Source: Hysterangium stoloniferum
Lineage: Eukaryota; Basidiomycota; Agaricomycetes; Hysterangiales; Hysterangiaceae
NCBI GenBank assembly: GCA_015178975.1
Contig: WHVD01000098.1
Span: forward strand, 1 to 64,000
Length of the DNA stretch: 64,000 bases
Direction of reading: 5' to 3'
In this document: positions 1 through 64,000 of the stretch, in pieces
Numbering within the stretch: position 1 is the first letter of the stretch
Layout: each line of letters starts with the position of its first letter
Program-made: the position numbers and the translations under genes
Notes under the pieces: model-generated
What the model saw: only the letters and a program-made list of their open reading frames with translations
Database searches by the model: none
Told to the model about the DNA's origin: nothing

Positions 1-1
1 G

Positions 2-838
2 AGTGTGATCTTAGGAGTTGCTCTGCCAAGACGACTCAAGGGGCATGCTAAGGTCTGGTGGAGCACCTTAGACCGTGAGCATTGTACTGAATTCAGTCAA
101 TCTCATGGGTCGTTTGTTTGGGGTATCGTCGAAGGATTGCTTGGAACTCGTTGGCGTGAATCCTTAGCCTTAGAATGGGAAGCTATGAAATTTCGACAGG
201 CTGGTCACGATCGTGAGACACCCGTCCACTATATCCAATGGAGAGTTAAACTTTATCGTTTCCTGTACGGGTTCCACCAGGACAGAGGGGATGAGACACG
301 CAGACTCATTCTCATGCTGCCTACGGAATGGCTCTACCTTCTTCAAGGACAACCCATCGATGATATCATGAGTTTACAGACTTATGCTAATAACCTGCAA
401 GAAGCTCTGATTAACGCTTGGGTCCAAACACACCGGGAACGTTACAGGTTCCAGAAACCGCGCATAATGTTATCGGAGGGTCAAGAATTGGATTTTAGAG
501 TCACCGGCGACTCCTCTTCACCTAACCATATTCTCGTTAGCGAGACTAACGAGAGAGGCTCGACGAGAAGGACTGTTCCGGACGTCGCTGATCCAAAACA
601 GGGAAAGTGTCATGGAAAAATGTTCTTCGAGAGGAGTAACAAGAGGAGTTCGGTCAAACCCACCAAGGAATGTTGGATATGCGGAAGTCCGGAGCATTTT
701 AAGATAGACTGCCCTCAAGCTGGCAAAATGTCTCATTATGTCTCTATCAACAAATGCTCCGCACAGGATATGTCGGAGGAAGCTGAGGAGCAAAGGTTAT
801 ATGAAGCGGTTCATGGACTATCTATACAAGACAAGTAA
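2..838 (+). CDS. gag: Gag, C-terminal part (5' end outside window)
   Basis: The frame is open from base 2 to the TAA at 836-838. The protein is hydrophilic, with a capsid-like helical N-terminal part and a CCHC zinc knuckle at 671-712 (CWICGSPEHFKIDC), the RNA-binding nucleocapsid motif of retrotransposon Gag. The same protein, more decayed, is encoded at 53.6-54.7 kb in element B, which shows that the frame continues upstream of base 1. The TAA follows a 1-base difference from copy B near 825-833. In B the same region reads on in frame towards protease. The gag-pol break in A is therefore more likely a mutation than a programmed shift. Confidence 0.85.
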   Translation, partial: SVILGVALPRRLKGHAKVWWSTLDREHCTEFSQSHGSFVWGIVEGLLGTRWRESLALEWEAMKFRQAGHDRETPVHYIQWRVKLYRFLYGFHQDRGDETRRLILMLPTEWLYLLQGQPIDDIMSLQTYANNLQEALINAWVQTHRERYRFQKPRIMLSEGQELDFRVTGDSSSPNHILVSETNERGSTRRTVPDVADPKQGKCHGKMFFERSNKRSSVKPTKECWICGSPEHFKIDCPQAGKMSHYVSINKCSAQDMSEEAEEQRLYEAVHGLSIQDK

Positions 839-1749
839 ATAGCTCTGATGACGAATTGACTTTTGTTTCCATTTATGCGCCCCATGTCAGAGACAAATTA
901 GTGAGGGAGGAAAATCGAACGACTGGTGAAGCTCTTCCATCTGAAGCTTATGTATCCATACTCGCCACAGATTTCTTTGAAAAAGGAGACCGGCTGAGTG
1001 CTCATCGGCAGGACCTTGAAGGCCTGACCGAGAACTACTGTCAGACTGGAGATTCTCACGAACAAATCAGTTCGAATTCGCTCTGTTCGCCTGGAGCTGA
1101 TGTTGACACTTTCCCATTTGATCCCGGGAACCCCCCTGATTTACTACCGTACGAGAACTCGGATTCGGAGGACAGCGATGATGATCCAGTATTGGATTCC
1201 CCTTCGAAGCATGTTCCTTGCCGGAGTGAGCGCAGGACCGTAAGCTTGTCCTGGCGCAAGGAAAGTAAGAGGCCTCGAATCCAATACCCTCGTCCCAGTC
1301 GTCTGATGAAGGAGGATACTACAATCCTTTATCGAAAACGGGATCCTCCCAGTGGTTACTCTAGCATAGGAGTTGCAGCGCTCCATGTTTTCGGTCATGT
1401 AGGAACTCCCGATTCACCCGAACGCGTTAAAATTCGAATGGACACGGGAGTGGATCTTTCCCTTATATCGGAGGAATTCTACAAGGAGCTGCAGGGCATA
1501 TATAAGTTGAAACAAGGACTCAAGTTACGTCTAATCCAGCTCACGGGTAACGCTAAGGTTATCAGATATGTTAATATTCCCATTTACCTGGAGGACGACA
1601 GTGGAACGTTACTGAAGTTCGCGGCAGAAACTTATGTCGTGAGAGGAATGATGGTGCCAATTCTTTTAGGAGAAGACTTCCATATTAATTATGAAATTGG
1701 TACTCTAAGAGATCAGCCGTTGGGATCTAGACTTATTCTCCCAGGATGA
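839..1749 (+). pseudogene. pol: Pol protease region
   Basis: The frame from about 856 to 1749 has an acidic spacer (EDSDDD type) and then a retropepsin domain. The active site is at 1441-1449 (DTG in MDTGVDLSLISEEFY), and the flap/C-terminal part ends near LLGEDFH. This enzyme would cleave the Gag-Pol polyprotein. The frame ends at a TGA (1747-1749) where copy B (55.57 kb) has an arginine codon, consistent with CGA decaying to TGA by C-to-T change. The TTG at 856 is not a believable start. The region is part of a Gag-Pol frame that was broken by a single-base loss. Confidence 0.8.
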
Positions 1750-2522
1750 CAGGGTTTTATTCCAGCCAGTTCTTCTAAGGAACCTCAACCTTTGACCTTC
1801 ACCGTCAATAATGCCCTTTTTGGGAAGCATGAGAAGGAGTCATCCAAAACTCACCTCTCTCCCCCGATAAAGGTGTGTGTACTGAAAGAGTCGTGCGAGC
1901 CTTGGAGGATTGCACTATCGATCCAGAGTCAGCCAGACTAGTGCCTATTTTTGTTGAAGATCTAGAGGGCGATGAATGGATTGTTGAAGGAATTGTATTG
2001 CAAAACGAGGACGGTTCGATATTAGCCACACCAATCACGGCAATTTCAAGGAATAGTGCAGCAGTACCTTTAGCCAATCCATCGCTAACCCCTAAGACTA
2101 TCCGACGAGGGGAGACAATAGGGATAATTCATGACCCCGCTCGTTGGGCTCACAAGCCCAGGTCACTCAAGGAGAAAGGTTTAATGGTAGCAGGCGCGAC
2201 CAAGATCGCACACCTTATCGAAAGTCTCTCTCAACTTGAGGAGGACCATCAAGTTGCCTCAGAAAGGCCTAAGCCACCTGTTGAACCAGAAATTGCGGAC
2301 GATTTCGAACTGCCTGGTCCTAAGACGGCTGCAGTGGCTGATAATGAGAAATTTGCCTCAGAGGATCTTCACAAGTTAGTCAATTTGGGACCGGATATAC
2401 CAACGGAGGTCCTGCCACGTCTCAGATCAGTTTTGACTGAGAACATTAAGGCTTTCGGAGTCGACGGACGGTTAGGGCAAGTGGACTGTAGAGTCCCTGT
2501 CCCCTTGAAAGAGGGAGCCTAG
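1750..2522 (+). pseudogene. pol: Pol linker between protease and reverse transcriptase
   Basis: Homologous to 55.57-56.36 kb of element B. A frameshift lies between about 1800 and 1875, because the true frame resumes at 1875 (matching the B copy from DKGV onward). The frame ends in a TAG at 2520-2522 where B has a CAA/CAG-type codon, so this looks like another C-to-T nonsense change. The segment encodes the acidic spacer with DLHKLVNLG and AFGVDGRLGQ, the conserved lead-in to the reverse transcriptase of this family. The minus-strand L1 ORF has the same AFG-DGRLG lead-in. Confidence 0.7.
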
Positions 2523-3277
2523 CCCATATCCATGCCTATGTTCCCTTCATCCCCTGCCAATAGGAGAGTTATAGACGAGCAAATGGATACCTGGTTCGAA
2601 CAAGGTGTCATTGAGCCATCTAAAAGCCCCTGGGGAGCGCCAGCCTTTGTAGTATATCGCAATGGTAAACTGTGGGTGGTCATCGACTATCGGAAACTTA
2701 ATCATCTCACTGTTCCAGACGAATTTTCTTTACCACGCCAATCGGAGATCATGCAGGCGCTGTCGGGGTCAAATGTTCTTTCTTCTTTCGATGCGCTAGC
2801 CAGGTTTACTCAATTAGAAATGTTGGAGGACGATAAGCCCAAAACAGCCTTTAGATCCCATAGAGGGCTGTGGCAATTTAAAAGGATGCCATTCGGGCTC
2901 AGAAACGGCTCCTCCACATTTCAGCACGTCATGCAAACAGTTTTAGCACCCTACTTGTGGATTTTTTGTTTAGTCTACATCGATGACATAGTCATATTCT
3001 CTAAGAACTGGGATGATCATTTGCTTCACCTGAATCAGGTGCTTGGCGCTATCGCTTCGGCCGGTATCACTCTCTCTCCCAAGAAATGTTTTATCGGATA
3101 TAATTCGATATTGTTATTGGGTCATAAAGTATCCAGGTTAGGTTTTTCAACCCACCAAGAAAAAGCTCGCGCTATATTGGAATTGGCCCCACCCACTAAG
3201 GTTTCTGACCTACAACGGTTCCTTGGAATGGTCCTTTACTTTTCAGCATATATACCATTCTATTCATGGATGGTGTC
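2523..3277 (+). pseudogene. pol: Reverse transcriptase, split by L1 insertion
   Basis: Palm and fingers of a Ty3/gypsy reverse transcriptase: the SPWGAPAFVVY entry motif, VIDYRKLN, the FDALARFTQLE first aspartate motif, RMPFGLRNG and the catalytic YIDDIVIF at 2976-2999. The thumb begins with VSRLGFSTHQEKA. The frame is open from 2532 to the L1 insertion at 3278. It resumes in the same frame after the target duplication at 11350-11354, as shown by the unbroken homologous stretch in element B around 57.7 kb. The insertion alone therefore splits an otherwise readable RT/thumb. Confidence 0.9.
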
Positions 3278-4600
3278 TGTAATGTATTCAGGGGATTCTC
3301 TTAGATAGCTCAATATATGCTATAGTGTCACAGAGCTTCAACAATAAAACAAGCAAAGGTCCAGTAATTTAAATACTGATAGATTAATGAGCTGCGCTAT
3401 GAAGCTTAAACAACTCAAATCAATGCTTATTTTGATTATTGAAAGGTTCAATAGAACTGTGTATGACTCTTTTAGCAAATACAAGAACTATTCCTTGAGA
3501 ATAGGGGCTGGAAGCTGAATATATGCGCAGTAACTTGGCAGAGACTTGATATAAGAGCTTCGGATTTTTGTATGCTTATTTGTAACTATTAATAGTTATT
3601 TAACAAGGTGTTAAATAATTTATTAATAGAGAAAATAAATTGTATTGGATTATCTGAGTGCTTGTACTTGATTAATTCAATAAACTTAGGGCTGGGCCTT
3701 GAGTAATCTAGTATTGGCAGGGATTTCAGTAAGGATACTTAGATACTTATTAGGTTTATTATCTAATTAATAAGCCTAAAGGGTAGCTGTGAGGCTGGGG
3801 AACTTAGATGATTAGCTAAGTCCAAGAGTTGCTGACAAAGATTCAAGATGCTGCAAGTGTAGGTGCTTGCAGTGAGTGTATCAGACTAAGGCTATTATTG
3901 TCCTTAGGATGATTAGATAAGCTGGTGCTGTGCTGCAAATATGTGTGTGATAAGATGATTTTATTGGAAACTTAGCCCTCCTTATATACATTTTGATAAC
4001 TCAATGATTAGCTAACTATTTAGTTTATGAGGTCATTAGTGAGATCATAATGACCTCATATTCTACTCATTATTTACCCTTTGTTTAACATGTGATTCCC
4101 TTCTCTGAGACAAGGGTTCTAACCTCTTGCTTGAACATGAAGGTTCAAGGCCGCGGTCCCGGGGACGGAAGCAAACGATGAGTCGGCGGAACCTAATAAT
4201 GACTCAGGTAGTCACGTTCGTGACATGTGTGACTCGGGTAGTCACAATCGTGACTTGTGTGACTCGGGTAGTCACATTCGTGACTCGTGTGACATCCCGA
4301 CACTGGAGGCTTATGTAATAAGTCACATGACTCCAAAAATGCGCAAACTAGGCTGCACAAGGTGCCGAAAGGTAATAACTAAGTAAATAAAATATAAATA
4401 ATTAGTTAAAAATTATAATAAATTAACTAAGATATAATAGCATAATATGAGTTCATATATGCTATTATTATGCGAAGTTAAAAGGAATAGAGCCTATATT
4501 TCACAATAAAAATATAATAAAAATACAATAAATTCGAGAAAATATTGATAAATTCAAAGAAAATTAAGAGAAAATTATGAGATAAAGCTGATACCTCACA
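3278..4600 (-). repeat. L1 3' LTR
   Basis: Plus-strand edges are TGTAATGTATTC and ACCTCACA. It is the direct repeat of 10027-11349. It contains a TATA-like box (minus strand, 3976-3991), three 30-bp units with GTCAC/GTGAC half-sites (4203-4292) and AT-rich termini. Confidence 0.95.
4203..4292. repeat. Three ~30-bp repeats with GTCAC/GTGAC half-sites in the L1 LTR
   Basis: A unit of about 30 bp with the core GACTCGGGTAGTCAC followed by TCGTGAC is repeated three times with few changes. The same block is at 10952-11041 in the other LTR and, decayed and inverted, at 16816-16905 in the solo LTR. It lies a few hundred bases upstream of the TATA-like box when read in element orientation, a position expected for LTR enhancer sites. 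Confidence 0.75.
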
Positions 4601-5067
4601 AAATCCCCTCTTCCTTTTGACTGAGTCATAATACTCAATCGCTTTCTGAGAATTAAATAATACTTTGTTTTTAGACGAAAAATAAATAATACTTTTGTTT
4701 TAAATGATAAAAGAAATAAGATGTTAATCTAATCAATTATCATAGTCGGGAGAAATAGGAATAACGTCGACTATTTCTTCCTGTTGATTAATTATTGACG
4801 ATGAAGTCGTTGCTTGATCGCTTGGTGGGGAAAAATTGAAAATATTATCGGTTTTAGAGTTGGATAAAGCATATGAGAAGCTGGAACTTCATTTTGAGAA
4901 GGTTTCCCTTCCATGATTTTAATAGAGTAGTCCAATTCGGTGACTGGGGAGAGTTCCATATGAAATTTTAAACTTTTTTGATGTGGAAACATTTTCTTTT
5001 ACTTGAATACATAAGAATGAAAGAAATAATGGTGCATATAGGGTGCATATATTGATGTTTTGGTTAT
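4601..5067 (-). other. L1 region between pol stop and 3' LTR: deletion remnant and polypurine tract
   Basis: On the minus strand the region holds a short open stretch (4792-4992, 66 codons), then a few acidic codons of a possible protein tail. A purine-rich tract (AAAAGGAAGAGGGGATTT, about 4601-4618 in complement) abuts the LTR and fits the plus-strand primer. There is room for only about 150 codons, so RNase H and integrase are absent. The tail may be what is left of a longer pol after an internal deletion. Confidence 0.6.
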
Positions 5068-8000
5068 TTAGAGGCTGAGTCGGCCAGTGAGACTACTGTG
5101 AGTCTTGGATGGTTGCTGTGCACTCTTTCTTTTGTTTCTCCAGTCACAAAGAATTGCAGGAGCATTCTTCAGGTACTTTTGGAGTAATGAGAATAACAGG
5201 TTGACAACCCAAGCATAAAATGGAATATATGCTGAGAAATAGACCATCATTCCCAAGAATGTTTGAAGCTCATGAACATTTCGGGGTTCTTCTAATTGCA
5301 AAATAGTATCGATCTTCTCCTTATTAGTAGATAATCCAAGTCGGGAGACTTTCTGCCTTAATAACTGAAGTGATTGGTAGGCAAAATGGCATTTTGAGGG
5401 AGATAAGGTCATTTTAGAAGCAATGATTGCTTTGAGGGCTGATTCTGTATGCATTAAATGATCTTCAAAGGTTTTAGAGAAGATGACAATATCATCAATG
5501 TAGACCAAAGCAAATATCCAGAGGAATGGGGATAGAATATTCTGCATAATTCTCTGGAAGACTGCTGGGCCATTTCTGAATCCAAAGGGCATTCTCAGGA
5601 ATTGATAAAGCCCTCTGTGTGTTCTGAAAGCTGTCTTCTCTTTATCTTTTGATGCCATTTCCAATTGAGTAAAACGGGCTAATGCATCTAGTGTAGATAA
5701 CCACTGAGATCCAGTTAATGCTTGTAATATATCATCTTGCCGAGGCAGTGGAAATTCATCTGGAATGACTTGAGCATTAAGTTGCCTAAAGTCAATTACC
5801 ATCCTGGGCTTTCCTTGCCGATAAATGATAAATGCAGGAGCACCCCAAGGGCTTTTGGAAGGCTCAATGACTTGTAATTTGATCCATTTATCCATCTGCT
5901 CATCAATAATCTCTCTCTTCTTAGGTGAGGCAAAGAATGGAGGTCGGGAAATTTCTCTTGTTCCTTCTCTAAGATTTATCTCCACCTTGGCAGGATAGTG
6001 GCCTAATCTTCCATCTAATCCAAAGGCTAATCGATTCTTCCATAAGATAGCCTTTAGTTGATTCTTCTGCTCCAATGATAAATCCTTATTGATATCAATC
6101 TCTTCAAAGAATTTATCAGAGCTAATATCATCAGGAGGAGTTTCTGCTGTCTTTGGGCCACCTTCTGATTCTCCTTGAGTATTAGGCTGATCAATAGAAT
6201 TGTATTTCGGATTGAGAAGTTGGCTAGCAATGCTCTTGATCAAATAGGAATGAGCACTTAGATGGGATAGTTGCTCATTGTCTAAATGTTCCAGGCTATC
6301 TAACCATGTTTCCGGATTATGAGAGTAGCCTAGTATTTGACCTTCATGTATATGCACTGGGAAACTTGAGAAATTGGAGATATATAACCGAGGATTTTTC
6401 CGAGTAATGATAGAATCAGGAGTAGCATAGAAATCTTGGTCTCCTTGGTTAGATAAGAATATCTTCTCTATATATGCTATATCAGATCCCTTTGGGAAGG
6501 ACAAGGTCACTGGTATAGCACTTATAGACTCTGGAGAAATGGTTATATCAATGCTAGACCTAACTGAATTCTCAGTTTCCTTAGATTGAATTGATTTCTT
6601 TATTTTTTTGTTCTTCCTATGAGCCTTAATTTTTCCAGCAAGATCCGAGAGCTTTGGAGTGACATTAACTTGGAAAGCTTCACCCCTTTCATCCTTTAAT
6701 AAAGGTCCAATAGAATTTTGAACTTTGATAGACCTTCCACTAGAGCCAAAGCTCAAGATTGAACCTTCTTCTCCTCGGATCACTGAGATTGCATATTGGT
6801 CTGCAAAATCATTGCCCATAATGAATGGAGTAGTCATTCCTTTGACTACATAAGCTTCAATGATTAATTCGACTGGCCCTTCACTAGTATCAAAGTAAAT
6901 AGGCAAGGAAATAAATCCGGATATTGTAGAGGCTCCAGTTACTTGAATTAAATTGATTCTCTGTCCATTTTTAATCTTTGGAGGATTTTCGAGTTGAGAT
7001 AAAGTAGAGTGAGATATCAATGAAATGTCTGCTCCAGAATCCACTATAATATTTGTAGGATTTTTGCCATAACTTCCAAGCCATCCTTGAGTGGAAGTGG
7101 CTTGTGCTCCAAGGAAAGCACAACCGGGAGGCCTGGCCATCAGTCTTGGCAAAGAAAATATTTCCCTCTTGGTGGAATTAGCTAGTTTGATAATATAGTT
7201 CTTGACATTGAAGATTCCATTCAACATTTTCCACTGTAATTTCTGCTCAGAGGCCCTTTTCTGCACAGTAGTTCCCATGTTATCTGAATATATGCTGGTT
7301 TTCCTTTCAGATTCAATCTCTGATCCCCTCTGACTCGACTCAGGGTCTGAAGACTGGTTATTGGAAGTGGAAACCATGTTAACTGATGTGCATATATTCA
7401 GTGCTTGAGATGATTCTGTGTTGGAATGCTCTTCTGAATTCAATTCAATCAAATCAGTTGATTCCTCTATAGTTTCTTGAGAGCTCTCTTCCTCTGAGCT
7501 ACAATTGTAATAGAGGTCATCATATTCTGTTTGAGCTTGAATATCTTCTTCAGTTTGACTAATAAAATTTGTCCGAGCATTTCTTATTCCTTTCTTGGAG
7601 TGCTTGCAGTCATAGTCCCAATGCTTTGGGCTGCCACAATGCCTACAAGGCCTAGCCTTCTTGGATTCCGGAGTATTCCCTTTAGAGACAATTGAGTCAT
7701 CTCTTGGGAACTGAGGTTTCCCAATATTAGGACTCCAACCAATTAAATTGGACCTTGCAAACTTGAAACGGTTAGGTCTTGAGGCAGAGCCTCTAGGCTC
7801 TCTAAGTGACTGCTCCAGTTGCTTCAATCTTCTGTCTATGGAAGAGGTAGAAGAAGTGAAGAAGGATGTTTGAAGAGCTTCCTCATGATGCTTAATGGCA
7901 GTTGCAAATTCTCTCAAACTCCTATACCGGTGAGTGTCTAGAATGGCTGCCCAGAACTCAGGAGCTCCATTCATCACTTCCATGATTGTTTCAGAGTCTG

Positions 8001-9768
8001 AAAGCCTGTATACCATGCTGAGAAGCTCTGTTTTCCGAATGAAATAGCTTGTAGGAGATTCAGTGGAGTGACCTGCTTCCCGGTAGTTTGCTTTATTAGC
8101 TCTACTTTTCTGCCGGTCAAGCCAAGACCTATTCATGTAATAAACACAAATAGCCCTTCTCAAGGTACTCCAAGAGACTGTAATCTCACGGCGGTAATCT
8201 GTTGGTAATGACCAAAACCATAAGTCGGCTTCCTTCTCAAGCCTGAGAGGGATTAATTGTCCCAACTGTTGGAATATATAGTTGCTTCGTTCAGATAGAT
8301 TATTGATCTTGAATATCCATTTGGACAAAGTGTCTGGATCACCATCCCACTTGGGAATAATTTCCGGCTTCAGTTTCAGGTCAAAATGAGCTTCTTGTAT
8401 GCTCTTAGCACTTGTAGTATCAGGTAGCTTGGGTGGCCCCCTTATAGAATTAAATCTTCTAGGGCCACTAGGACCATTATCTCCATCATCTCCATCACCA
8501 GGAGGACCTCCTCCTCCTTGAGAGATGTTTGATTCTCCAAATAAACCTGACCTATGAGGTCTTCTATATGATGTTCTCCTATCCCTCTCAGGATCATAAG
8601 GTATATGCAACCCAAGAGGTTCTCTGACAGGCTCTTTCCGAGGAATTGTAGTTCCTAAACCTGTAGTAGTATAAGGCAATGAAGTCTGCCTTTCAGGAGG
8701 TCTTCTAGTTTGAGGCTCTTGTAATAACTCTGACAATCTTCGAGATTCTGACATATATGCAGGCAGATTATCATAAGGGGAGTGATCACTTGAATGAGGA
8801 CTGCTTGTATCTTCAGAAATATGCTTCCTAGCCTCTTGGAAGCCTCTTTCCTCATGTAGAGGCACTCCCTTTTTAGTTTCATGCTTCAAAATGCTATAAT
8901 CTATTTCTTCTCCTTCAGAAGGCAATTCAAATTTTACTTCACTGGTCATTTCTTTAGGAGTTGAATGGATTATGCCTATAGGTTCATGACTAGGTGGTTT
9001 GGAAGGTGATTCTATTTCTGGAGGAAGCTGAATCTGGCTGATCCCCTCAGACTCGACCTGGGCTGAGGAAGCCTCTTGCTCAGGTACTTCAGTTTCACCC
9101 ATAGGAATTAGAGCCTTATGGAAATATAAATATGCCAGAGTATTCTCAATCTCTTCACGATAGAGGACTGAGATAACTTCGAAGTCTTCTTGATTCCATG
9201 CTTCTCTAGGATTATCATTTGGTCCCCATTTGGGTAGTTTAGGTACTTGTATGCACCTTGAAGTGAGTATAGGAGTTGCCTTATCAATATGCTCTTGAAG
9301 TATATCCTGTAATAGTTCATAACATCCAGGATCTAAATGATAGCCAGCATCTTCTAATGGCAATTCTCTATTTTCCTCACTAGGGATTCCTCCCAATAGG
9401 TCTTCTAACAAATAGAGAGCATGAGCCGCTACCTTTTCAGCCTGCTTGGGTAAAGGCATATAGGGTAGACTCTCTGTGTTTGGAATATATCTCTTCCCAA
9501 GTTTCAAAATGAGTTCTCTCCTAGACTTGTGTGGAAAGGTTGTCTCATACAGTCTCCTCAATCTCACTGTACTTGGATAGAGGTAAGTAAGATCTCCTGG
9601 TCTGGCTCTATCATTCCTTAATAGATGCTTTTGTGGAGTAGCAGAGAAACTGTGGACTGGAGTATTGGGAATAGTAACATTAAGATGGCGGAAATGTTCA
9701 GGAGTTGTGGTGGGTGCTGGAGAGACTAATCTCTCTGGGTGTAGTTGTATGCTAGGTGTTTTGGACAT
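5068..9768 (-). CDS. gag-pol: L1 Gag-protease-reverse transcriptase polyprotein, truncated
   Basis: One uninterrupted 1566-residue frame. The start ATG at 9768 lies 258 bases inside the 5' LTR edge, and no longer frame is available. It reads, in order, a proline/glutamate-rich N-terminus, a capsid-like Gag region with a glycine-rich patch, a CCHC zinc knuckle (residues about 706-720, CRHCGSPKHWDYDC), a retropepsin site (DSG in VDSGADISLIS, about residue 907) and a full RT palm with YIDDIVIF (about residue 1420). The thumb starts normally but ends after a basic out-of-frame-looking tail. A 1-base shift near 5137 would restore family-like residues for about 16 codons before another stop. RNase H, zinc-binding and integrase domains are missing. 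RT motifs are close to those of element A (SPWGAPAF, PDEFPLPRQ), but Gag is different. Confidence 0.92.
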   Translation of the reverse strand: MSKTPSIQLHPERLVSPAPTTTPEHFRHLNVTIPNTPVHSFSATPQKHLLRNDRARPGDLTYLYPSTVRLRRLYETTFPHKSRRELILKLGKRYIPNTESLPYMPLPKQAEKVAAHALYLLEDLLGGIPSEENRELPLEDAGYHLDPGCYELLQDILQEHIDKATPILTSRCIQVPKLPKWGPNDNPREAWNQEDFEVISVLYREEIENTLAYLYFHKALIPMGETEVPEQEASSAQVESEGISQIQLPPEIESPSKPPSHEPIGIIHSTPKEMTSEVKFELPSEGEEIDYSILKHETKKGVPLHEERGFQEARKHISEDTSSPHSSDHSPYDNLPAYMSESRRLSELLQEPQTRRPPERQTSLPYTTTGLGTTIPRKEPVREPLGLHIPYDPERDRRTSYRRPHRSGLFGESNISQGGGGPPGDGDDGDNGPSGPRRFNSIRGPPKLPDTTSAKSIQEAHFDLKLKPEIIPKWDGDPDTLSKWIFKINNLSERSNYIFQQLGQLIPLRLEKEADLWFWSLPTDYRREITVSWSTLRRAICVYYMNRSWLDRQKSRANKANYREAGHSTESPTSYFIRKTELLSMVYRLSDSETIMEVMNGAPEFWAAILDTHRYRSLREFATAIKHHEEALQTSFFTSSTSSIDRRLKQLEQSLREPRGSASRPNRFKFARSNLIGWSPNIGKPQFPRDDSIVSKGNTPESKKARPCRHCGSPKHWDYDCKHSKKGIRNARTNFISQTEEDIQAQTEYDDLYYNCSSEEESSQETIEESTDLIELNSEEHSNTESSQALNICTSVNMVSTSNNQSSDPESSQRGSEIESERKTSIYSDNMGTTVQKRASEQKLQWKMLNGIFNVKNYIIKLANSTKREIFSLPRLMARPPGCAFLGAQATSTQGWLGSYGKNPTNIIVDSGADISLISHSTLSQLENPPKIKNGQRINLIQVTGASTISGFISLPIYFDTSEGPVELIIEAYVVKGMTTPFIMGNDFADQYAISVIRGEEGSILSFGSSGRSIKVQNSIGPLLKDERGEAFQVNVTPKLSDLAGKIKAHRKNKKIKKSIQSKETENSVRSSIDITISPESISAIPVTLSFPKGSDIAYIEKIFLSNQGDQDFYATPDSIITRKNPRLYISNFSSFPVHIHEGQILGYSHNPETWLDSLEHLDNEQLSHLSAHSYLIKSIASQLLNPKYNSIDQPNTQGESEGGPKTAETPPDDISSDKFFEEIDINKDLSLEQKNQLKAILWKNRLAFGLDGRLGHYPAKVEINLREGTREISRPPFFASPKKREIIDEQMDKWIKLQVIEPSKSPWGAPAFIIYRQGKPRMVIDFRQLNAQVIPDEFPLPRQDDILQALTGSQWLSTLDALARFTQLEMASKDKEKTAFRTHRGLYQFLRMPFGFRNGPAVFQRIMQNILSPFLWIFALVYIDDIVIFSKTFEDHLMHTESALKAIIASKMTLSPSKCHFAYQSLQLLRQKVSRLGLSTNKEKIDTILQLEEPRNVHELQTFLGMMVYFSAYIPFYAWVVNLLFSLLQKYLKNAPAILCDWRNKRKSAQQPSKTHSSLTGRLSL

Positions 9769-10026
9769 AGTAGAATTATTTCTAGTCCTACTAAAGGTAA
9801 ATCGAATACTGTTAGGTGGTAAGAGAGTAGGAGTATTCGATGGAGGAATAGGTGTATTGATTTGATTCGAAGAAAGCTTTTGTAGCTTGAATGTAACTTG
9901 ATTTAGTCTTGATTTGATTTCAAAATGTTCTGGATGAAAGCCTTGGTCCAGAATATATGTGGGTTACTGAAAGATTGCTGCAACAATAGATTGAAACAAG
10001 ATCTTCCCAGAGCGTCCACCAATTTT
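9769..10026 (-). promoter_or_regulatory. L1 5' leader with primer-binding site
   Basis: Reading the minus strand from the 5' LTR, 5 bases separate it from TGGTGGACGCTCTGGG (10021-10006). This starts with TGG, the complement of a tRNA 3' CCA end, and has the right place and length for a minus-strand primer site. The matching tRNA was not identified. The remaining ~240 bases are an untranslated leader before the ATG at 9768. Confidence 0.75.
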
Positions 10027-11349
10027 TGTAATGTATTCAGGGGATTCTCTTAGATAGCTCAATATATGCTATAGTGTCACAGAGCTTCAACAATAAAACA
10101 AGCAAAGGTCCAGTAATTTAAATACTGATAGATTAATGAGCTGCGCTATGAAGCTTAAACAACTCAAATCAATGCTTATTTTGATTATTGAAAGGTTCAA
10201 TAGAACTGTGTATGACTCTTTTAGCAAATACAAGAACTATTCCTTGAGAATAGGGGCTGGAAGCTGAATATATGCGCAGTAACTTGGCAGAGACTTGATA
10301 TAAGAGCTTCGGATTTTTGTATGCTTATTTGTAACTATTAATAGTTATTTAACAAGGTGTTAAATAATTTATTAATAGAGAAAATAAATTGTATTGGATT
10401 ATCTGAGTGCTTGTACTTGATTAATTCAATAAACTTAGGGCTGGGCCTTGAGTAATCTAGTATTGGCAGGGATTTCAGTAAGGATACTTAGATACTTATT
10501 AGGTTTATTATCTAATTAATAAGCCTAAAGGGTAGCTGTGAGGCTGGGGAACTTAGATGATTAGCTAAGTCCAAGAGTTGCTGACAAAGATTCAAGATGC
10601 TGCAAGTGTAGGTGCTTGCAGTGAGTGTATCAGACTAAGGCTATTATTGTCCTTAGGATGATTAGATAAGCTGGTGCTGTGCTGCAAATATGTGTGTGAT
10701 AAGATGATTTTATTGGAAACTTAGCCCTCCTTATATACATTTTGATAACTCAATGATTAGCTAACTATTTAGTTTATGAGGTCATTAGTGAGATCATAAT
10801 GACCTCATATTCTACTCATTATTTACCCTTTGTTTAACATGTGATTCCCTTCTCTGAGACAAGGGTTCTAACCTCTTGCTTGAACATGAAGGTTCAAGGC
10901 CGCGGTCCCGGGGACGGAAGCAAACGATGAGTCGGCGGAACCTAATAATGACTCAGGTAGTCACGTTCGTGACATGTGTGACTCGGGTAGTCACAATCGT
11001 GACTTGTGTGACTCGGGTAGTCACATTCGTGACTCGTGTGACATCCCGACACTGGAGGCTTATGTAATAAGTCACATGACTCCAAAAATGCGCAAACTAG
11101 GCTGCACAAGGTGCCGAAAGGTAATAACTAAGTAAATAAAATATAAATAATTAGTTAAAAATTATAATAAATTAACTAAGATATAATAGCATAATATGAG
11201 TTCATATATGCTATTATTATGCGAAGTTAAAAGGAATAGAGCCTATATTTCACAATAAAAATATAATAAAAATACAATAAATTCGAGAAAATATTGATAA
11301 ATTCAAAGAAAATTAAGAGAAAATTATGAGATAAAGCTGATACCTCACA
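10027..11349 (-). repeat. L1 5' LTR
   Basis: 1323 bp, identical to 3278-4600 in every stretch compared. On the minus strand this is the promoter LTR. It reads TGTGAGGTATC at its start and AATACATTACA at its end. Confidence 0.95.
10726..10740 (-). promoter_or_regulatory. TATA-like box of L1 5' LTR
   Basis: On the minus strand the sequence reads ATGTATATAAGGAGG. Essentially the same GTATATAAGGAG motif occurs in the L2 LTR (24213-24224 plus strand), supporting a conserved core promoter. The leader-producing orientation matches the ORF. Confidence 0.55.
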
Positions 11350-12714
11350 GTGTCCCCTTTATTCTCACTCCTAAAAAAGGGAACACCCTGGACGTGGACT
11401 GCTGAACATGTCCGAGCTTATGAGGATGTTAAAACCGCATTAGGATCAGCTCCAGTGCTGGGACATCCAGTTAGTGGGATGCCCTACCGATTGTATACGG
11501 ACGCTTCAGATTTTGCCTTGGGTTGTTGCCTCCAACAAGTCCAGAAGATGGCTTTAGGAGACTTAGTGGACACTAAAATCTATGCCCAAGCCAAGTTGGC
11601 TTTTGACCGTGCGCAGGATGTGCCATCCTTTGTTCATCGGTACAAAACCAAACAGCCCGAGATTGAGTGGTCGGATTCGTGAGGACCCACTTTTGAGGCG
11701 ACTGAAGTTACTGTTGAATGAGTCATTGCATATTGGAGTCGCACACTGAAAGGTGCTGAGCGTAACTATTCTGCTACTGAACGGGAAGCGTTAGCAGCAA
11801 AGGAGGGACTAGTCCACTTTCAACCTTTCATTGAAGGTGAACATGTTCTGCTCATTATGGACCATGCAGCTCTGCAATGGGCTAGATCTTACGAGAACAC
11901 TAATCGTCGACTAGCCGCATGGGGGGTGATATACGCTGCATTTCCAGGTCTCGAGATTTTGCATCGAGCAGGGAGAGTTCACAGCAATGTGGATCCACTG
12001 TCCAGACTCCCTCGAGTACCAGCCTTCGTGAGCCCTATTAGAGATGATTTGCAGGCTATCACCTCGACCTCTCTGGACAAGAGTACTGAGGAAAAACTAT
12101 GGAAGGACGAACCCGCTAAGAAGGCGGTCTTCTCTACCATACTCGATTCTATGGAACCTTTCGGAGTAACTCAAAAGGTCCGACAGTCAGAATGGGATTC
12201 TCATAACGCAATAAGGAACGACCAGGAAGACGAGTCTGACTTCGCATTGTGTCATCCTCAGCTACTAATCAGCATCGAGGAGGGATATATAAAGAAATTT
12301 CTAGAGGGTTATTCAAAGGACCCCATTTTCAGGAATCTCTACACTCTAGATACCCCTTCACCCAATGTGGTTGTTACTCCTTCTCACTACTTCGTGGGAG
12401 CAAACCGACTCCTGTACTTTCGCGACTCGGACTGGAAAAGTCGAGTCTGTGTACCCAGAACTATGATTAACTCGATTTTAAGGTTGGTACATGATAACCC
12501 TTTTGAGGGAGCACACGCCGGAGGCCAGCGGTTGTTCAACCTGATGAAAGACCGGTTCTTTTGGCCAAGAATGCTACAAGATTGCGTGTCGTACGCGCAT
12601 ACCTGCGACATCTGCCAAAAAACCAAAGTCGATCGCACCGCTCGTCAAGGAGCCCTCAGACCGGCTGATGTACCTTTTAGGCCATTCGAGGTAGTTTCTA
12701 TGGACTTAATTTAA
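11350..12714 (+). pseudogene. pol: Element A RNase H and HHCC zinc-binding domain
   Basis: Continues the RT thumb of 3277 after L1. RNase H is recognised by LYTDASDFALG, YSATEREALAAKEGLVHF, the DHAALQW motif and VDPLSRL. TGA codons at 11680-11682 and about 11738 break the frame, and element B reads through both positions with sense codons (Trp at the first). The frame is then open from 11857. The zinc-binding fold before integrase is visible at about 12489-12640 as H...H...CDICQ. The segment ends at a TAA (12712-12714) caused by extra bases in TTAATTTAATC, just after the first integrase aspartate (VSMDL, 12703-12705). Confidence 0.85.
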
Positions 12715-13560
12715 TCACTGGACTACCCGATTCAGGAAAAGATTCGTATTCCGCAGTCTTCGTCGTCGTTGATAAATTGACGCGTTACGCTATTACAATA
12801 CCTACCTTTTTGACCCTTACGGCTGAAGGATTCGCACGAATATTTGTCAAACAGGTGGCAAGCCCCTTCGGACTGCCCTCTCGAATAATCTGTGACCGGG
12901 ATAAGAGATGGACCTGCAGGTTTTGGCGGGAAGTCTGTAAGATCTATGGTACCACCCTTGCGGTATCTTCGGCTCATCATCCTCAAATGGATGGGCAAAC
13001 GGAGAATATGAATGCGACCATAGAACAGATGCTTCGAGCCTATTGTGCCTCTGCTAAGGAAAGCTGGTCCCAGTGGATTGAGGTAGTTGTTCACGCATAC
13101 AACTAGACTGTTCACAGTTCCACAAACTACGCCCCGGCCTTCTTATTAATGGGATACCTTCCAAGAGGAATGTCTCGAGTCCTAGGAGGTGACGAACCCC
13201 TAGTTCCTAGAGAACTATCAGACAGCCCTATGGCCGACCAATGGATCCTCGAGCTAGAACATCATCGGCAGATGGCGCGGGATTCAATCGCTCGAGCCCA
13301 AGAGATTCAAGCACGAGTGTATAACAAGAAGCAAAGACCTGTAGAAGATATCTCTGAGGGAGACTTTGTATTGGTGAACCCCCACTCCCTCGAACTGGTG
13401 GAAGTCAAGGGAAGGGGGAAGAAACTAATACAAAGACGGATTGGACCATTCAAGGTCCTTGAGAAATTGAACTCTCAAGTATTTAGGCTTAAGATCCCCT
13501 GGAGTATCCGATGCATCCAGTCATTAATCGGGATCATCTGCAGAAATATCAACCCTCTCC
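12715..13560 (+). pseudogene. pol: Element A integrase core and C-terminal part
   Basis: DDE integrase that would insert the cDNA. The second aspartate is in IICDRDKRW (12894-12896) and the glutamate is in DGQTENMN (13002-13004). The frame runs from 12777 to a TAG at 13104-13106 where element B has a serine codon. It resumes with YAPAFLLMGYLPRGMS and the GDFVLVNPHSL / RRIGPFKVLEKL C-terminal SH3-like region up to about 13500. A frameshift near 13505 moves the true frame into the chromodomain reading frame. The short integrase-like remnants at 58999-59790 are the element B equivalent. Confidence 0.85.
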
Positions 13561-13789
13561 TTCCAAGCTAGGTCCAAGACCCCAACTTGAGAACCTAAGA
13601 GAGTTGAAATCAGATCATGAAGAATATGAAGTTGAAGCTATTGTTGGACATAGGAAACAGCGAAATCGTCTGCTATTTAGGGTGCGCTGGAAAGGTTATG
13701 GACCCGAAGAGGATTCGTGGTTAAGCAGCACTGCCCTCAGAAATGCTCCGGCACTTCTGAGGGTGTACAAGGCGCTGTTCAACATTTAA
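13511..13789 (+). pseudogene. pol: Element A integrase tail with chromodomain
   Basis: After HPVINRDHLQKYQP the frame encodes a chromodomain: YEVEAIVGHR, then LFRVRWKGYGPEEDSW, then a helix ending in YKALF. Chromodomains at integrase C-termini target chromovirus integration to marked heterochromatin. The presence of YEVE, the WKGYG core and the EDSW motif makes the call secure. The frame stops at 13787-13789. In this copy it is out of frame with the upstream integrase. Confidence 0.9.
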
Positions 13790-14146
13790 CGGGATATATG
13801 CGCTCAAGGAATCATCTATTCTATCATTTATTCCATCTCTTTCGTAACTTCCTTTTAGAAATATCTCAGTTATTCAGTGAGCCATCTCATTGGCTTTTAT
13901 TCTCTTTCATTTTTCTATCCCTCCGGTCGATTGGGACAACCACTAATTGGCAGCAGACACATTTCCCCAAAACCCGGCCACAATTAATGAATTTTATTTA
14001 ACGACCAACCGAGCGGAGTTTCAATCCAATAGATATAAAAAAGTACACGTAAATTTGCATAAATTTTCTCTATCTTTCACACCACGTCCTTCACCTATCT
14101 ACAACCCTTCCCTCTATCTTCAACTTCACCACTTTATCGTGCTATA
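13790..14146 (+). other. Spacer between pol and accessory ORF
   Basis: About 360 pyrimidine- and AT-rich bases with no convincing coding. It contains an ATATATGC motif at about 13795. It may hold a promoter or internal leader for the downstream ORF, but nothing specific was seen. Confidence 0.4.
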
Positions 14147-15161
14147 ATGCTCCCTTTCCAACAAAACAAGCAAGTCCTCCCTAAGTTCAAAAAGGTCCCG
14201 CGAGCCCCGACAGCCAGTACATCCACGACTGGTCGGGGATTCATCACCCGCGTGCCTCGTACAGACAATGTCGAGAGCAATTGGGGTACCCAAGAATCAA
14301 CCCCCCTGTCGACTTTCTCCTTTGGTGATGAGCCGGGGGGAAATACCGGTACGGATTGGAGCAAGCCATTAGGCCCCTCCGTCAGACCGTCATCTGAGGA
14401 AGTCGCTGCTATCATGCGGAAGCAGGAAATGTTTATGGAAGAACACAACATAAGGAGGCTCACCCGCAAAAGAGAAAGGCATGCTGAGTATAGAAGTCAA
14501 CAGGAGGCGAGGGGAGCAAGAGAAGGAGTCCCCTCCAAGCGGCAGCGGCGTGAGTACAGAGCACAATTCGGAAACAGAGCTTCCGCGCCGATCCTTCCCC
14601 CCACGGGAGAGAAATCGGCCGACTTCGCGGAGACCAATGATAGTGAGGGTGGGACGCCTTGCATTAGGATGACGGGAACCAAGAGCTGGAAGGAGAAGGA
14701 GGGTACCATCTTTTACGACTGGGAGCTACTTCGACGCATTAAGTTGCAACGAATAGTTCTTACCCGAGGGGATGGTCAAACGTTGCCCCAACGAGAAAAA
14801 GAATACCGTAGGGGACCAATTGATTTTTCCTCGGAGGAGGATGAGGAGGAAGACGAGAACAGGAATGGTGTGTATAGCATCCGATCTCTGGGAGAGGATT
14901 GCCATGAAGGGTTCCTTCTCCCGTCTAAAGTTCGCTTCGTAACCAGCGACCCCAACCAAAGACAAACACGGAGACTGTCATCCAGAGTATGGAGGGGTCA
15001 CCGCCCTAGTCAACAGTCACTGGAATGCAAACCTTCCACGATTCCGGTCCCACATCTTTCGCCAACGTCGAGGCCCCTTCCCATCATTCACCCTACACAC
15101 ACTCCCTCAGCCCCGATTCTAACTCCTCATTTACCTCCCTCTTCAAAAGCTGTACCGGTCC
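14147..15161 (+). CDS. Element A accessory ORF, N-terminal half
   Basis: The ATG at 14147 opens a frame with a basic low-complexity N-terminus, an arginine/lysine-rich stretch (RRLTRKRERHAEYRSQQ) and an acidic patch (EEDEEEDEN near 14835-14862). A proline-rich repeat (SPTSRPLP... SKAVPV) runs up to the L2 insertion at 15162. Removing the insertion and one copy of the GGTCC duplication joins it in frame to 18481-19586, for 706 residues in total and no internal stop. It lies between the chromodomain and the purine tract/3' LTR, where gypsy elements sometimes carry an extra gene. I do not recognise the family. The intact frame contrasts with the broken pol upstream. Confidence 0.7.
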
Positions 15162-16505
15162 TGTAATGTATTAGCCTTATTTTAATACTATTTTCCGAAA
15201 AAGGAGTCCAATGCTCTATCAAAATGTGCAAATACTCAATTCACTGCAAGGTAAAATAATTTAAGTATTTGATATTAATCAGTGGCAGCCTAAATAGACT
15301 TAGAACCCCTGAAGTCAAGAGTTTACTTGAATATATGCACCCTACTTCGCAAAGAAGGTTTTGAGAGCTGCTTGTGCAAGCTTGTTCTTTTTCTGTAAAA
15401 ACAACTACTAAAATAAGAATAACAATTTACTGATTCCGAAGCTAGATTTAACTTCAATGCTAGCTAGTTTATATATATTTTATACTATTTGTCAAACAGT
15501 AAAAATATTTATAAACAGGTCAAAAGATTAGATATAGAATAAAACACTATTTGGCTAATATATGCTTTATTTACACTAACCTACAAGGTCTACTGTGATA
15601 TTAACTTATCAGGATCTTAATGTAGTCTTAAGGATTCTGCAAGGATATTCTCAGTATTTGTTTATGTGAATATGCTTTACTGATTCACAATAAATGAACA
15701 AAGGAACGGGATTATTTGCAATGTAATAAACAGTCAAATTACTCAACTAGAGGTGACTGAAGTCTTAAACTACAAATAACAATGTAGAGAAAACTAATAA
15801 TCAAATACTCAATTAAGAGATGACTATAGTATAAGATTATTTATATATTATTAGTTAATAACCAACAACTCTAACTGAGGTGGAAATAATATATAAAAGA
15901 TAGCCAACTATTCAGTTAAGAAGTGGCAAGGGGGAACAAAAGTCAACAACTCAGATTGAGGTGACAGGGGAACAGCAGATCAGTCAACAGCTCAGATTGA
16001 GGTGACAAGGGATCTGATTGGGCCAACAACTCTGATAGAGGTGGCAAGGGTTTCCAACAGCTCAGATAGAGGTGGAATTAGATGTCCAACTGCCCAGATA
16101 GGGGTGGAGTAGCCTGCTTTGCTGCAGTGACACACACAGATGTGGTGAGATGATATGATAATATGATTGATTTTTTTATTCAAGGCTGGAGCTGAGCTCC
16201 TTATATACATTTTAGTCTGAGACATTTAGAAGATTCTAGAAGATTTAATGATGTCATTCTGGGAGGAGTGATGTCATTTAGAATTTTCTAGAATTTTCTA
16301 GAGCATTGTGGAAGGTTCTAACTACTTCTAAGACACTATAGAATATTCTTGGCATAATGGAACATTGTAGAATTTTATAGAATATTCTACAATATTCTAT
16401 CTAATATTAGTACCTATTAACTAATGTTCCATTGGAAGCCACTGGAATGTTCCAGAGAGTTTCCTGTTTTTGTTGCAGTAGCATATATGATGACATAATG
16501 CTCTC

Positions 16506-17828
16506 TGTGATGTATCAGCATCATATCATAATATCCTCTTAATTTTCTGTGGATTATTTAATATTCTTTTGAATTTATTGTATTTTTATTATATTTTTAT
16601 TGTGAAATATAGGCTCTATTCCTTTTAACTTCGCATAATAATAGCATATATGAACTCATATTATGCTATTATATCTTAGTTAATTTATTATAATTTTTAA
16701 CTAATTATTTATATTTTATTTACTTAGTTATTACCTTTCGGCACCTTGCTGCAGCCTAGGTTGCGCATTTTTGGAGTCATGTGACCTATTACATAAGCTT
16801 CCGGTGTCGGGATGTCACAAAGGTCACGAGTGTGACTACCCGAGTCACACAAGTCACGAATGTGACTATCCGAGTCACACAAGTCACGAACGTGACTACC
16901 CGAGTCATTATTAGGTTCCGCCGACTCATCGTTTGCTCCCGTCCCGGGACCGCGGCCTTGAACCTTCATGTTCAAGCAAGAGGTTAGAACCCTTGTCTCA
17001 GAGAAGGGAATCACATGTTAAACAAAGGGTAAATAATGAGTAGAATGTGAGGTCATTATGATCTCACTAATGACCTCATAAACTAAATAGTTAGCTAATC
17101 ATTGAGTTAGCAAAATGTATATAAGGAGGGCCAAGTTTCCAATAAAATCATCTTATCACACACATATTTGCAGCACAGCACCAGCTTATCTAATCATCCT
17201 AAGGACAATAATAGCCTTAGTCTGATACACTCACTGCAAGCACCTACACTTGCAGCATCTTGAATCTTTGTCAGCAACTCTTGGACTTAGCTAATCATCT
17301 AAGTTCCCCAGCCTCACAGCTACCCTTTAGGCTTATTAATTAGATAATAAACCTAATAAGTATCTAAGTATCCTTACTGAAATCCCTGCCAATACTAGAT
17401 TACTCAAGGCCCAGCCCTAACTTTATTGAATTAATCAAGTACAAGCACTCAGATAATCCAATACAATTTATTTTCTCTATTAATAAATTATTTAACACCT
17501 TGTTAAATAACTATTAATAGTTACAAATAAGCATACAAGAATCCGAAGCTCTTATATCAAGTCTCTGCCAAGTTACTGCGCATATATTCAGCTTCCAGCC
17601 CCTATTCTCAAGGAATAGTTCTTGTATTTGCTAAAAGAGTCATACACAGTTCTATTGAACCTTTCAATAATCAAAATAAGCATTGATTTGAGTTGTTTAA
17701 GCTTCATAGCGCAGCTCATTAATCTATCAGTATTTAAATTACTGGACCTTTGCTTGTTTTATTGTTGAAGCTCTGTGACACTATAGCATATATTGAGCTA
17801 TCTAAGAGAATCCCCTGAATACATTACA
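16506..17828 (+). mobile_element. Solo L1 LTR nested in L2 copy 1
   Basis: A 1323-bp copy of the L1 LTR in element orientation, from TGTGATGTATCAG to AATACATTACA, with TSD CTCTC at 16501-16505 and 17829-17833. The paralogous L2 at 51048-53097 has the uninterrupted junction (ATAATGCTCTCGCGCC near 52409-52424), a direct empty-site proof. The first ~100 bases differ from L1 at 3278-4600 more than the rest. Solo LTRs arise by recombination between the two LTRs of a full element. Confidence 0.95.
17117..17128 (+). promoter_or_regulatory. TATA-like box in solo L1 LTR
   Basis: GTATATAAGGAG in LTR sense orientation, corresponding to the box at 10726-10740 of the complete L1. Confidence 0.5.
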
Positions 17829-17859
17829 CTCTCGCGCCTGTGCGCGCGCATGACACCCT

Positions 17860-18010
17860 TCGCGTCTTGTGACTGTCACGCATTGTGACAGTCGCGCGCC
17901 TGTGTGACCGTCGCGCGCCCTTGTGACCGTTGCGCGCCTCTGTGACCGTTGCGCGCCTCTGTGACCATTGCGCGCCCTTGTGACAACTGTCACCTGTTAT
18001 GACGGTTGTC
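17860..18010. repeat. 19-bp GTGAC/CGCGC minisatellite, short allele
   Basis: A few units of about 19 bp with TGTGACCGTTGCGCGCC. Longer alleles of the same array are in the other L2 copies. Confidence 0.8.
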
Positions 18011-18480
18011 ACTCGTTGTGACGATTTTCCCGCGCGCCGTGTAATAAACGCCAGGCCGGTTTTATATTATTATATAATTATTATATTTACTTTTAATTAG
18101 TTATAAATATAATATTTTATTATAATAATATAAAAATATATATATATTTCGCCTTGATAATGCGCGAGTATTTCAAATCGCGTTTTGTCGGCGTCGGAGT
18201 TTGAAATATCATGTGAATGTCACATGATTACTCGCGCGTTGTGAATAAGCGCTGAGTCGCCGACATATTAATCAAAAAAGAATAAAAAGTAGAAATTCAA
18301 TAATTTGCTCAATCTATTAGATAAAAATACAAAATAAATTGTATAAATTCAAGATAAATCAAACAAATATTGTACAATTTAATCGTCGCAATATAATTAC
18401 ATTTGAATATTTGTTTTCGCAATTTGTTAGGAGAAATTGTTTAAAAAATTGGAAAAAACTTAGAAATACATAACAGGTCC

Positions 18481-19586
18481 CAACCTCACTTAGGATGTCG
18501 AGGCCCCCTCCCATCCTTCACCCGGCACACACTCCCTCAGCCCAACGCAAACCTTCCCCGATTCCAGTCCCATGCCTTTCACCAAGGTCGAGGCCCCTTC
18601 CCGTCCTTCTTCCGGCATGCACTCCCCCAGCCCCGATTCTGGCGCCTCGTCTCTCTCCCTCCCCGAAAGCTATACCGGTACCGACCCAACTTCCGCCATC
18701 ACCGGGTATCCCTCCCGACTCTCCGTATTCATATTGCGTGTCCTTGGGTAGCCCTATCCAGGACCTTCCACCAGAGCGAATGGATGTCGATTTGGACCCC
18801 CCTACACCGGACGTCATCGATCCCATGGCAAGCAGAAAGGCGAAGGAGATGCAGAAAGCCACCACTCCTCTCCCAGAACAATCCCCTATTCCTGTCCTCG
18901 ACAGCCCGCTTCCCCTCACTGAGCCCGTATCCACAACTTTCTGGATGCGAGTAGCTGTCAACTACCCTTCCGAACAGTTTCCTGTCAGAAGGGTGCTATC
19001 ACAGCTCGTGCCAGTACTTCAGCAACCGGTCCTTCAAGGGAGCCTTAAGGGTTGTCGCGGTCTGGCTCCGTTGTTGGAGATAATGGAGGATTTCTATCTC
19101 TCCTTCGAGGATCTCGCAGAGGGGAAGAACTTTGCGCGAGCAGCACAGGAGATTAAACTCTCTATGTTCCGGCACATCATAGTGGAGCTTCACCGTCTGC
19201 CCCCAGACTCAGCGAATGTCCTCTCTATTGCTGGCTTAGTAGATTTACTCGAGGCCCTCGTCCTGACGCCTCCCACAGAGACCACCATGCAGCCACACGT
19301 TCCTGCCCCGCTGCCCGCATCTTCGTTTCCCCTCCCCAATGCTCCCCTTCTCGCGCAGATTTCCGCTCCACCGGTTAGTGTCTGCGCAGTCGTTTGTTGC
19401 AGAGAGAAAGCCTACAGACGATGGGCCGACTCCTTGTACAGGAATTCTAGTGATTTGGCTCGGGCGAGAATAGCCGAATCTTTCAGAGTAAAAAGGGAAC
19501 GATGGGGAAGCATCATTTTGGACCTTGGGGGATCCTCACAGGAAGCTTGGGGCGGTGTCCCAGATGCTCTTCGACACCTAGTATAG
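18481..19586 (+). CDS. Element A accessory ORF, C-terminal half
   Basis: Continues the ORF interrupted at 15161. It starts with two more versions of the proline-rich unit (RPPPILHPAHTPSA; SPIPVPCLSPRSRPLP), then a DxDxPTPDVIDPMASRKAKE linker. About 120 likely helical residues follow (PVRRVLSQLVPVL ... LAPLLEIMEDFYLSFEDLA ... FRHIIVELHRLPPDSA), then a second proline-rich linker and a conserved-looking tail (CREKAYRRWADSLYRN ... RERWGSIILDLGG). The stop is at 19584-19586, 25 bases before the 3' LTR. No catalytic motif was recognised. A structural, Gag-like or Env-position accessory role is possible but unsupported. Confidence 0.7.
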
Positions 19587-19598
19587 CACATCCCTTCG

Positions 19599-19611
19599 AA
19601 CTGGGGGGCAC
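19599..19611 (+). promoter_or_regulatory. Polypurine tract of element A
   Basis: GAACTGGGGGGCAC lies directly before the 3' LTR, the expected plus-strand primer position. Confidence 0.6.
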
Positions 19612-20254
19612 TGTAAAGGGTATGCATATATGCATAATTGGACTAAGGAATAATAGTTGGATTATAGTACTTTATTATTTATCTTTTATTTTCTTTCATT
19701 TTATTCTTTCTATATTTCGAGCATACCTTTATTTTGTAGTTCGAAGCTTTGTGTATACGTATGGGCGCTCTCGGCACCAAAATGACAGACACTTTTACCC
19801 AGCAGACACCACCTCGTAAACGACCCAGACATCGAATAGCGAGAGGTGTCAAGGGTAACGTCTCAACTACCTATAAAGGTAGTATTCTCTTGCATTCTAA
19901 CGTACTTTGGAATCGAACTGCGAAGGTCGAGTTCCACTCTAAGGTCTTTGTGCTAGTCGACATTATAGTTGACTCGCGCTATTATCTCTTTACTCTAGAT
20001 ATTCAGCTTCGCGTTGATTATCTATTTCACATCTAGCTACGAGTTGTACCGTGAAGGTCAACTCTTTCATTCTTTCATTCTAGCTGTCAAGAGCAACTGT
20101 ACAGTTGCTCTTGTGACGCATAGCGTGTCTTCTTACTAGTACTGCTTGTCTAGTAATCTACGGTATTGTACTGTACGGTCAATACCTGCTAATAGTAGTT
20201 GAATAAACACTATTCTTCGTATATCGAACGGTCAGAATCTATCGACTCTTCACA
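19612..20254 (+). repeat. Element A 3' LTR
   Basis: 643 bp, TGTAAAGGGTATGC to GACTCTTCACA, closely matching 62072-62714. It starts with a palindromic TATGCATATATGCATA, has a TATA-like CTATAAAGG framed by CTACC/GGTAG at 19867-19882 and an AATAAA at about 20203. It is followed at once by L2 sequence, so element A was inserted into an L2 LTR. The matching 5-bp duplication would be left of the window. Confidence 0.9.
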
Positions 20255-21828
20255 ACAAATAACAATGTAGAGGGATTATTTGTAATGTAATAAACAGTCA
20301 AATTACTCAACTAGAGGTGACTGAAGTCTTAGACTACAAATAACAATGTAAGGAAAACTAATAATCAGTACTCAATTAAGAGGTGACTATAGTATAAAGG
20401 ATTAATACCAGAAGCTCAACAAGAGGTGGCAGGGAATCCTGATTGGTCAGGAGAGTGACCAGGGGGTAGGACTATTGTCAGAAGCTCAACTAGAGGTGAC
20501 AAAGGATCCTGAGACAGCTTAGGTCAGCAGCTCAACTAGAGGTGACTAAGTGTATGTATGTATTTGTCCAACAGCCCAACTATGGGTGGAATAAACTGCT
20601 TGCTGCAGTGGCACACTGATGTGGCTGATAAAATGTAGTAAAGATGATATGTTATTATTTCAAGGCTGGAGCTGAGCTCCTTATATACATTTTGGTCTGA
20701 GACATATAGAAGATTCTAGAAGATTGAATGATGTCATTCTGGAAGGAATGATGTCATTTAGAATTTTCTAGAATTTTCTAGAGCATTGTGGAAGGTTCTA
20801 ACTACTAAGACACTATAGAATGTTCTTGGCATAATAGAACATTCTGGAATCTTATAAAATATTCTACAATATTCTATCTATTATTAGTACCTATTAACTA
20901 CTGTTCCATTGGAAGCCACTAGAATGTTCCAGAGAGTTTCCAGTTTTTGCTATAATAGCATATATGATGACATAATACTCTTGTGCCTGTGTGTGCGTAT
21001 GACACCCTTCACGTCTTGTGACTGTCATGTGCCTTTGTGACTGTTGCGTGCCTTTGTGACTGTTGCGTGCCTTTGTGACTGTTGCGTGCCTTTGTGACTG
21101 TTGCGTGCCTTTGTGACCGTTGCGTGCCTTTGTGACCGTTGCGTGCCTTTGTGACCATTGCGTGCCTTTGTGACCATTGCGTGCCTTTGTGACCCTTGCG
21201 TGCCTTTGTGACCCTTGCGCACCTCTGTGACCCTTGCACACCTCTGTGACCCTTGCGCACCTCTGTGACCCTTGCGCACCTCTGTGACCCTTGCGCACCT
21301 CTGTGACCCTTGTGCACCTCTGTGACTGTTGTGCACCTCTGTGACCATCACACGCCTTTGTGACAACTGTCACCTGTTGTAATGGCTGTCACTTGTTGTG
21401 ACGATTTTCCCACGCACCATGTAATAAGCACCAGGTGGCCGGTTTTATATTATTATATAATTATTATATTTAATTTTAGCTAATTATAAATATAATATAT
21501 ATTTTGCCTTGATAATGCGACATTGCATTTTGTCATTGTCGGAGTTTGAAATATCATGTGAATATCACGTGATCTTTTCACGCATTGTGAATAAGCGCTG
21601 AGTCACCGGTGTATGACATATTAATCAAAAAAGAATAAAAGTTAGAAATTCCATAGCTTGCTCAATTTATAAGATAGAAATACAAAATAAATTGCATAAA
21701 TTCAAGATAAATCAAGGCAATATTGTACAATTTTATCACCGCGAAATAATTACATTTAAATATTCTTTTTCGCAATTTGTTAGGGGAGATTGGTTAAAAA
21801 GTCAGAAAAAACCTAGAAATACATAACA
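20255..21828 (-). mobile_element. L2 LTR copy 2, partial
   Basis: Homologous to the distal part of L2 (about 15700-18475 and 51590-53097), ending AATACATAACA at 21828. The first 25 bases after element A repeat an internal L2 block (ACAAATAACAATGTAG occurs again at 20336-20351), so there is a local duplication at the junction. It contains a CpG-decayed 19-bp minisatellite (21020-21370). It sits inside the Helitron helicase reading frame, which resumes at 21829. The left part lies before base 1, beyond element A. Confidence 0.8.
21020..21370. repeat. 19-bp minisatellite, long CpG-decayed allele
   Basis: About 18 units of TGTGACYGTTGCGTGCCTT type. Compared with 52464-52610, many CG dinucleotides read TG or CA. 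Long reading frames across it on the minus strand are an artefact of the unit length. Confidence 0.85.
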
Positions 21829-22937
21829 TTACTTATGAATTACTTCCTGGCCAGACTCCAGCTGATCTTCCTGATTTAGTCTCCAGGGTCTTTGCTGCCA
21901 AGAAGGCTAAGTTGTTCAAGATGATCACAGAGGACCACATCTTTGGTAGAACAGTAGCCCACATCCATGTCATTGAATTCCAAAAGTGTCGTCTTCCACA
22001 CATGCACTGCCTCATATGGTTTGATGACCAGAATAAGCCAAGGACACCAGAAGATATTGACTCTATGGTTTCTGCCTGTTTTCCAGATCCTGAAACACAT
22101 CCCAGACTGTTTAATTTAGTAGGTCAACTCATGACCCATAGTCCCTGTGGAACTGATCATCCAAATGCTGCCTGTATGGTAGATAAGGAATGCAGTAAAC
22201 ACTATCCAAAGGATTGGTGTGAAGCTACCATTGTCAATGAGGAAGGCTATCCAACATGCCGTTGCCCCAACAATGGAAGAGTTTATGAAACTCCCAAGTT
22301 TACATATGACAACAGACATGTTGTCCCTTACTCTCCCATTTTGATTCTCACCTTTGACTGCCACATCAATGTAGAGTTGACCTTTACCAATAGGTCAATG
22401 AAGTACATGCATAAATACTGTTACAAGCGCCATGATCGTACAACTATGGAATTTGGAAAGACACCAGATGAGATTCAACAGTACTTCAATGCACGTTATG
22501 TCAGTGCACATGAGTCTGTCTGGCGATTAATGCGCAATGAGCTCCACACCCAGGTTCCTGCAGTAATGGCACTTGGGGTCCATCTTCCTGGGGAAAACAC
22601 TGTACTTTTTAATGGTGATCAAGGTCCTGCTGAGGCTTTACAAAGGGCAGAGTATTCAGGCACAACTCTCATGGCTTATTTTGAAGCTAATGCCAAGGGT
22701 CTCATTGGTTATAATGGGCAGCATGCCCAGGATACATATTATATGGACTTTCCTGAGTATTTCACATATATACCCAAGACTAAATCATGGAAGCCACGTC
22801 AATGTGGCTTTGCCATAGGGCACATCCATTTTGTCAATATTGCCAGTGGGGAAAGATTCCACCTGTATACATTGCTTACTGTTGTCAAAGGTGCCACGTC
22901 ATTTGAACAGCTCCGGACATTTCAGGGTGAGACTTAT
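21829..22937 (+). pseudogene. Helitron Rep-helicase copy 1, part 1: Rep domain
   Basis: Frame open from 21831 with YELLPGQTPADLPDLVSRVF, the start of the Helitron-like Rep domain. The HUH nuclease motif is seen in LPHMHCLIWF (about 21992-22015) and the catalytic tyrosine block in KYMHKYCYKRHDR (22401-22439). This protein nicks and joins DNA during rolling-circle transposition. The N-terminus is lost beyond the L2 copy before 21829. No stop occurs in the 369 codons up to the next L2 insertion at 22938, after which the reading continues at 25257. Confidence 0.9.
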
Positions 22938-23387
22938 TGTTATGTATTTCTAGGTTTTTTCCGATTTTTTAAACAATTTCCCCTAACAAATTGCGAAAAC
23001 GAATATTTAAATGTACTTATATTGCTTTGATTTATTGTGAATTTATACAATTTATTTTGTATTTCTATCTCATAAATTGAGCAAGTTATCGAATTTCTAC
23101 TTTTTATTCTTTTTTGATTAATATGCCGGTGACTCACTGCTTAGTCACAACACGCGAAAAGATCATGTGATATTTACATGGTATTTCAAACTCCGACAAG
23201 GACAAAATGCGATTTGAAATACTCGCGCATTATCAAGGTGAAATATATATATTATATATTATTATAATAAAATATTATTATATTTATAACTAACTAAAAA
23301 TAAATATAGTAATTATAATAATATAAAGCCGGCCACCTGTGTTTATTACACGGCGCGCGGGAAAATCGTTACAATGAGTGACAGCTG

Positions 23388-23675
23388 TCACAACATGTGA
23401 CATCCGTCACAACATGTGACATCCGTCACAACATGTGACATCCGTCACAACATGTGACATCCGTCACAACATGTGACATCCGTCACAACATGTGACAGCC
23501 ATCACAACAGGTGACAGCCGTCACAACAGGTGACAGCCGTCACAACAGGTGACAGCCGTCACAACAGGTGACAGCTGTCACAACAGGTGACAGCTGTCAC
23601 AACAGGTGACAGCTGTCACAACAGGTGACAGCCGTCACAACAGGTGACAGCCGTCACAACAGGTGACAGTTGTCA
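23388..23675. repeat. 19-bp palindromic GTGAC...GTCAC minisatellite
   Basis: About 15 units of 19 bp. One block reads GTGACATCCGTCACAACAT and a second reads GTGACAGCCGTCACAACAG. Each unit contains an inverted GTGAC/GTCAC pair. This block is absent from the other L2 copies except for one or two units (for example TGTCACCTGTTATGACGG near 52610-52630), so it is a lineage-specific expansion. Confidence 0.9.
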
Positions 23676-23890
23676 CAAGGGCACGCGACGGTCACAGAGG
23701 TGCGTGATGGTCACAAAGGCACGCGACGGTCACAAAGGCATGCGACGGTCACAAAGGCATGCGACGGTCACAAAGGCATGCGACGGTCACAAAGGCATGC
23801 GACGGTCACAAAGGCACGCGACGGTCACAAAGGCACGCGACGGTCACAAAGGCACGCGACGGTCACACAGGCGCACGACAGTCACAACAC
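23676..23890. repeat. 19-bp minisatellite, inverted relative to copies 1, 2 and 4
   Basis: About 10 units of GGTCACAAAGGCACGCGAC, the complement of the arrays at 21020-21370 and 52464-52610. Confidence 0.9.
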
Positions 23891-24212
23891 GTGACAGTCA
23901 CAAGATGCAAAGGGTGTCATACGCGCGCACAGGCATGAGAGCATTATGTCATCATATATGCTACTACAGCAAAAACCGGAAATCTCTGGAACATTCCAGT
24001 GGCTCCCAAAGGAATAGTAGTTAATAGGTATTAATAATAGATAGAATATTGTAGAATATTCTGTAAGTTTCCAGAATGTTCTATTATGCCAAGAATATTC
24101 TATAGTGTCTTAAAAGTAGTTAGAACCTTCCACAATGCTCTAGAAAATTCTAGAAAATTCTAAATGACATCATTCAATCTTCTAGAATCTTCTAAATGTC
24201 TCAGAATAAAAT

Positions 24213-24224
24213 GTATATAAGGAG
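24213..24224 (+). promoter_or_regulatory. TATA-like box in L2 LTR
   Basis: GTATATAAGGAG, shared with the L1 LTR in the same relative orientation. It supports the LTR interpretation and gives L2 a sense strand. Confidence 0.5.
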
Positions 24225-25256
24225 CTCAGCTGCAGCCCTGATTATCATCATAATCAAACTTATCATCTCATCAACCCACCACATCTGTGTGTCACTGCAG
24301 CAAGCAGGCTACTCCACCCCTATCTGGGCAGTTGGACATCTCATTCCACCTCTATCACAGCTGTTGGACCCTTGCCACCTCTATCAGAGTTGTTGGCCAA
24401 TCAGATCCCTTGTCACCTCAATCTGAGCTGTTGACTGATCTGCTGTTCCTCTTGTCACCTCAATCTGAGTTGTTGACTTTTGTTCCCCCTTGCCACTTCT
24501 TAATTGAATAGCTGGCTATCTTTTATATATTATTTCCACCTCAGTTAAAGTTGTTGGTTATCAAACAATAATATATAAATAATCTTATACTATAGTCATC
24601 TCTTAATTGAGTACTGATTATTAGTTTTCCTTACATTGTTATTTGTAGTCTAAGACTCCAGTCACCTCTAGTTGAGTAATTTGACTGTTTATTACATTGC
24701 AAATAATCCCTTTTCCATTGTTCATTCATTGTGAATCAGTCAAACATATTCACATAAACAAATACTAAGAATATCCTTGCAAGATCCTAAGACTACATTA
24801 AGATCCTGATAAGTTAGTATCACAGTAGACCTTGTAGGTTAGTGTAAATAAAGCATATATTAGCCAAATAGTGTTTTATTCTATATCTAATCTTTTGACC
24901 TGTTTATAAATATTTTTACTATTTGATAAATAGTATAAAATATATATAAACTAGCTAGTATTGAAGTCAAATCTAGCTTCAGAATCAGTAAATTGTTATT
25001 CTTATTTTAGTAGTTGTTATCACAGAAAAAGAACAAGCTTGCACAAGCAGCTCTCAAAACCTTCTTTGCGAAGTAGGGTGCATATATTCAAGTAAACTCT
25101 TGACTTCAGGAGTTCTAAGTCTATTCAGGCTGCCACTGATTAATATCAAATACTTAAATTATTTTACCTTGCAGTGAATTGAGTATTTGCACATTTTGAT
25201 AGAGCACTGGACTCCTTTTTCAGAAAATAGTATTAAAATAAGGCTAATACATCACA

Positions 25257-25578
25257 CTTATCCCACATTCCAACAAGCCTATGTTGCACATGGTTTGCTT
25301 GAAGATGATCTCCAGTGGGGCATGTGTCTCAGAGAAGCCAGTCATATACAGTCTGGCTTTGAACTTTGCAGATTGTTTGTTATCATTTTGACCATGTCCT
25401 CCCCTGCACAACCCCAAAAACTCTGGGATGACTTTAAAGTTTTTCTTTGTGATGATTTGGAGTTCACACTTGAGCAGACATATGACACTCACAATCCAAC
25501 AGAATATGAAATTTATGACTTTGGTCTCTATGAGATTGATAGGATCCTCCGCTATTCTGGAAAGTCTCTCTCACTACC
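25257..25578 (+). pseudogene. Helitron Rep-helicase copy 1, part 2
   Basis: Encodes TYPTFQQAYVAHGLLEDD through YDFGLYEIDRILRYSGKS, the stretch between Rep and helicase domains. It joins part 1 in frame after removal of L2. At the end, copy 1 is 2 bases shorter than copy 2 (about 50220-50250), so the frame into part 3 is shifted even without the inserted LTR. The corresponding copy 2 protein reads through. Confidence 0.85.
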
Positions 25579-26012
25579 TGTGAGGAGTATGCTTTTACCA
25601 CAGTATCATTGTGGTAAAACACTCCTTTTATTTCATTTATATTTTACATATTCTATTTATATTTTTCTATCTTTCATATTCTTCGAATATTGCATATTTC
25701 ATTAGTTCGAAGCATTGTGTATACTTGTGGGTGCACTCAGCACCAATTAGAACTCAGACACACTTTAACCCAAGAACCACCACTCGTAAGACACAAACTA
25801 GGTCTACTACGAGCGGTGATCAGGGTAACGTGTCAGCTACTACATAAGTAGCAGTATCTGAACTACTGAGCACTTCTGGCCTCGAACTGTAATAGTCGAG
25901 GCCTCCACTCGAACCATCGCACTCATTGACTCCTTCGTCATCTTGTGCTCTTTCTCTCACTTTCTCTTATATTGCACCGAATAGGTCAATATCCTTCCTT
26001 TCTACTCATTTC

Positions 26013-26373
26013 TGTTGAAGACAAAAGGCACCGCATATATGTGGCAGGGTCAACATATTTGGGGACTGTCTGAATAACGGTGATACTGGTGCGGTAACAA
26101 CATGATCGGTCGTCACGATCAGGCTCCACTCATCCACACGTCTCACATATGAGCACATGGTCCTTTTATTTATGTAGAATATATAAAGGGATAACCTACA
26201 TAGCTTAACCTCAGTCCGTTATACTTATACGAGACTGAGGTGAGCACAGAACAATCCTTTCTCTCTTAGTATATGCGCTTACTGTATACAATAGCTCTTC
26301 TTAGGTACACATTATATGAGTCCGTTATACTTATACGAGACTGAGCTCTTCTTAGGGACTATATATTTTAACA
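26013..26373 (+). repeat. Copia 5' LTR
   Basis: TGTTGAAGACAAAAGG to TATATTTTAACA. TATAAA at 26182-26187. A 20+ bp block (GTCCGTTATACTTATACGAG and following bases) occurs twice, near 26215 and 26321, downstream of the TATA-like box. Confidence 0.95.
26182..26187 (+). promoter_or_regulatory. TATA box of copia LTR
   Basis: TATAAA inside GAATATATAAAGGG, well placed in the LTR to produce a transcript that starts before the repeated block. Confidence 0.5.
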
Positions 26374-26384
26374 GGTTATGGGCC
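26374..26384 (+). promoter_or_regulatory. Copia primer-binding site (half-tRNA type)
   Basis: GGTTATGGGCC directly abuts the 5' LTR. Its complement resembles the anticodon-loop region of initiator methionine tRNA, the internal tRNA site used by Drosophila copia and some fungal copia elements. The tRNA identity is inferred from memory of that motif. Confidence 0.55.
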
Positions 26385-26427
26385 TTTGTCCCTACTGAGA
26401 CACTTACCCAATTTTTTTTCTGCCGCC

Positions 26428-29400
26428 ATGTCTATGCCGGCCTCTACCCCGTCCATCCCTCTGTTGCGCACGTCTGTTGTTTATGCAGATACTAAGCTCG
26501 ATAAGGATTTGGGAAACTACTCTGAATGGTACCGCAGTGCTCGGCACTACCTCACGGTCACTGGCCTCATTTCCTATGCCCTTGGCACCGCCCCCTCCCC
26601 AGTATCTTCCGATCCTCTTGCTATGCAGAACTGGGCTGCAAATGATGGCCTCGCCCATGCCTTGATCCTCTCGACCCTGTCCAGGGCTGAGTGGGACTTC
26701 GCCGAGCCTATTCAGGGTGCGAAGCCCTGTTGGGACGCCCTTCTGCTTCGCCATCGGAACGAGGGGCCCATTCGCCAGGTGCAACTGATCCAGGAGGCCC
26801 TCACTCTCCAGTGTTCCAAGTCGATCTCTCTCTCTACTACCGCCTCTCAAATATGCCGTGCTATCTCCCGTGCATTCGAGATGGGCCAGCTCACTGAGGA
26901 CCTTTTTAAGTGCATTGCCTTATTGAACTCCCTTGGGGACTTTCCCCATTTACGCTCCTTGATCACACGAGACCTTTCTGAGTCCTCTGCATCTACCCCT
27001 TACACTTCCGCTCGCATTATCCTCCTGCTCGAAAATGAGCAGCGCCTTCTTGCATCTGATACCCAGCGTACTGCGCCTGTGGACGCCATCGCCCTTTCAA
27101 CACAATCCGCTTCCCCGAAACGTCCTGTTGTTACCTGTAACAACCCGAATTGCCGCAAACAGGGACACACAATTGCGTACTGTGTTTCAGCTGGGGGGGG
27201 GATGGCTGGCAAAAGCATTGAAGAAGGCAAAGCTGCCCGGCGCAGGGATCTGGAAGCTAAGAAATCCGGAAATTCTACACCTGCACCTGCAGGTAAGTTC
27301 CCCATCAGCATCACAGGTGCAAACGGTCAAGTCTTTACCGCATATATGGACACGCCCCTACCAAATGATGCAGCTTTCGCTGGTACCGTGATTGAAGAGC
27401 CTGCCATGGTGATGACGCCTTCTGATCAGGCTGAATATGCTGGATGGATAGCCACTAATGATAACCCACATGTCACCGTAAATTGGAACCTACATAGTTC
27501 TCCAGTGGGCACATCGGCGCTGGCCACATCAGTGCTGGCCACATCGGCCCCTCCCCTTCTCAGCTCACCTCCCGTTCCACACCCCTTCTGGCTTGATACA
27601 GGTGCCAGTATACATGTATCACCAGACCATACCGACTTTATCTCCTTACGCACCATATCCCCACGCCCTGTCACAGGTCTGGGGGGGTCATCGGTCATGG
27701 CTATCGGATTGGGTGATGTTCACCTTCGCATTGAGAATGGGACCCACATTATTCTCCGTGATGTTCTTTACATCCCTACTGCATCCGTTCGACTTATCTC
27801 TGTTAGGTGTATCACTAGAGATTCCAATGTGACTGCTCATTTCAGTCATTCCTCATGCTGGCTCACGAGTCCTTCTGGTGCAACCATTGCGCAAGGCTCA
27901 CTACTTCCCCACAGGAACTTATATTCCTTAACATTACAGTCTACTGCCTCTGACCAGGTTTTCTTCTCCCATGGTCACCCTGATCTTGCCATATGGCACC
28001 GTCGTTTGGGTCACGCGAATTATCAATCCATCCTGGATATGGTCAAAAATGGTCTCATCAAAGGTGTGCCACTCTCCACTCACCAGCATCCACCCAAGTG
28101 TGATTTTTGCATCCTCGGAAAGCAGACCAAAAATTCTGTACCCAAGGTGAGAGCACAGAGGGATGGGCATAAGGCTACAAGGCGCTTGGAAAAGGTCTGG
28201 GTGGATTTGGCAGGTCCTAATGATGTTGCATCCCGCACAGGATCATTATATATTATGAATATTATTGATGATTACTCACATTACCCCTGGTCAATCCCGC
28301 TAACCCATAAAAGTGATGCTTTTCCGGCGCTCCAGACCTGGGAACGTGCACGGGAGGTGGAGACCGGCCTGAAAGTCGGAGTGTACAGGACAGACAATGG
28401 CGAATTAAGAAGTAATCGAATGCAACAGTGGCTCGAGTCTCGTGGGACCCGGCACGAATACACAGCACCTTATACATCTGCGCATATAGGCCGTGTCGAG
28501 CGCATACACCGTACTTTAATGGGGAAGGCACGTACTATGCGTATATATGCTGGCTTACCTGCCCAATTTTGGGAGGAATTTTACCTTACTGCGACTCATG
28601 TACACGCAAAAACTACTACAGTTCAACTTCAGAAACGATCACCTTGGGAACTTTGGCATGGCCGGTCACCGGATGTCACTTATTTACGGGAGGCAGGGTG
28701 TCGGGCATTCGTCCTCATCCTCAGCAAACATAACCCCAAAGTATATGAGCGATCAATCGAATGTATTCTTCTAGGATACGAACCCAACATGAAGGCGTAT
28801 CGATGCTACGACCCAAAGATGAATTTGATTTATGTCTCTTACCACGTGCGATTCCTTGAAAGTCACGATGGCCACATTAGGCCAAGCCCAGGCTCTAATG
28901 GTACATTACCACCACCGCACATCCCATTGACTCATGATATGAACCCCTCACCACCCCCGTTGGATGACTCTGAGCCGATCATTCCTACACCTAGTACCTC
29001 CAATGTGCCACCAGTTCTCCCTACCCCAGGTACCGATTCGATACCCCCTGTCCCTCCTGTCCCAGCACTCCCTGTGCCCACTGATATTAACATCCGTCGG
29101 TCCAATCGCATAGCCACGCGCATTGCAGATCGCCCCTCCCGGGTAGCTACTGCTGTCCAGGCCTCCATTGACAGTGCAGCCCATGTGCGTGCACAGAAAG
29201 AACAGCGTCGCCTTGCTCTTCAGCAATTGCATGCAGACGTTGCTGACATTCCCGAGGACACAGAGGAGCCGGGGGGGCTGGCCGAGTCCCATGAGGACGT
29301 ATTAGCTGCGATCTCTAGTGGTTCAGTGCCCTATGAGATGGACCCACTTACCTGGGAGGAGGCCAGGGATTCACCTCATGGTGATGCTTGGCGTCTCAGC

Positions 29401-29637
29401 TACCAGGAGGAACTTGCATCTCTGAAAAGTATGGGAGTATACAGGTTAGTTCCACTGTCTGATGTCCCCTCGGGCACCAAGATCCATAAGGGCAAGCCCA
29501 TTTTTCATGTCAAACGGAATGCCCTAGGTGAGGTGACTCGGCGCAAGACTAGGCTGGTGTTTCGGGGGTACGAGCAGGTTCATGGCCGGGATTACACTAA
29601 AACGACCTCACCTACAGCTCGGATGGAGTCGTGGTGA
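26428..29637 (+). CDS. gag-pol: Copia Gag-protease-integrase and start of RT, up to nonsense codon
   Basis: The ATG at 26428 (GCCGCCATG context) is chosen over the upstream open stretch. Residues are counted from it. A Gag capsid region leads to a zinc knuckle of C-x4-C-x4-H-x4-C spacing (CNNPNCRKQGHTIAYC, about residue 242), protease WLDTGASIHVS (about 388) and the pre-integrase HRRLGH ... CDFCILGKQ. Integrase DDE residues are in DLAGP, RTDNGE and RVERIH. The acidic/proline-rich linker is followed by the RT start (EARDSPHGDAW, KTRLVFRGYEQ). TGA at 29635-29637 sits after ARMESW, where related elements have a basic residue. The frame goes on unchanged. Confidence 0.93.
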   Translation: MSMPASTPSIPLLRTSVVYADTKLDKDLGNYSEWYRSARHYLTVTGLISYALGTAPSPVSSDPLAMQNWAANDGLAHALILSTLSRAEWDFAEPIQGAKPCWDALLLRHRNEGPIRQVQLIQEALTLQCSKSISLSTTASQICRAISRAFEMGQLTEDLFKCIALLNSLGDFPHLRSLITRDLSESSASTPYTSARIILLLENEQRLLASDTQRTAPVDAIALSTQSASPKRPVVTCNNPNCRKQGHTIAYCVSAGGGMAGKSIEEGKAARRRDLEAKKSGNSTPAPAGKFPISITGANGQVFTAYMDTPLPNDAAFAGTVIEEPAMVMTPSDQAEYAGWIATNDNPHVTVNWNLHSSPVGTSALATSVLATSAPPLLSSPPVPHPFWLDTGASIHVSPDHTDFISLRTISPRPVTGLGGSSVMAIGLGDVHLRIENGTHIILRDVLYIPTASVRLISVRCITRDSNVTAHFSHSSCWLTSPSGATIAQGSLLPHRNLYSLTLQSTASDQVFFSHGHPDLAIWHRRLGHANYQSILDMVKNGLIKGVPLSTHQHPPKCDFCILGKQTKNSVPKVRAQRDGHKATRRLEKVWVDLAGPNDVASRTGSLYIMNIIDDYSHYPWSIPLTHKSDAFPALQTWERAREVETGLKVGVYRTDNGELRSNRMQQWLESRGTRHEYTAPYTSAHIGRVERIHRTLMGKARTMRIYAGLPAQFWEEFYLTATHVHAKTTTVQLQKRSPWELWHGRSPDVTYLREAGCRAFVLILSKHNPKVYERSIECILLGYEPNMKAYRCYDPKMNLIYVSYHVRFLESHDGHIRPSPGSNGTLPPPHIPLTHDMNPSPPPLDDSEPIIPTPSTSNVPPVLPTPGTDSIPPVPPVPALPVPTDINIRRSNRIATRIADRPSRVATAVQASIDSAAHVRAQKEQRRLALQQLHADVADIPEDTEEPGGLAESHEDVLAAISSGSVPYEMDPLTWEEARDSPHGDAWRLSYQEELASLKSMGVYRLVPLSDVPSGTKIHKGKPIFHVKRNALGEVTRRKTRLVFRGYEQVHGRDYTKTTSPTARMESW

Positions 29638-30915
29638 CTTCTCCTGCATATCGCAGCACATTTTGGTTGGGATGCACAACAGATTGATGTCAAGACCGCT
29701 TTCCTGTATGGCCTACTCCCTGACGATGAGACTCAATACATGTATCAACCAGCGGGCTTTGAAGAAGCAGGAAAGGAGTCTTGGGTTTGGCATCTTATCC
29801 GGGGTTTGTATGGCATGAAACAGGCTGGCCGCATCTGGAATCGGACCATGCATGACAAGATGGTGGAGTGGGGGTTCACACAATTGTCCAGTGAATCATG
29901 TATATATTACCGCCACACCTCGCAGGGCACAATAATCGCTGCTGTCCATGTGGATGACTTTTTGTCCATTGCATCCTCCCAGGCCGAGAATGAACGGTTC
30001 AAAGCACAGATGCGAGAAGCTTGGACCATTTCTGACCTCGGGGAAGTCAGTTTCGTCGTCGGTATTGCGGTTGAATGGGACCGGTCAAGTCACACCGTTA
30101 AACTCTCCCAGACTGCACTTATCGATCGGATTATTTCCCAGTTTGGCCAGTCTGACTCTTCTCCTCTCTCCATCCCCATGGTCCCTGGCCTGAAATTGCG
30201 GCGCGTCCTTCGATCTGCCCTTCCCCCAGATGATCAGGAGCACCTCTCTAAACTCCCATATCGCTCTCTCGTCGGGTCCCTCCTCTATTTAGCTATTTCC
30301 ACCCGGCCCGACATCTGTTATGCTGTCCAGCAACTCTCCCAGTACCTTGACTGCTACTCTTACGAACACTGGAATGCTGCCGTTCGGGTCATACGCTACC
30401 TCAAAGGCACTCGGACCATGCAACTCCACCTTGGGGGCCCTTCCCCCATACAGCTGGTGGGCCACAGTGATTCAGATTGGGCCAACTGCCTCGACACGCG
30501 TAGGAGTGTGGGGGGGTTTGCATTCTCCTTGGGCTCTGGCGTCGTGTCTTGGAATGCCCGAAAACAAAAAACAGTTGCTGCGTCTTCCTGCGAAGCCGAG
30601 TACATCGCAGCCTTCACTGCCGCAAAAGAAAATGCATGGTTGCGGTCAGTCTTTTCTGGTATTAACCTCCCTTTTAGGGACCCTACAGTAATCCATTGTG
30701 ACAATAACGCTGCCATTTGCCTCTCAGAGGATCCACTACTACACGATCGAGTCAAGCACATCGACATAAAATACCACTTTATTCGAGAATGTGTAGAGTC
30801 CGAAGCACTAAAACTCAAGTACATAAACACTAAGAACAACCTTGCTGACATATTCACTAAGGCACTAGAGAGCCCACAATTTGTGCGACTTCGAGGACTC
30901 CTAGGCCTACAATAG
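29638..30915 (+). CDS. pol: Copia RT and RNase H, downstream of the nonsense codon
   Basis: Same frame as 26428-29637 and open to the TAG at 30913-30915. It has the RT motifs QIDVKTAFLYG, YGMKQAGRIWN and VHVDDFLSI (the DD pair of the active site). The connection is LPYRSLVGSLLYLA and TRPDICYAV. RNase H is recognised by GHSDSDWANC, SSCEAEYIA and HCDNNAAICL, then HIDIKYHFIRE and the terminal NLADIFTKAL. All key residues are present, so only one codon separates this copy from a 1495-residue polyprotein. Confidence 0.93.
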   Translation, partial: LLLHIAAHFGWDAQQIDVKTAFLYGLLPDDETQYMYQPAGFEEAGKESWVWHLIRGLYGMKQAGRIWNRTMHDKMVEWGFTQLSSESCIYYRHTSQGTIIAAVHVDDFLSIASSQAENERFKAQMREAWTISDLGEVSFVVGIAVEWDRSSHTVKLSQTALIDRIISQFGQSDSSPLSIPMVPGLKLRRVLRSALPPDDQEHLSKLPYRSLVGSLLYLAISTRPDICYAVQQLSQYLDCYSYEHWNAAVRVIRYLKGTRTMQLHLGGPSPIQLVGHSDSDWANCLDTRRSVGGFAFSLGSGVVSWNARKQKTVAASSCEAEYIAAFTAAKENAWLRSVFSGINLPFRDPTVIHCDNNAAICLSEDPLLHDRVKHIDIKYHFIRECVESEALKLKYINTKNNLADIFTKALESPQFVRLRGLLGLQ

Positions 30916-30952
30916 GTATAGAATACAGGAGGAGTACTGCGGTGAGGAGGAG
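30916..30952 (+). promoter_or_regulatory. Copia polypurine tract
   Basis: The tract before the 3' LTR ends in GGTGAGGAGGAG, purine-rich except one base. Confidence 0.5.
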
Positions 30953-31313
30953 TGTTGAAGACAAAAGGCACCGCATATATGTGGCAGGGTCAACATATTT
31001 GGGGACTGTCTGAATAACAGTGATACCGGTGCGGTAACAACATGATCGGTCGTCACGATCAGGCTCCACTCATCCACACGTCTCACATATGAGCACATGG
31101 TCCTTTTATTTATGTAGAATATATAAAGGGATAACCTACATAGCTTAACCTCAGTCCGTTATACTTATACGAGACTGAGGTGAGCACAGAACAATCCTTT
31201 CTCTCTTAGTATATGCGCTTACTGTATACAATAGCTCTTCTTAGGTACACATTATATGAGTCCGTTATACTTATACGAGACTGAGCTCTTCTTAGGGACT
31301 ATATATTTTAACA
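30953..31313 (+). repeat. Copia 3' LTR
   Basis: 361 bp, matching 26013-26373 with two substitutions noticed. Confidence 0.95.
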
Positions 31314-31358
31314 ATTTCTTCGTATATAGAACGGTCAGAACTTCCGCCACTCTTCACA

Positions 31359-31926
31359 CTACCCAACCATGCCAAACTACACTCATCCATGGGATGTGAT
31401 TTTGGACAACTGTCTCATTAAAGAGCAGTTGGATTATGATGTTATAGATGAGCATGCCAGTGCCCAAGCTAATCTTGAAAAGTGTAATCCTGAACAACAA
31501 GCTGCTTTTGAGACTATCATGAAGGCAGTGGATGAGCAGCAAGAGGACAAATTGTTTTTTGTGAATAGTCCAGGTGGGACTGGCAAGTCCTTTGTATGGA
31601 ATACTTTGGCACATGCATGTCGTGCCAAGCGCTACATTGTGCTTTGTGTCACATCCTCTGGAATTGCATCAATGATTCTCAAGGGTGGACAGATATCTCA
31701 CAGCACATTTTCAATTCCTGTTCTCTGTGAGAAGGATGCTCTATGTCATATCAAAAAGGGTTCAGAAAAGGCAGAGCTTATGAAGCAAGTCCGGCTGATC
31801 ATTTGGGATGAAGTTCCAATGCAGTCATGTTTCACATGTGAAGCAGTTGACAGAACTCTAAGGGATTTATTAGACAAGGAGGCTCTTCCCTTTGGAGGGA
31901 TTCCTGTTGCCTGGGGAGGTGACTTC
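31359..31926 (+). pseudogene. Helitron Rep-helicase copy 1, part 3: helicase motifs I-II
   Basis: Open frame in phase 31369-31926. NPEQQAAFETIMKAVDE leads to Walker A (GGTGKSF, about 31573-31593), then LCVTSSGIASMIL and Walker B (LIIWDEVPM, about 31795-31821), then DRTLRDLL and the GGDF end. These are PIF1-like superfamily 1 helicase motifs, which unwind DNA in Helitron transposition. The solo LTR at 31927 splits GGDF from QQTLPVV, and the frame joins cleanly. Confidence 0.92.
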
Positions 31927-32470
31927 TGTTATGACCCGTTCCCAGATGTTTCAATATCCGACTTCCGATCTCTGACTATGGAACATCATAGTTACTGTAT
32001 CTTCCACATTCTTCCCTTGTTCCGCATTTGGTAACTTGTCCGTTGACAAGTATTCACTCGTTTGTTTATTATATTCCCGTTTCGGAATATTGTCTCCGTG
32101 ATATGTCTTATTGTATTTCCATTTTAAGAATACTTCCGTTTCCATCTTATTATGGTCTTAGTTTGTAGTACAATAACGAGAAGACTTATATTAGTTTCCA
32201 CGAATTTGTACTTTACCTTAGATCTGATATCAACTTAGTTTCTTATTCCTCCTCCCGTCTTTCTGTACACTCGATATTCGGAACTCTTCGGAACTCTGAA
32301 TATCCATATCTTCCATCGTAAATCTCACTTCTGAAATTAAGGACTTCGAGTGTTTGTGTAGAGGCGCAGCACATAAGCTGAAGCCAACGTCCTGACCCTA
32401 TTGAATAGTTTCCAACTCTCCGGTGACTTCCTGATAGTTCCGGAATAAGTTCCCGACACGGCACTTAACA
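31927..32470 (+). mobile_element. Solo LTR, 544 bp, related to the element C LTR
   Basis: TGTTATGACCCG to GCACTTAACA with TSD ACTTC (31922-31926, 32471-32475). It shares the block GCGCAGCACATAAGCTGAAG (near 32366) with the element C LTR (near 60619), at a similar distance from the end. Otherwise the two differ strongly. Strand is inferred from that shared block. Confidence 0.92.
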
Positions 32471-33414
32471 ACTTCCAGCAGACTTTGCCTGTTGTACCAA
32501 AGGGTTCAAAAGAACAGATCATTGGACAATGTATCCAAAAATCTGAACTGTGGAAGCATATCAAGGTACTATTCTTGAAAAAGAATATGTGGGTGAACCA
32601 GGATGATCCAGAGAGTCAACAGTTTGCTCAGTGGCTCTTGGATGTAGGCCATGGAAAGGATTTGCCTTTGGATCATACAATGGATATCCCTCCTCATATG
32701 GTCTGTGGTTCAGAAATGTCTGATCTAATTGGTGAGATATATCCAAACATTCATGTGGATAGAGACCAAAGAGATTGGCAAGATGAAGACTTCTTAGACT
32801 GGGCAATTCTGTGTCCAAGGAATTCAGAGGTGGATGAAATAAATTCAGAACTTCTGAATAAATTCCCTGGGGAGAGCCGTGTGTACCACAGTGCTAATAC
32901 TGCAGAGGGAGACAGTGAAACAGAGATGTATCCTGTAGAGTATTTGAATAGCCTGAATTTTGGTGGAATCCCACCAAGTCGACTTGAGGTGAAGCTAGGA
33001 GTACCTTTGATGCTACTACAGAACATAGATCCACAGAGAGGGCTTTTTAATGGGACACGATTGCGATTGGTGAAAATGGAGAATAATTTGCTTCAAGTGC
33101 GGATCCTAACTGGACCATGTCCTGGGAAACTGGCGTTTCTTTCACGGGTGAAAGTAATTACAAATGATGATCAACTGCCATTTAAACTGCATCGTACACA
33201 GTTTCCAGTGCAGTTAGCATTTGCAATGACAATTAACAAGTCACAGGGACAGTCTTTGAAAGTGGTGGGAATAGATTTGAGACTGGCAGTGTTTGGACAT
33301 GGGCAATTGTATGTAGGACTTTCAATGGGAAGAAGTTGGAATAGGGTAAAAATATTATTAAAGGAAAGTCAGAGAACAGCAAATATAGTGTACAAAGATG
33401 TATTATTAGATTGA
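32471..33414 (+). pseudogene. Helitron Rep-helicase copy 1, part 4: C-terminal helicase
   Basis: QQTLPVVPKGSKEQIIGQ to the TGA at 33412-33414. Motifs typical of the PIF1-like C-terminal half are present: DWAILCPRNSEVDEIN, the LMLLQNIDPQRGLFNGTRL motif IV/V region, MTINKSQGQSL and GQLYVGLSMGRS (motif VI region). It is complete at the C-terminus and about 170 residues longer there than copy 2. Confidence 0.92.
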
Positions 33415-33840
33415 AATTAGATTGAAGATTTAATGTATTTTGACTGATTGTTTCTAACTTTTAACAGTGATTGTGGAAATACTTAGAATTATTGAGAAAT
33501 ACTTAGAGTTGTGGACATGGGGGGGGGGTTTGGGGGGCTTTGCCCCCCAACAAGCTGGAGCCTGCAGTGAAGTTGTGGGGTTGGTCGCAAAGCGACCGCC
33601 CCACAACGTAGCAAGGGTTCCCAGACTTGTCATCATATAAGTTAATTCGTGTTGGTGGGTCCATGGGCACTGCTTAGTCACTATTTGTCAGCATTAGGTC
33701 AGCATCTGCAAGCGAAGTGAGCAGCCAGGTTCCCACGGTGTGAGCGAAGCAAGCCTTAGGTTTCCCATGGTCTACATTTGTGAGCAAAGTGAGCCCTAGG
33801 TTTTGCACGGTGTTACAGTCACACACATGTTGTGCCTGTC
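33415..33840 (+). other. Helitron-flanking region with two strong hairpins and GCGAAGTGAGC repeats
   Basis: Starts 117 bases after the helicase stop. Hairpin 1 is TGGGGGGCTTTGCCCCCCA (33531-33549). Hairpin 2 is a near-perfect palindrome at 33572-33607 with an AAA loop. Then come TCATCATATAAGTTAATTCG (about 33632-33651) and three spaced GCGAAGTGAGC-type boxes with TTCCCACGG. The same modules recur, inverted, at 36972-37060 and, in parts, at 40442-40506 and 44820-45010. They are probably the terminal structures of this Helitron family. The exact end was not located. Confidence 0.55.
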
Positions 33841-34380
33841 ACTGCTTGGTTTCACAATCTGCCTCCTCTCTTTCCTCCCATGCATGTATCCTTTCCTTCT
33901 TTCTCTGTCTTCCTCTGACTGGCCTCCTCTCTCTTTCCTCTAATGTTTGCGTGTGTCACGAATCAAATTTTACTCAATAAAGTTGAATAAACAATTGAAG
34001 AATATTCAACAATATTGAATAAAGATGCCTCATTCGACGAAGTATTAATTTGTCCTGTTGATAAAGCATGAGGCAAAGATAGGACACAGAGGCTCACAAA
34101 TAAATAAGTCAAAGAAAGACTCAGAAAAAGTTCAATGATTATATAATACAGTAAATAATATAATATAGTACAGGTTTTCTGACTGACTTCCTTCGTTCCT
34201 ATCATCATCCTTATATACTATATATCATTTACCTATGATGATAATATGATATAAAAGTGAAATCATCAATGACATCAACCTGAGACAAGTCGAAGATATT
34301 GTCAAAGAATAGTTGAATCGGAAGTTGAGTTGGAAAGTCGAAGGAAAGTCGAAGAAATATTAAATTGAATATTATCAAAA
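33841..34380. other. Non-coding stretch with 1.5 units of the ~66-bp pyrimidine repeat
   Basis: 33860-33955 is pyrimidine-rich (CCTCCTCTCTTTCCTC) and matches, in complement, the unit of the big array at 42130-44790. The rest (33960-34380) is AT-rich with no supported gene. Confidence 0.55.
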
Positions 34381-35526
34381 TTTGAGCTTGTATGTTCGTG
34401 ACATTTGCTGCTGGCTGACCATGCTGAATAGGTGGTCCTGGTTGCAGGGATGGTGGTGGTGCTGTGGTGGTGCCAATTGCAATATAGGTACCTGTGGGGC
34501 TGCATGCCTAGGTGGATGGTGGTGCTGTGGTGGTTCCCATTGTAAATTAGGCACCTGTGGAGCTACATGGCTAGGTGGATGGTGGTGCTGTGGTACCATT
34601 GTAAATTAGGCACTTGTGGAGGTACATGGCTAGGTGGATGGTGGTACTGTGGTGGTGCCAATTGTAAAATGGCTGCCTCTGGTTGTACAGCTATATTTAC
34701 ATTTGTATGTGCCTGTGGTTGTTGAAGTATATTTGCATTTACATGTATATGCCCAGAAGGTTGCAAGGCTGCTTGTAGAGCTTCAGCCTGAGTATGCATG
34801 GCAGCCACTGCAGCAGAGCCAAGTGGGGGTGGCACAGCTTGATTTGCAGGTGCATGTGGATTCTGTGGAGGAGGCTGCAATGGTGGCAGAGGTGCAGAAG
34901 GATTTCTACCATGGTGAGACATTACTACAGGATGCCCAGGAACCAACAATGGATTATCATGAGATGGGCCTGCAACCACTGGAGGTTGAGGAGGCAATGG
35001 TTGTTGAGTTATATTTTTATTTCCACGTTTACGGCAAGAAGGTGCAAGGCTGCTTGTAGAGCTTCAGCCTGAGCATGCATGGCAGCCACTGCAACAGAGC
35101 CAAGTGGGGTGGCACAGCTTGATTTGCAGGTACATGTGGATTCTGTGGAGGAGGCTGCAATGGTGGCAGAGGTGCAGGAGGATGTCTACCATGGTGAGGC
35201 ATTACTGCAGGATGCCCAGGAACCAAAAATGGATCATCATGAGATGGGCCTGCAACTGCTGGAGGATGTAGGAATGGTTGAGGAGGTGGTGGGATATCAT
35301 GTAACTGATTCTGCATATCAGAACGCTCATGGCAGATAGTTGGAGAGGTCATTTGCAAATGCTGCCTACGTTCTTCATCTCGCTCCTGCTGACGATGATG
35401 CTCAGGTGTTTGAGGAGGGTCCATAATAGATGGTTCAGCTAAGCTGGGAGAGTAGACAGCTGGGGCAGAGGGAATGTGAAAACCAGATGAGTCTATAAAA
35501 AAGAAGGTCCCAAAAGGCATTAACAA
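34381..35526 (-). pseudogene. Proline/histidine-rich captured gene fragment, internally duplicated
   Basis: Two minus-strand frames, 35526-35029 and 34997-34563, share the same module: VAGPSHD, LVPGHP, HHGR, PLPPLQPPPQNPH and PANQAVPP, so the segment is duplicated in tandem. The downstream copy continues with a QAEALQAALQPSG helix and HPPS / PQVPNLQW repeats (about 34380-34700). Upstream of the first frame lies TTTTTTATAG, a plausible 3' splice site, at about 35505. I do not recognise the protein family. It could be a host gene piece captured by a Helitron or a Helitron accessory gene. The frame between the two modules is broken. Confidence 0.45.
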
Positions 35527-36600
35527 TTGACAGCAGCATAAGCCAATGGCACAAACCCACTTATGAGCAATAGAATGATCTCAAGATGTGTGCAGCCAAA
35601 TCAGGAGGCCAAGACAAATACAGGAAATGCACTGGATATGAATTATTTGATTGTTAAAATATAAATATAAAAACTGGAATTCACCTTTAAAATTGTCCTG
35701 ATTATTAGAAAGCAGTGACAAATAATAGGAGGAGTAGAAGAATGAGGAAATGGGAAGAGCAGATGAATCCAAAGAAACGTCCAGTCAAATATTGGAGAGA
35801 ATGAGTCCTAAAATAAATATTAAACAATTTTATGCTAAGGAAGAGCACCCAAAATAACATACTGGGAGATTTCTCAAAGGGGGAAAGAATAGATGACAGG
35901 GCAAAAAAGTGGCAGAAAAGGGCCAACTATTATGAATTTTATTTTAATTTATTAAACAAACCAAACAATTAATTAAAGGCCAGGACTCACCTGTGCCTTA
36001 AAAAGCACTCAACAGTAGAGGAGGAATGTAGAAATTGAGCAGGGAGAGAGGGATTGAAGCAAAATATACTAAAATGGTCCAAAAAAGCATAGAAAAAGAG
36101 ATTAAATATTGGATAGCAATGTAAACAGATCACAAACACATCTGAAGACAGTGTATATCCTTCAGAGAGTCTATTCCCAAATTTAGAGCCAGAGAGAAGT
36201 GCAGAAAGAGGCCAATTGTGACTGCATATATATTATTTAATGATTAAAGGAGCAGAAATTAATCAAAAGCCAGGACTCACCTTGTACCTTAAGAACAGAG
36301 GGAGAATACACCAATTGAGAAGTCAAAGGTAGATGGAGGGGGATTGAAGCAAAAGATACTAAAATGACCCAAAAAAGGATAGAAAAAGAGATTATGTATA
36401 CTGTATAACAGTGTAAACAGATCCCCAAACACACCTGAAGACAGTGTATATCCTTCAGAGAGTCTATTTCCAAATTTAGAGTGAGAGAAAAGTGTGGAAA
36501 GAGATCAATTCTGGCTGTATACATATTATTTAATCATTAAAAAAGCAAAATTATAATAAAATATGATACAGGACTCAACTGCCTTTAATGAGGACCTAAT
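35527..36600 (-). repeat. Duplicated ~290-bp exon/intron-like units
   Basis: On the minus strand a consensus 5' splice site, AG|GTGAGTCCTGG, occurs near 35985 and 36277. A decayed third (GTTGAGTCCTG) is near 36572. The intervening sequences (about 35982-36230 and 36270-36520) are clearly homologous, for example both contain GAAGACAGTGTATATCCTTC on the plus strand. This looks like an exon plus intron duplicated in tandem upstream of the proline-rich frames. No coding function was recognised. Confidence 0.45.
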
Positions 36601-36963
36601 ACCTTACAGAATTAGTTCAAGAGGGGTCCCAAACAATACAGGTAGCAGAGGGCCAGGCGGAGGGAGAGGGATGGGAGATAGGAGTGGCAGCCTTGAGGCT
36701 TACAGCGGACTTCTGTTGTTCCTTGGCACTTACCAGAATTGCTCCTGTGCTACCCCTGCACACCTTAAATGACTTGCACACTTGCAGAAAAACTCCCACA
36801 GCATCGAAAAAGCTCCCGCAGTTGCAAAATTGCATCCGTGCTGGCACAGAAATCCCTCCGTGCTGACACATAACTCATTTTACCTCTGTGCTTATGTCAT
36901 GGCACCTGGCAGCGCCTGAGCTACCAAAAAAGGAAAACGGGACCCACCACCCACCATACAACT
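36601..36963. other. Unassigned stretch
   Basis: No gene supported. The right end (GGACCCACCACCCACC, about 36939) matches the Helitron flank near 33652-33662 in complement. Confidence 0.4.
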
Positions 36964-37474
36964 TTACTTTATATGATGACAAGCCTGGGAACCCTTGCTA
37001 TGCTGCGGGGTGGTCACTTTGTGACCTGCCCCACTGCTCGCTGTGGGCTCCAGCTTGTCCTCTGCAGTATCAGCACTATGGTACACGTGACTCTCTCCAG
37101 GGAATTTATTCAGAAGTTCTGAATTAATCTCATCTACTTCTGAATTCCTTGGACACAGAATTGCCCAGTCTAAGAAGTCTTCATTTTGCCAATCTCGTTG
37201 GTCTCTATCCACATGGATGTCTGGATATATCTCTGCAATTAGATTAGACATTTCTGGACCACAGATCATATCAGGAGGGATATCCATCATATGATCCAAA
37301 GGTAAATCCTTCCCATGGCCTATATCCAATAGCCACTGAGCAAACTGTTGACTGTCTGGATCATCCTGGTCCACCCACATATTCTTTTCCAAGAACAGTA
37401 CCTTGATATGCCTCCACAGTTCTGATTTCTGGATACATTGTCCAATGATCTGTTCTTTTGAACCCTTTGGTACC
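36964..37474 (-). pseudogene. Helitron Rep-helicase copy 2, part 3, truncated C-terminus
   Basis: On the minus strand from 37474, VPKGSKEQIIGQCIQKSELW through DWAILCPRNSEVDEIN and HSADTAED matches copy 1 part 4. The frame then passes at about 37060 into the Helitron flank (KLEPTASSGAG) and stops at 36964-36966. The last ~170 residues, including MTINKSQ, are deleted. The junction lies at GACAAGCTGGAG, where copy 1 has CAACAAGCTGGAG at the hairpin region, so the deletion starts and ends near a short shared sequence. Confidence 0.88.
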
Positions 37475-37477
37475 ACA

Positions 37478-37955
37478 CACTGGAGACACCCCAAGATTTT
37501 TGGAGTTGGAAAACCTTCAGAAAATCTTGCTATTTGGCCAAATTTTCTAAGCATTTTTTGAACACAAAAACTGTTTGAAAATTTTGAGTATTAGCAAGTT
37601 TTTCTGAGGCCAAAAATTGTATGTGAAAATCCTAAAAATCTGCATCAGGAAATTGTAAGGAAACATTGTTTGAAATAGCCTATTTTTTATGGATTTATGA
37701 ATGAGAAAACTCTTAAAAAACCCTGTATTTTGTTAGGGTTTTTCCACCCAACATAATCCTATGAAAACTGTAATAATGTGCCTAGAGAAATTAATTAAAA
37801 ACTACATATTTCTACTCAATTTTGCCCCTCAGGGAATTGAGTGAAAACTGTGATTTCCTGTCTGAAAAAATCTTGTGAGAAGACAAAGTTTTCTTAAAGT
37901 TTTGTCAAGGGGAAAACCATAATGAAATTTAAAATTTAATGATGTAAGTTTTTGC
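37478..37955 (+). repeat. Left terminal inverted repeat
   Basis: About 478 bp, complementary to 49188-49643 with scattered substitutions and small indels. Both contain, for example, CAAGATTTTTGGAGTTGG near the tip and TTAATTAAAAACTACATA inside. Confidence 0.9.
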
Positions 37956-38460
37956 GACACTTTGTGACTTTGTGTGACACTTTGCGACACTTTGCGACTT
38001 TTTGTGACACTTTGCGACTTTGTGTGACACTTTGCGACTTTGTGTGACACTTTGCGACTTTGTGTGACACTTTGCGACTTTGTGTGACACTTTGCGACTT
38101 TGTGTGACACTTTGCGACTTTGTGTGACACTTTGCGACTTTTGGTGACACTTTGCAACTTTGTGTGACACTTTGCGACTTTGTGTGACACTTTGCGACTT
38201 TGTGTGACACTTTGCGACTTTTTGCAACACTACGCGTGACACTTTGCGACACTGCGCGACTTTTTGCGACACTTTGCGACTTTGTGTGACACTTTGTGAC
38301 ATGTTGTGACACCCTGACACTGCACAACACTTTGCAACTTTGTGTGACACTGTGCGACACTTTGCGACTTTGTGTGACACTGTGCGACTTTTTGCGACTT
38401 GGTGTCACACTAGTGTCACACCAAGTCGCAAAGTGTCGCAAAAAGTCGCAAAGTATCACA
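37956..38460. repeat. Left subterminal 20-bp repeat array
   Basis: About 22 units of TGTGTGACACTTTGCGACTT, very uniform at 38000-38220. The array ends in an imperfect palindrome (about 38391-38428) after which the units run in the opposite orientation. Apparent long frames with SQSVTQSRKV repeats come from the 20-bp period and are not treated as genes. Confidence 0.9.
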
Positions 38461-40235
38461 AAGTTTCCGCTTCCGCTTCCTCTCCCCACCCGCTAACACT
38501 CCCCCTCTTCTCACTCGCACCCGCCGAGCTGAGTCCGATCCCGAGCTGCGGTGTCCCCAGGCCCATGGTCAGCGTGCCCCCGCCACTGCCCGCATTGCTA
38601 TTCCGCCCACTGTTCCTGCCGCCTCCACCCGGACCACCCACGCCGCCACCAGACGCACCCCGCGGGATGCCAGACAGATAGTCCAGCCACGACCCGCCGT
38701 CTTCTCAGCGAGGCATTGTACGGGCTCCAGTCTTGCCCTGGTCCACCACCGCTGCCGCCGCCGCCACCACCACCTGACCCCCCTCCTGCAGACCCGGGCT
38801 GTACACCCGGCCCACCGCCACCACCATGCACAGGCCAGGCCATCTCCAGCACACCAGCCCGCGCGCCAGCACTCTGCCCCGCACCTCCAGCGGCACTACC
38901 CCCCGCGCTCGCTGTGCCCGCCGCCAGGAGCGACGCAAATGGATTGTGGCTGTGGTGGTACGCGTTCTGGGGGTGGTGCACATGCGTGTGCTGCGGCGGC
39001 ACGGGGAAGAGATGCGGTTTGTACGGCACGTGGACGTGCAGCTGGGCGTGCGGGTATCCGGTTGCGTAGCCTCCTCCCCCTCCTCCCCCTCCTCCCCTCC
39101 TCCCCCTCCCCCTCCTCCACCACCGCCGCCACCAGGGCCCCCTGCCGACACGGGTGTCGACGCAGTGCTGTGTCTTCTGAAGCTCTGTCCGCCGCCGCCT
39201 CCGCCGCCTGTCCCCGGCCCTCCCCCTGCTGCGCCGGGGTTGTTATACCCCCCCGGGGACGTTGTCCCGCCCGGGGCCTACTACTCCAGCAGCCACCACT
39301 ACGCAGATGCCGTGCCCGCGCTGAACGGACCCGCCATCTACGAGGACCCTGACAACCACTTCCCCCCCGCCACGACATGGCACCCCGCCTTCCCGCCCTC
39401 CGCGAAGCTCGAGAGCCCCACCTTCCCCAAGCTGGGGCACACGCACGGCGGCCACAGCCCGCACGGCCATGGACAGGGGCACGGGCCACACGGTGGCAGC
39501 GGCGGTGGCGGTGGCGGACACGGACACGGGCACGGGCAGTGGGGGTGGCAGCGGCGGAGAGGGGAGGGCGGCGCGCCGGGGTTTGGGAGGCTGACGGCGC
39601 CGGTTTTCCCCCAGGGCCCTGGGGGCTCGCCGACCATGTCGAGCTCGAGCACCACCACGACGAGCTGGAGTGGTGCGGCGGGGGGCGGATCGGGGGCGGG
39701 GCCGGGCTGTTTCTCGCACGCACGCGGGGAGGCGTACGACTCCCACCACACGTCGTATACCGGCTCACATCACCTGTACACGTCGACGACGCGCCAGTCG
39801 TACCAGCACCTGTCGGGCCTGGGGACCACGCTTGCGCTGTCCCCCACAAATGTGCAGCATGGCAGTCTGTGGAGCAGTATGCGGACGATGAAAATGGAGA
39901 TATGAATGGGATCGTTTCACCATCGTCTCCTCTGGCCAGCTCCCTTTTGTTATTTCTCCCCCCACTTCTATTCCTGTCCTCTCTACCTACACTTCGACTT
40001 CGATTCCCCTTTTCTTGCTCACCATATTATATCGCATCATCATGCCCACACCACCTCTCCCCGCCTTGTCACCCCGCCCCGGCCAGCGCTGCGCCAGCTT
40101 TCAAGATTTGTCCAAGTAAAAGTATATTCTACCTAATATGTCCAATGTCTCGTTTATATCCTGTGCCTGATGATACTGGTATTGATACTCAACTACCTGT
40201 ACCTATAGACCCACCCCAGCCTGCCTTGTCGCAAA
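38461..40235 (+). pseudogene. Captured GC-rich host gene fragment, left copy (chimeric)
   Basis: Very GC-rich. On the plus strand 39260-39905 encodes a histidine/glycine-rich tail: YYSSSHHYADAVPALNGPA, HGHGQGHGPHGG, and the end YDSHHTSYTGSHH ... SLWSSMRTMKMEI, stop at 39903-39905. The right copy (45940-47470, minus strand) encodes the same tail, which confirms the frame. 38598-39029 reads instead on the minus strand (KPHLFPVPPQHTHVHHPQ), so a second piece of the gene is joined in inverted orientation near 39130. 39906-40235 matches the right copy too, as a probable 3' UTR. No intact protein is expected. Confidence 0.65.
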
Positions 40236-40360
40236 ATGCTTTGTGACTTTGTGTGACACAATTTCCGACTTTGTGGGATGTCACAAAAAGTGTCACAAAG
40301 TCGTAGTCGCAAATTGTCGCAAATTGTCACACAAAGTCACAAAGTGTCACAAAAAGTATT
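40225..40360. repeat. Short patch of the 20-bp repeat
   Basis: Several units of GTCGCAAA/TGTCACAAAG in mixed orientation flank the captured segment, as on the right arm. Confidence 0.8.
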
Positions 40361-40539
40361 ATGAATCAAAACCCTATTACATTATACCTATTATATCTTG
40401 ACTGAGTTGGTACTTTAAGTGTATTTACAAGGCTGTGACCCGTGGGGGGCAAGCCCCCACCATGCTACCACCCCACAACTTTACTCGGTCACTGCGTGAC
40501 CTGGTGGGTCAATTATTTATGACCATGTCATATTGAGGA

Positions 40540-42130
40540 CTTCTACATTCCAGCTTCTCATTTATTCTCATTCAGAGACTTAGTTTTAAAGTGCTTAGAT
40601 TTTAAATTATATGCATTATATACTTTTGTAAATTCACTGAACCTAAAAAACATAAGTCAGTCTCTTTTTGGAACCTTGGCTGAATACTTACTCATGGATC
40701 AATAATAACATCCTTAAGCACTATATGTATATTTGGCTTGGAATAGCATTTTCATTCTTCCTCAATTTTTTTCTCTTGAAGTGTCAGGTGTTTTGTTCCA
40801 CATTGGACTTCCAACTTCCCATATGGCTGTGATTGTCCTTCCCATGTCATATTAGGGACTTCTGCAGATTCTAGCTCCCCATTTATTCTCCTCCCATACT
40901 CATACCCCACTTTCCTTCCATTCCACTCATCCATCTGTCATTGAATCGTTTAGTATAAATTATTGTCTTGTATTCTACTTATCACATTGTTCAGACCCCT
41001 ATGTGTATTTTCAACCTACATATACTGTCCTCTAGCATGGTGATACTCAGCAACACACCCACTTAATGCTTTCCTTTTCCAGCCACTCTATCTCAGTTCT
41101 GTTCTAATGACATTCTATTATTCCTTGCATCACTTCACCATATTATTTGCCATCTCAGAATATTCATCTTTTTTTTGTTGTCTTGTATTCCTCTTCTTAA
41201 TATCCAGTTCTGTTTCCCAAATTCCTTTGTTCTGTGAATATTGAATCTCCACTTTCAGCTCTGTGCTTCCATTTATTTTAGTATACATAAAACCCCATGA
41301 TGTACACTACTATCCTTCAGTTTGAATATTAACTTACATAAAATACTCATGTAGAATCCCACTCTCATCTTTAGAGGTGTATGCAATAATACCTTCATTT
41401 ACTTTTAAGTGCTGTTCATACTGCTTAATCCTTTTGCTAGTGTCTGCCAGACTGAGACTTATGACCCTTTTTGACCTTAGCCTCTGAACCCCCATTTACA
41501 GCTACATTTTTAGAATCTCCCTCTCATGTTTAAAAGCTGATGGAATAATACCTTCAAAGTATTGTTCATACTGCTTAATCCTTTTGCTGGTGTCTGGCCA
41601 GACTGAGACTTACTCCCTTTGCAAGCTTAGCCATGGAGCCCAATTTATAACTACAGTAAGTGTCATTATATGTACTTCCTGGTACATACTTTGTTGCCTG
41701 TTTTGAAGTACTGGAGCATCTGACAGTTTTGTGCAGGGTGGAACATGCTGTATGTTGAAGTCTAAGCTCCACTTCTCTTTAGTAACTGGATTTTTTCCCA
41801 TTTTGTCCCACTCTTAACACTTCCCTCTAATACATATATCCACTTTGGGAAAACCTTTTGTAATTATGGAGAATTGAGCAATTCCACAGTTTGCTTGCAT
41901 TTGGTCAGTTGATACTTCATTTTTGATTTTGAAGTGATTGGTTTTTGAATTGGTTGCAATTATTTGCTTTGATTGGAAATTTCCCTTTTTATTTTGACTT
42001 AATGTATTTTATTTTGATTTTTCTGATTTCCTTTTATTTTGAAGCATTTTATTGTCATTTAATATTGTCATTTAATTTTGATTTATTCTATTCTATTCTA
42101 TTCTATTCTATTTTATTTTGATTCGAAAAA
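40540..42130. other. AT-rich non-coding stretch with a ~120-bp direct repeat
   Basis: No gene supported. 41387-41508 and 41536-41656 are homologous (shared CATACTGCTTAATCCTTTTG and CAGACTGAGACTTA). A short TCTAT run lies at about 42088-42112. Confidence 0.6.
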
Positions 42131-44790
42131 GGTGTGGGAGCAAGCTAGAGAGAGAAGGAACAGGAAAAGAGGCTGATCAGAGTGGGACAGAGTGAGAAGG
42201 AAAGGGCACACGCACCTCCTGGAGGAAAGAGAGAGGGGGCCGGTCAGAGGAGGGAGAGACAGAAACGGTACACGCACTGGCTGGAGGAAAGAGAGAGTGG
42301 ATCAGAGGAGGACGGAGAGAGAAGGAAAGGGGACATGTACCACCTGGAGGAAAGAGAGAGGAAGCCAATGAGAGCAGGACAGAGAGAGAAGGAAAGGGGA
42401 CACACACTGGCTGGAAGAAAGAGAGAGGAGGACAGTCAGAGGAGGACAAAGAGAGAAGGAAAGGGTAGTACACTCACCTCCGGGAGGAAAGAGAGAGGAG
42501 GCTGGTCAGAGGAGGACAGAGAGGAGGATGAAGAGAGAAGGAAATGGTAAGTACACTGGCTGAAAGAAAGAGAGGAGGCTGGTCAGAGGAGGATGGAGAG
42601 AGAAGGATAGGGTACACGCACCATCTAGAGGAAAGAAAGAGAGGCTGCTCAGAGGAGACTGAAGAGAGAAGGAATGGGGACACGCACCCGCTGGAGGAAA
42701 GAGAGAGGAAGATGAAGAGAGAAGGTAAGGAGAGAAGGTAAGGGTGGACGCACTGGCTGGAGGAAAGAGATAGGGCCGATGAGAACAGGATGGTGGGAGC
42801 CAGCAAAGGATACACACACCGGCTGGAGGAAAGAGAGAGGGCCGATCAGAGGAGGATGAAGAGGGAAGGGAAGGGTAGATGCACCGGAGGAGGATAGAGA
42901 GAGCAGGAAAGGGAACGCGCACCACCTGGAGGAAAGATGAGAGGATCAGAGGAGGACGGAGGAAGAAAGAAACGGTACACACACTACCTGGAGGAAAGAG
43001 AGGGCCAATCAGAGGAGGACGGAGATAGAAGGAAAGGGAATGCTCACCGGCTGGAGGAAAGAGAAGAGGCCAGTCAAATGGTAGACACACCTCTTGGAGG
43101 AAAGAGAGAGGGGGACGAAGGGAGAGGGAAAGGGTACACGCACCGGCTGGAGGAAAGAGAGAGGGGCGAAGAGAGAAGGAGCAGTACACGCACCGGCTAG
43201 AGGAAAGAGGGGAGGCTGATCAGAGGACAAAGAGACAACACCCGCGCACCCCCACAACGGTAGACGCAGTGGCTGGATGAAAGAGAGAGGGGCCCAATGA
43301 GGGCAAGACAAAGAAAGAAGGAAAGGGTATACGCACCATCTGGAGGAAAGACAGAGGGGCGAAGAGAGAAGGAATGGGGACACAAATCCTGGAGGAAAGA
43401 GAGGAAGTCGATCAAAGGAGGACGAAGAGAGAAGGAAAGGGGACACGCACCAACTGAAGGGGCCGATCAGAGCAGGGTGCATGCCCAATCGGGCACAGCA
43501 CACTGGGAACAGGTGCGGCGCGTGCGTGCATTCGCAAACGCAACACACACCCAATAAGGCACAGCGTGTTGTGAACAGGCGCGGCACATGCAGGCATCGG
43601 CAAACGCAACGCGCTGTGCCCGTTTGTGCTCGAGTGGGTGTGCGCGCGTTGGCAAATGACGCGGCATGCCCGTTTGTGCCCGAGTTGGCAGGCAGGCATG
43701 TGCCTGTGGATGGGAGTGGGTGCGCCGTGGATGAGAGTGGGTGCACCGTGCCTGTTCACGCTTGCATGCAAAGCGCTGTGCCCATTTGGCCCGAGTGGGT
43801 GTGCGCACTGTTGAGGAAGCCGATCAGAGGAGGAAGAAGAGAGAAGGACAGGGTACATGCACCTCCTGGAGGAAAGACTGAGGAAGCTGATTAGAGGAGG
43901 ACGGAGAGAGAAGGAAACGGTACACGCACCGGCTGGAGGAAAGAGAGGAGGACACTCGGAGGACGAAGAGAGAAAGAAAGGGGACACGCAAAACCTGGAG
44001 GAAAGAGAGGAGCATGATCAGAGGAGGACAAAAAAAGAGGAAATGATACACGCACCGGCTGGATGAAAGAGAAGAGGTCAATCAGAGGAGGATGGAGAGA
44101 GAAGGAAACGGTACATGCACTGGCTACAGGAAAGAGAAGAGGAGGGCGAAGAGAGAAGGAAACAGTACATGCAGTGGCTGGAGGAAAGAGAGAGAGGACG
44201 GTCAGAGGACGGAGACAGAAGAAAGGGTACACGCACCGCCTGAAGAAAAGAGAGAGGAGGATGATCAGAGGATGAAAAGAGAAGGAAACGGTACACACAC
44301 CAACTGGAGGAAAGAGAATGGAGGCCAATCAGAGAGGGACGAACAGAGTAGGAGACGGTACACGCACCGGCTGCAGAAAAGAGAGAGGAGGACGAAGAGA
44401 GAAAGACAGTGTACATGCACCTCCTGGAGAGAAAAGAGAGGATGATCAGAGGAGGACGAAGAGAGAAGGAAACGGTACACGCACCGACTGGAGGAAAGCT
44501 AGGAGGCCAATCAGAGGAGGACGAAGAGAGAAGGAAACAGTACACGCACCGACTGGAGGAAAGAGAGAGGAGGCTGATCAGAGGAGGACGAATAGAGAAT
44601 GAAAGGGTACACGCACTCGCTGGAGGAAAGAAAGAGGAGGACGAATAGAGAAGGAAATGGTACATGCACCGACTGCAGGAAAGAGAGAGGAGGATGATAA
44701 GAAGAGGACAAAGAGAGAAGGAAACGGTACACACCCGGATGGAGAGAGCAGGACGCACAAAGAGAGGAGCAAGATTGAGAAACAACTGGT
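42130..44790. repeat. ~66-bp purine-rich minisatellite, about 2.7 kb
   Basis: Roughly 38 units, each with GGAGGAAAGAGAGAGGAGG, a GATCAGAGGAGGAC part and GAGAAGGAAACGGTACACGC. One strand is almost entirely purine. The array is interrupted at about 43455-43815 by a different GTGCGC-rich block. Frames on the minus strand rich in Ser/Leu/Pro/Phe follow from the composition. A 1.5-unit seed is present at 33860-33955 in the Helitron flank. Confidence 0.88.
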
Positions 44791-44819
44791 GACAGGCACA
44801 ACATCTATGACCATAACAC

Positions 44820-45010
44820 CGTGGGAAGGCTAAGGCTCGCTTCGCTCGCAGGTGACCGTGGGAACCTATGCTGCTCGCTTCGCTCGCAGATCAGACCGTG
44901 GGAAACTGAGGCTCGCTTCGCTCGCGGTGCTTCTATTTTATGACTCAGCAATGACGCCCACGGACCCACCGACGCGAATTAACTTATATGATGATGATGA
45001 TATGTCTCTG
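44820..45010 (-). other. Helitron-terminal module with TCGCTTCGCTCGC boxes
   Basis: Three copies of GCTCGCTTCGCTCGC, each near CCGTGGGAA, then CCCACGGACCCACCGACGCG and TTAACTTATATGATGATG. It is the complement of 33632-33830 and more CpG-intact than that copy. Confidence 0.65.
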
Positions 45011-45084
45011 GACGATACCCATAAATCACATGCTTCTCACTGACTCCCAATTGTATTACATCTTAGAGCGCGTAAGCCCTCATT

Positions 45085-45830
45085 TCACAACAAAAAGTCG
45101 CAAAGTGTAACACAAAGTCGCAAAGTGTCGCAAAAAGTCGCAAAGTGTCACACAAAGTCACAAAGTGTCGCAAAAAGTCGTGCAGTGTCGCAAAGTGTCA
45201 CACAAAGTCACAAAGTGTTGCAAAAGTCGCAAAGTGTCACAAAGTCGCAAAGTGCCACAAAAAGTCGCGTAGTGTTGCAAAGTGTCACAAAGTCGTGTAG
45301 TGTCGCAAAAACTCGCAGAGTGTCACACAAAGTCGCAAAGTGTCACACAAAGTCGCAAAGTGTCGCAAAAAGTTGCAAAGTGTCACACAAAGTCACAAAG
45401 TGTCACAAAAAGTCTTGCAGTGTCGCAAAAAGTCCAACTTTTTGCGACTCTTTTGACTTTTTGCGACTCTTTTGGACTTTTTGCGACTCTTTTAGACTCT
45501 TTGTGACTCTTTTAGACTCTTTGTGACTGTTATAGACTCTTTATGACTGTTATAGACTCTTTGTGACACATGTAGACTCTTTGCGACTTTTTGTGACTCG
45601 TTTAGATTCTTTGCGACTCTTTGCGACTTTTTTAGACTCTTTGCGACTTACTCTTTGTAACTCTTTGAAAAGTTGCAAAGTTGCAAAGTGTCACATAAAG
45701 TCACAAAGTCGCACAAAGTCACAAAGTGTCGCACAAAGTCGCAAAGTATTGCAAAGTATCGCAAAAAGTCGTGTTGCAAAAAGTCGCAAAAGTGTCACAA
45801 ATCATAGCAGTGTCTTCACACAATAATAAT
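45085..45830. repeat. Internal 20-bp repeat array, right arm
   Basis: Units of GTCGCAAAGTGTCACACAAA to about 45435. Then comes an inverted, derived form (TTTTGACTTTTTGCGACTC, TAGACTCTTTGTGACT) to about 45660, then the first orientation again. Confidence 0.88.
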
Positions 45831-45939
45831 CTATGTAAAAAGCCTCCAAAATTTCTATTATCCTCTTTTCTCTATGACCACAAACAATGATACACTATAC
45901 ACACAGCACATGGACAAAGGGAGGAAAAAAACACATCAC
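45831..45939. other. AT-rich spacer
   Basis: No feature seen between the repeat array and the captured fragment. Confidence 0.5.
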
Positions 45940-47470
45940 TATCAATTATATACATAATCTATGTTAAGAAGAAGCCACAGCAAACCTGATATACAGTAGG
46001 AGGTACACATCGCATGTGAATTTGAAGCTGGGGGATGATGGCATGGAACAAGAAAATAAGGCTTGGGGCAGGCAGTATCCAAGATGGCGGCAGCGGCAGG
46101 GGGCAGGCTGGGGTGATGGTGGGTAGGTACAGGTAGTTGAGTATCGATACCAGTATCATCAGGCGCAGGATATAAACGAGACATTGGTTATATTAAGTAG
46201 AATATACTTTTTACTTGAATAAATCTTGAAAGCTGGCGCAGTGCTGGCCAGGGCGGGGTGACAAGGCGGGGAGAGGTGGTGTGGGCGTGATGGTGTGATA
46301 TAATATGCTGAGCAAGAAAAAGGGAATCCAACTCCAAGTCTAGCTGGAGAGGATAGCAATAGAAGTGGGGGGGGGGGGATAACCAAAGGGAGCCGGCCAG
46401 AGGAGACGATGGCGAAACGTGATCACTCATCCATCCTATTCATATCTCCGTTTTCATCGTCCGCATACTGCTCCACAGACTGCCATGGTGCACATTTGCG
46501 GGGGACAGCGCAAGCGTGGTCCCCAGGCCCGACGGGTGCTGGTACGACTGGCGCGTCGTCGACGTGTGCGGGTGATGCGAGCCAGTATACGACGTGTGGT
46601 GCGAGTCGCACGCCTCCCCGCGAGAAATGGCCCGGCCCCACCTCCGCGCCGGATCCGCCCCCCGCCGCACTGTTCGAGCTGGTCGTGGTGGTGCTCGGCG
46701 AGCCCCCAGAGCCCTGCGGGAAAAACGGCGCCGTCAGCGTCCCAAGCCCCAGCGTGCCGCCCCCACCCCCTCCGCCGCTGCCGCCGCTACTCGCGTTCCC
46801 CGCACCACTGCCGCTCCCGCTGAGGCTGCCGTATCCGCTCCCGCCGTTCCCCGCGGCGCCGCTACCAAGCCCAGGCGGGAAGCCCCCAAAGTCCGCGCTC
46901 GAGCCGGTCTCGTCGGACCAGTTCTGCGCGTGGTACGGGGGTGCGCGCCGCCGTGCGCGATCGCGTGCAGCGGCGCGGGGTGCAGCGTGTCGTAGGGCCC
47001 GTTCCCGTGTCCGTGTCCATCACCGCCGCCGCCGCCGTGCGGCCCGTGCCAGTGCCCATGTCCCTGTCCATGGTCGTGCGGCCCATACCCGTGTCCTTGC
47101 GGCCCGTGGGGCCGGTGGCCGCCGTGCGTGTGCCCCAGCTTGGGGAAGGCGGGGTGCCATGTCGCGGCGGGGGGGAAGTGGTCGTCGGGGTGTGGACGGC
47201 GGGTCCGTTCAGCGCGGGCACGGCATCAGCGTAGTGGCTGCTGCTGGAGTAGTAGGCCGTGGCGAGCCCGTAGGGGAGGCGGTAGGGTGCGCCGTCGACG
47301 GGGGAGACGCTGCGGTACTCATCGGCGGGGAAGTCGTGCGGCGAGATGAAGGTGTCGTAGGGCGAGGCATCGGTGCGGCGCGTCTTGGGGCGGGGGCGGT
47401 AGATGTATCGGGGTACTTGGAGTGGAAGTTTTCCTTCAACTTTTTTGGCTTGGTCGAGCTGCTTGCGACA
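45940..47470 (-). pseudogene. Captured host gene fragment, right copy: end of an HMG-box and C-terminal tail
   Basis: On the minus strand, from 47470, one frame gives KPKKLKENFHSKYPD and the next gives YIYRPRPKTRR, separated by a 1-base loss near 47418. Together this is the third helix and basic tail of a fungal HMG-box DNA-binding domain. The tail continues SPYDTFISPHDF, YYSSSSHYADAVPALNGPA and a His/Gly-rich region, and ends YDSHHTSYTGSHH ... SMRTMKTEI near 46440. Frame changes show that it is decayed. 46160-46400 matches the left copy's 3' flank. The donor was probably an HMG-box transcription factor. The rest of the box is absent. Confidence 0.65.
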
Positions 47471-47940
47471 CTTTGCAACTTTGTGACACTGTGCTACTGT
47501 TTGCGACACTTTGCGACGTTGTGTGACACTCTGCGACTTTGTGTGACACTCTGCAACACACTGTCACAAAGTCACAAAGTGTCACACAAAGTCGCAGAGT
47601 GTCACAAAAAGTCGCACAAAAAGTCGCACAAAGTCGCAGAGTCACAAAAAGTCGCACAAAGTCGCAAAGTGTCACACAAAGTCGCAAAGTGTCACAAAAA
47701 GTCGCAATGTCCCACAAAGTCACAAAATGTCAAACAAAGTTGCAAAAGTCGCAAAATGTCACAGTGTCGCAAAGTGTCACACAAAGTCGCAAAGTACAAA
47801 AAGTTGCAAAGTCCCACACAGTCACAAAATGTCACACAAAGTCACAGAGTCGCAAAATGTCGCAAAATGTCACAGAGTTCAAAAAGTCACAGAGTCACAC
47901 AAAGTCTCAAAGTGTTACAATGAGTCGCAAAAATTCGTGT
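47471..47940. repeat. 20-bp repeat array between captured fragment and spacer
   Basis: GTCGCAAAGTGTCACACAAA units, with the opposite orientation at 47470-47570. Confidence 0.88.
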
Positions 47941-48375
47941 TGACTATCTCAGACTGACAATTAAAGAGAGCTGCGTGGTTGGGTAGGGGGAGTGTGTTAG
48001 CTCTCCACGTGTGCGTGGGAAGACTCGCCGCTCGGGAGGGCAGGCATTCATGATGCATTTACAGCTCTCGTTTTGTGCAACCCGAAACTATGACAAAATA
48101 ATATGCACAGAGGAAGCAACAATGTTGTCGTACAGGGAGAAAAGGCGTGAGAGTCCTATATACACTCAGCTGGACATTGAGTGCCAAACTAATCCTGGCA
48201 GGTTAGGGATTGTGTGGCACTCGACACTAAAACCCCAGTATCACAAGTGATAGTTCCCCAGTCAAAAAACTGGCGAAAAATTTCTACTGTGAAAGCTGGC
48301 TCTCTGAGATGGACTCTGATGAACATGGGGAGCTAGAGTACTCCACTGGCAGGTATGATTTTAGTCATACTGACA
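47941..48375. other. Unique spacer in the right arm
   Basis: Not repetitive within the window. It has a 79-codon frame at 48011-48250 and further on a short coding-like stretch (MDSDEHGELEYSTGRYD around 48309-48359), which may be a transposon or gene remnant. No family was recognised. Confidence 0.35.
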
Positions 48376-49187
48376 CTATTGCACATTTGCAACTTTTTGC
48401 GACTTTTTGCGACTGCGACTTTGTGACATTTTGTGGGACTTTGCGACTTTTTGTACTTTGTGACTTTGTGTGACACTGCGACTTTTTGTGACACTTTGAG
48501 ACTTTGTGTGACACTTTGCGACTTTTTGTGACTTTTTGCGACGTTTTGCGACTTTGCGACTTTGTGACATTTTGTACTTTGCGACATTTTGTACTTTGCG
48601 ACTTTGTGTGACACTGCGACTTTGTGCGACTTTTTGTGACACTGCGACTTTGTGCGACTTTTTGTGACACTTTGAGACTTTGTGTGACACTTTGCGACTT
48701 TGTGCGACTTTTTGTGACACTTTGAGACTTTGTGTGACACTTTGCGACTTTGTGCGACTTTTTGTGACACTCTGCGACTTTGTGTGACACTTTGCGACTT
48801 TGTGCGACTTTTTGTGACACTCTGCGACTTTGTGTGACACTTTGTGACTTTGTGACTTGACCCAGTGTGTTGCAAAAGTGTCACACAAAGTCACAGAGTG
48901 TCACACAACATCGCAAAGTCGCAAAAAGTCGCAAAAAGTCGCAAAGTGTCACGTCACACAAAGTCACAAAGTGTCGCAAAAAGTCTTGCAGTGTCGCAAA
49001 AAGTTGTGCAGTGTCGCAAAGTGTCACACAAAGTCGCAAAGTGTCACACAAAGTCGCAAAGTGTCACACAAAGTCGCAAAGTGTCACACAAAGTCGCAAA
49101 GTGTCACAAAGTCGCAAAGTGTCACAAAGTCGCAAAGTGTCACAAAAAGTCATTGCAAAAAGTCTCAAAGTGTCACAAAACCTCACA
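48376..49187. repeat. Right subterminal 20-bp repeat array
   Basis: TTTGCGACTTTGTGTGACAC units to about 48855, then the complement (GTCGCAAAGTGTCACACAAA) to 49180. The orientation switches near 48860. Confidence 0.9.
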
Positions 49188-49643
49188 TCATTAAATTTTA
49201 AATTTCATTATGGTTTTTCCCTTGACAAAACTTTAAGAAAACTTTGTCTTCTCACAAGATTTTTTCAGACAGGAAATCACAGTTTTCACTCAATTCCCTG
49301 AGGGGCAAAATTGAGTAGAAATATGTAGTTTTTAATTAATTTCTCTAGGCACATTATTACAGTTTTCATAGGATTATGTTGGGTGGAAAAACCCTAACAA
49401 AATACAGGGTTTTTTAAGATTTTTCTCATTCATAAAATCCATAAAAAATAGGCTATTTCTAACAATGTTTCCTTACAATTTCCTGATGCAGATTTTTAGG
49501 ATTTTCAGATACAATTTTTGGCCCTTCTAATACTCAAAATTTTCAAACAGTTTTTGTGTTCAAAAAATGCTTAGAAAATTTGGCCAAATAGCAAGATTTT
49601 CTGAAGGTTTTCCAACTCCAAAAATCTTGGGATGCCTCCAGTG
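49188..49643 (-). repeat. Right terminal inverted repeat
   Basis: About 456 bp, the complement of 37478-37955. It ends CCTCCAGTG|ACA. Confidence 0.9.
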
Positions 49644-49646
49644 ACA

Positions 49647-51047
49647 GGCAAAGTCTGCTGAAAGTCACCTTCCCAGGGAACAGGAATCCCTCCAAAGGGA
49701 AAATCCTCCTTGTCTAATAAATCCCTTAGAGTTCTGTCAACTGCCTCACATGTGAAACGTGACTGCATTGGAACTTCATCCCAGATAATCAGTCAGACTT
49801 TCTTCATGAGCTCTGCTTTTTCTGAACCCTTTTTGATATGACATAGAGCATCTTTCTCACAGGGAACAGGGATTGAAAATGTGCTATGAGGAGTGCGACC
49901 ACCCTTGAGAATCATTGATGCAATTCCAGAAGATGCCACACAAAGCACAATATAGCCTTTGGCATGAAATGCATGTGCCAGAGTATTCCATACAAAGGAC
50001 TTGCCAGTACCACCTGGACCATTCACAAAAAGCAATTTGCCCTGCTGTTCCTCATCTACTGCCTTCATGATAGTCTCAAAGACAGCTCGTTGTTCAGGAT
50101 TGCACTTTTCAAGATTAGCTTGGGCACTGGCATGCTCAATATCAACATCATAATCTGACTGCTCCTTAATGAGACCGTTGCCAATAATCCCATCCCAAAC
50201 ATCAGTGCAGTTTGGCATGGTTGGATAGTGTGAGGGGGATTTTCCAGAATAGTGGAGGATTTTATCAATCTCATAGAGACCAAAGTCATAAATGCTGTTT
50301 GGTGATGGATTGAGAATGCCATGTTCTTGCTGAAGTATAAACTTCAAATCTTCACAAAGAAATACTTTAAAGTCATTCCAGAGTTCATGGGGATGTGCAG
50401 GGGAGGACATGGTCAAAATGATAGCAAACAATCTACGAAGTTGAAACCCAGACTCTATGTGACTGGCTTCTGTGAGGCACATGTACCACTGGCAATCATC
50501 TTCAAGCAAACCATGTGCAACACAGGCTTGTTGAAATGTGGGATAAGTCTCACCCTGAAAGGTCCTGAGCTGTTCAAATGAGGTGGCACCTTTGACAACA
50601 GTGAGCAATGTATAGAGGTGGAATATTTCCCCACTGGCAATATTAACAAAATTAATATGCCCTATGGAAAAGCCACATTGACGTGGCTTCCATGATTTAG
50701 TCTTGGGTACAAATGTGAAATACTCAGGAAAGTCCATATAAAATGTATCCTTGGCATGCTGTCTATTATATCCAATGAGATCCTTAGCATTAGCCTCAAA
50801 ATAAGCCATGAGAGTTGTCCCTGAATGCTCTGCCCTTTGCAAAGCCTCGGCAGGACATCACCATCAAAAACTACAGTGTTTTCCCCAGGGAGATGGACAC
50901 GAAGTGCCATGACTGCAGGAACCTGGGTGTGGAGTTCATTGTACATTAATTGCCAGACAGACTCATGTGCACTGACATAACATGCATCAAGGTACTGTTG
51001 AATCTCATCTGGTGTTGTTCCAAATTCCATAGTTGTACGATCATGGC
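49647..51047 (-). pseudogene. Helitron Rep-helicase copy 2, part 2
   Basis: From 51047 downward: HDRTTMEFGTTPDEIQQYL through VHLPGENTVVFDGD, then a frameshift near 50850, then RAEHSGTTLMAYF through GETYPTFQQACVAHG. FGLYEIDKILHYSGKSPSHY and Walker A (GGTGKSF) follow, with a TGA at 49793-49795 just before LIIWDEVPM (Walker B). The part ends GDFQQTLPV at the CACTA-like insertion. The TGA replaces an arginine codon (CGA to TGA type). It is the better guide to the uninterrupted Rep-to-helicase linker. Confidence 0.9.
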
Positions 51048-53097
51048 TGTAATGTATTAGCCTTATTTTAATACTATTTTCCGAAAAAGGAGTCCAATGC
51101 TCTATCAAAATGTGCAAATACTCAATTCACTGCAAGGTAAAATAATTTAAGTATTTGATATTAATCAGTGGCAGCCTAAATAGACTTAGAACCCCTGAAG
51201 TCAAGAGTTTACTTGAATATATGCACCCAACTTCGCAAAGAAGGTTTTGAGAGCTGCTTGTGCAAGCTTGTTCTTTTTCTGTGATAACAACTACTAAAAT
51301 AAGAATAACAATTTACTGATTCCGAAGCTAGATTTAACTTCAATGCTAGCTAGTTTATATATATTTTATACTATTTGTCAAACAGTAAAAATATTTATAA
51401 ACGGGTCAAAAGATTAGATATAGAATAAAACACTATTTGGCTAATATATGCTTTATTTACACTAACCTACAAGGTCTACTGTGATATTAACTTATCAGGA
51501 TCTTAATGTAGTCTTAAGGATTCTGCAAGGATATTCTCAGTATTTGTTTATGTGAATATGCTTTACTGATTCACAATAAATGAACAAAGGAACGGGATTA
51601 TTTGCAATGTAATAAACAGTCAAATTACTCAACTAGAGGTGACTGAAGTCTTAAACTACAAATAACAATGTAGAGAAAACTAATAATCAAATACTCAATT
51701 AAGAGATGACTATAGTATAAGATTATTTATATATTATTAGTTAATAACCAACAACTCTAACTGAGGTGGAAATAATATATAAAAGATAGCCAACTATTCA
51801 GTTAAGAAGTGGCAAGGGGGAACAAAAGTCAACAACTCAGATTGAGGTGACAGGGGAACAGCAGATCAGTCAACAGCTCAGATTGAGGTGACAAGGGATC
51901 TGATTGGGCCAACAACTCTGATAGAGGTGGCAAGGGTTTCCAACAGCTCAGATAGAGGTGGAATGAGATGTCCAACTGCCCAGATTGGGGTGGAGTAGCC
52001 TGCTTGCTGCAGTGACACACACAGATGTGGTGAGATGATATGATAATATGATTTTTTGGTTTTTTTTTTTTATGATTGATTGGTTGATTTATTCAAGGCT
52101 GGAGCTGAGCTCCTTATATACATTTTAGTCTGAGACATTTAGAAGATTCTAGAAGATTTAATGATGTCATTCTGGGAGGAGTGATGTCATTTAGAATTTT
52201 CTAGAATTTTCTAGAGCATTGTGGAAGGTTCTAACTACTTCTAAGACACTATAGAATATTCTTGGCATAATGGAACATTGTAGAATTTTATAGAATATTC
52301 TACAATATTCTATCTAATATTAGTACCTATTAACTAATGTTACATTGGAAGCCACTGGAATGTTCCAGAGAGTTTCCTGTTTTTGTTGCAGTAGCATATA
52401 TGATGACATAATGCTCTCGCGCCTGTGCGCGCGCATGACACCCTTCGCGTCTTGTGACTGTCACGCGTTGTGACCGTCGCGCGCCTCTGTGACCGTCGCG
52501 CGCCTCTGTGACCGTCGCGCGCCTCTGTGACCGTCGCGCGCCTCTGTGACCGTCGCGCGCCTCTGTGACCGTCGCGCGCCTCTGTGACCGTCGCGCGCCC
52601 TTGTGACAACTGTCACCTGTTATGACGGTTGTCACTCGTTGTGACGATTTTCCCGCGCGCCGTGTAATAAACGCCAGGCCGGTTTTATATTATTATATAA
52701 TTATTATATTTACTTTTAGTTAGTTATAAATATAATATTTTATTATAATAATATAAAAATATATATATATTTCGCCTTGATAATGCGCGAGTATTTCAAA
52801 TCGCGTTTTGTCGGCGTCGGAGTTTGAAATATCATGTGAATGTCACATGATTACTCGCGCGTTGTGAATAAGCGCTGAGTCGCCGACATATTAATCAAAA
52901 AAGAATAAAAAGTAGAAATTCAATAATTTGCTCAATTTATTAGATAAAAATACAAAATAAATTGTATAAATTCACGATAAATCAAACAAATATTGTACAA
53001 TTTAATCGTCGCAATATAATTACATTTGAATATTTGTTTTCGCAATTTGTTAGGGGAAATTGTTTAAAAATTGGAAAAAACTTAGAAATACATAACA
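51048..53097 (-). mobile_element. L2 solo LTR copy 4 in Helitron copy 2
   Basis: 2050 bp, TGTAATGTATTAG to AATACATAACA, TSD ATGGC at 51043-51047 and 53098-53102. It is very close to copy 1 (15162-18475) and provides the empty site for the solo L1 LTR. The TATA-like box is on the minus strand near 52107-52120. A CpG-intact 19-bp array is at 52464-52610. Confidence 0.93.
52464..52610. repeat. 19-bp minisatellite, CpG-intact allele
   Basis: About 7 units of TGTGACCGTCGCGCGCCTC, nearly identical, each with CGTCGCGCG. Confidence 0.92.
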
Positions 53098-53431
53098 ATG
53101 GCCCTTGTAACAATATTTATGCATGTACTTCATTGACCTATTGGTAAAGGTCAACTCCACATTGATGTGGCATTCAAAGGTGAGAATCAAAATAGGTGAG
53201 TAAGGGACAACATGTCTGTTGTCATATGTAAACTTGGGAGTTTCATAAACCCTTCCATTGTTAGGGCGATGGCATGTTGGATAGCCTTCCTCATTGACAA
53301 TGGTGGCTTCACACCACTCCTTTGGATAGTTTTTACTACATTTCTTATCTACCATATAGGCAGCATTTGGATGATCAGTTCCACAGGGACCATGGGTCAT
53401 GAGTTGCCCTACTAAATTAAATAGTCTGGGC
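53098..53431 (-). pseudogene. Helitron Rep-helicase copy 2, part 1, 5' truncated
   Basis: From about 53431 downward: PRLFNLVGQLMTHGPCGTDHPNA to RSMKYMHKYCYKGH, the second half of the Rep domain with the tyrosine block. The HUH motif would be upstream and has been lost. Element B starts at the truncation point. Confidence 0.9.
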
Positions 53432-54656
53432 CAACAAAGCAAGTCATACTAATTGGGGGGTTCAATTCTACAAAACAAGTTGAGCTTGGCTTCAACTTAT
53501 GTGTTGCACCCTCACATGAATGTTAGGGTGCTCCAGTATTTCAAGAGAATGGATAGTATGAGCTCCAACTGAAGACAACACTTAGCTGATCAACTGGAGG
53601 GCCAAATTCCAAACCACTCTGGCTTTTGAAGCGACAACTTACCTAAGGAAAAGGTGCTTACCCTCAACACAAATGACATCAAGATCAAATGGTCCGATCT
53701 CCCTGAATACAATGGGAGACATTCCAAAGCTTTGGAGTACATCCTCGACATCATGAGCCTTTCAGAAATATCAGACTTGATGAGCTCCTTGTTGGGAGTT
53801 GCTCTGCCCAGACAACTCACAGGTAACACAAAAATTTGGTAGAGCACCCTAGACTGTGAGCATCACACTGAATTCAGTCAATCTCACAGATCTTTCCTTT
53901 GGGGCATCATTAAAGGCTTACTAGGGACCAGGTGGTGTGAATCTCTTGTGATCGAATGGGAAGAAATGAGGGTCAAAATCAAACAGTGTGTTTCCTCTTT
54001 TTGATCCTGGTGGAAACTGTAGAGAAACCGATACAGTTTGATCTGGTGCTGAATGTACTGCACTGGTGTTTCACAATTGTGACAGGTTTGATGAAACCTC
54101 ACCTACAGAATGGCTTTACTTGTTGCAAGGACAACCCATCAATGACATAATGGGGTTGCAAACCTATACCAATAACTTACAGGAAGCTCTCATTAATGCC
54201 TGGAATCAGACCCATCAAGAGCATTACCAGTTCCAGAAGCCTAGGGTCATGATTGCTGAACAGGAGGAGTCAGACCATGAGCTTGAAGAAGAATACTCCA
54301 GGGGAATCAACTCTACCAACCATGGTCGCATCCTTATCAGTGAAACTGAGAACAAACCTGTCATCAGGAAATCTAACTCGACACAGGGTAAGAAGCATGG
54401 CAAGTTCTTGGAAGTGACAAGAAAGCATCGTCTTAAGAAGTGCTGGATTTGCAGGAGTTTAGAGCATTTTAAGATCAAATGCCCTCATGTGGGCAAGATG
54501 TCTCATTATGTCTCCATTAATAAATGTTCTGCACAGAACCCAGTCGAGGAGGCTGAGGATCAGAGGGCTTATGAAGCAGTCTATGGATTAAGCATACAAA
54601 GACAAGTACATAACATTGATGAAGAATCGATTTTCATTTCTGTTTACCTTCCTTGA
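53432..54656 (+). pseudogene. gag: Element B Gag remnant
   Basis: Recognisable from about 53654 (LTLNTNDIKIKWSDLPEY) to 54654 (TGA). From 53785 it overlaps the Gag of element A (LLGVALPRQL). It has several stops and a frameshift at 53840-54066. The zinc knuckle CWICRSLEHFKIKC is kept (about 54440-54483). The stretch 53432-53650 is probably more Gag but too decayed to read. Confidence 0.8.
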
Positions 54657-56340
54657 TCAGAGGACAACATCATTTTAGACACAAGTTTACCTCCTTCATA
54701 TGAGAATGAAGCATCAGAAGTCTACATCTCCATATCAGACTGTGACTTTCTTGAGAAGGGAGACTGGCTGGACACTCATCATCAGAACTGGGAAGGTCTG
54801 ACTGAGATGGAAGCCCTATTGCAATCTAAGCTTCCTACCATTGAGGAAATTGTCGACAAGGAAGTATCTGCAAATCAATCCAAGAAAATAAGTCAGAACT
54901 ACATTATAGAAGACCCCTCTGGGTTAGAGGAATTGGAGGAGGAGAACTTCCCCTTCGACCCAGGACTGCTACCCACCTTAATTCCTTATGAGGATTCAGA
55001 TTCAGAAGCAGACAACCCTGTTCCAAGTGCTACTCCCAAGGTACTTAACAGTAGATGCATCAGGAGGGATGCCAATCTGGCCACAAAAAGGAAAGCAAAA
55101 GACCCAAAGTCCAATATCCTCAATCCAGTCAGCTTATGAAGGAGGATTCAACCATCATTTATTGCAAAAGGGATCCTCCCAGTGGATACTCTAGTATAGG
55201 GATCTTGGTGTTACACATCTATGGGTGCATAGGGAATTCAGAAGCCTCTAACCTTATCAAAATCAGGCTGGACACTGGGGCTAACCTTTCCCTAATTTCA
55301 GAGGATTTCTATAAGGAACTAGAAGATCACCCCAAGCTTAAATAAGGACTCAAACTGTGCCTCATTCAGCTTACTGGTAATGCTAAAGTCTTAGGATACA
55401 TCAACATCCCCATCTACCTTGAAGATGAAACTGGTATGCTCCTTAAATTTACAGCTGAAACATACATTGTCTGAGGTATGACTGTACCGATTCTTCTTGG
55501 GGAGGACTTCCATGTGAACTACAAGATCGGGACACTATGAGATCAACCATTGAGTTCCAGATTGATTCTCCCAGGAAGAGCGGGATCTATCCCAGCCAGT
55601 TCCTCTAAAGAGCCACAGCCATTAACTTTCTCGATTAGCAAGGCTCCTCTTGAAGAACCAGCTAGTAACTCACCTGAATTGACTTCCAAACTGGACAAAG
55701 GGGTGCATGCTGAAAGAGTCACATGAGCCCTACAGGATTGTACTATAGAACCAGAATCTGCTCGATTAGTACCAATCTATGTCAGAGACCTTATGGGTGA
55801 TCAATGGATAGTCGAGGGAATCATCTTGTAGAATGACGATGGAAGTATACTAGCTGCTCCCACCACCACCATCTCTAAAGAAAGAGTTGTGATACCTCTT
55901 GCTAACTCCTCTTTGACACTGCAAATTATTAGGCAGGGAGAAACTGTTGGACTAATTTACAATGCGAACAAATGGGCCCAAACACCTAAGTCTCTGATCG
56001 AAAAGGAATTAATGCAATCAATGGTAACCAAAATCACTCACCTTGTTGAGAGCCTATGAAGGATGGAAGAAGAATGCATTCTCAATCCTCGATTGTTTGA
56101 ACCGTCACTAGAACAGGAATCCATGGACGATTTTGACCCAACAGGTCCTAAAATGTCAGAGGTTGCCACTATGGAAATGTTTCATTCGGAGGACTTACAT
56201 AAGTTAGTTAACTTAGGGCCTGATATTCCTGCCAACATCTCCCTTCACTTGGGTTCAGTCTTGACTAAGAATGTCCAAGCCTTCAGAGTGGATGGATGTT
56301 TAGGACAAGTAGACATTAAGGCCAGTGTTCTGCTGAAGGA
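54657..56340 (+). pseudogene. pol: Element B protease and linker remnant
   Basis: Frames at 54807-55139 (acidic spacer) and 55055-55345 hold the protease site DTGANLSLISEDFY (DTG at 55271-55279), followed by a TAA in place of a glutamine codon. The linker contains stops such as TGA at about 55725 where A has CGA. The frame from 56063 to 56340 (DLHKLVNLGPDIPAN, VDGCLGQVD) leads into RT. Confidence 0.8.
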
Positions 56341-56494
56341 TGGCATGCAACCTATTTCAATGCCAATGTTTCAAACCTCCCCAGCCAACAGGAAAGTCAT
56401 TGATAAACAAATGGATACCTGGTTTCAACAGGGAGTTATTGAACCATTCAAGAGTCCTTGGGGAGCACCAGTCTTTGTAGTCTATCACAATGGG
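56341..56494 (+). pseudogene. pol: Element B reverse transcriptase, N-terminal part
   Basis: SMPMFQTSPANRKVID to FKSPWGAPVFVVYHNG, in frame with the upstream linker. It is cut by a solo LTR. The matching continuation (KLW in A) lies after 57147. Confidence 0.85.
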
Positions 56495-57142
56495 AGTGAG
56501 AGGTACTACGAAATATATTCCAAAATATAGTTAGGATGGACCCACACTATAGTTCTATTATTATTTCTATTTTTCTCTCTATTTTATCATATACATATAT
56601 TAGTTCAATGATCTATGTATTCATACGGTACATAGACTCTTGTGGGCACATACATACTAGACCTATGTACTCTAGTGCCTATAGTTAGAACTCAGACACT
56701 TTTTACCCTGTAACCACAACTTGCCCAGACACCCACTTAGTGTCCTGCAAGTTGTGATTGGGGTATCATCTTGACCATCACAGATGTGCTTTAACTATCA
56801 GCACAATCACCATTTTGAACTATATTAGTCAAAACCCAAACTGTTATCTTAATCTGTGCAGACTACATCTGCACTACTCTGTCTTTGCTTGACTCTCTTA
56901 TTATTTCCTAATCATTAGAGCAGTTGTCCAGAATCATACTGTAAAGTCGATTCACCTTCCAGTTGTCTTAGCTATCTATTCAATACTTGAGATAACTAAT
57001 CCTTTCAATTGTATTGAACTTAGACAATCAATACATATTTCAATCTGTATTAGACTTAGATAGTCAATACATCATTGTGTTGTACTTGAATGGTTGATAT
57101 TCTTCATATATAGAACAGTCAGAACTTCCACGACTCTTCACA
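56495..57142 (+). mobile_element. Old solo LTR, 648 bp, in element B RT
   Basis: It starts AGTGAGAGGTAC (a TG start with a changed first base) and ends GACTCTTCACA, like the gypsy LTRs at 19612 and 25579. Flanks are ATGGG (56490-56494) and ACAGG (57143-57147). They differ only where one would have been CG, so a decayed ACGGG duplication is inferred. Confidence 0.75.
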
Positions 57143-57830
57143 ACAGGAAACTGTGAGTAATAGACTATTGGAAATTGAACAGCCTCACAGTCCCTGATGA
57201 ATTCCCATTACCACATCAGTTGGAGATCATGCAAGTGCTTTCTGGATCCAACATCCTATTCTCATTTGACATGTTAGCTGGCTTCACCCAACTCAAAATG
57301 TTAGAAGAGGACAAACCAAAAACTGCCTTCAGATCCCACCAAGGACTGTGGCAATTCAGGAGAATGCCATTCAGACTCCAGAATGGACCCTCTATCTTCC
57401 AGAGGGTTATGAAAACTGTACTCACACCTACTTATGGATATTTTGCCTAGTTTATATTGATGACATCATGATCTTTTCTAAGACATGGGATGATCATCTA
57501 GAGCATTTAGATCAAGTCTTACAGGCCATAATTGCAGCAGGAATCACACTCTCTCCCAAAAAGTGCTATGTTGGATATAACTTGATTCTATTACTAGGAC
57601 ATAAAGTGTCTAGACTCGGTTTTTCAACCCACCAAGAGAAGGTTGCCACTATACTAGAACTAGGTATGCCCACCAAAATAGGAGACCTTCAACATTTTCT
57701 CAGAATGGTTTTGTACTTCTCCACATACATACCATTTTACTCCTGGATGGTGGCACCACTCTTCAACCTTCTAAAGAAAGGAATTTATTGGACTTGGGAT
57801 TCTGAACACACTAGGGCTTTCGAACATCAA
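57143..57830 (+). pseudogene. pol: Element B reverse transcriptase, main part
   Basis: IDYWKLNSLTVPDEFPLPHQ, RMPFRLQNGPS and YIDDIMIFSKTWDDH (about 57455-57500), then VSRLGFSTHQEKV and YSWMVAPLFNLLKKG. One frameshift lies at about 57400. The last motif spans exactly the place where L1 entered element A and so documents the empty site. Confidence 0.85.
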
Positions 57831-58223
57831 AGTCACACTGAGCTCCACTCAAGTGCTCAGGCACCCCATGAGCACCATGCCTTATTGACTATACATGGAT
57901 GCTTCAGACTTCACATTAGGATGTTGTCTCCAACAAGTACAGAAGATGACACTTCAGGACTTAAAGGATACCAAAATCTACACCGAAGCAAAATCAGCCT
58001 TCGATCAATCACGAGATGTACCCATTTTCATCACTGGTTATAAGACCAAGGAACCCAATTTCAACTGGACAGATTCCTGGGCTTCATATTTTGATGACAC
58101 TAGTGTCACTGTGGAGCACATCATCACCTACTGGAGCCACATGCTCAAGAAGGTTGAATGTGACTACTCTGCCACAGAACAAGAAGTGTTAGCCACTAAA
58201 GAGGGACTAGTTCACAGCCCTTT
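57831..58223 (+). pseudogene. pol: Element B RNase H N-terminal remnant
   Basis: A frameshifted start, then MDASDFTLGCCLQQ (57895) to YSATEQEVLATKEGLVH. The rest of RNase H, the zinc-binding domain and the first integrase aspartate (A 11.82-12.73 kb, about 0.9 kb) are missing and replaced by an L2 fragment. Confidence 0.82.
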
Positions 58224-58998
58224 TTGTTCCCCCTTGCCACTTCTTAATTGAATAGTTGGCTTTTATATATTATTTCCACCTCAGTTAGAGTTGTTGGTTA
58301 TCAACCAATAATATATAAATAATCTTATACTATAGTCATCTCTTAATTGAGTACTGATTATTAGTTTTCTTTACATTGTTATTTGTAGTCTAAGACTTCA
58401 GTCACCTCTAGTTGAGTAATTTGACTGTTTATTATATTGCAAATAATCCCTGTTCCATTGCTCATTTATTGTGAATCAGTAAAGCATATTCACATAAATA
58501 AATACTGAGAATATTCTTGCAGAATCTTTGAGACTACATTAAGATCCTGATAAGTTAGTATCACAGTAGACCCTGTAGGTTAGTGTAAATAAAGCATATA
58601 TTAGCCAAATAGTGTTTTATTCTATATCTAATCTTTTGACCTGTTTATAAATATTTTTACTGTTTGATAAATAGTATAAAATATATATAAACTAGCTAGA
58701 ATCGAAGTTGAATCTAGATTCTGAATCAGTGAATTGTTATTCATATTTTAAGTATATATTTTCACAGAAAAAGAACAAGCTTGCATAAGCAGCTCTCAAA
58801 ACCTTCTTTGCGAAGTAGGGTGCATATATTCAAGTAAACTCTTGACTTCAGGGGTTCTAAGTCTATTCAGGCTGCCACTGATTAATATCAAATACTTAAA
58901 TTATTTTACCTTGCAGTGAATTGAGTATTTGCACATTTTGATAGAGCACTGGACTCCTTTTTTGGAAAATAGTATTAAAATAAGGCTAATACATCACA
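58224..58998 (+). mobile_element. L2 LTR fragment (3' 775 bp)
   Basis: Homologous to 24478-25256 of L2 copy 3, ending CTAATACATCACA. The upstream 1.5 kb, with the minisatellite and TATA-like box, is absent. It lies at a deletion in element B. Confidence 0.9.
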
Positions 58999-59790
58999 CT
59001 TCTGTAGAGGGTGCTTACTCTGCCATCTTTGTCACCATGGATAAACTTATGTGTTTCTTAATCTGCAAGCCCATGACCTCAGATTTATCTGCAGAAGGAT
59101 TTGCATGAATCTTTGTGAATAAGGTAGCCACTCCCTTTGGTCTACCTTCAAGGATAATCTGTGATCAAGACAAGAGATGGACCTGCAGGTTTTGGAGAGA
59201 AGTCTGCAAAGTATATGGAAGCACCCTTGTGGTATCCTTGTCCCACTATCCTCAGACAGACAGTCAAATGGAGAATGTCAATGCTATCATTGAGCAGATG
59301 CCATACTGTGCTTCTTTGAAAGAAGAATGGTCTAAGTGGACTTAGGTAATGGCCCATACCTACAACTCAACAGTACAGAATTCAATGGGCTACGCACCAG
59401 CCTTTTTGTTGATGGGATACTTACTGAGAGGAATATCATGCTGCCTGGGAGGAAATGACCCTGTGGTTCCCAGAGAATTATCAGACAGCCCATTGGCTGA
59501 CCAATGGATCTTTAAACTGGAGAACCATCGACAGGTGGCATGAGATTCGATCACATGAGCACAAGAAACACAAGCTCGTAGCTGCAATAAGAAATGGAGA
59601 CTGGTGGAAGACATTTCAGAGGGAGATCATGTTCTAATCAATCCTCATTCTCTCAAACTTGTTGAAGCCAAAGGAGCTGGGAGGAAACTCATACAAAGAT
59701 GGATAGGGCCATTCAAGATCTTGGAAAAGATTAACCCTCAAGTCTTTCAACTCTATATTCCTTTGGAATATCAAATGCACCCAGTGATCA
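58999..59790 (+). pseudogene. pol: Element B integrase remnant
   Basis: GAYSAIFVTMDKLM, then KVATPFGLPSRIICDQDKRWTCRFWREVC (second aspartate kept) and DSQMENVNAIIEQ (glutamate kept). Further on YAPAFLLMGYLLRGIS, GDHVLINPHSLKL and RWIGPFKILEKI up to HPVIM. Stops include TAG at 59343-59345. It is cut at 59791 before the chromodomain. Confidence 0.85.
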
Positions 59791-59983
59791 TGTGATGTAT
59801 TAGCCTTATTTTAATACTATCTTCTGAAAAAGGAGTCCAATGCTCTATCAAAATGCTTAATTCACTGCAAGGTAAAATAATTTAAGTATTTGATATTAAT
59901 CAGTGGCAGCCTGAATAGACTTAGAACCCCTGATTTCAAGAGTTTACTTGAATATATGCACCCTACTTCCCAAAGAAGGTTTT
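59791..59983 (-). mobile_element. L2 LTR stub, truncated by element C
   Basis: TGTGATGTATTAGCC through CCCAAAGAAGGTTTT, the first ~193 bases of the TGTAATG end of L2. It breaks off at the start of the next LTR. Its other end and TSD are not in the window. Confidence 0.88.
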
Positions 59984-60699
59984 TGTTACGACTGTGTCGC
60001 AACCCTACCGGTCCCGAGGTTTATCGCCATTTATCAACGTTTCAAGTCACCATCTCGGAAACCATCGGCCCCGAAGCTGACATATGTTTTCGTGAAGATC
60101 AAACTCCGTTTACGCCCATGTCAAAATAACCCGTATTGTCTGGTCAAACTTTTGATACGTCCCTTTTATTATGTTGATCCGTTTCAATCTTATGTTTCAC
60201 ATATGTCTATCTATATTTGAACTATTTCCTTTTATCATAATCCCACTCTCGGTTATCATCGGCCTCCGAACTAATCATAAACTTCCCGTTCCTAGTCAAG
60301 CTTATTGTTAATGCCATTTTCCACCTTTCTCCCCATTAGTATTTTCTAGACACCTGTTACTTGTATATGAACCCGCTGTAGTTGTAGTTACTAGGCAATC
60401 AGAATATCGACTCAGAATACCCTCATACGTCCGTAACAGTCTCATACTAAGAATCCCCCCATCCGCCTTCGCGTGCGCTCGCCCACTCCCGGCCCCGACC
60501 CCTTGGCCCGACACTCGACTTGTCCTTCGGTTCCGATCGGTATCTCACCGAAAGGGGCTCTTTAGGATTAGTCTTCGCCTGCCCGAAATCTAAGGACACC
60601 CTACGGATATTTGCGAGGGCGCAGCACATAAGCTGAAGCCAAGTCCTTCCAATCGGTCCCTGTCGGCCACTGACATTAGTCAGTTTTCAGTTCTTCACA
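59984..60699 (+). repeat. Putative 5' LTR of element C
   Basis: It starts TGTTACGACTGTGTC at an L2 break and contains GCGCAGCACATAAGCTGAAG (about 60619), shared with the solo LTR at 31927-32470. The right end is uncertain. GTTCTTCACA ending at 60699 is the best TG...CA-type candidate, but no convincing tRNA primer site follows. The start is firmer than the end. Confidence 0.55.
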
Positions 60700-60737
60700 G
60701 TATATTCTGATTTCACACTCGCATTTTCCGTTTAATC

Positions 60738-62036
60738 ATGCCTCCGAGAAGAAATGCCAAGCCAAGCGGTGAAGCAGAATCTTCCACTCTCAAGTCTCCT
60801 TTCCTGTATACAGCCCGAGCTACTCAGAGAACCCCGCTACCAGAAACCTCCGAAGAATCTCGCTTTGTGGAGATTACCGGTGATGTTGAAGAAGTAACTG
60901 AAGCAACCAAACCCGAAGCAACTGAAGAGATTAACAATCAACCAGTTTCGGAATGCGAACCCGAGGATGGCGACCAACCTCAGGCTAGTGGCTCCAAGAA
61001 GTCCGCAAAAAAGAAACCGGCTCTCGACCTTGAAGAGACATGGGAATTGTTCTCAGGTACCCTAGGATCCCTTAACGAATTCCTTAGAAGCAATATCAAG
61101 GAAAAAGAACCTGGGCAAACCCGAGTTAACAAACCCGAGCCATTCACTGGCTCAAACCCGAAGAAATTGCCGACATTTCTTATGCAATGTCGATTCAACT
61201 TTCGGGACCGCCCGGCTGCATTCGCAATGGATGACCGAAAGGTAAACTTCGCACTCTCATACCTTAAGGATTCCACAGCAGCCTGGTTTGAACCCGCATT
61301 CTCTGGCCTCACCTCCGAAGACCCCGATTGGCTTCATGATTGGGATGCCTTTGTCGAGGAACTCGAAACCAACTTCAGTCCCTACGACCAGACCGGCGAT
61401 GCCGAAACCACGCTTTCTAATCTCAAAATGAAAGACACTCAGCGCATCACCGATTACATCATCCAGTTCAACAACCTCGGCACGCGTTGCGACTGGGGCG
61501 ATTCAGCCCTCCGTTACCAGTTTTACTCCAGCCTTCCGTCTCGCCTCAAAGATGAAGTTTCCAAAGGAGAGACTGGCAAGCCGAAGACCCTCCCTCTCAT
61601 GCATCTGAAAGCCCAAAATGCAGATGCCCGATACTGGGAACGACGTTTGGAAATTAGTCGCGAGAACCCTTCGGACAAAAAATCATCGGACAATAAGAAC
61701 ACCAACAAGTCTGGTAATCAAAACACCAACAACAGTGGCAACTCGACCTCCGATAAGAAGTCCGAAAACAAAGGGGCTAACAACAAGAAAGGCAAGGGAA
61801 AACAGTCGAATAAGTCTCAAGACAAAGACAAACCCGACTTAACCGGCAAACTCAGCTCCAATGGCAAGCTCCTACCACAGGAAAAGCAACGCCGAATGGA
61901 CAACAACCTTTGTTTGTTGTGCGCAGATCCTAGACACCGAGTCGCTGCATGCCCAAAAGCCACAAAAGCCCGATCGGCCAATACGGCCACGACCTCTCCA
62001 CCGGCCAAGCCGGCTGCCGAGTCGAAAAAAGATTAA
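60738..62036 (+). CDS. gag: Element C Gag
   Basis: 432 residues, intact, ATG at 60738. A variable acidic N-terminus (about 1-110) is followed by a retrotransposon Gag core: PEPFTGSNPKKLPTFLMQC, FALSYLKDSTAAWFEPAF, the WDAFVEELETNFSPYD stretch and DYIIQFNNLGTRCDW. A lysine/asparagine-rich region (SDKKSSDNKNTNKSGNQNTN and following) precedes an atypical zinc knuckle (CLLCADPRHRVAACPKA, about residues 392-408). It is typical of basidiomycete gypsy Gag. The stop TAA is at 62034-62036. No pol follows, because the A-type LTR begins 35 bases later. Codon use is CG-rich, so this is a young copy. Confidence 0.9.
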   Translation: MPPRRNAKPSGEAESSTLKSPFLYTARATQRTPLPETSEESRFVEITGDVEEVTEATKPEATEEINNQPVSECEPEDGDQPQASGSKKSAKKKPALDLEETWELFSGTLGSLNEFLRSNIKEKEPGQTRVNKPEPFTGSNPKKLPTFLMQCRFNFRDRPAAFAMDDRKVNFALSYLKDSTAAWFEPAFSGLTSEDPDWLHDWDAFVEELETNFSPYDQTGDAETTLSNLKMKDTQRITDYIIQFNNLGTRCDWGDSALRYQFYSSLPSRLKDEVSKGETGKPKTLPLMHLKAQNADARYWERRLEISRENPSDKKSSDNKNTNKSGNQNTNNSGNSTSDKKSENKGANNKKGKGKQSNKSQDKDKPDLTGKLSSNGKLLPQEKQRRMDNNLCLLCADPRHRVAACPKATKARSANTATTSPPAKPAAESKKD

Positions 62037-62071
62037 GCAACTCTCTGGATTCCATGCGGTTGGAGAGTTGC
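62037..62071 (+). other. Stem-loop directly after gag stop of element C
   Basis: GCAACTCTC (62037-62045) pairs perfectly with GAGAGTTGC (62063-62071) around a 17-base loop. The stem begins on the base after the TAA and ends on the base before the inserted LTR. It may be a recoding signal for Gag-Pol, or chance. An A6 run lies 7 bases upstream of the stem. Confidence 0.5.
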
Positions 62072-62714
62072 TGTGAAGGGTATGCATATATGCATAATTG
62101 GACTAAGGAATAATAGTTGGATTATAGTACTTTATTATTTTCTTTTTATTTTCTTTATTTACATTCTTTCAATATTTCGAGCATACCCTTATTTTGTAGT
62201 TCGAAGCTTTGTGTATACATGTGGGCACTCTTGGCGCCAAACAGAGACACTTTTTTACCCAGCAGACACCACCTCGTAAATGACCCAGACGTCGAATAGC
62301 GAGAGGTGTCAAGGGTAAAGTCTCAACTACCTATAAAGGTAGTGTTCTCTCGCATACTAACGTACTTTGAACTCGAACCGCGAAGGTCGAGTTCCCCTCT
62401 AAGGTCTTTGCGCTCGTCGACACTATAGTCGACTCGCGCTACTATATCTTTACTTTAGATATTCAGCTTCTCGTTGATTATCTATCTTACGTCTAGCTAC
62501 GAGTTGTACCGTGAAGGTCAACTCTTTCCTTCTCTCATTCTAGCCATCAAGAGCAACTGTACAGTTGCTCTTGTGATGCATAGCGTGTCTCCTTACTAGT
62601 ACTGCCGGTCTAGTAATCTACGGTATTGCACTGTACGGTCAATACCTACTAATAGTAGTTGAATAAACACTATTCTTTGTATATTGAACGGTCAGAATCT
62701 AGCGACTCTTCACA
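62072..62714 (+). repeat. A-type 5' LTR
   Basis: 643 bp, TGTGAAGGGTATGC to GACTCTTCACA. TATA-like CTATAAAGG at 62331-62339 and AATAAA at about 62663. It differs from 19612-20254 by scattered substitutions. Confidence 0.92.
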
Positions 62715-62715
62715 G

Positions 62716-62731
62716 TGGTGATCCGAGCTGG
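62716..62731 (+). promoter_or_regulatory. Primer-binding site of A-type element
   Basis: TGGTGATCCGAGCTGG starts one base after the LTR. The TGG start complements a tRNA CCA end. The tRNA was not identified. Confidence 0.7.
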
Positions 62732-62785
62732 ACCGTTCCTTTCCTACGAAGAAAGATCTTATCATTGGGCTACTAAAACTCGAAC

Positions 62786-64000
62786 ATGCGAATGACTACG
62801 GGCAAGAACCAAACACCTAGGTCTTCATCAGCTCCAAGTAGCTCCATGCCTCGTCAAAAATCCGCTAATTTGGAACCACCCCGTAATGTCACTTTGAGGA
62901 AGTCTTCGTCGACTCTCCAAGGATCAACTCCTCTGGAGGATCCTTCCGGAGTAGTAGCAGATTCATCAACAAACATTCCACCCGACCCACCTGAAGAACG
63001 CTCATCACTCGGGCAGTCGAACGCCCCTGGAGCCAACGTTGAGGCTGGTCGAGCACCCTCGCCTATTCTCAGGTTCCCTCCGAGACAAGTTATTCTCAAG
63101 CAGTTCCTTGGAGGTCATATGATTTATGCTCAGCCCATTAACTTACAATGGGATATGTACTACACCGATCGAATCTCCGAGGATCTGGTTACCCCCTTTG
63201 TAGAGGAGTACAATACGGATTATCCCATTTTACCAGTGACTGTAGCAGTGTGGTTAGGTCGTTACCAGGCGATCTTATCGGCGCGAGATTTATTCACGCG
63301 ACCAGGGAACCTTGAGGACTTGACCCGATCGATTCCTGAATGGTCGAACGAGGTGACTACCGCTATAGAAGGTGGAAGAAGGATTCTCAAGCAGGAGGTG
63401 TTTTCTCTATTCCTTGAAGCACTTCGTACGCATGATGATGCGTTGCAGATCCTGCACGTCCTGCTCGGTGGAGATCATGTCGTGCCTAAGGTCGACTACC
63501 AGTACATGTACATCTGCATGTTGGAGGAGTCTCTCAATGGAGTCACGCCAAATATGCTGTTTGCATACTTCACTCTAAGGGGTCGGCTGAAATCAAATCA
63601 AAGAAGACTCGATAAGATGGTTTTAGAGGTACTCCTCCCCTATAACAACTCGATTCAGGTCCCCAATTCACCTATCTCCACGACTGATTCGTTCGTTCGC
63701 AACCTAAATGGGTCTCCAGATACTCATTTCCTATCTTCTCTCAACCGTCCTGTGATAATGGAGGACTTTCCGCTGGACTTGAGGATGCAGGTGATAGAAT
63801 GCCTTCAAGAAAAGAGGATTGAGGTCTGTGCTCCCTTTCATCAACCTCAGCCACATCGACTCCTGAACACGATGGAGATGGAGAGACGAATCGTGATGGA
63901 ATCTGGTCCCACGCCTTTTCAGGGAGATCCTCGCTCTCGCGTCGCTTTTGAGGGAGTTCCCAACAGCCCTAACGTCGGGAATGAAGTGACCACTGTCAGA
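62786..64000 (+). CDS. gag: Gag N-terminal part, open at the window end
   Basis: ATG at 62786 (a second in-frame ATG is at 62792) opens a frame that is uninterrupted for 405 codons to base 64000. The first ~90 residues are Ser/Pro-rich and probably disordered. Then comes a likely folded region: ILRFPPRQVILKQFLGG, INLQWDMYYTDRISEDLV, LPVTVAVWLGRYQAIL, EVFSLFLEALRTHDDA and VDYQYMYICMLEESLNGV. No zinc knuckle appears yet. The position right after LTR and primer site identifies it as Gag. The sequence family itself I do not recognise. It precedes, and does not overlap, the Gag part seen at the start of the window. Confidence 0.8.
   Translation, partial: MRMTTGKNQTPRSSSAPSSSMPRQKSANLEPPRNVTLRKSSSTLQGSTPLEDPSGVVADSSTNIPPDPPEERSSLGQSNAPGANVEAGRAPSPILRFPPRQVILKQFLGGHMIYAQPINLQWDMYYTDRISEDLVTPFVEEYNTDYPILPVTVAVWLGRYQAILSARDLFTRPGNLEDLTRSIPEWSNEVTTAIEGGRRILKQEVFSLFLEALRTHDDALQILHVLLGGDHVVPKVDYQYMYICMLEESLNGVTPNMLFAYFTLRGRLKSNQRRLDKMVLEVLLPYNNSIQVPNSPISTTDSFVRNLNGSPDTHFLSSLNRPVIMEDFPLDLRMQVIECLQEKRIEVCAPFHQPQPHRLLNTMEMERRIVMESGPTPFQGDPRSRVAFEGVPNSPNVGNEVTTVR

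What the first reader, a model, noticed from the sequence alone, without database searches (positions are those of the whole stretch)
37478..49643. Giant non-autonomous CACTA-like transposon with ~460-bp inverted repeats
Inward CACTGGAG ends, a 3-bp ACA duplication, and a clean empty site supplied by Helitron copy 1 define a 12,166-bp unit. The subterminal arrays fit CACTA biology. The very long inverted repeats, the near-mirror order of the arms (repeat, GC-rich gene piece, repeat) and the absence of a transposase do not fit a standard element. This is the best candidate here for an undescribed element type.
Basis: partly seen in the sequence, partly recalled or inferred. Interest (0 to 1): 0.88.

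Follow-up and report, generated by a model that had tools for sequence, protein, structure and literature searches.

The report
Fungal CACTA-like transposon with mirrored arms
A 12-kb piece of jumping DNA in a mycorrhizal fungus belongs to a large, recently spread family in which no moving enzyme was found and which carries copies of a gene fragment, some of them mirrored; the kind is known, but the very long mirrored ends are unusual.

Summary
Window 37478-49643 is one inserted unit: CACTGGAG/CTCCAGTG ends, 466-bp inverted repeats (98% over aligned bases), ACA on both sides, and an unoccupied counterpart of the insertion site in the window's other Helitron copy. It is not unique. The genome (very probably Hysterangium stoloniferum) holds 363 exact copies of the 15-base end; among 320 listed ones there are 95 convergent neighbouring pairs, mostly of 364-377 bp (31) or 3-8 kb (47). 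Nine of ten complete pairs read have matching 3-bp duplications. Ends, duplication length and subterminal 10/20-bp arrays resemble CACTA (EnSpm), but no known transposase match lies inside a listed pair, so the mobiliser is unidentified. There are two subfamilies (TIRs 98-99.6% alike within, 89-90.5% between). The window copy is a patchwork: A-type ends and gene piece, a B-type arm in opposite orientation, and a 4.6-kb unrelated insert, which explains its near-mirror order. One B element (L026, 6.4 kb) is a mirror image along its whole length; in another (C246), 351 of 351 bases compared between arms are identical. The GC-rich piece belongs to a predicted fungal gene and shows no sign of selection in the recent copies tested. 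A new variant of a known kind.

The parts
37475..37477 (.). left copy of the 3-bp target duplication (ACA)
37478..37943 (+). left terminal inverted repeat, subfamily A
   Evidence: 99.6% to the right TIR of C546 (L009), 98.2% to its own right TIR
37953..38411 (+). subterminal array of 10/20-bp units (TTTGYGAC forward)
38480..40250 (+). GC-rich gene piece, A type; 3' end towards the centre
   Evidence: 92-96% to five other A elements; 67% over 69 aa to predicted protein P0001
40290..40357 (-). short array (GTCRCAAA)
40429..45000 (.). about 4.6-kb insert absent from L011, which reads straight through the junction; holds a GA-rich minisatellite (about 67-bp unit) at 42169-44732; no Pfam match above a cut-off in its long frames
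45090..45434 (-). array, A type, resumes after the insert
45437..47735 (-). B-type arm: array, GC-rich gene piece (46102-46800 and 47007-47257, minus strand), D1 array; matches the left half of palindromic element L026
   Evidence: 89.5% to L026 over 2.3 kb; 57% over 108 aa to P0001
47565..49175 (.). three further arrays: reverse (47565-47931, overlapping the end of the B-type arm), forward (48386-48854), reverse (48880-49175)
49178..49643 (-). right terminal inverted repeat, subfamily A
49644..49646 (.). right copy of the 3-bp target duplication (ACA)
32471..32908 (-). unoccupied counterpart of the insertion site in Helitron copy 1

Best explanation
The unit is a non-autonomous cut-and-paste DNA transposon of a CACTA (EnSpm)-like family. 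Shown: shared CACTGGAG ends, 466-bp TIRs, 3-bp target duplications, an empty site, two subfamilies with TIRs about equally alike within and between elements (as after a recent burst), and no sign of selection on the carried gene piece in the recent copies tested. Inferred: a CACTA-type transposase supplied from elsewhere binds the ends and the TTTGYGAC subterminal units, excises the element and inserts it at a staggered 3-bp cut. Inferred: the long mirror arms arise because arrays and arms let the element fold or switch template during gap repair, copying one arm onto the other; the window copy shows another outcome, a patchwork in which an A-type element took up a B-type arm, probably by exchange within the shared arrays, and a separate 4.6-kb insert.
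For: TSD match in 9 of 10 complete end pairs read. 363 ends, reversed control 0. 95 of 118 neighbouring ends within 20 kb are convergent, for 320 of 363 ends. Empty site. Both TIRs of an element belong to the same subfamily in 9 of 9. Array motif forward near the left end and reverse near the right end in L009-L013, less cleanly in L014, L026 and the window copy. L026 is self-complementary along its whole length. Substitutions among L014 and the two arms of L026 are even over codon positions: 7/6/7, 8/6/6, 3/2/3. CACTG ends and 3-bp TSDs are given for plant CACTA in a review (passages), CAC..GTG and 3-bp TSDs for fungal EnSpm (passages), subterminal 10-20-bp units in both orientations and a 3-bp TSD for plant CACTA (passages).
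Against: No transposase was found in any of the 95 pairs: 180 match rows of Plavaka, KDZ and Transposase_21, all outside; the one Transposase_21 locus read (8.5 kb, L047) has neither these ends nor the arrays. TIRs are about ten times longer than usual for CACTA. One of ten complete pairs read (L045+L046, with retroelement-like frames inside) has different 3-bp flanks, TTT and CTA. 13 of 20 loci fetched show only one complete end, and in 7 of those 13 no array was found. One paper passage gives 5-nt TSDs for rice and maize CACTA, against the 3 bp of the other sources. The fold-back and exchange steps rest on anatomy alone.
Confidence: 0.83

Rival explanations
1. The family is mobilised by a transposase outside CACTA (Plavaka, KDZ, Harbinger, P/Galileo, or an undescribed one).
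For: Plavaka and KDZ matches are common in this genome (68 and 71 match rows), Transposase_21 is rarer (12 rows; 29 with a protein query), and none sits between listed ends.
Against: Reported termini and TSDs differ: Plavaka TGT..ACA with 2 bp or CATCA..TGATG with 2-3 bp; Kyakuja 7 bp without TIRs; Zisupton 8 bp; Galileo 7-8 bp. TSD sequences vary (ACA, ATA, TGG, TAA, CTA twice, TTT, ATG, TCA), unlike the mostly TTA/TAA of PIF elements. Harbinger, P and other transposases were not searched for in this genome.
Confidence: 0.2
2. The gene piece is a working gene of the element (an accessory or unrecognised transposition protein), and the mirror elements carry two copies for a reason.
For: Three predicted proteins of the species contain parts of the gene. 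67 of 85 match rows have no internal stop, though GC-rich sequence has few stops by chance. A 5' exon is found on six contigs. Six of six other pairs with both orientations have the same divergent order.
Against: No Pfam domain. Substitutions even over codon positions among L014 and the arms of L026. The window copy's right piece is split over two frames. Only 15 of 95 pairs hold a listed piece. Relatives found only in this species.
Confidence: 0.12
3. The 12-kb unit is an assembly join of separate elements.
For: It is a patchwork of A and B sequence, and long near-identical palindromes are hard to assemble (general knowledge).
Against: Matching ACA at both outer ends and an empty site. Both TIRs are A type. 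The A blocks and the B arm recur in other contigs in the same local order.
Confidence: 0.07

Closest known systems
CACTA (EnSpm) DNA transposons, non-autonomous
   Same: CACTG..CAGTG ends, 3-bp TSD, subterminal arrays of 10-20-bp units in both orientations (passages)
   Different: TIR 466 bp instead of mostly under 50; a whole-element palindrome; no transposase found for the family
Fungal EnSpm (Kojima 2025, PMC12730594; abstract and passages seen)
   Same: CAC..GTG ends and 3-bp TSDs; Basidiomycota
   Different: those encode a transposase and some a TET/JBP gene; no transposase was found here, and TET/JBP genes were not searched for
Galileo / Foldback-like elements (PMC4168063; passages seen)
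   Same: long TIRs of variable length, internal and foreign sequence taken up into both TIRs, tandem repeats in arms, two subfamilies, a 9-kb copy with TIRs over 4 kb
   Different: P superfamily, 7-8-bp TSD; here 3 bp and CACTG ends
Pack-CACTA (PMC8903248; passages seen)
   Same: CACTA-like non-autonomous elements carrying gene fragments
   Different: described there in plants; parent gene not identified here; fragment often present twice in mirror orientation
MITEs (general knowledge)
   Same: 31 pairs of 364-377 bp with the same ends; the one read (374 bp, L012) is fold-back-like (136 of 187 bases, ungapped) with CTA on both sides
   Different: they share ends with kilobase elements carrying gene pieces

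Membership tests
CACTA/EnSpm | ends CACTA/CACTG..TAGTG/CAGTG | tested here: met
   definition
CACTA/EnSpm | 3-bp target duplication | tested here: met
   9 of 10 complete pairs; 3 bp, but 5 nt
CACTA/EnSpm | subterminal repeats of 10-20 bp, direct and inverted | tested here: met
   8 of 8 complete elements examined, units; absent in 7 of 13 single-end loci
CACTA/EnSpm | short TIR (typical, not strictly defining) | tested here: not met
   466 bp
CACTA/EnSpm | EnSpm-type transposase in the element or an autonomous relative | tested here: not met
   absent from the unit; no match row inside any of the 95 listed pairs (320 of 363 ends listed); hence called CACTA-like, not filed as a member
CACTA/EnSpm | mobilised by a CACTA transposase | not testable with these tools
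   needs an assay
Plavaka | TGT..ACA with 2-bp TSD or CATCA..TGATG with 2-3-bp TSD | tested here: not met
KDZ | 7- or 8-bp TSD (as reported for Kyakuja and Zisupton) | tested here: not met
   3-bp TSDs
PIF/Harbinger | 3-bp TSD, mostly TTA/TAA | tested here: not met
   1 of 9 matching TSDs is TAA
Galileo (P superfamily) | 7-8-bp TSD and P-type transposase | tested here: not met
   3-bp TSD; the transposase part was not searched
Pack-TYPE | fragment of a host coding gene between TIRs | tested here: inconclusive
   piece matches predicted proteins, but the best match (C172) lies on a contig with ends of this family and itself has an inverted partner copy; no parent outside the family identified

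The most novel reading that the evidence does not exclude
A CACTA-like family whose members are repeatedly rebuilt into whole-element palindromes: one arm, gene piece included, is copied onto the other in separate events, giving a natural series from single-arm elements through patchworks to perfect mirrors and short fold-back MITEs. In C246 the two arms are identical over the 351 bases compared, while the two arms of its closest relative read, L026, differ from it by 1.1% and 2.3%.
Probability: 0.3. Interest if true: 0.6.

Novelty: new variant of a known kind. Interest (0 to 1): 0.42.

Why it matters
How fold-back elements and MITEs form from larger transposons is, to my knowledge, not settled. 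One genome with single-arm, patchwork, mirrored and miniature forms sharing the same ends would allow the steps to be ordered. It also suggests gene-piece carriage by CACTA-like elements in a mycorrhizal basidiomycete, and it warns that gene predictions such as P0001 and P0003 contain or overlap transposon sequence.

Tried and rejected
Transposase inside the unit: 11 of 11 stop-free frames of 200 aa or more, nothing above a Pfam cut-off. Plavaka, KDZ and Transposase_21 as partner: 180 match rows. I merged them by hand to 113 places (66 on contigs with a listed end, none inside a convergent pair; nearest a weak Plavaka fragment 4.1 kb outside an end that points away from it). The 67 rows left out in merging, a few of them not direct neighbours of a kept row, were checked afterwards: 29 on contigs without a listed end, the others 10.7 kb or more from one. 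43 of 363 ends were not listed, so a partner near one of those is not excluded. The Transposase_21 locus L047 has no such ends or arrays. Centre of the C172 locus (3 kb, L048): Gypsy gag-like frames and short frames resembling the gene's first exon, judged by eye; no Pfam search of it was made. The 13 single-end loci: frames inspected by eye only; they look like retroelements, other repeats or host genes. Codon-position test A against B: some third-position excess (9/7/15, 7/3/13), too few changes to claim selection before capture; rows with L045+L046 mix frames and were not used. CACTGGAG strings in Plavaka and KDZ loci lie within the loci and were not followed up. The search on Academ gave nothing used.
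Full report
WHAT IS THERE. The unit runs from 37478 to 49643 with ACA on both sides. Its terminal inverted repeats match over 466-478 bp (96% with gaps; 98.2% over aligned bases). With the flanks joined and one ACA kept, the sequence aligns through the junction (92%, 438 bp) to Helitron copy 1 at 32471-32908. Nineteen of those bases are right of the junction; copy 1 then has about 545 bases that the right flank lacks, and the alignment resumes at 89% over 573 bp. The unit therefore inserted into a Helitron copy and duplicated 3 bp.

THE FAMILY. The window is G000:C553:1-64000 of a 111-Mb, 554-contig assembly. A 478-bp end query gave 42 rows, with 40 of 507 candidates scored. The 15-base end CACTGGAGRCAYCCY occurs 363 times, its reversed control 0 times. 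Listings are capped at 100; five pattern searches and the window's left end give 320 of the 363. Among neighbouring ends within 20 kb, 95 are convergent, 10 divergent, 4 and 9 in the two same-strand orders. The 95 convergent pairs have these sizes: one of 141 bp, 31 of 364-377 bp, 9 of 0.87-2.8 kb, 47 of 3-8 kb, 4 of 8-13 kb (the window unit among them) and 3 of 13.9-16.0 kb. Only ten complete pairs were read; nine have identical 3-bp flanks. The tenth (16.0 kb, L045+L046) has long retroelement-like frames inside (by eye) and different flanks. Of 20 loci fetched around ends, 7 hold a complete pair and 13 only one complete end within about 9 kb inward.

ORGANISM. The gene piece matches a predicted protein, 'hypothetical protein BU17DRAFT_102166 [Hysterangium stoloniferum]'. 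That protein maps to contig C172 at 99% over residues 124-309, and C172 is 89,491 bp long, the contig length listed for that record. The genome is thus very probably that of this ectomycorrhizal basidiomycete (passages of PMC7550596).

ANATOMY. TIRs fall into two groups: A (window unit, L009-L013) and B (L014, L026, L045+L046). They are 98.0-99.6% alike within a group and 89.0-90.5% between, and both ends of an element agree in 9 of 9. In 9 of 9 elements at least one TIR has a match in another element as close as or closer than its own partner, as expected after a recent burst. Next to the TIRs lie arrays of 10/20-bp units: TTTGYGAC forward near the left end and reverse near the right end in L009-L013, more mixed in L014, L026 and the window unit. 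The unit has 126 motifs against a mean of 0.6 and maximum of 4 in 200 block shuffles. In 7 of the 13 single-end loci no such array was found.

PATCHWORK. The window unit's left arm follows A elements to about 40428. L011 reads GTGTATTTATATGTCTC where the window has a 4.6-kb insert ending near 45000. From 45437 to 47735 it follows the left half of B element L026 at 89.5%. Its two gene pieces therefore point towards each other (plus, then minus), while six of six other listed pairs with both orientations have minus, then plus.

PALINDROMES. L026 (6,409 bp, TCA duplicated) is self-complementary along its whole length: 93.6-93.7% over 779-5361 and 94.2% over the outer 1.03 kb. In C246, 351 bases of one arm equal those of the other exactly; L026's two arms differ from them by 1.1% and 2.3% and the window by 3.7%. 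No more of C246 was read, and equal arms could also be an assembly effect. Of the eight complete elements compared, only L026 is fully palindromic; the inverted-repeat fraction of the other seven is 0.28-0.58, arrays included.

GENE PIECE. 75 DNA match rows (40 of 71 candidates scored) and 85 protein match rows (87 of 87 candidates scored, 67 rows without internal stop). In a database of 5.8 billion proteins, relatives were found only in H. stoloniferum: one protein from the window piece (only 8000 candidates scored) and three, itself included, from P0001 (400 candidates). No Pfam domain. A 5' exon is found on C172, C388, C79, C268, C1 and C527. Among L014 and the two arms of L026 the changes are spread evenly over codon positions (7/6/7, 8/6/6, 3/2/3), so there the piece behaves as a passenger; the numbers are small. 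I merged the 85 rows by hand to 64 places; 23 of them fall in 15 of the 95 pairs, the other 41 outside listed pairs.

MOBILISER. None was identified. Plavaka gave 68 rows, KDZ 71, Transposase_21 12, and a 468-aa Transposase_21 frame used as query 29. None lies inside a listed pair. Other transposase families were not searched for. By ends and TSD length, fungal EnSpm fits, and Plavaka and KDZ do not.

NOT IN PRINT, AS FAR AS SEARCHED. Searches on Plavaka, KDZ, Academ, Hysterangium with transposable elements, CACTA with long TIRs, Pack-CACTA, CACTG, fold-back/MITE origin, and EnSpm in basidiomycetes listed no paper that, by title and start of abstract, describes this family; some searches listed only part of their hits (15 of 1,400, 15 of 29, 12 of 24). 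Passages were seen of seven papers, and the abstract and outline of one. The library is open-access only, and Repbase was not available.

Confidence in the best explanation was lowered from 0.85 to 0.83 because the 13 single-end loci and the 5-nt TSD statement had been left out.

Noticed in passing
L012:1370-5996: A 374-bp fold-back member and a 4,250-bp member sit side by side sharing one CTA: CTA-mini-CTA-element-CTA.
   Followed up: partly
42169-44732 and 33861-33954: GA-rich minisatellite (about 67-bp unit) inside the insert; a related short stretch lies on the other strand near 33.9 kb.
   Followed up: no
L020 and L021 (C334 and C146): Two element ends share the same 10 flanking bases and 98% identity over the next 1.8 kb, which suggests a duplicated segment rather than two insertions.
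   Followed up: no
L047:3143-4546: A 468-aa stop-free Transposase_21 frame, apparently an EnSpm-type transposase; no inverted repeats found in the 8.5 kb read.
   Followed up: partly
L048 and proteins P0002, P0003: P0003 joins a start resembling a frame in L048 (gag-like by eye) to this family's gene piece, and P0002 shares mainly the first exon of P0001: likely gene-prediction fusions or exon shuffling.
   Followed up: partly
21798-33414: Helitron copy 1 appears interrupted by a Copia element (frames 26356-30915).
   Followed up: no
31926-32470: About 545 bases of Helitron copy 1 are missing from the copy that holds the unit, 19 bp from the insertion site; intron, insertion or deletion not decided.
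   Followed up: no
genome, 341 of the 363 ends: The base just outside the end is A in 175 of 341 counted ends, a possible target preference.
   Followed up: no
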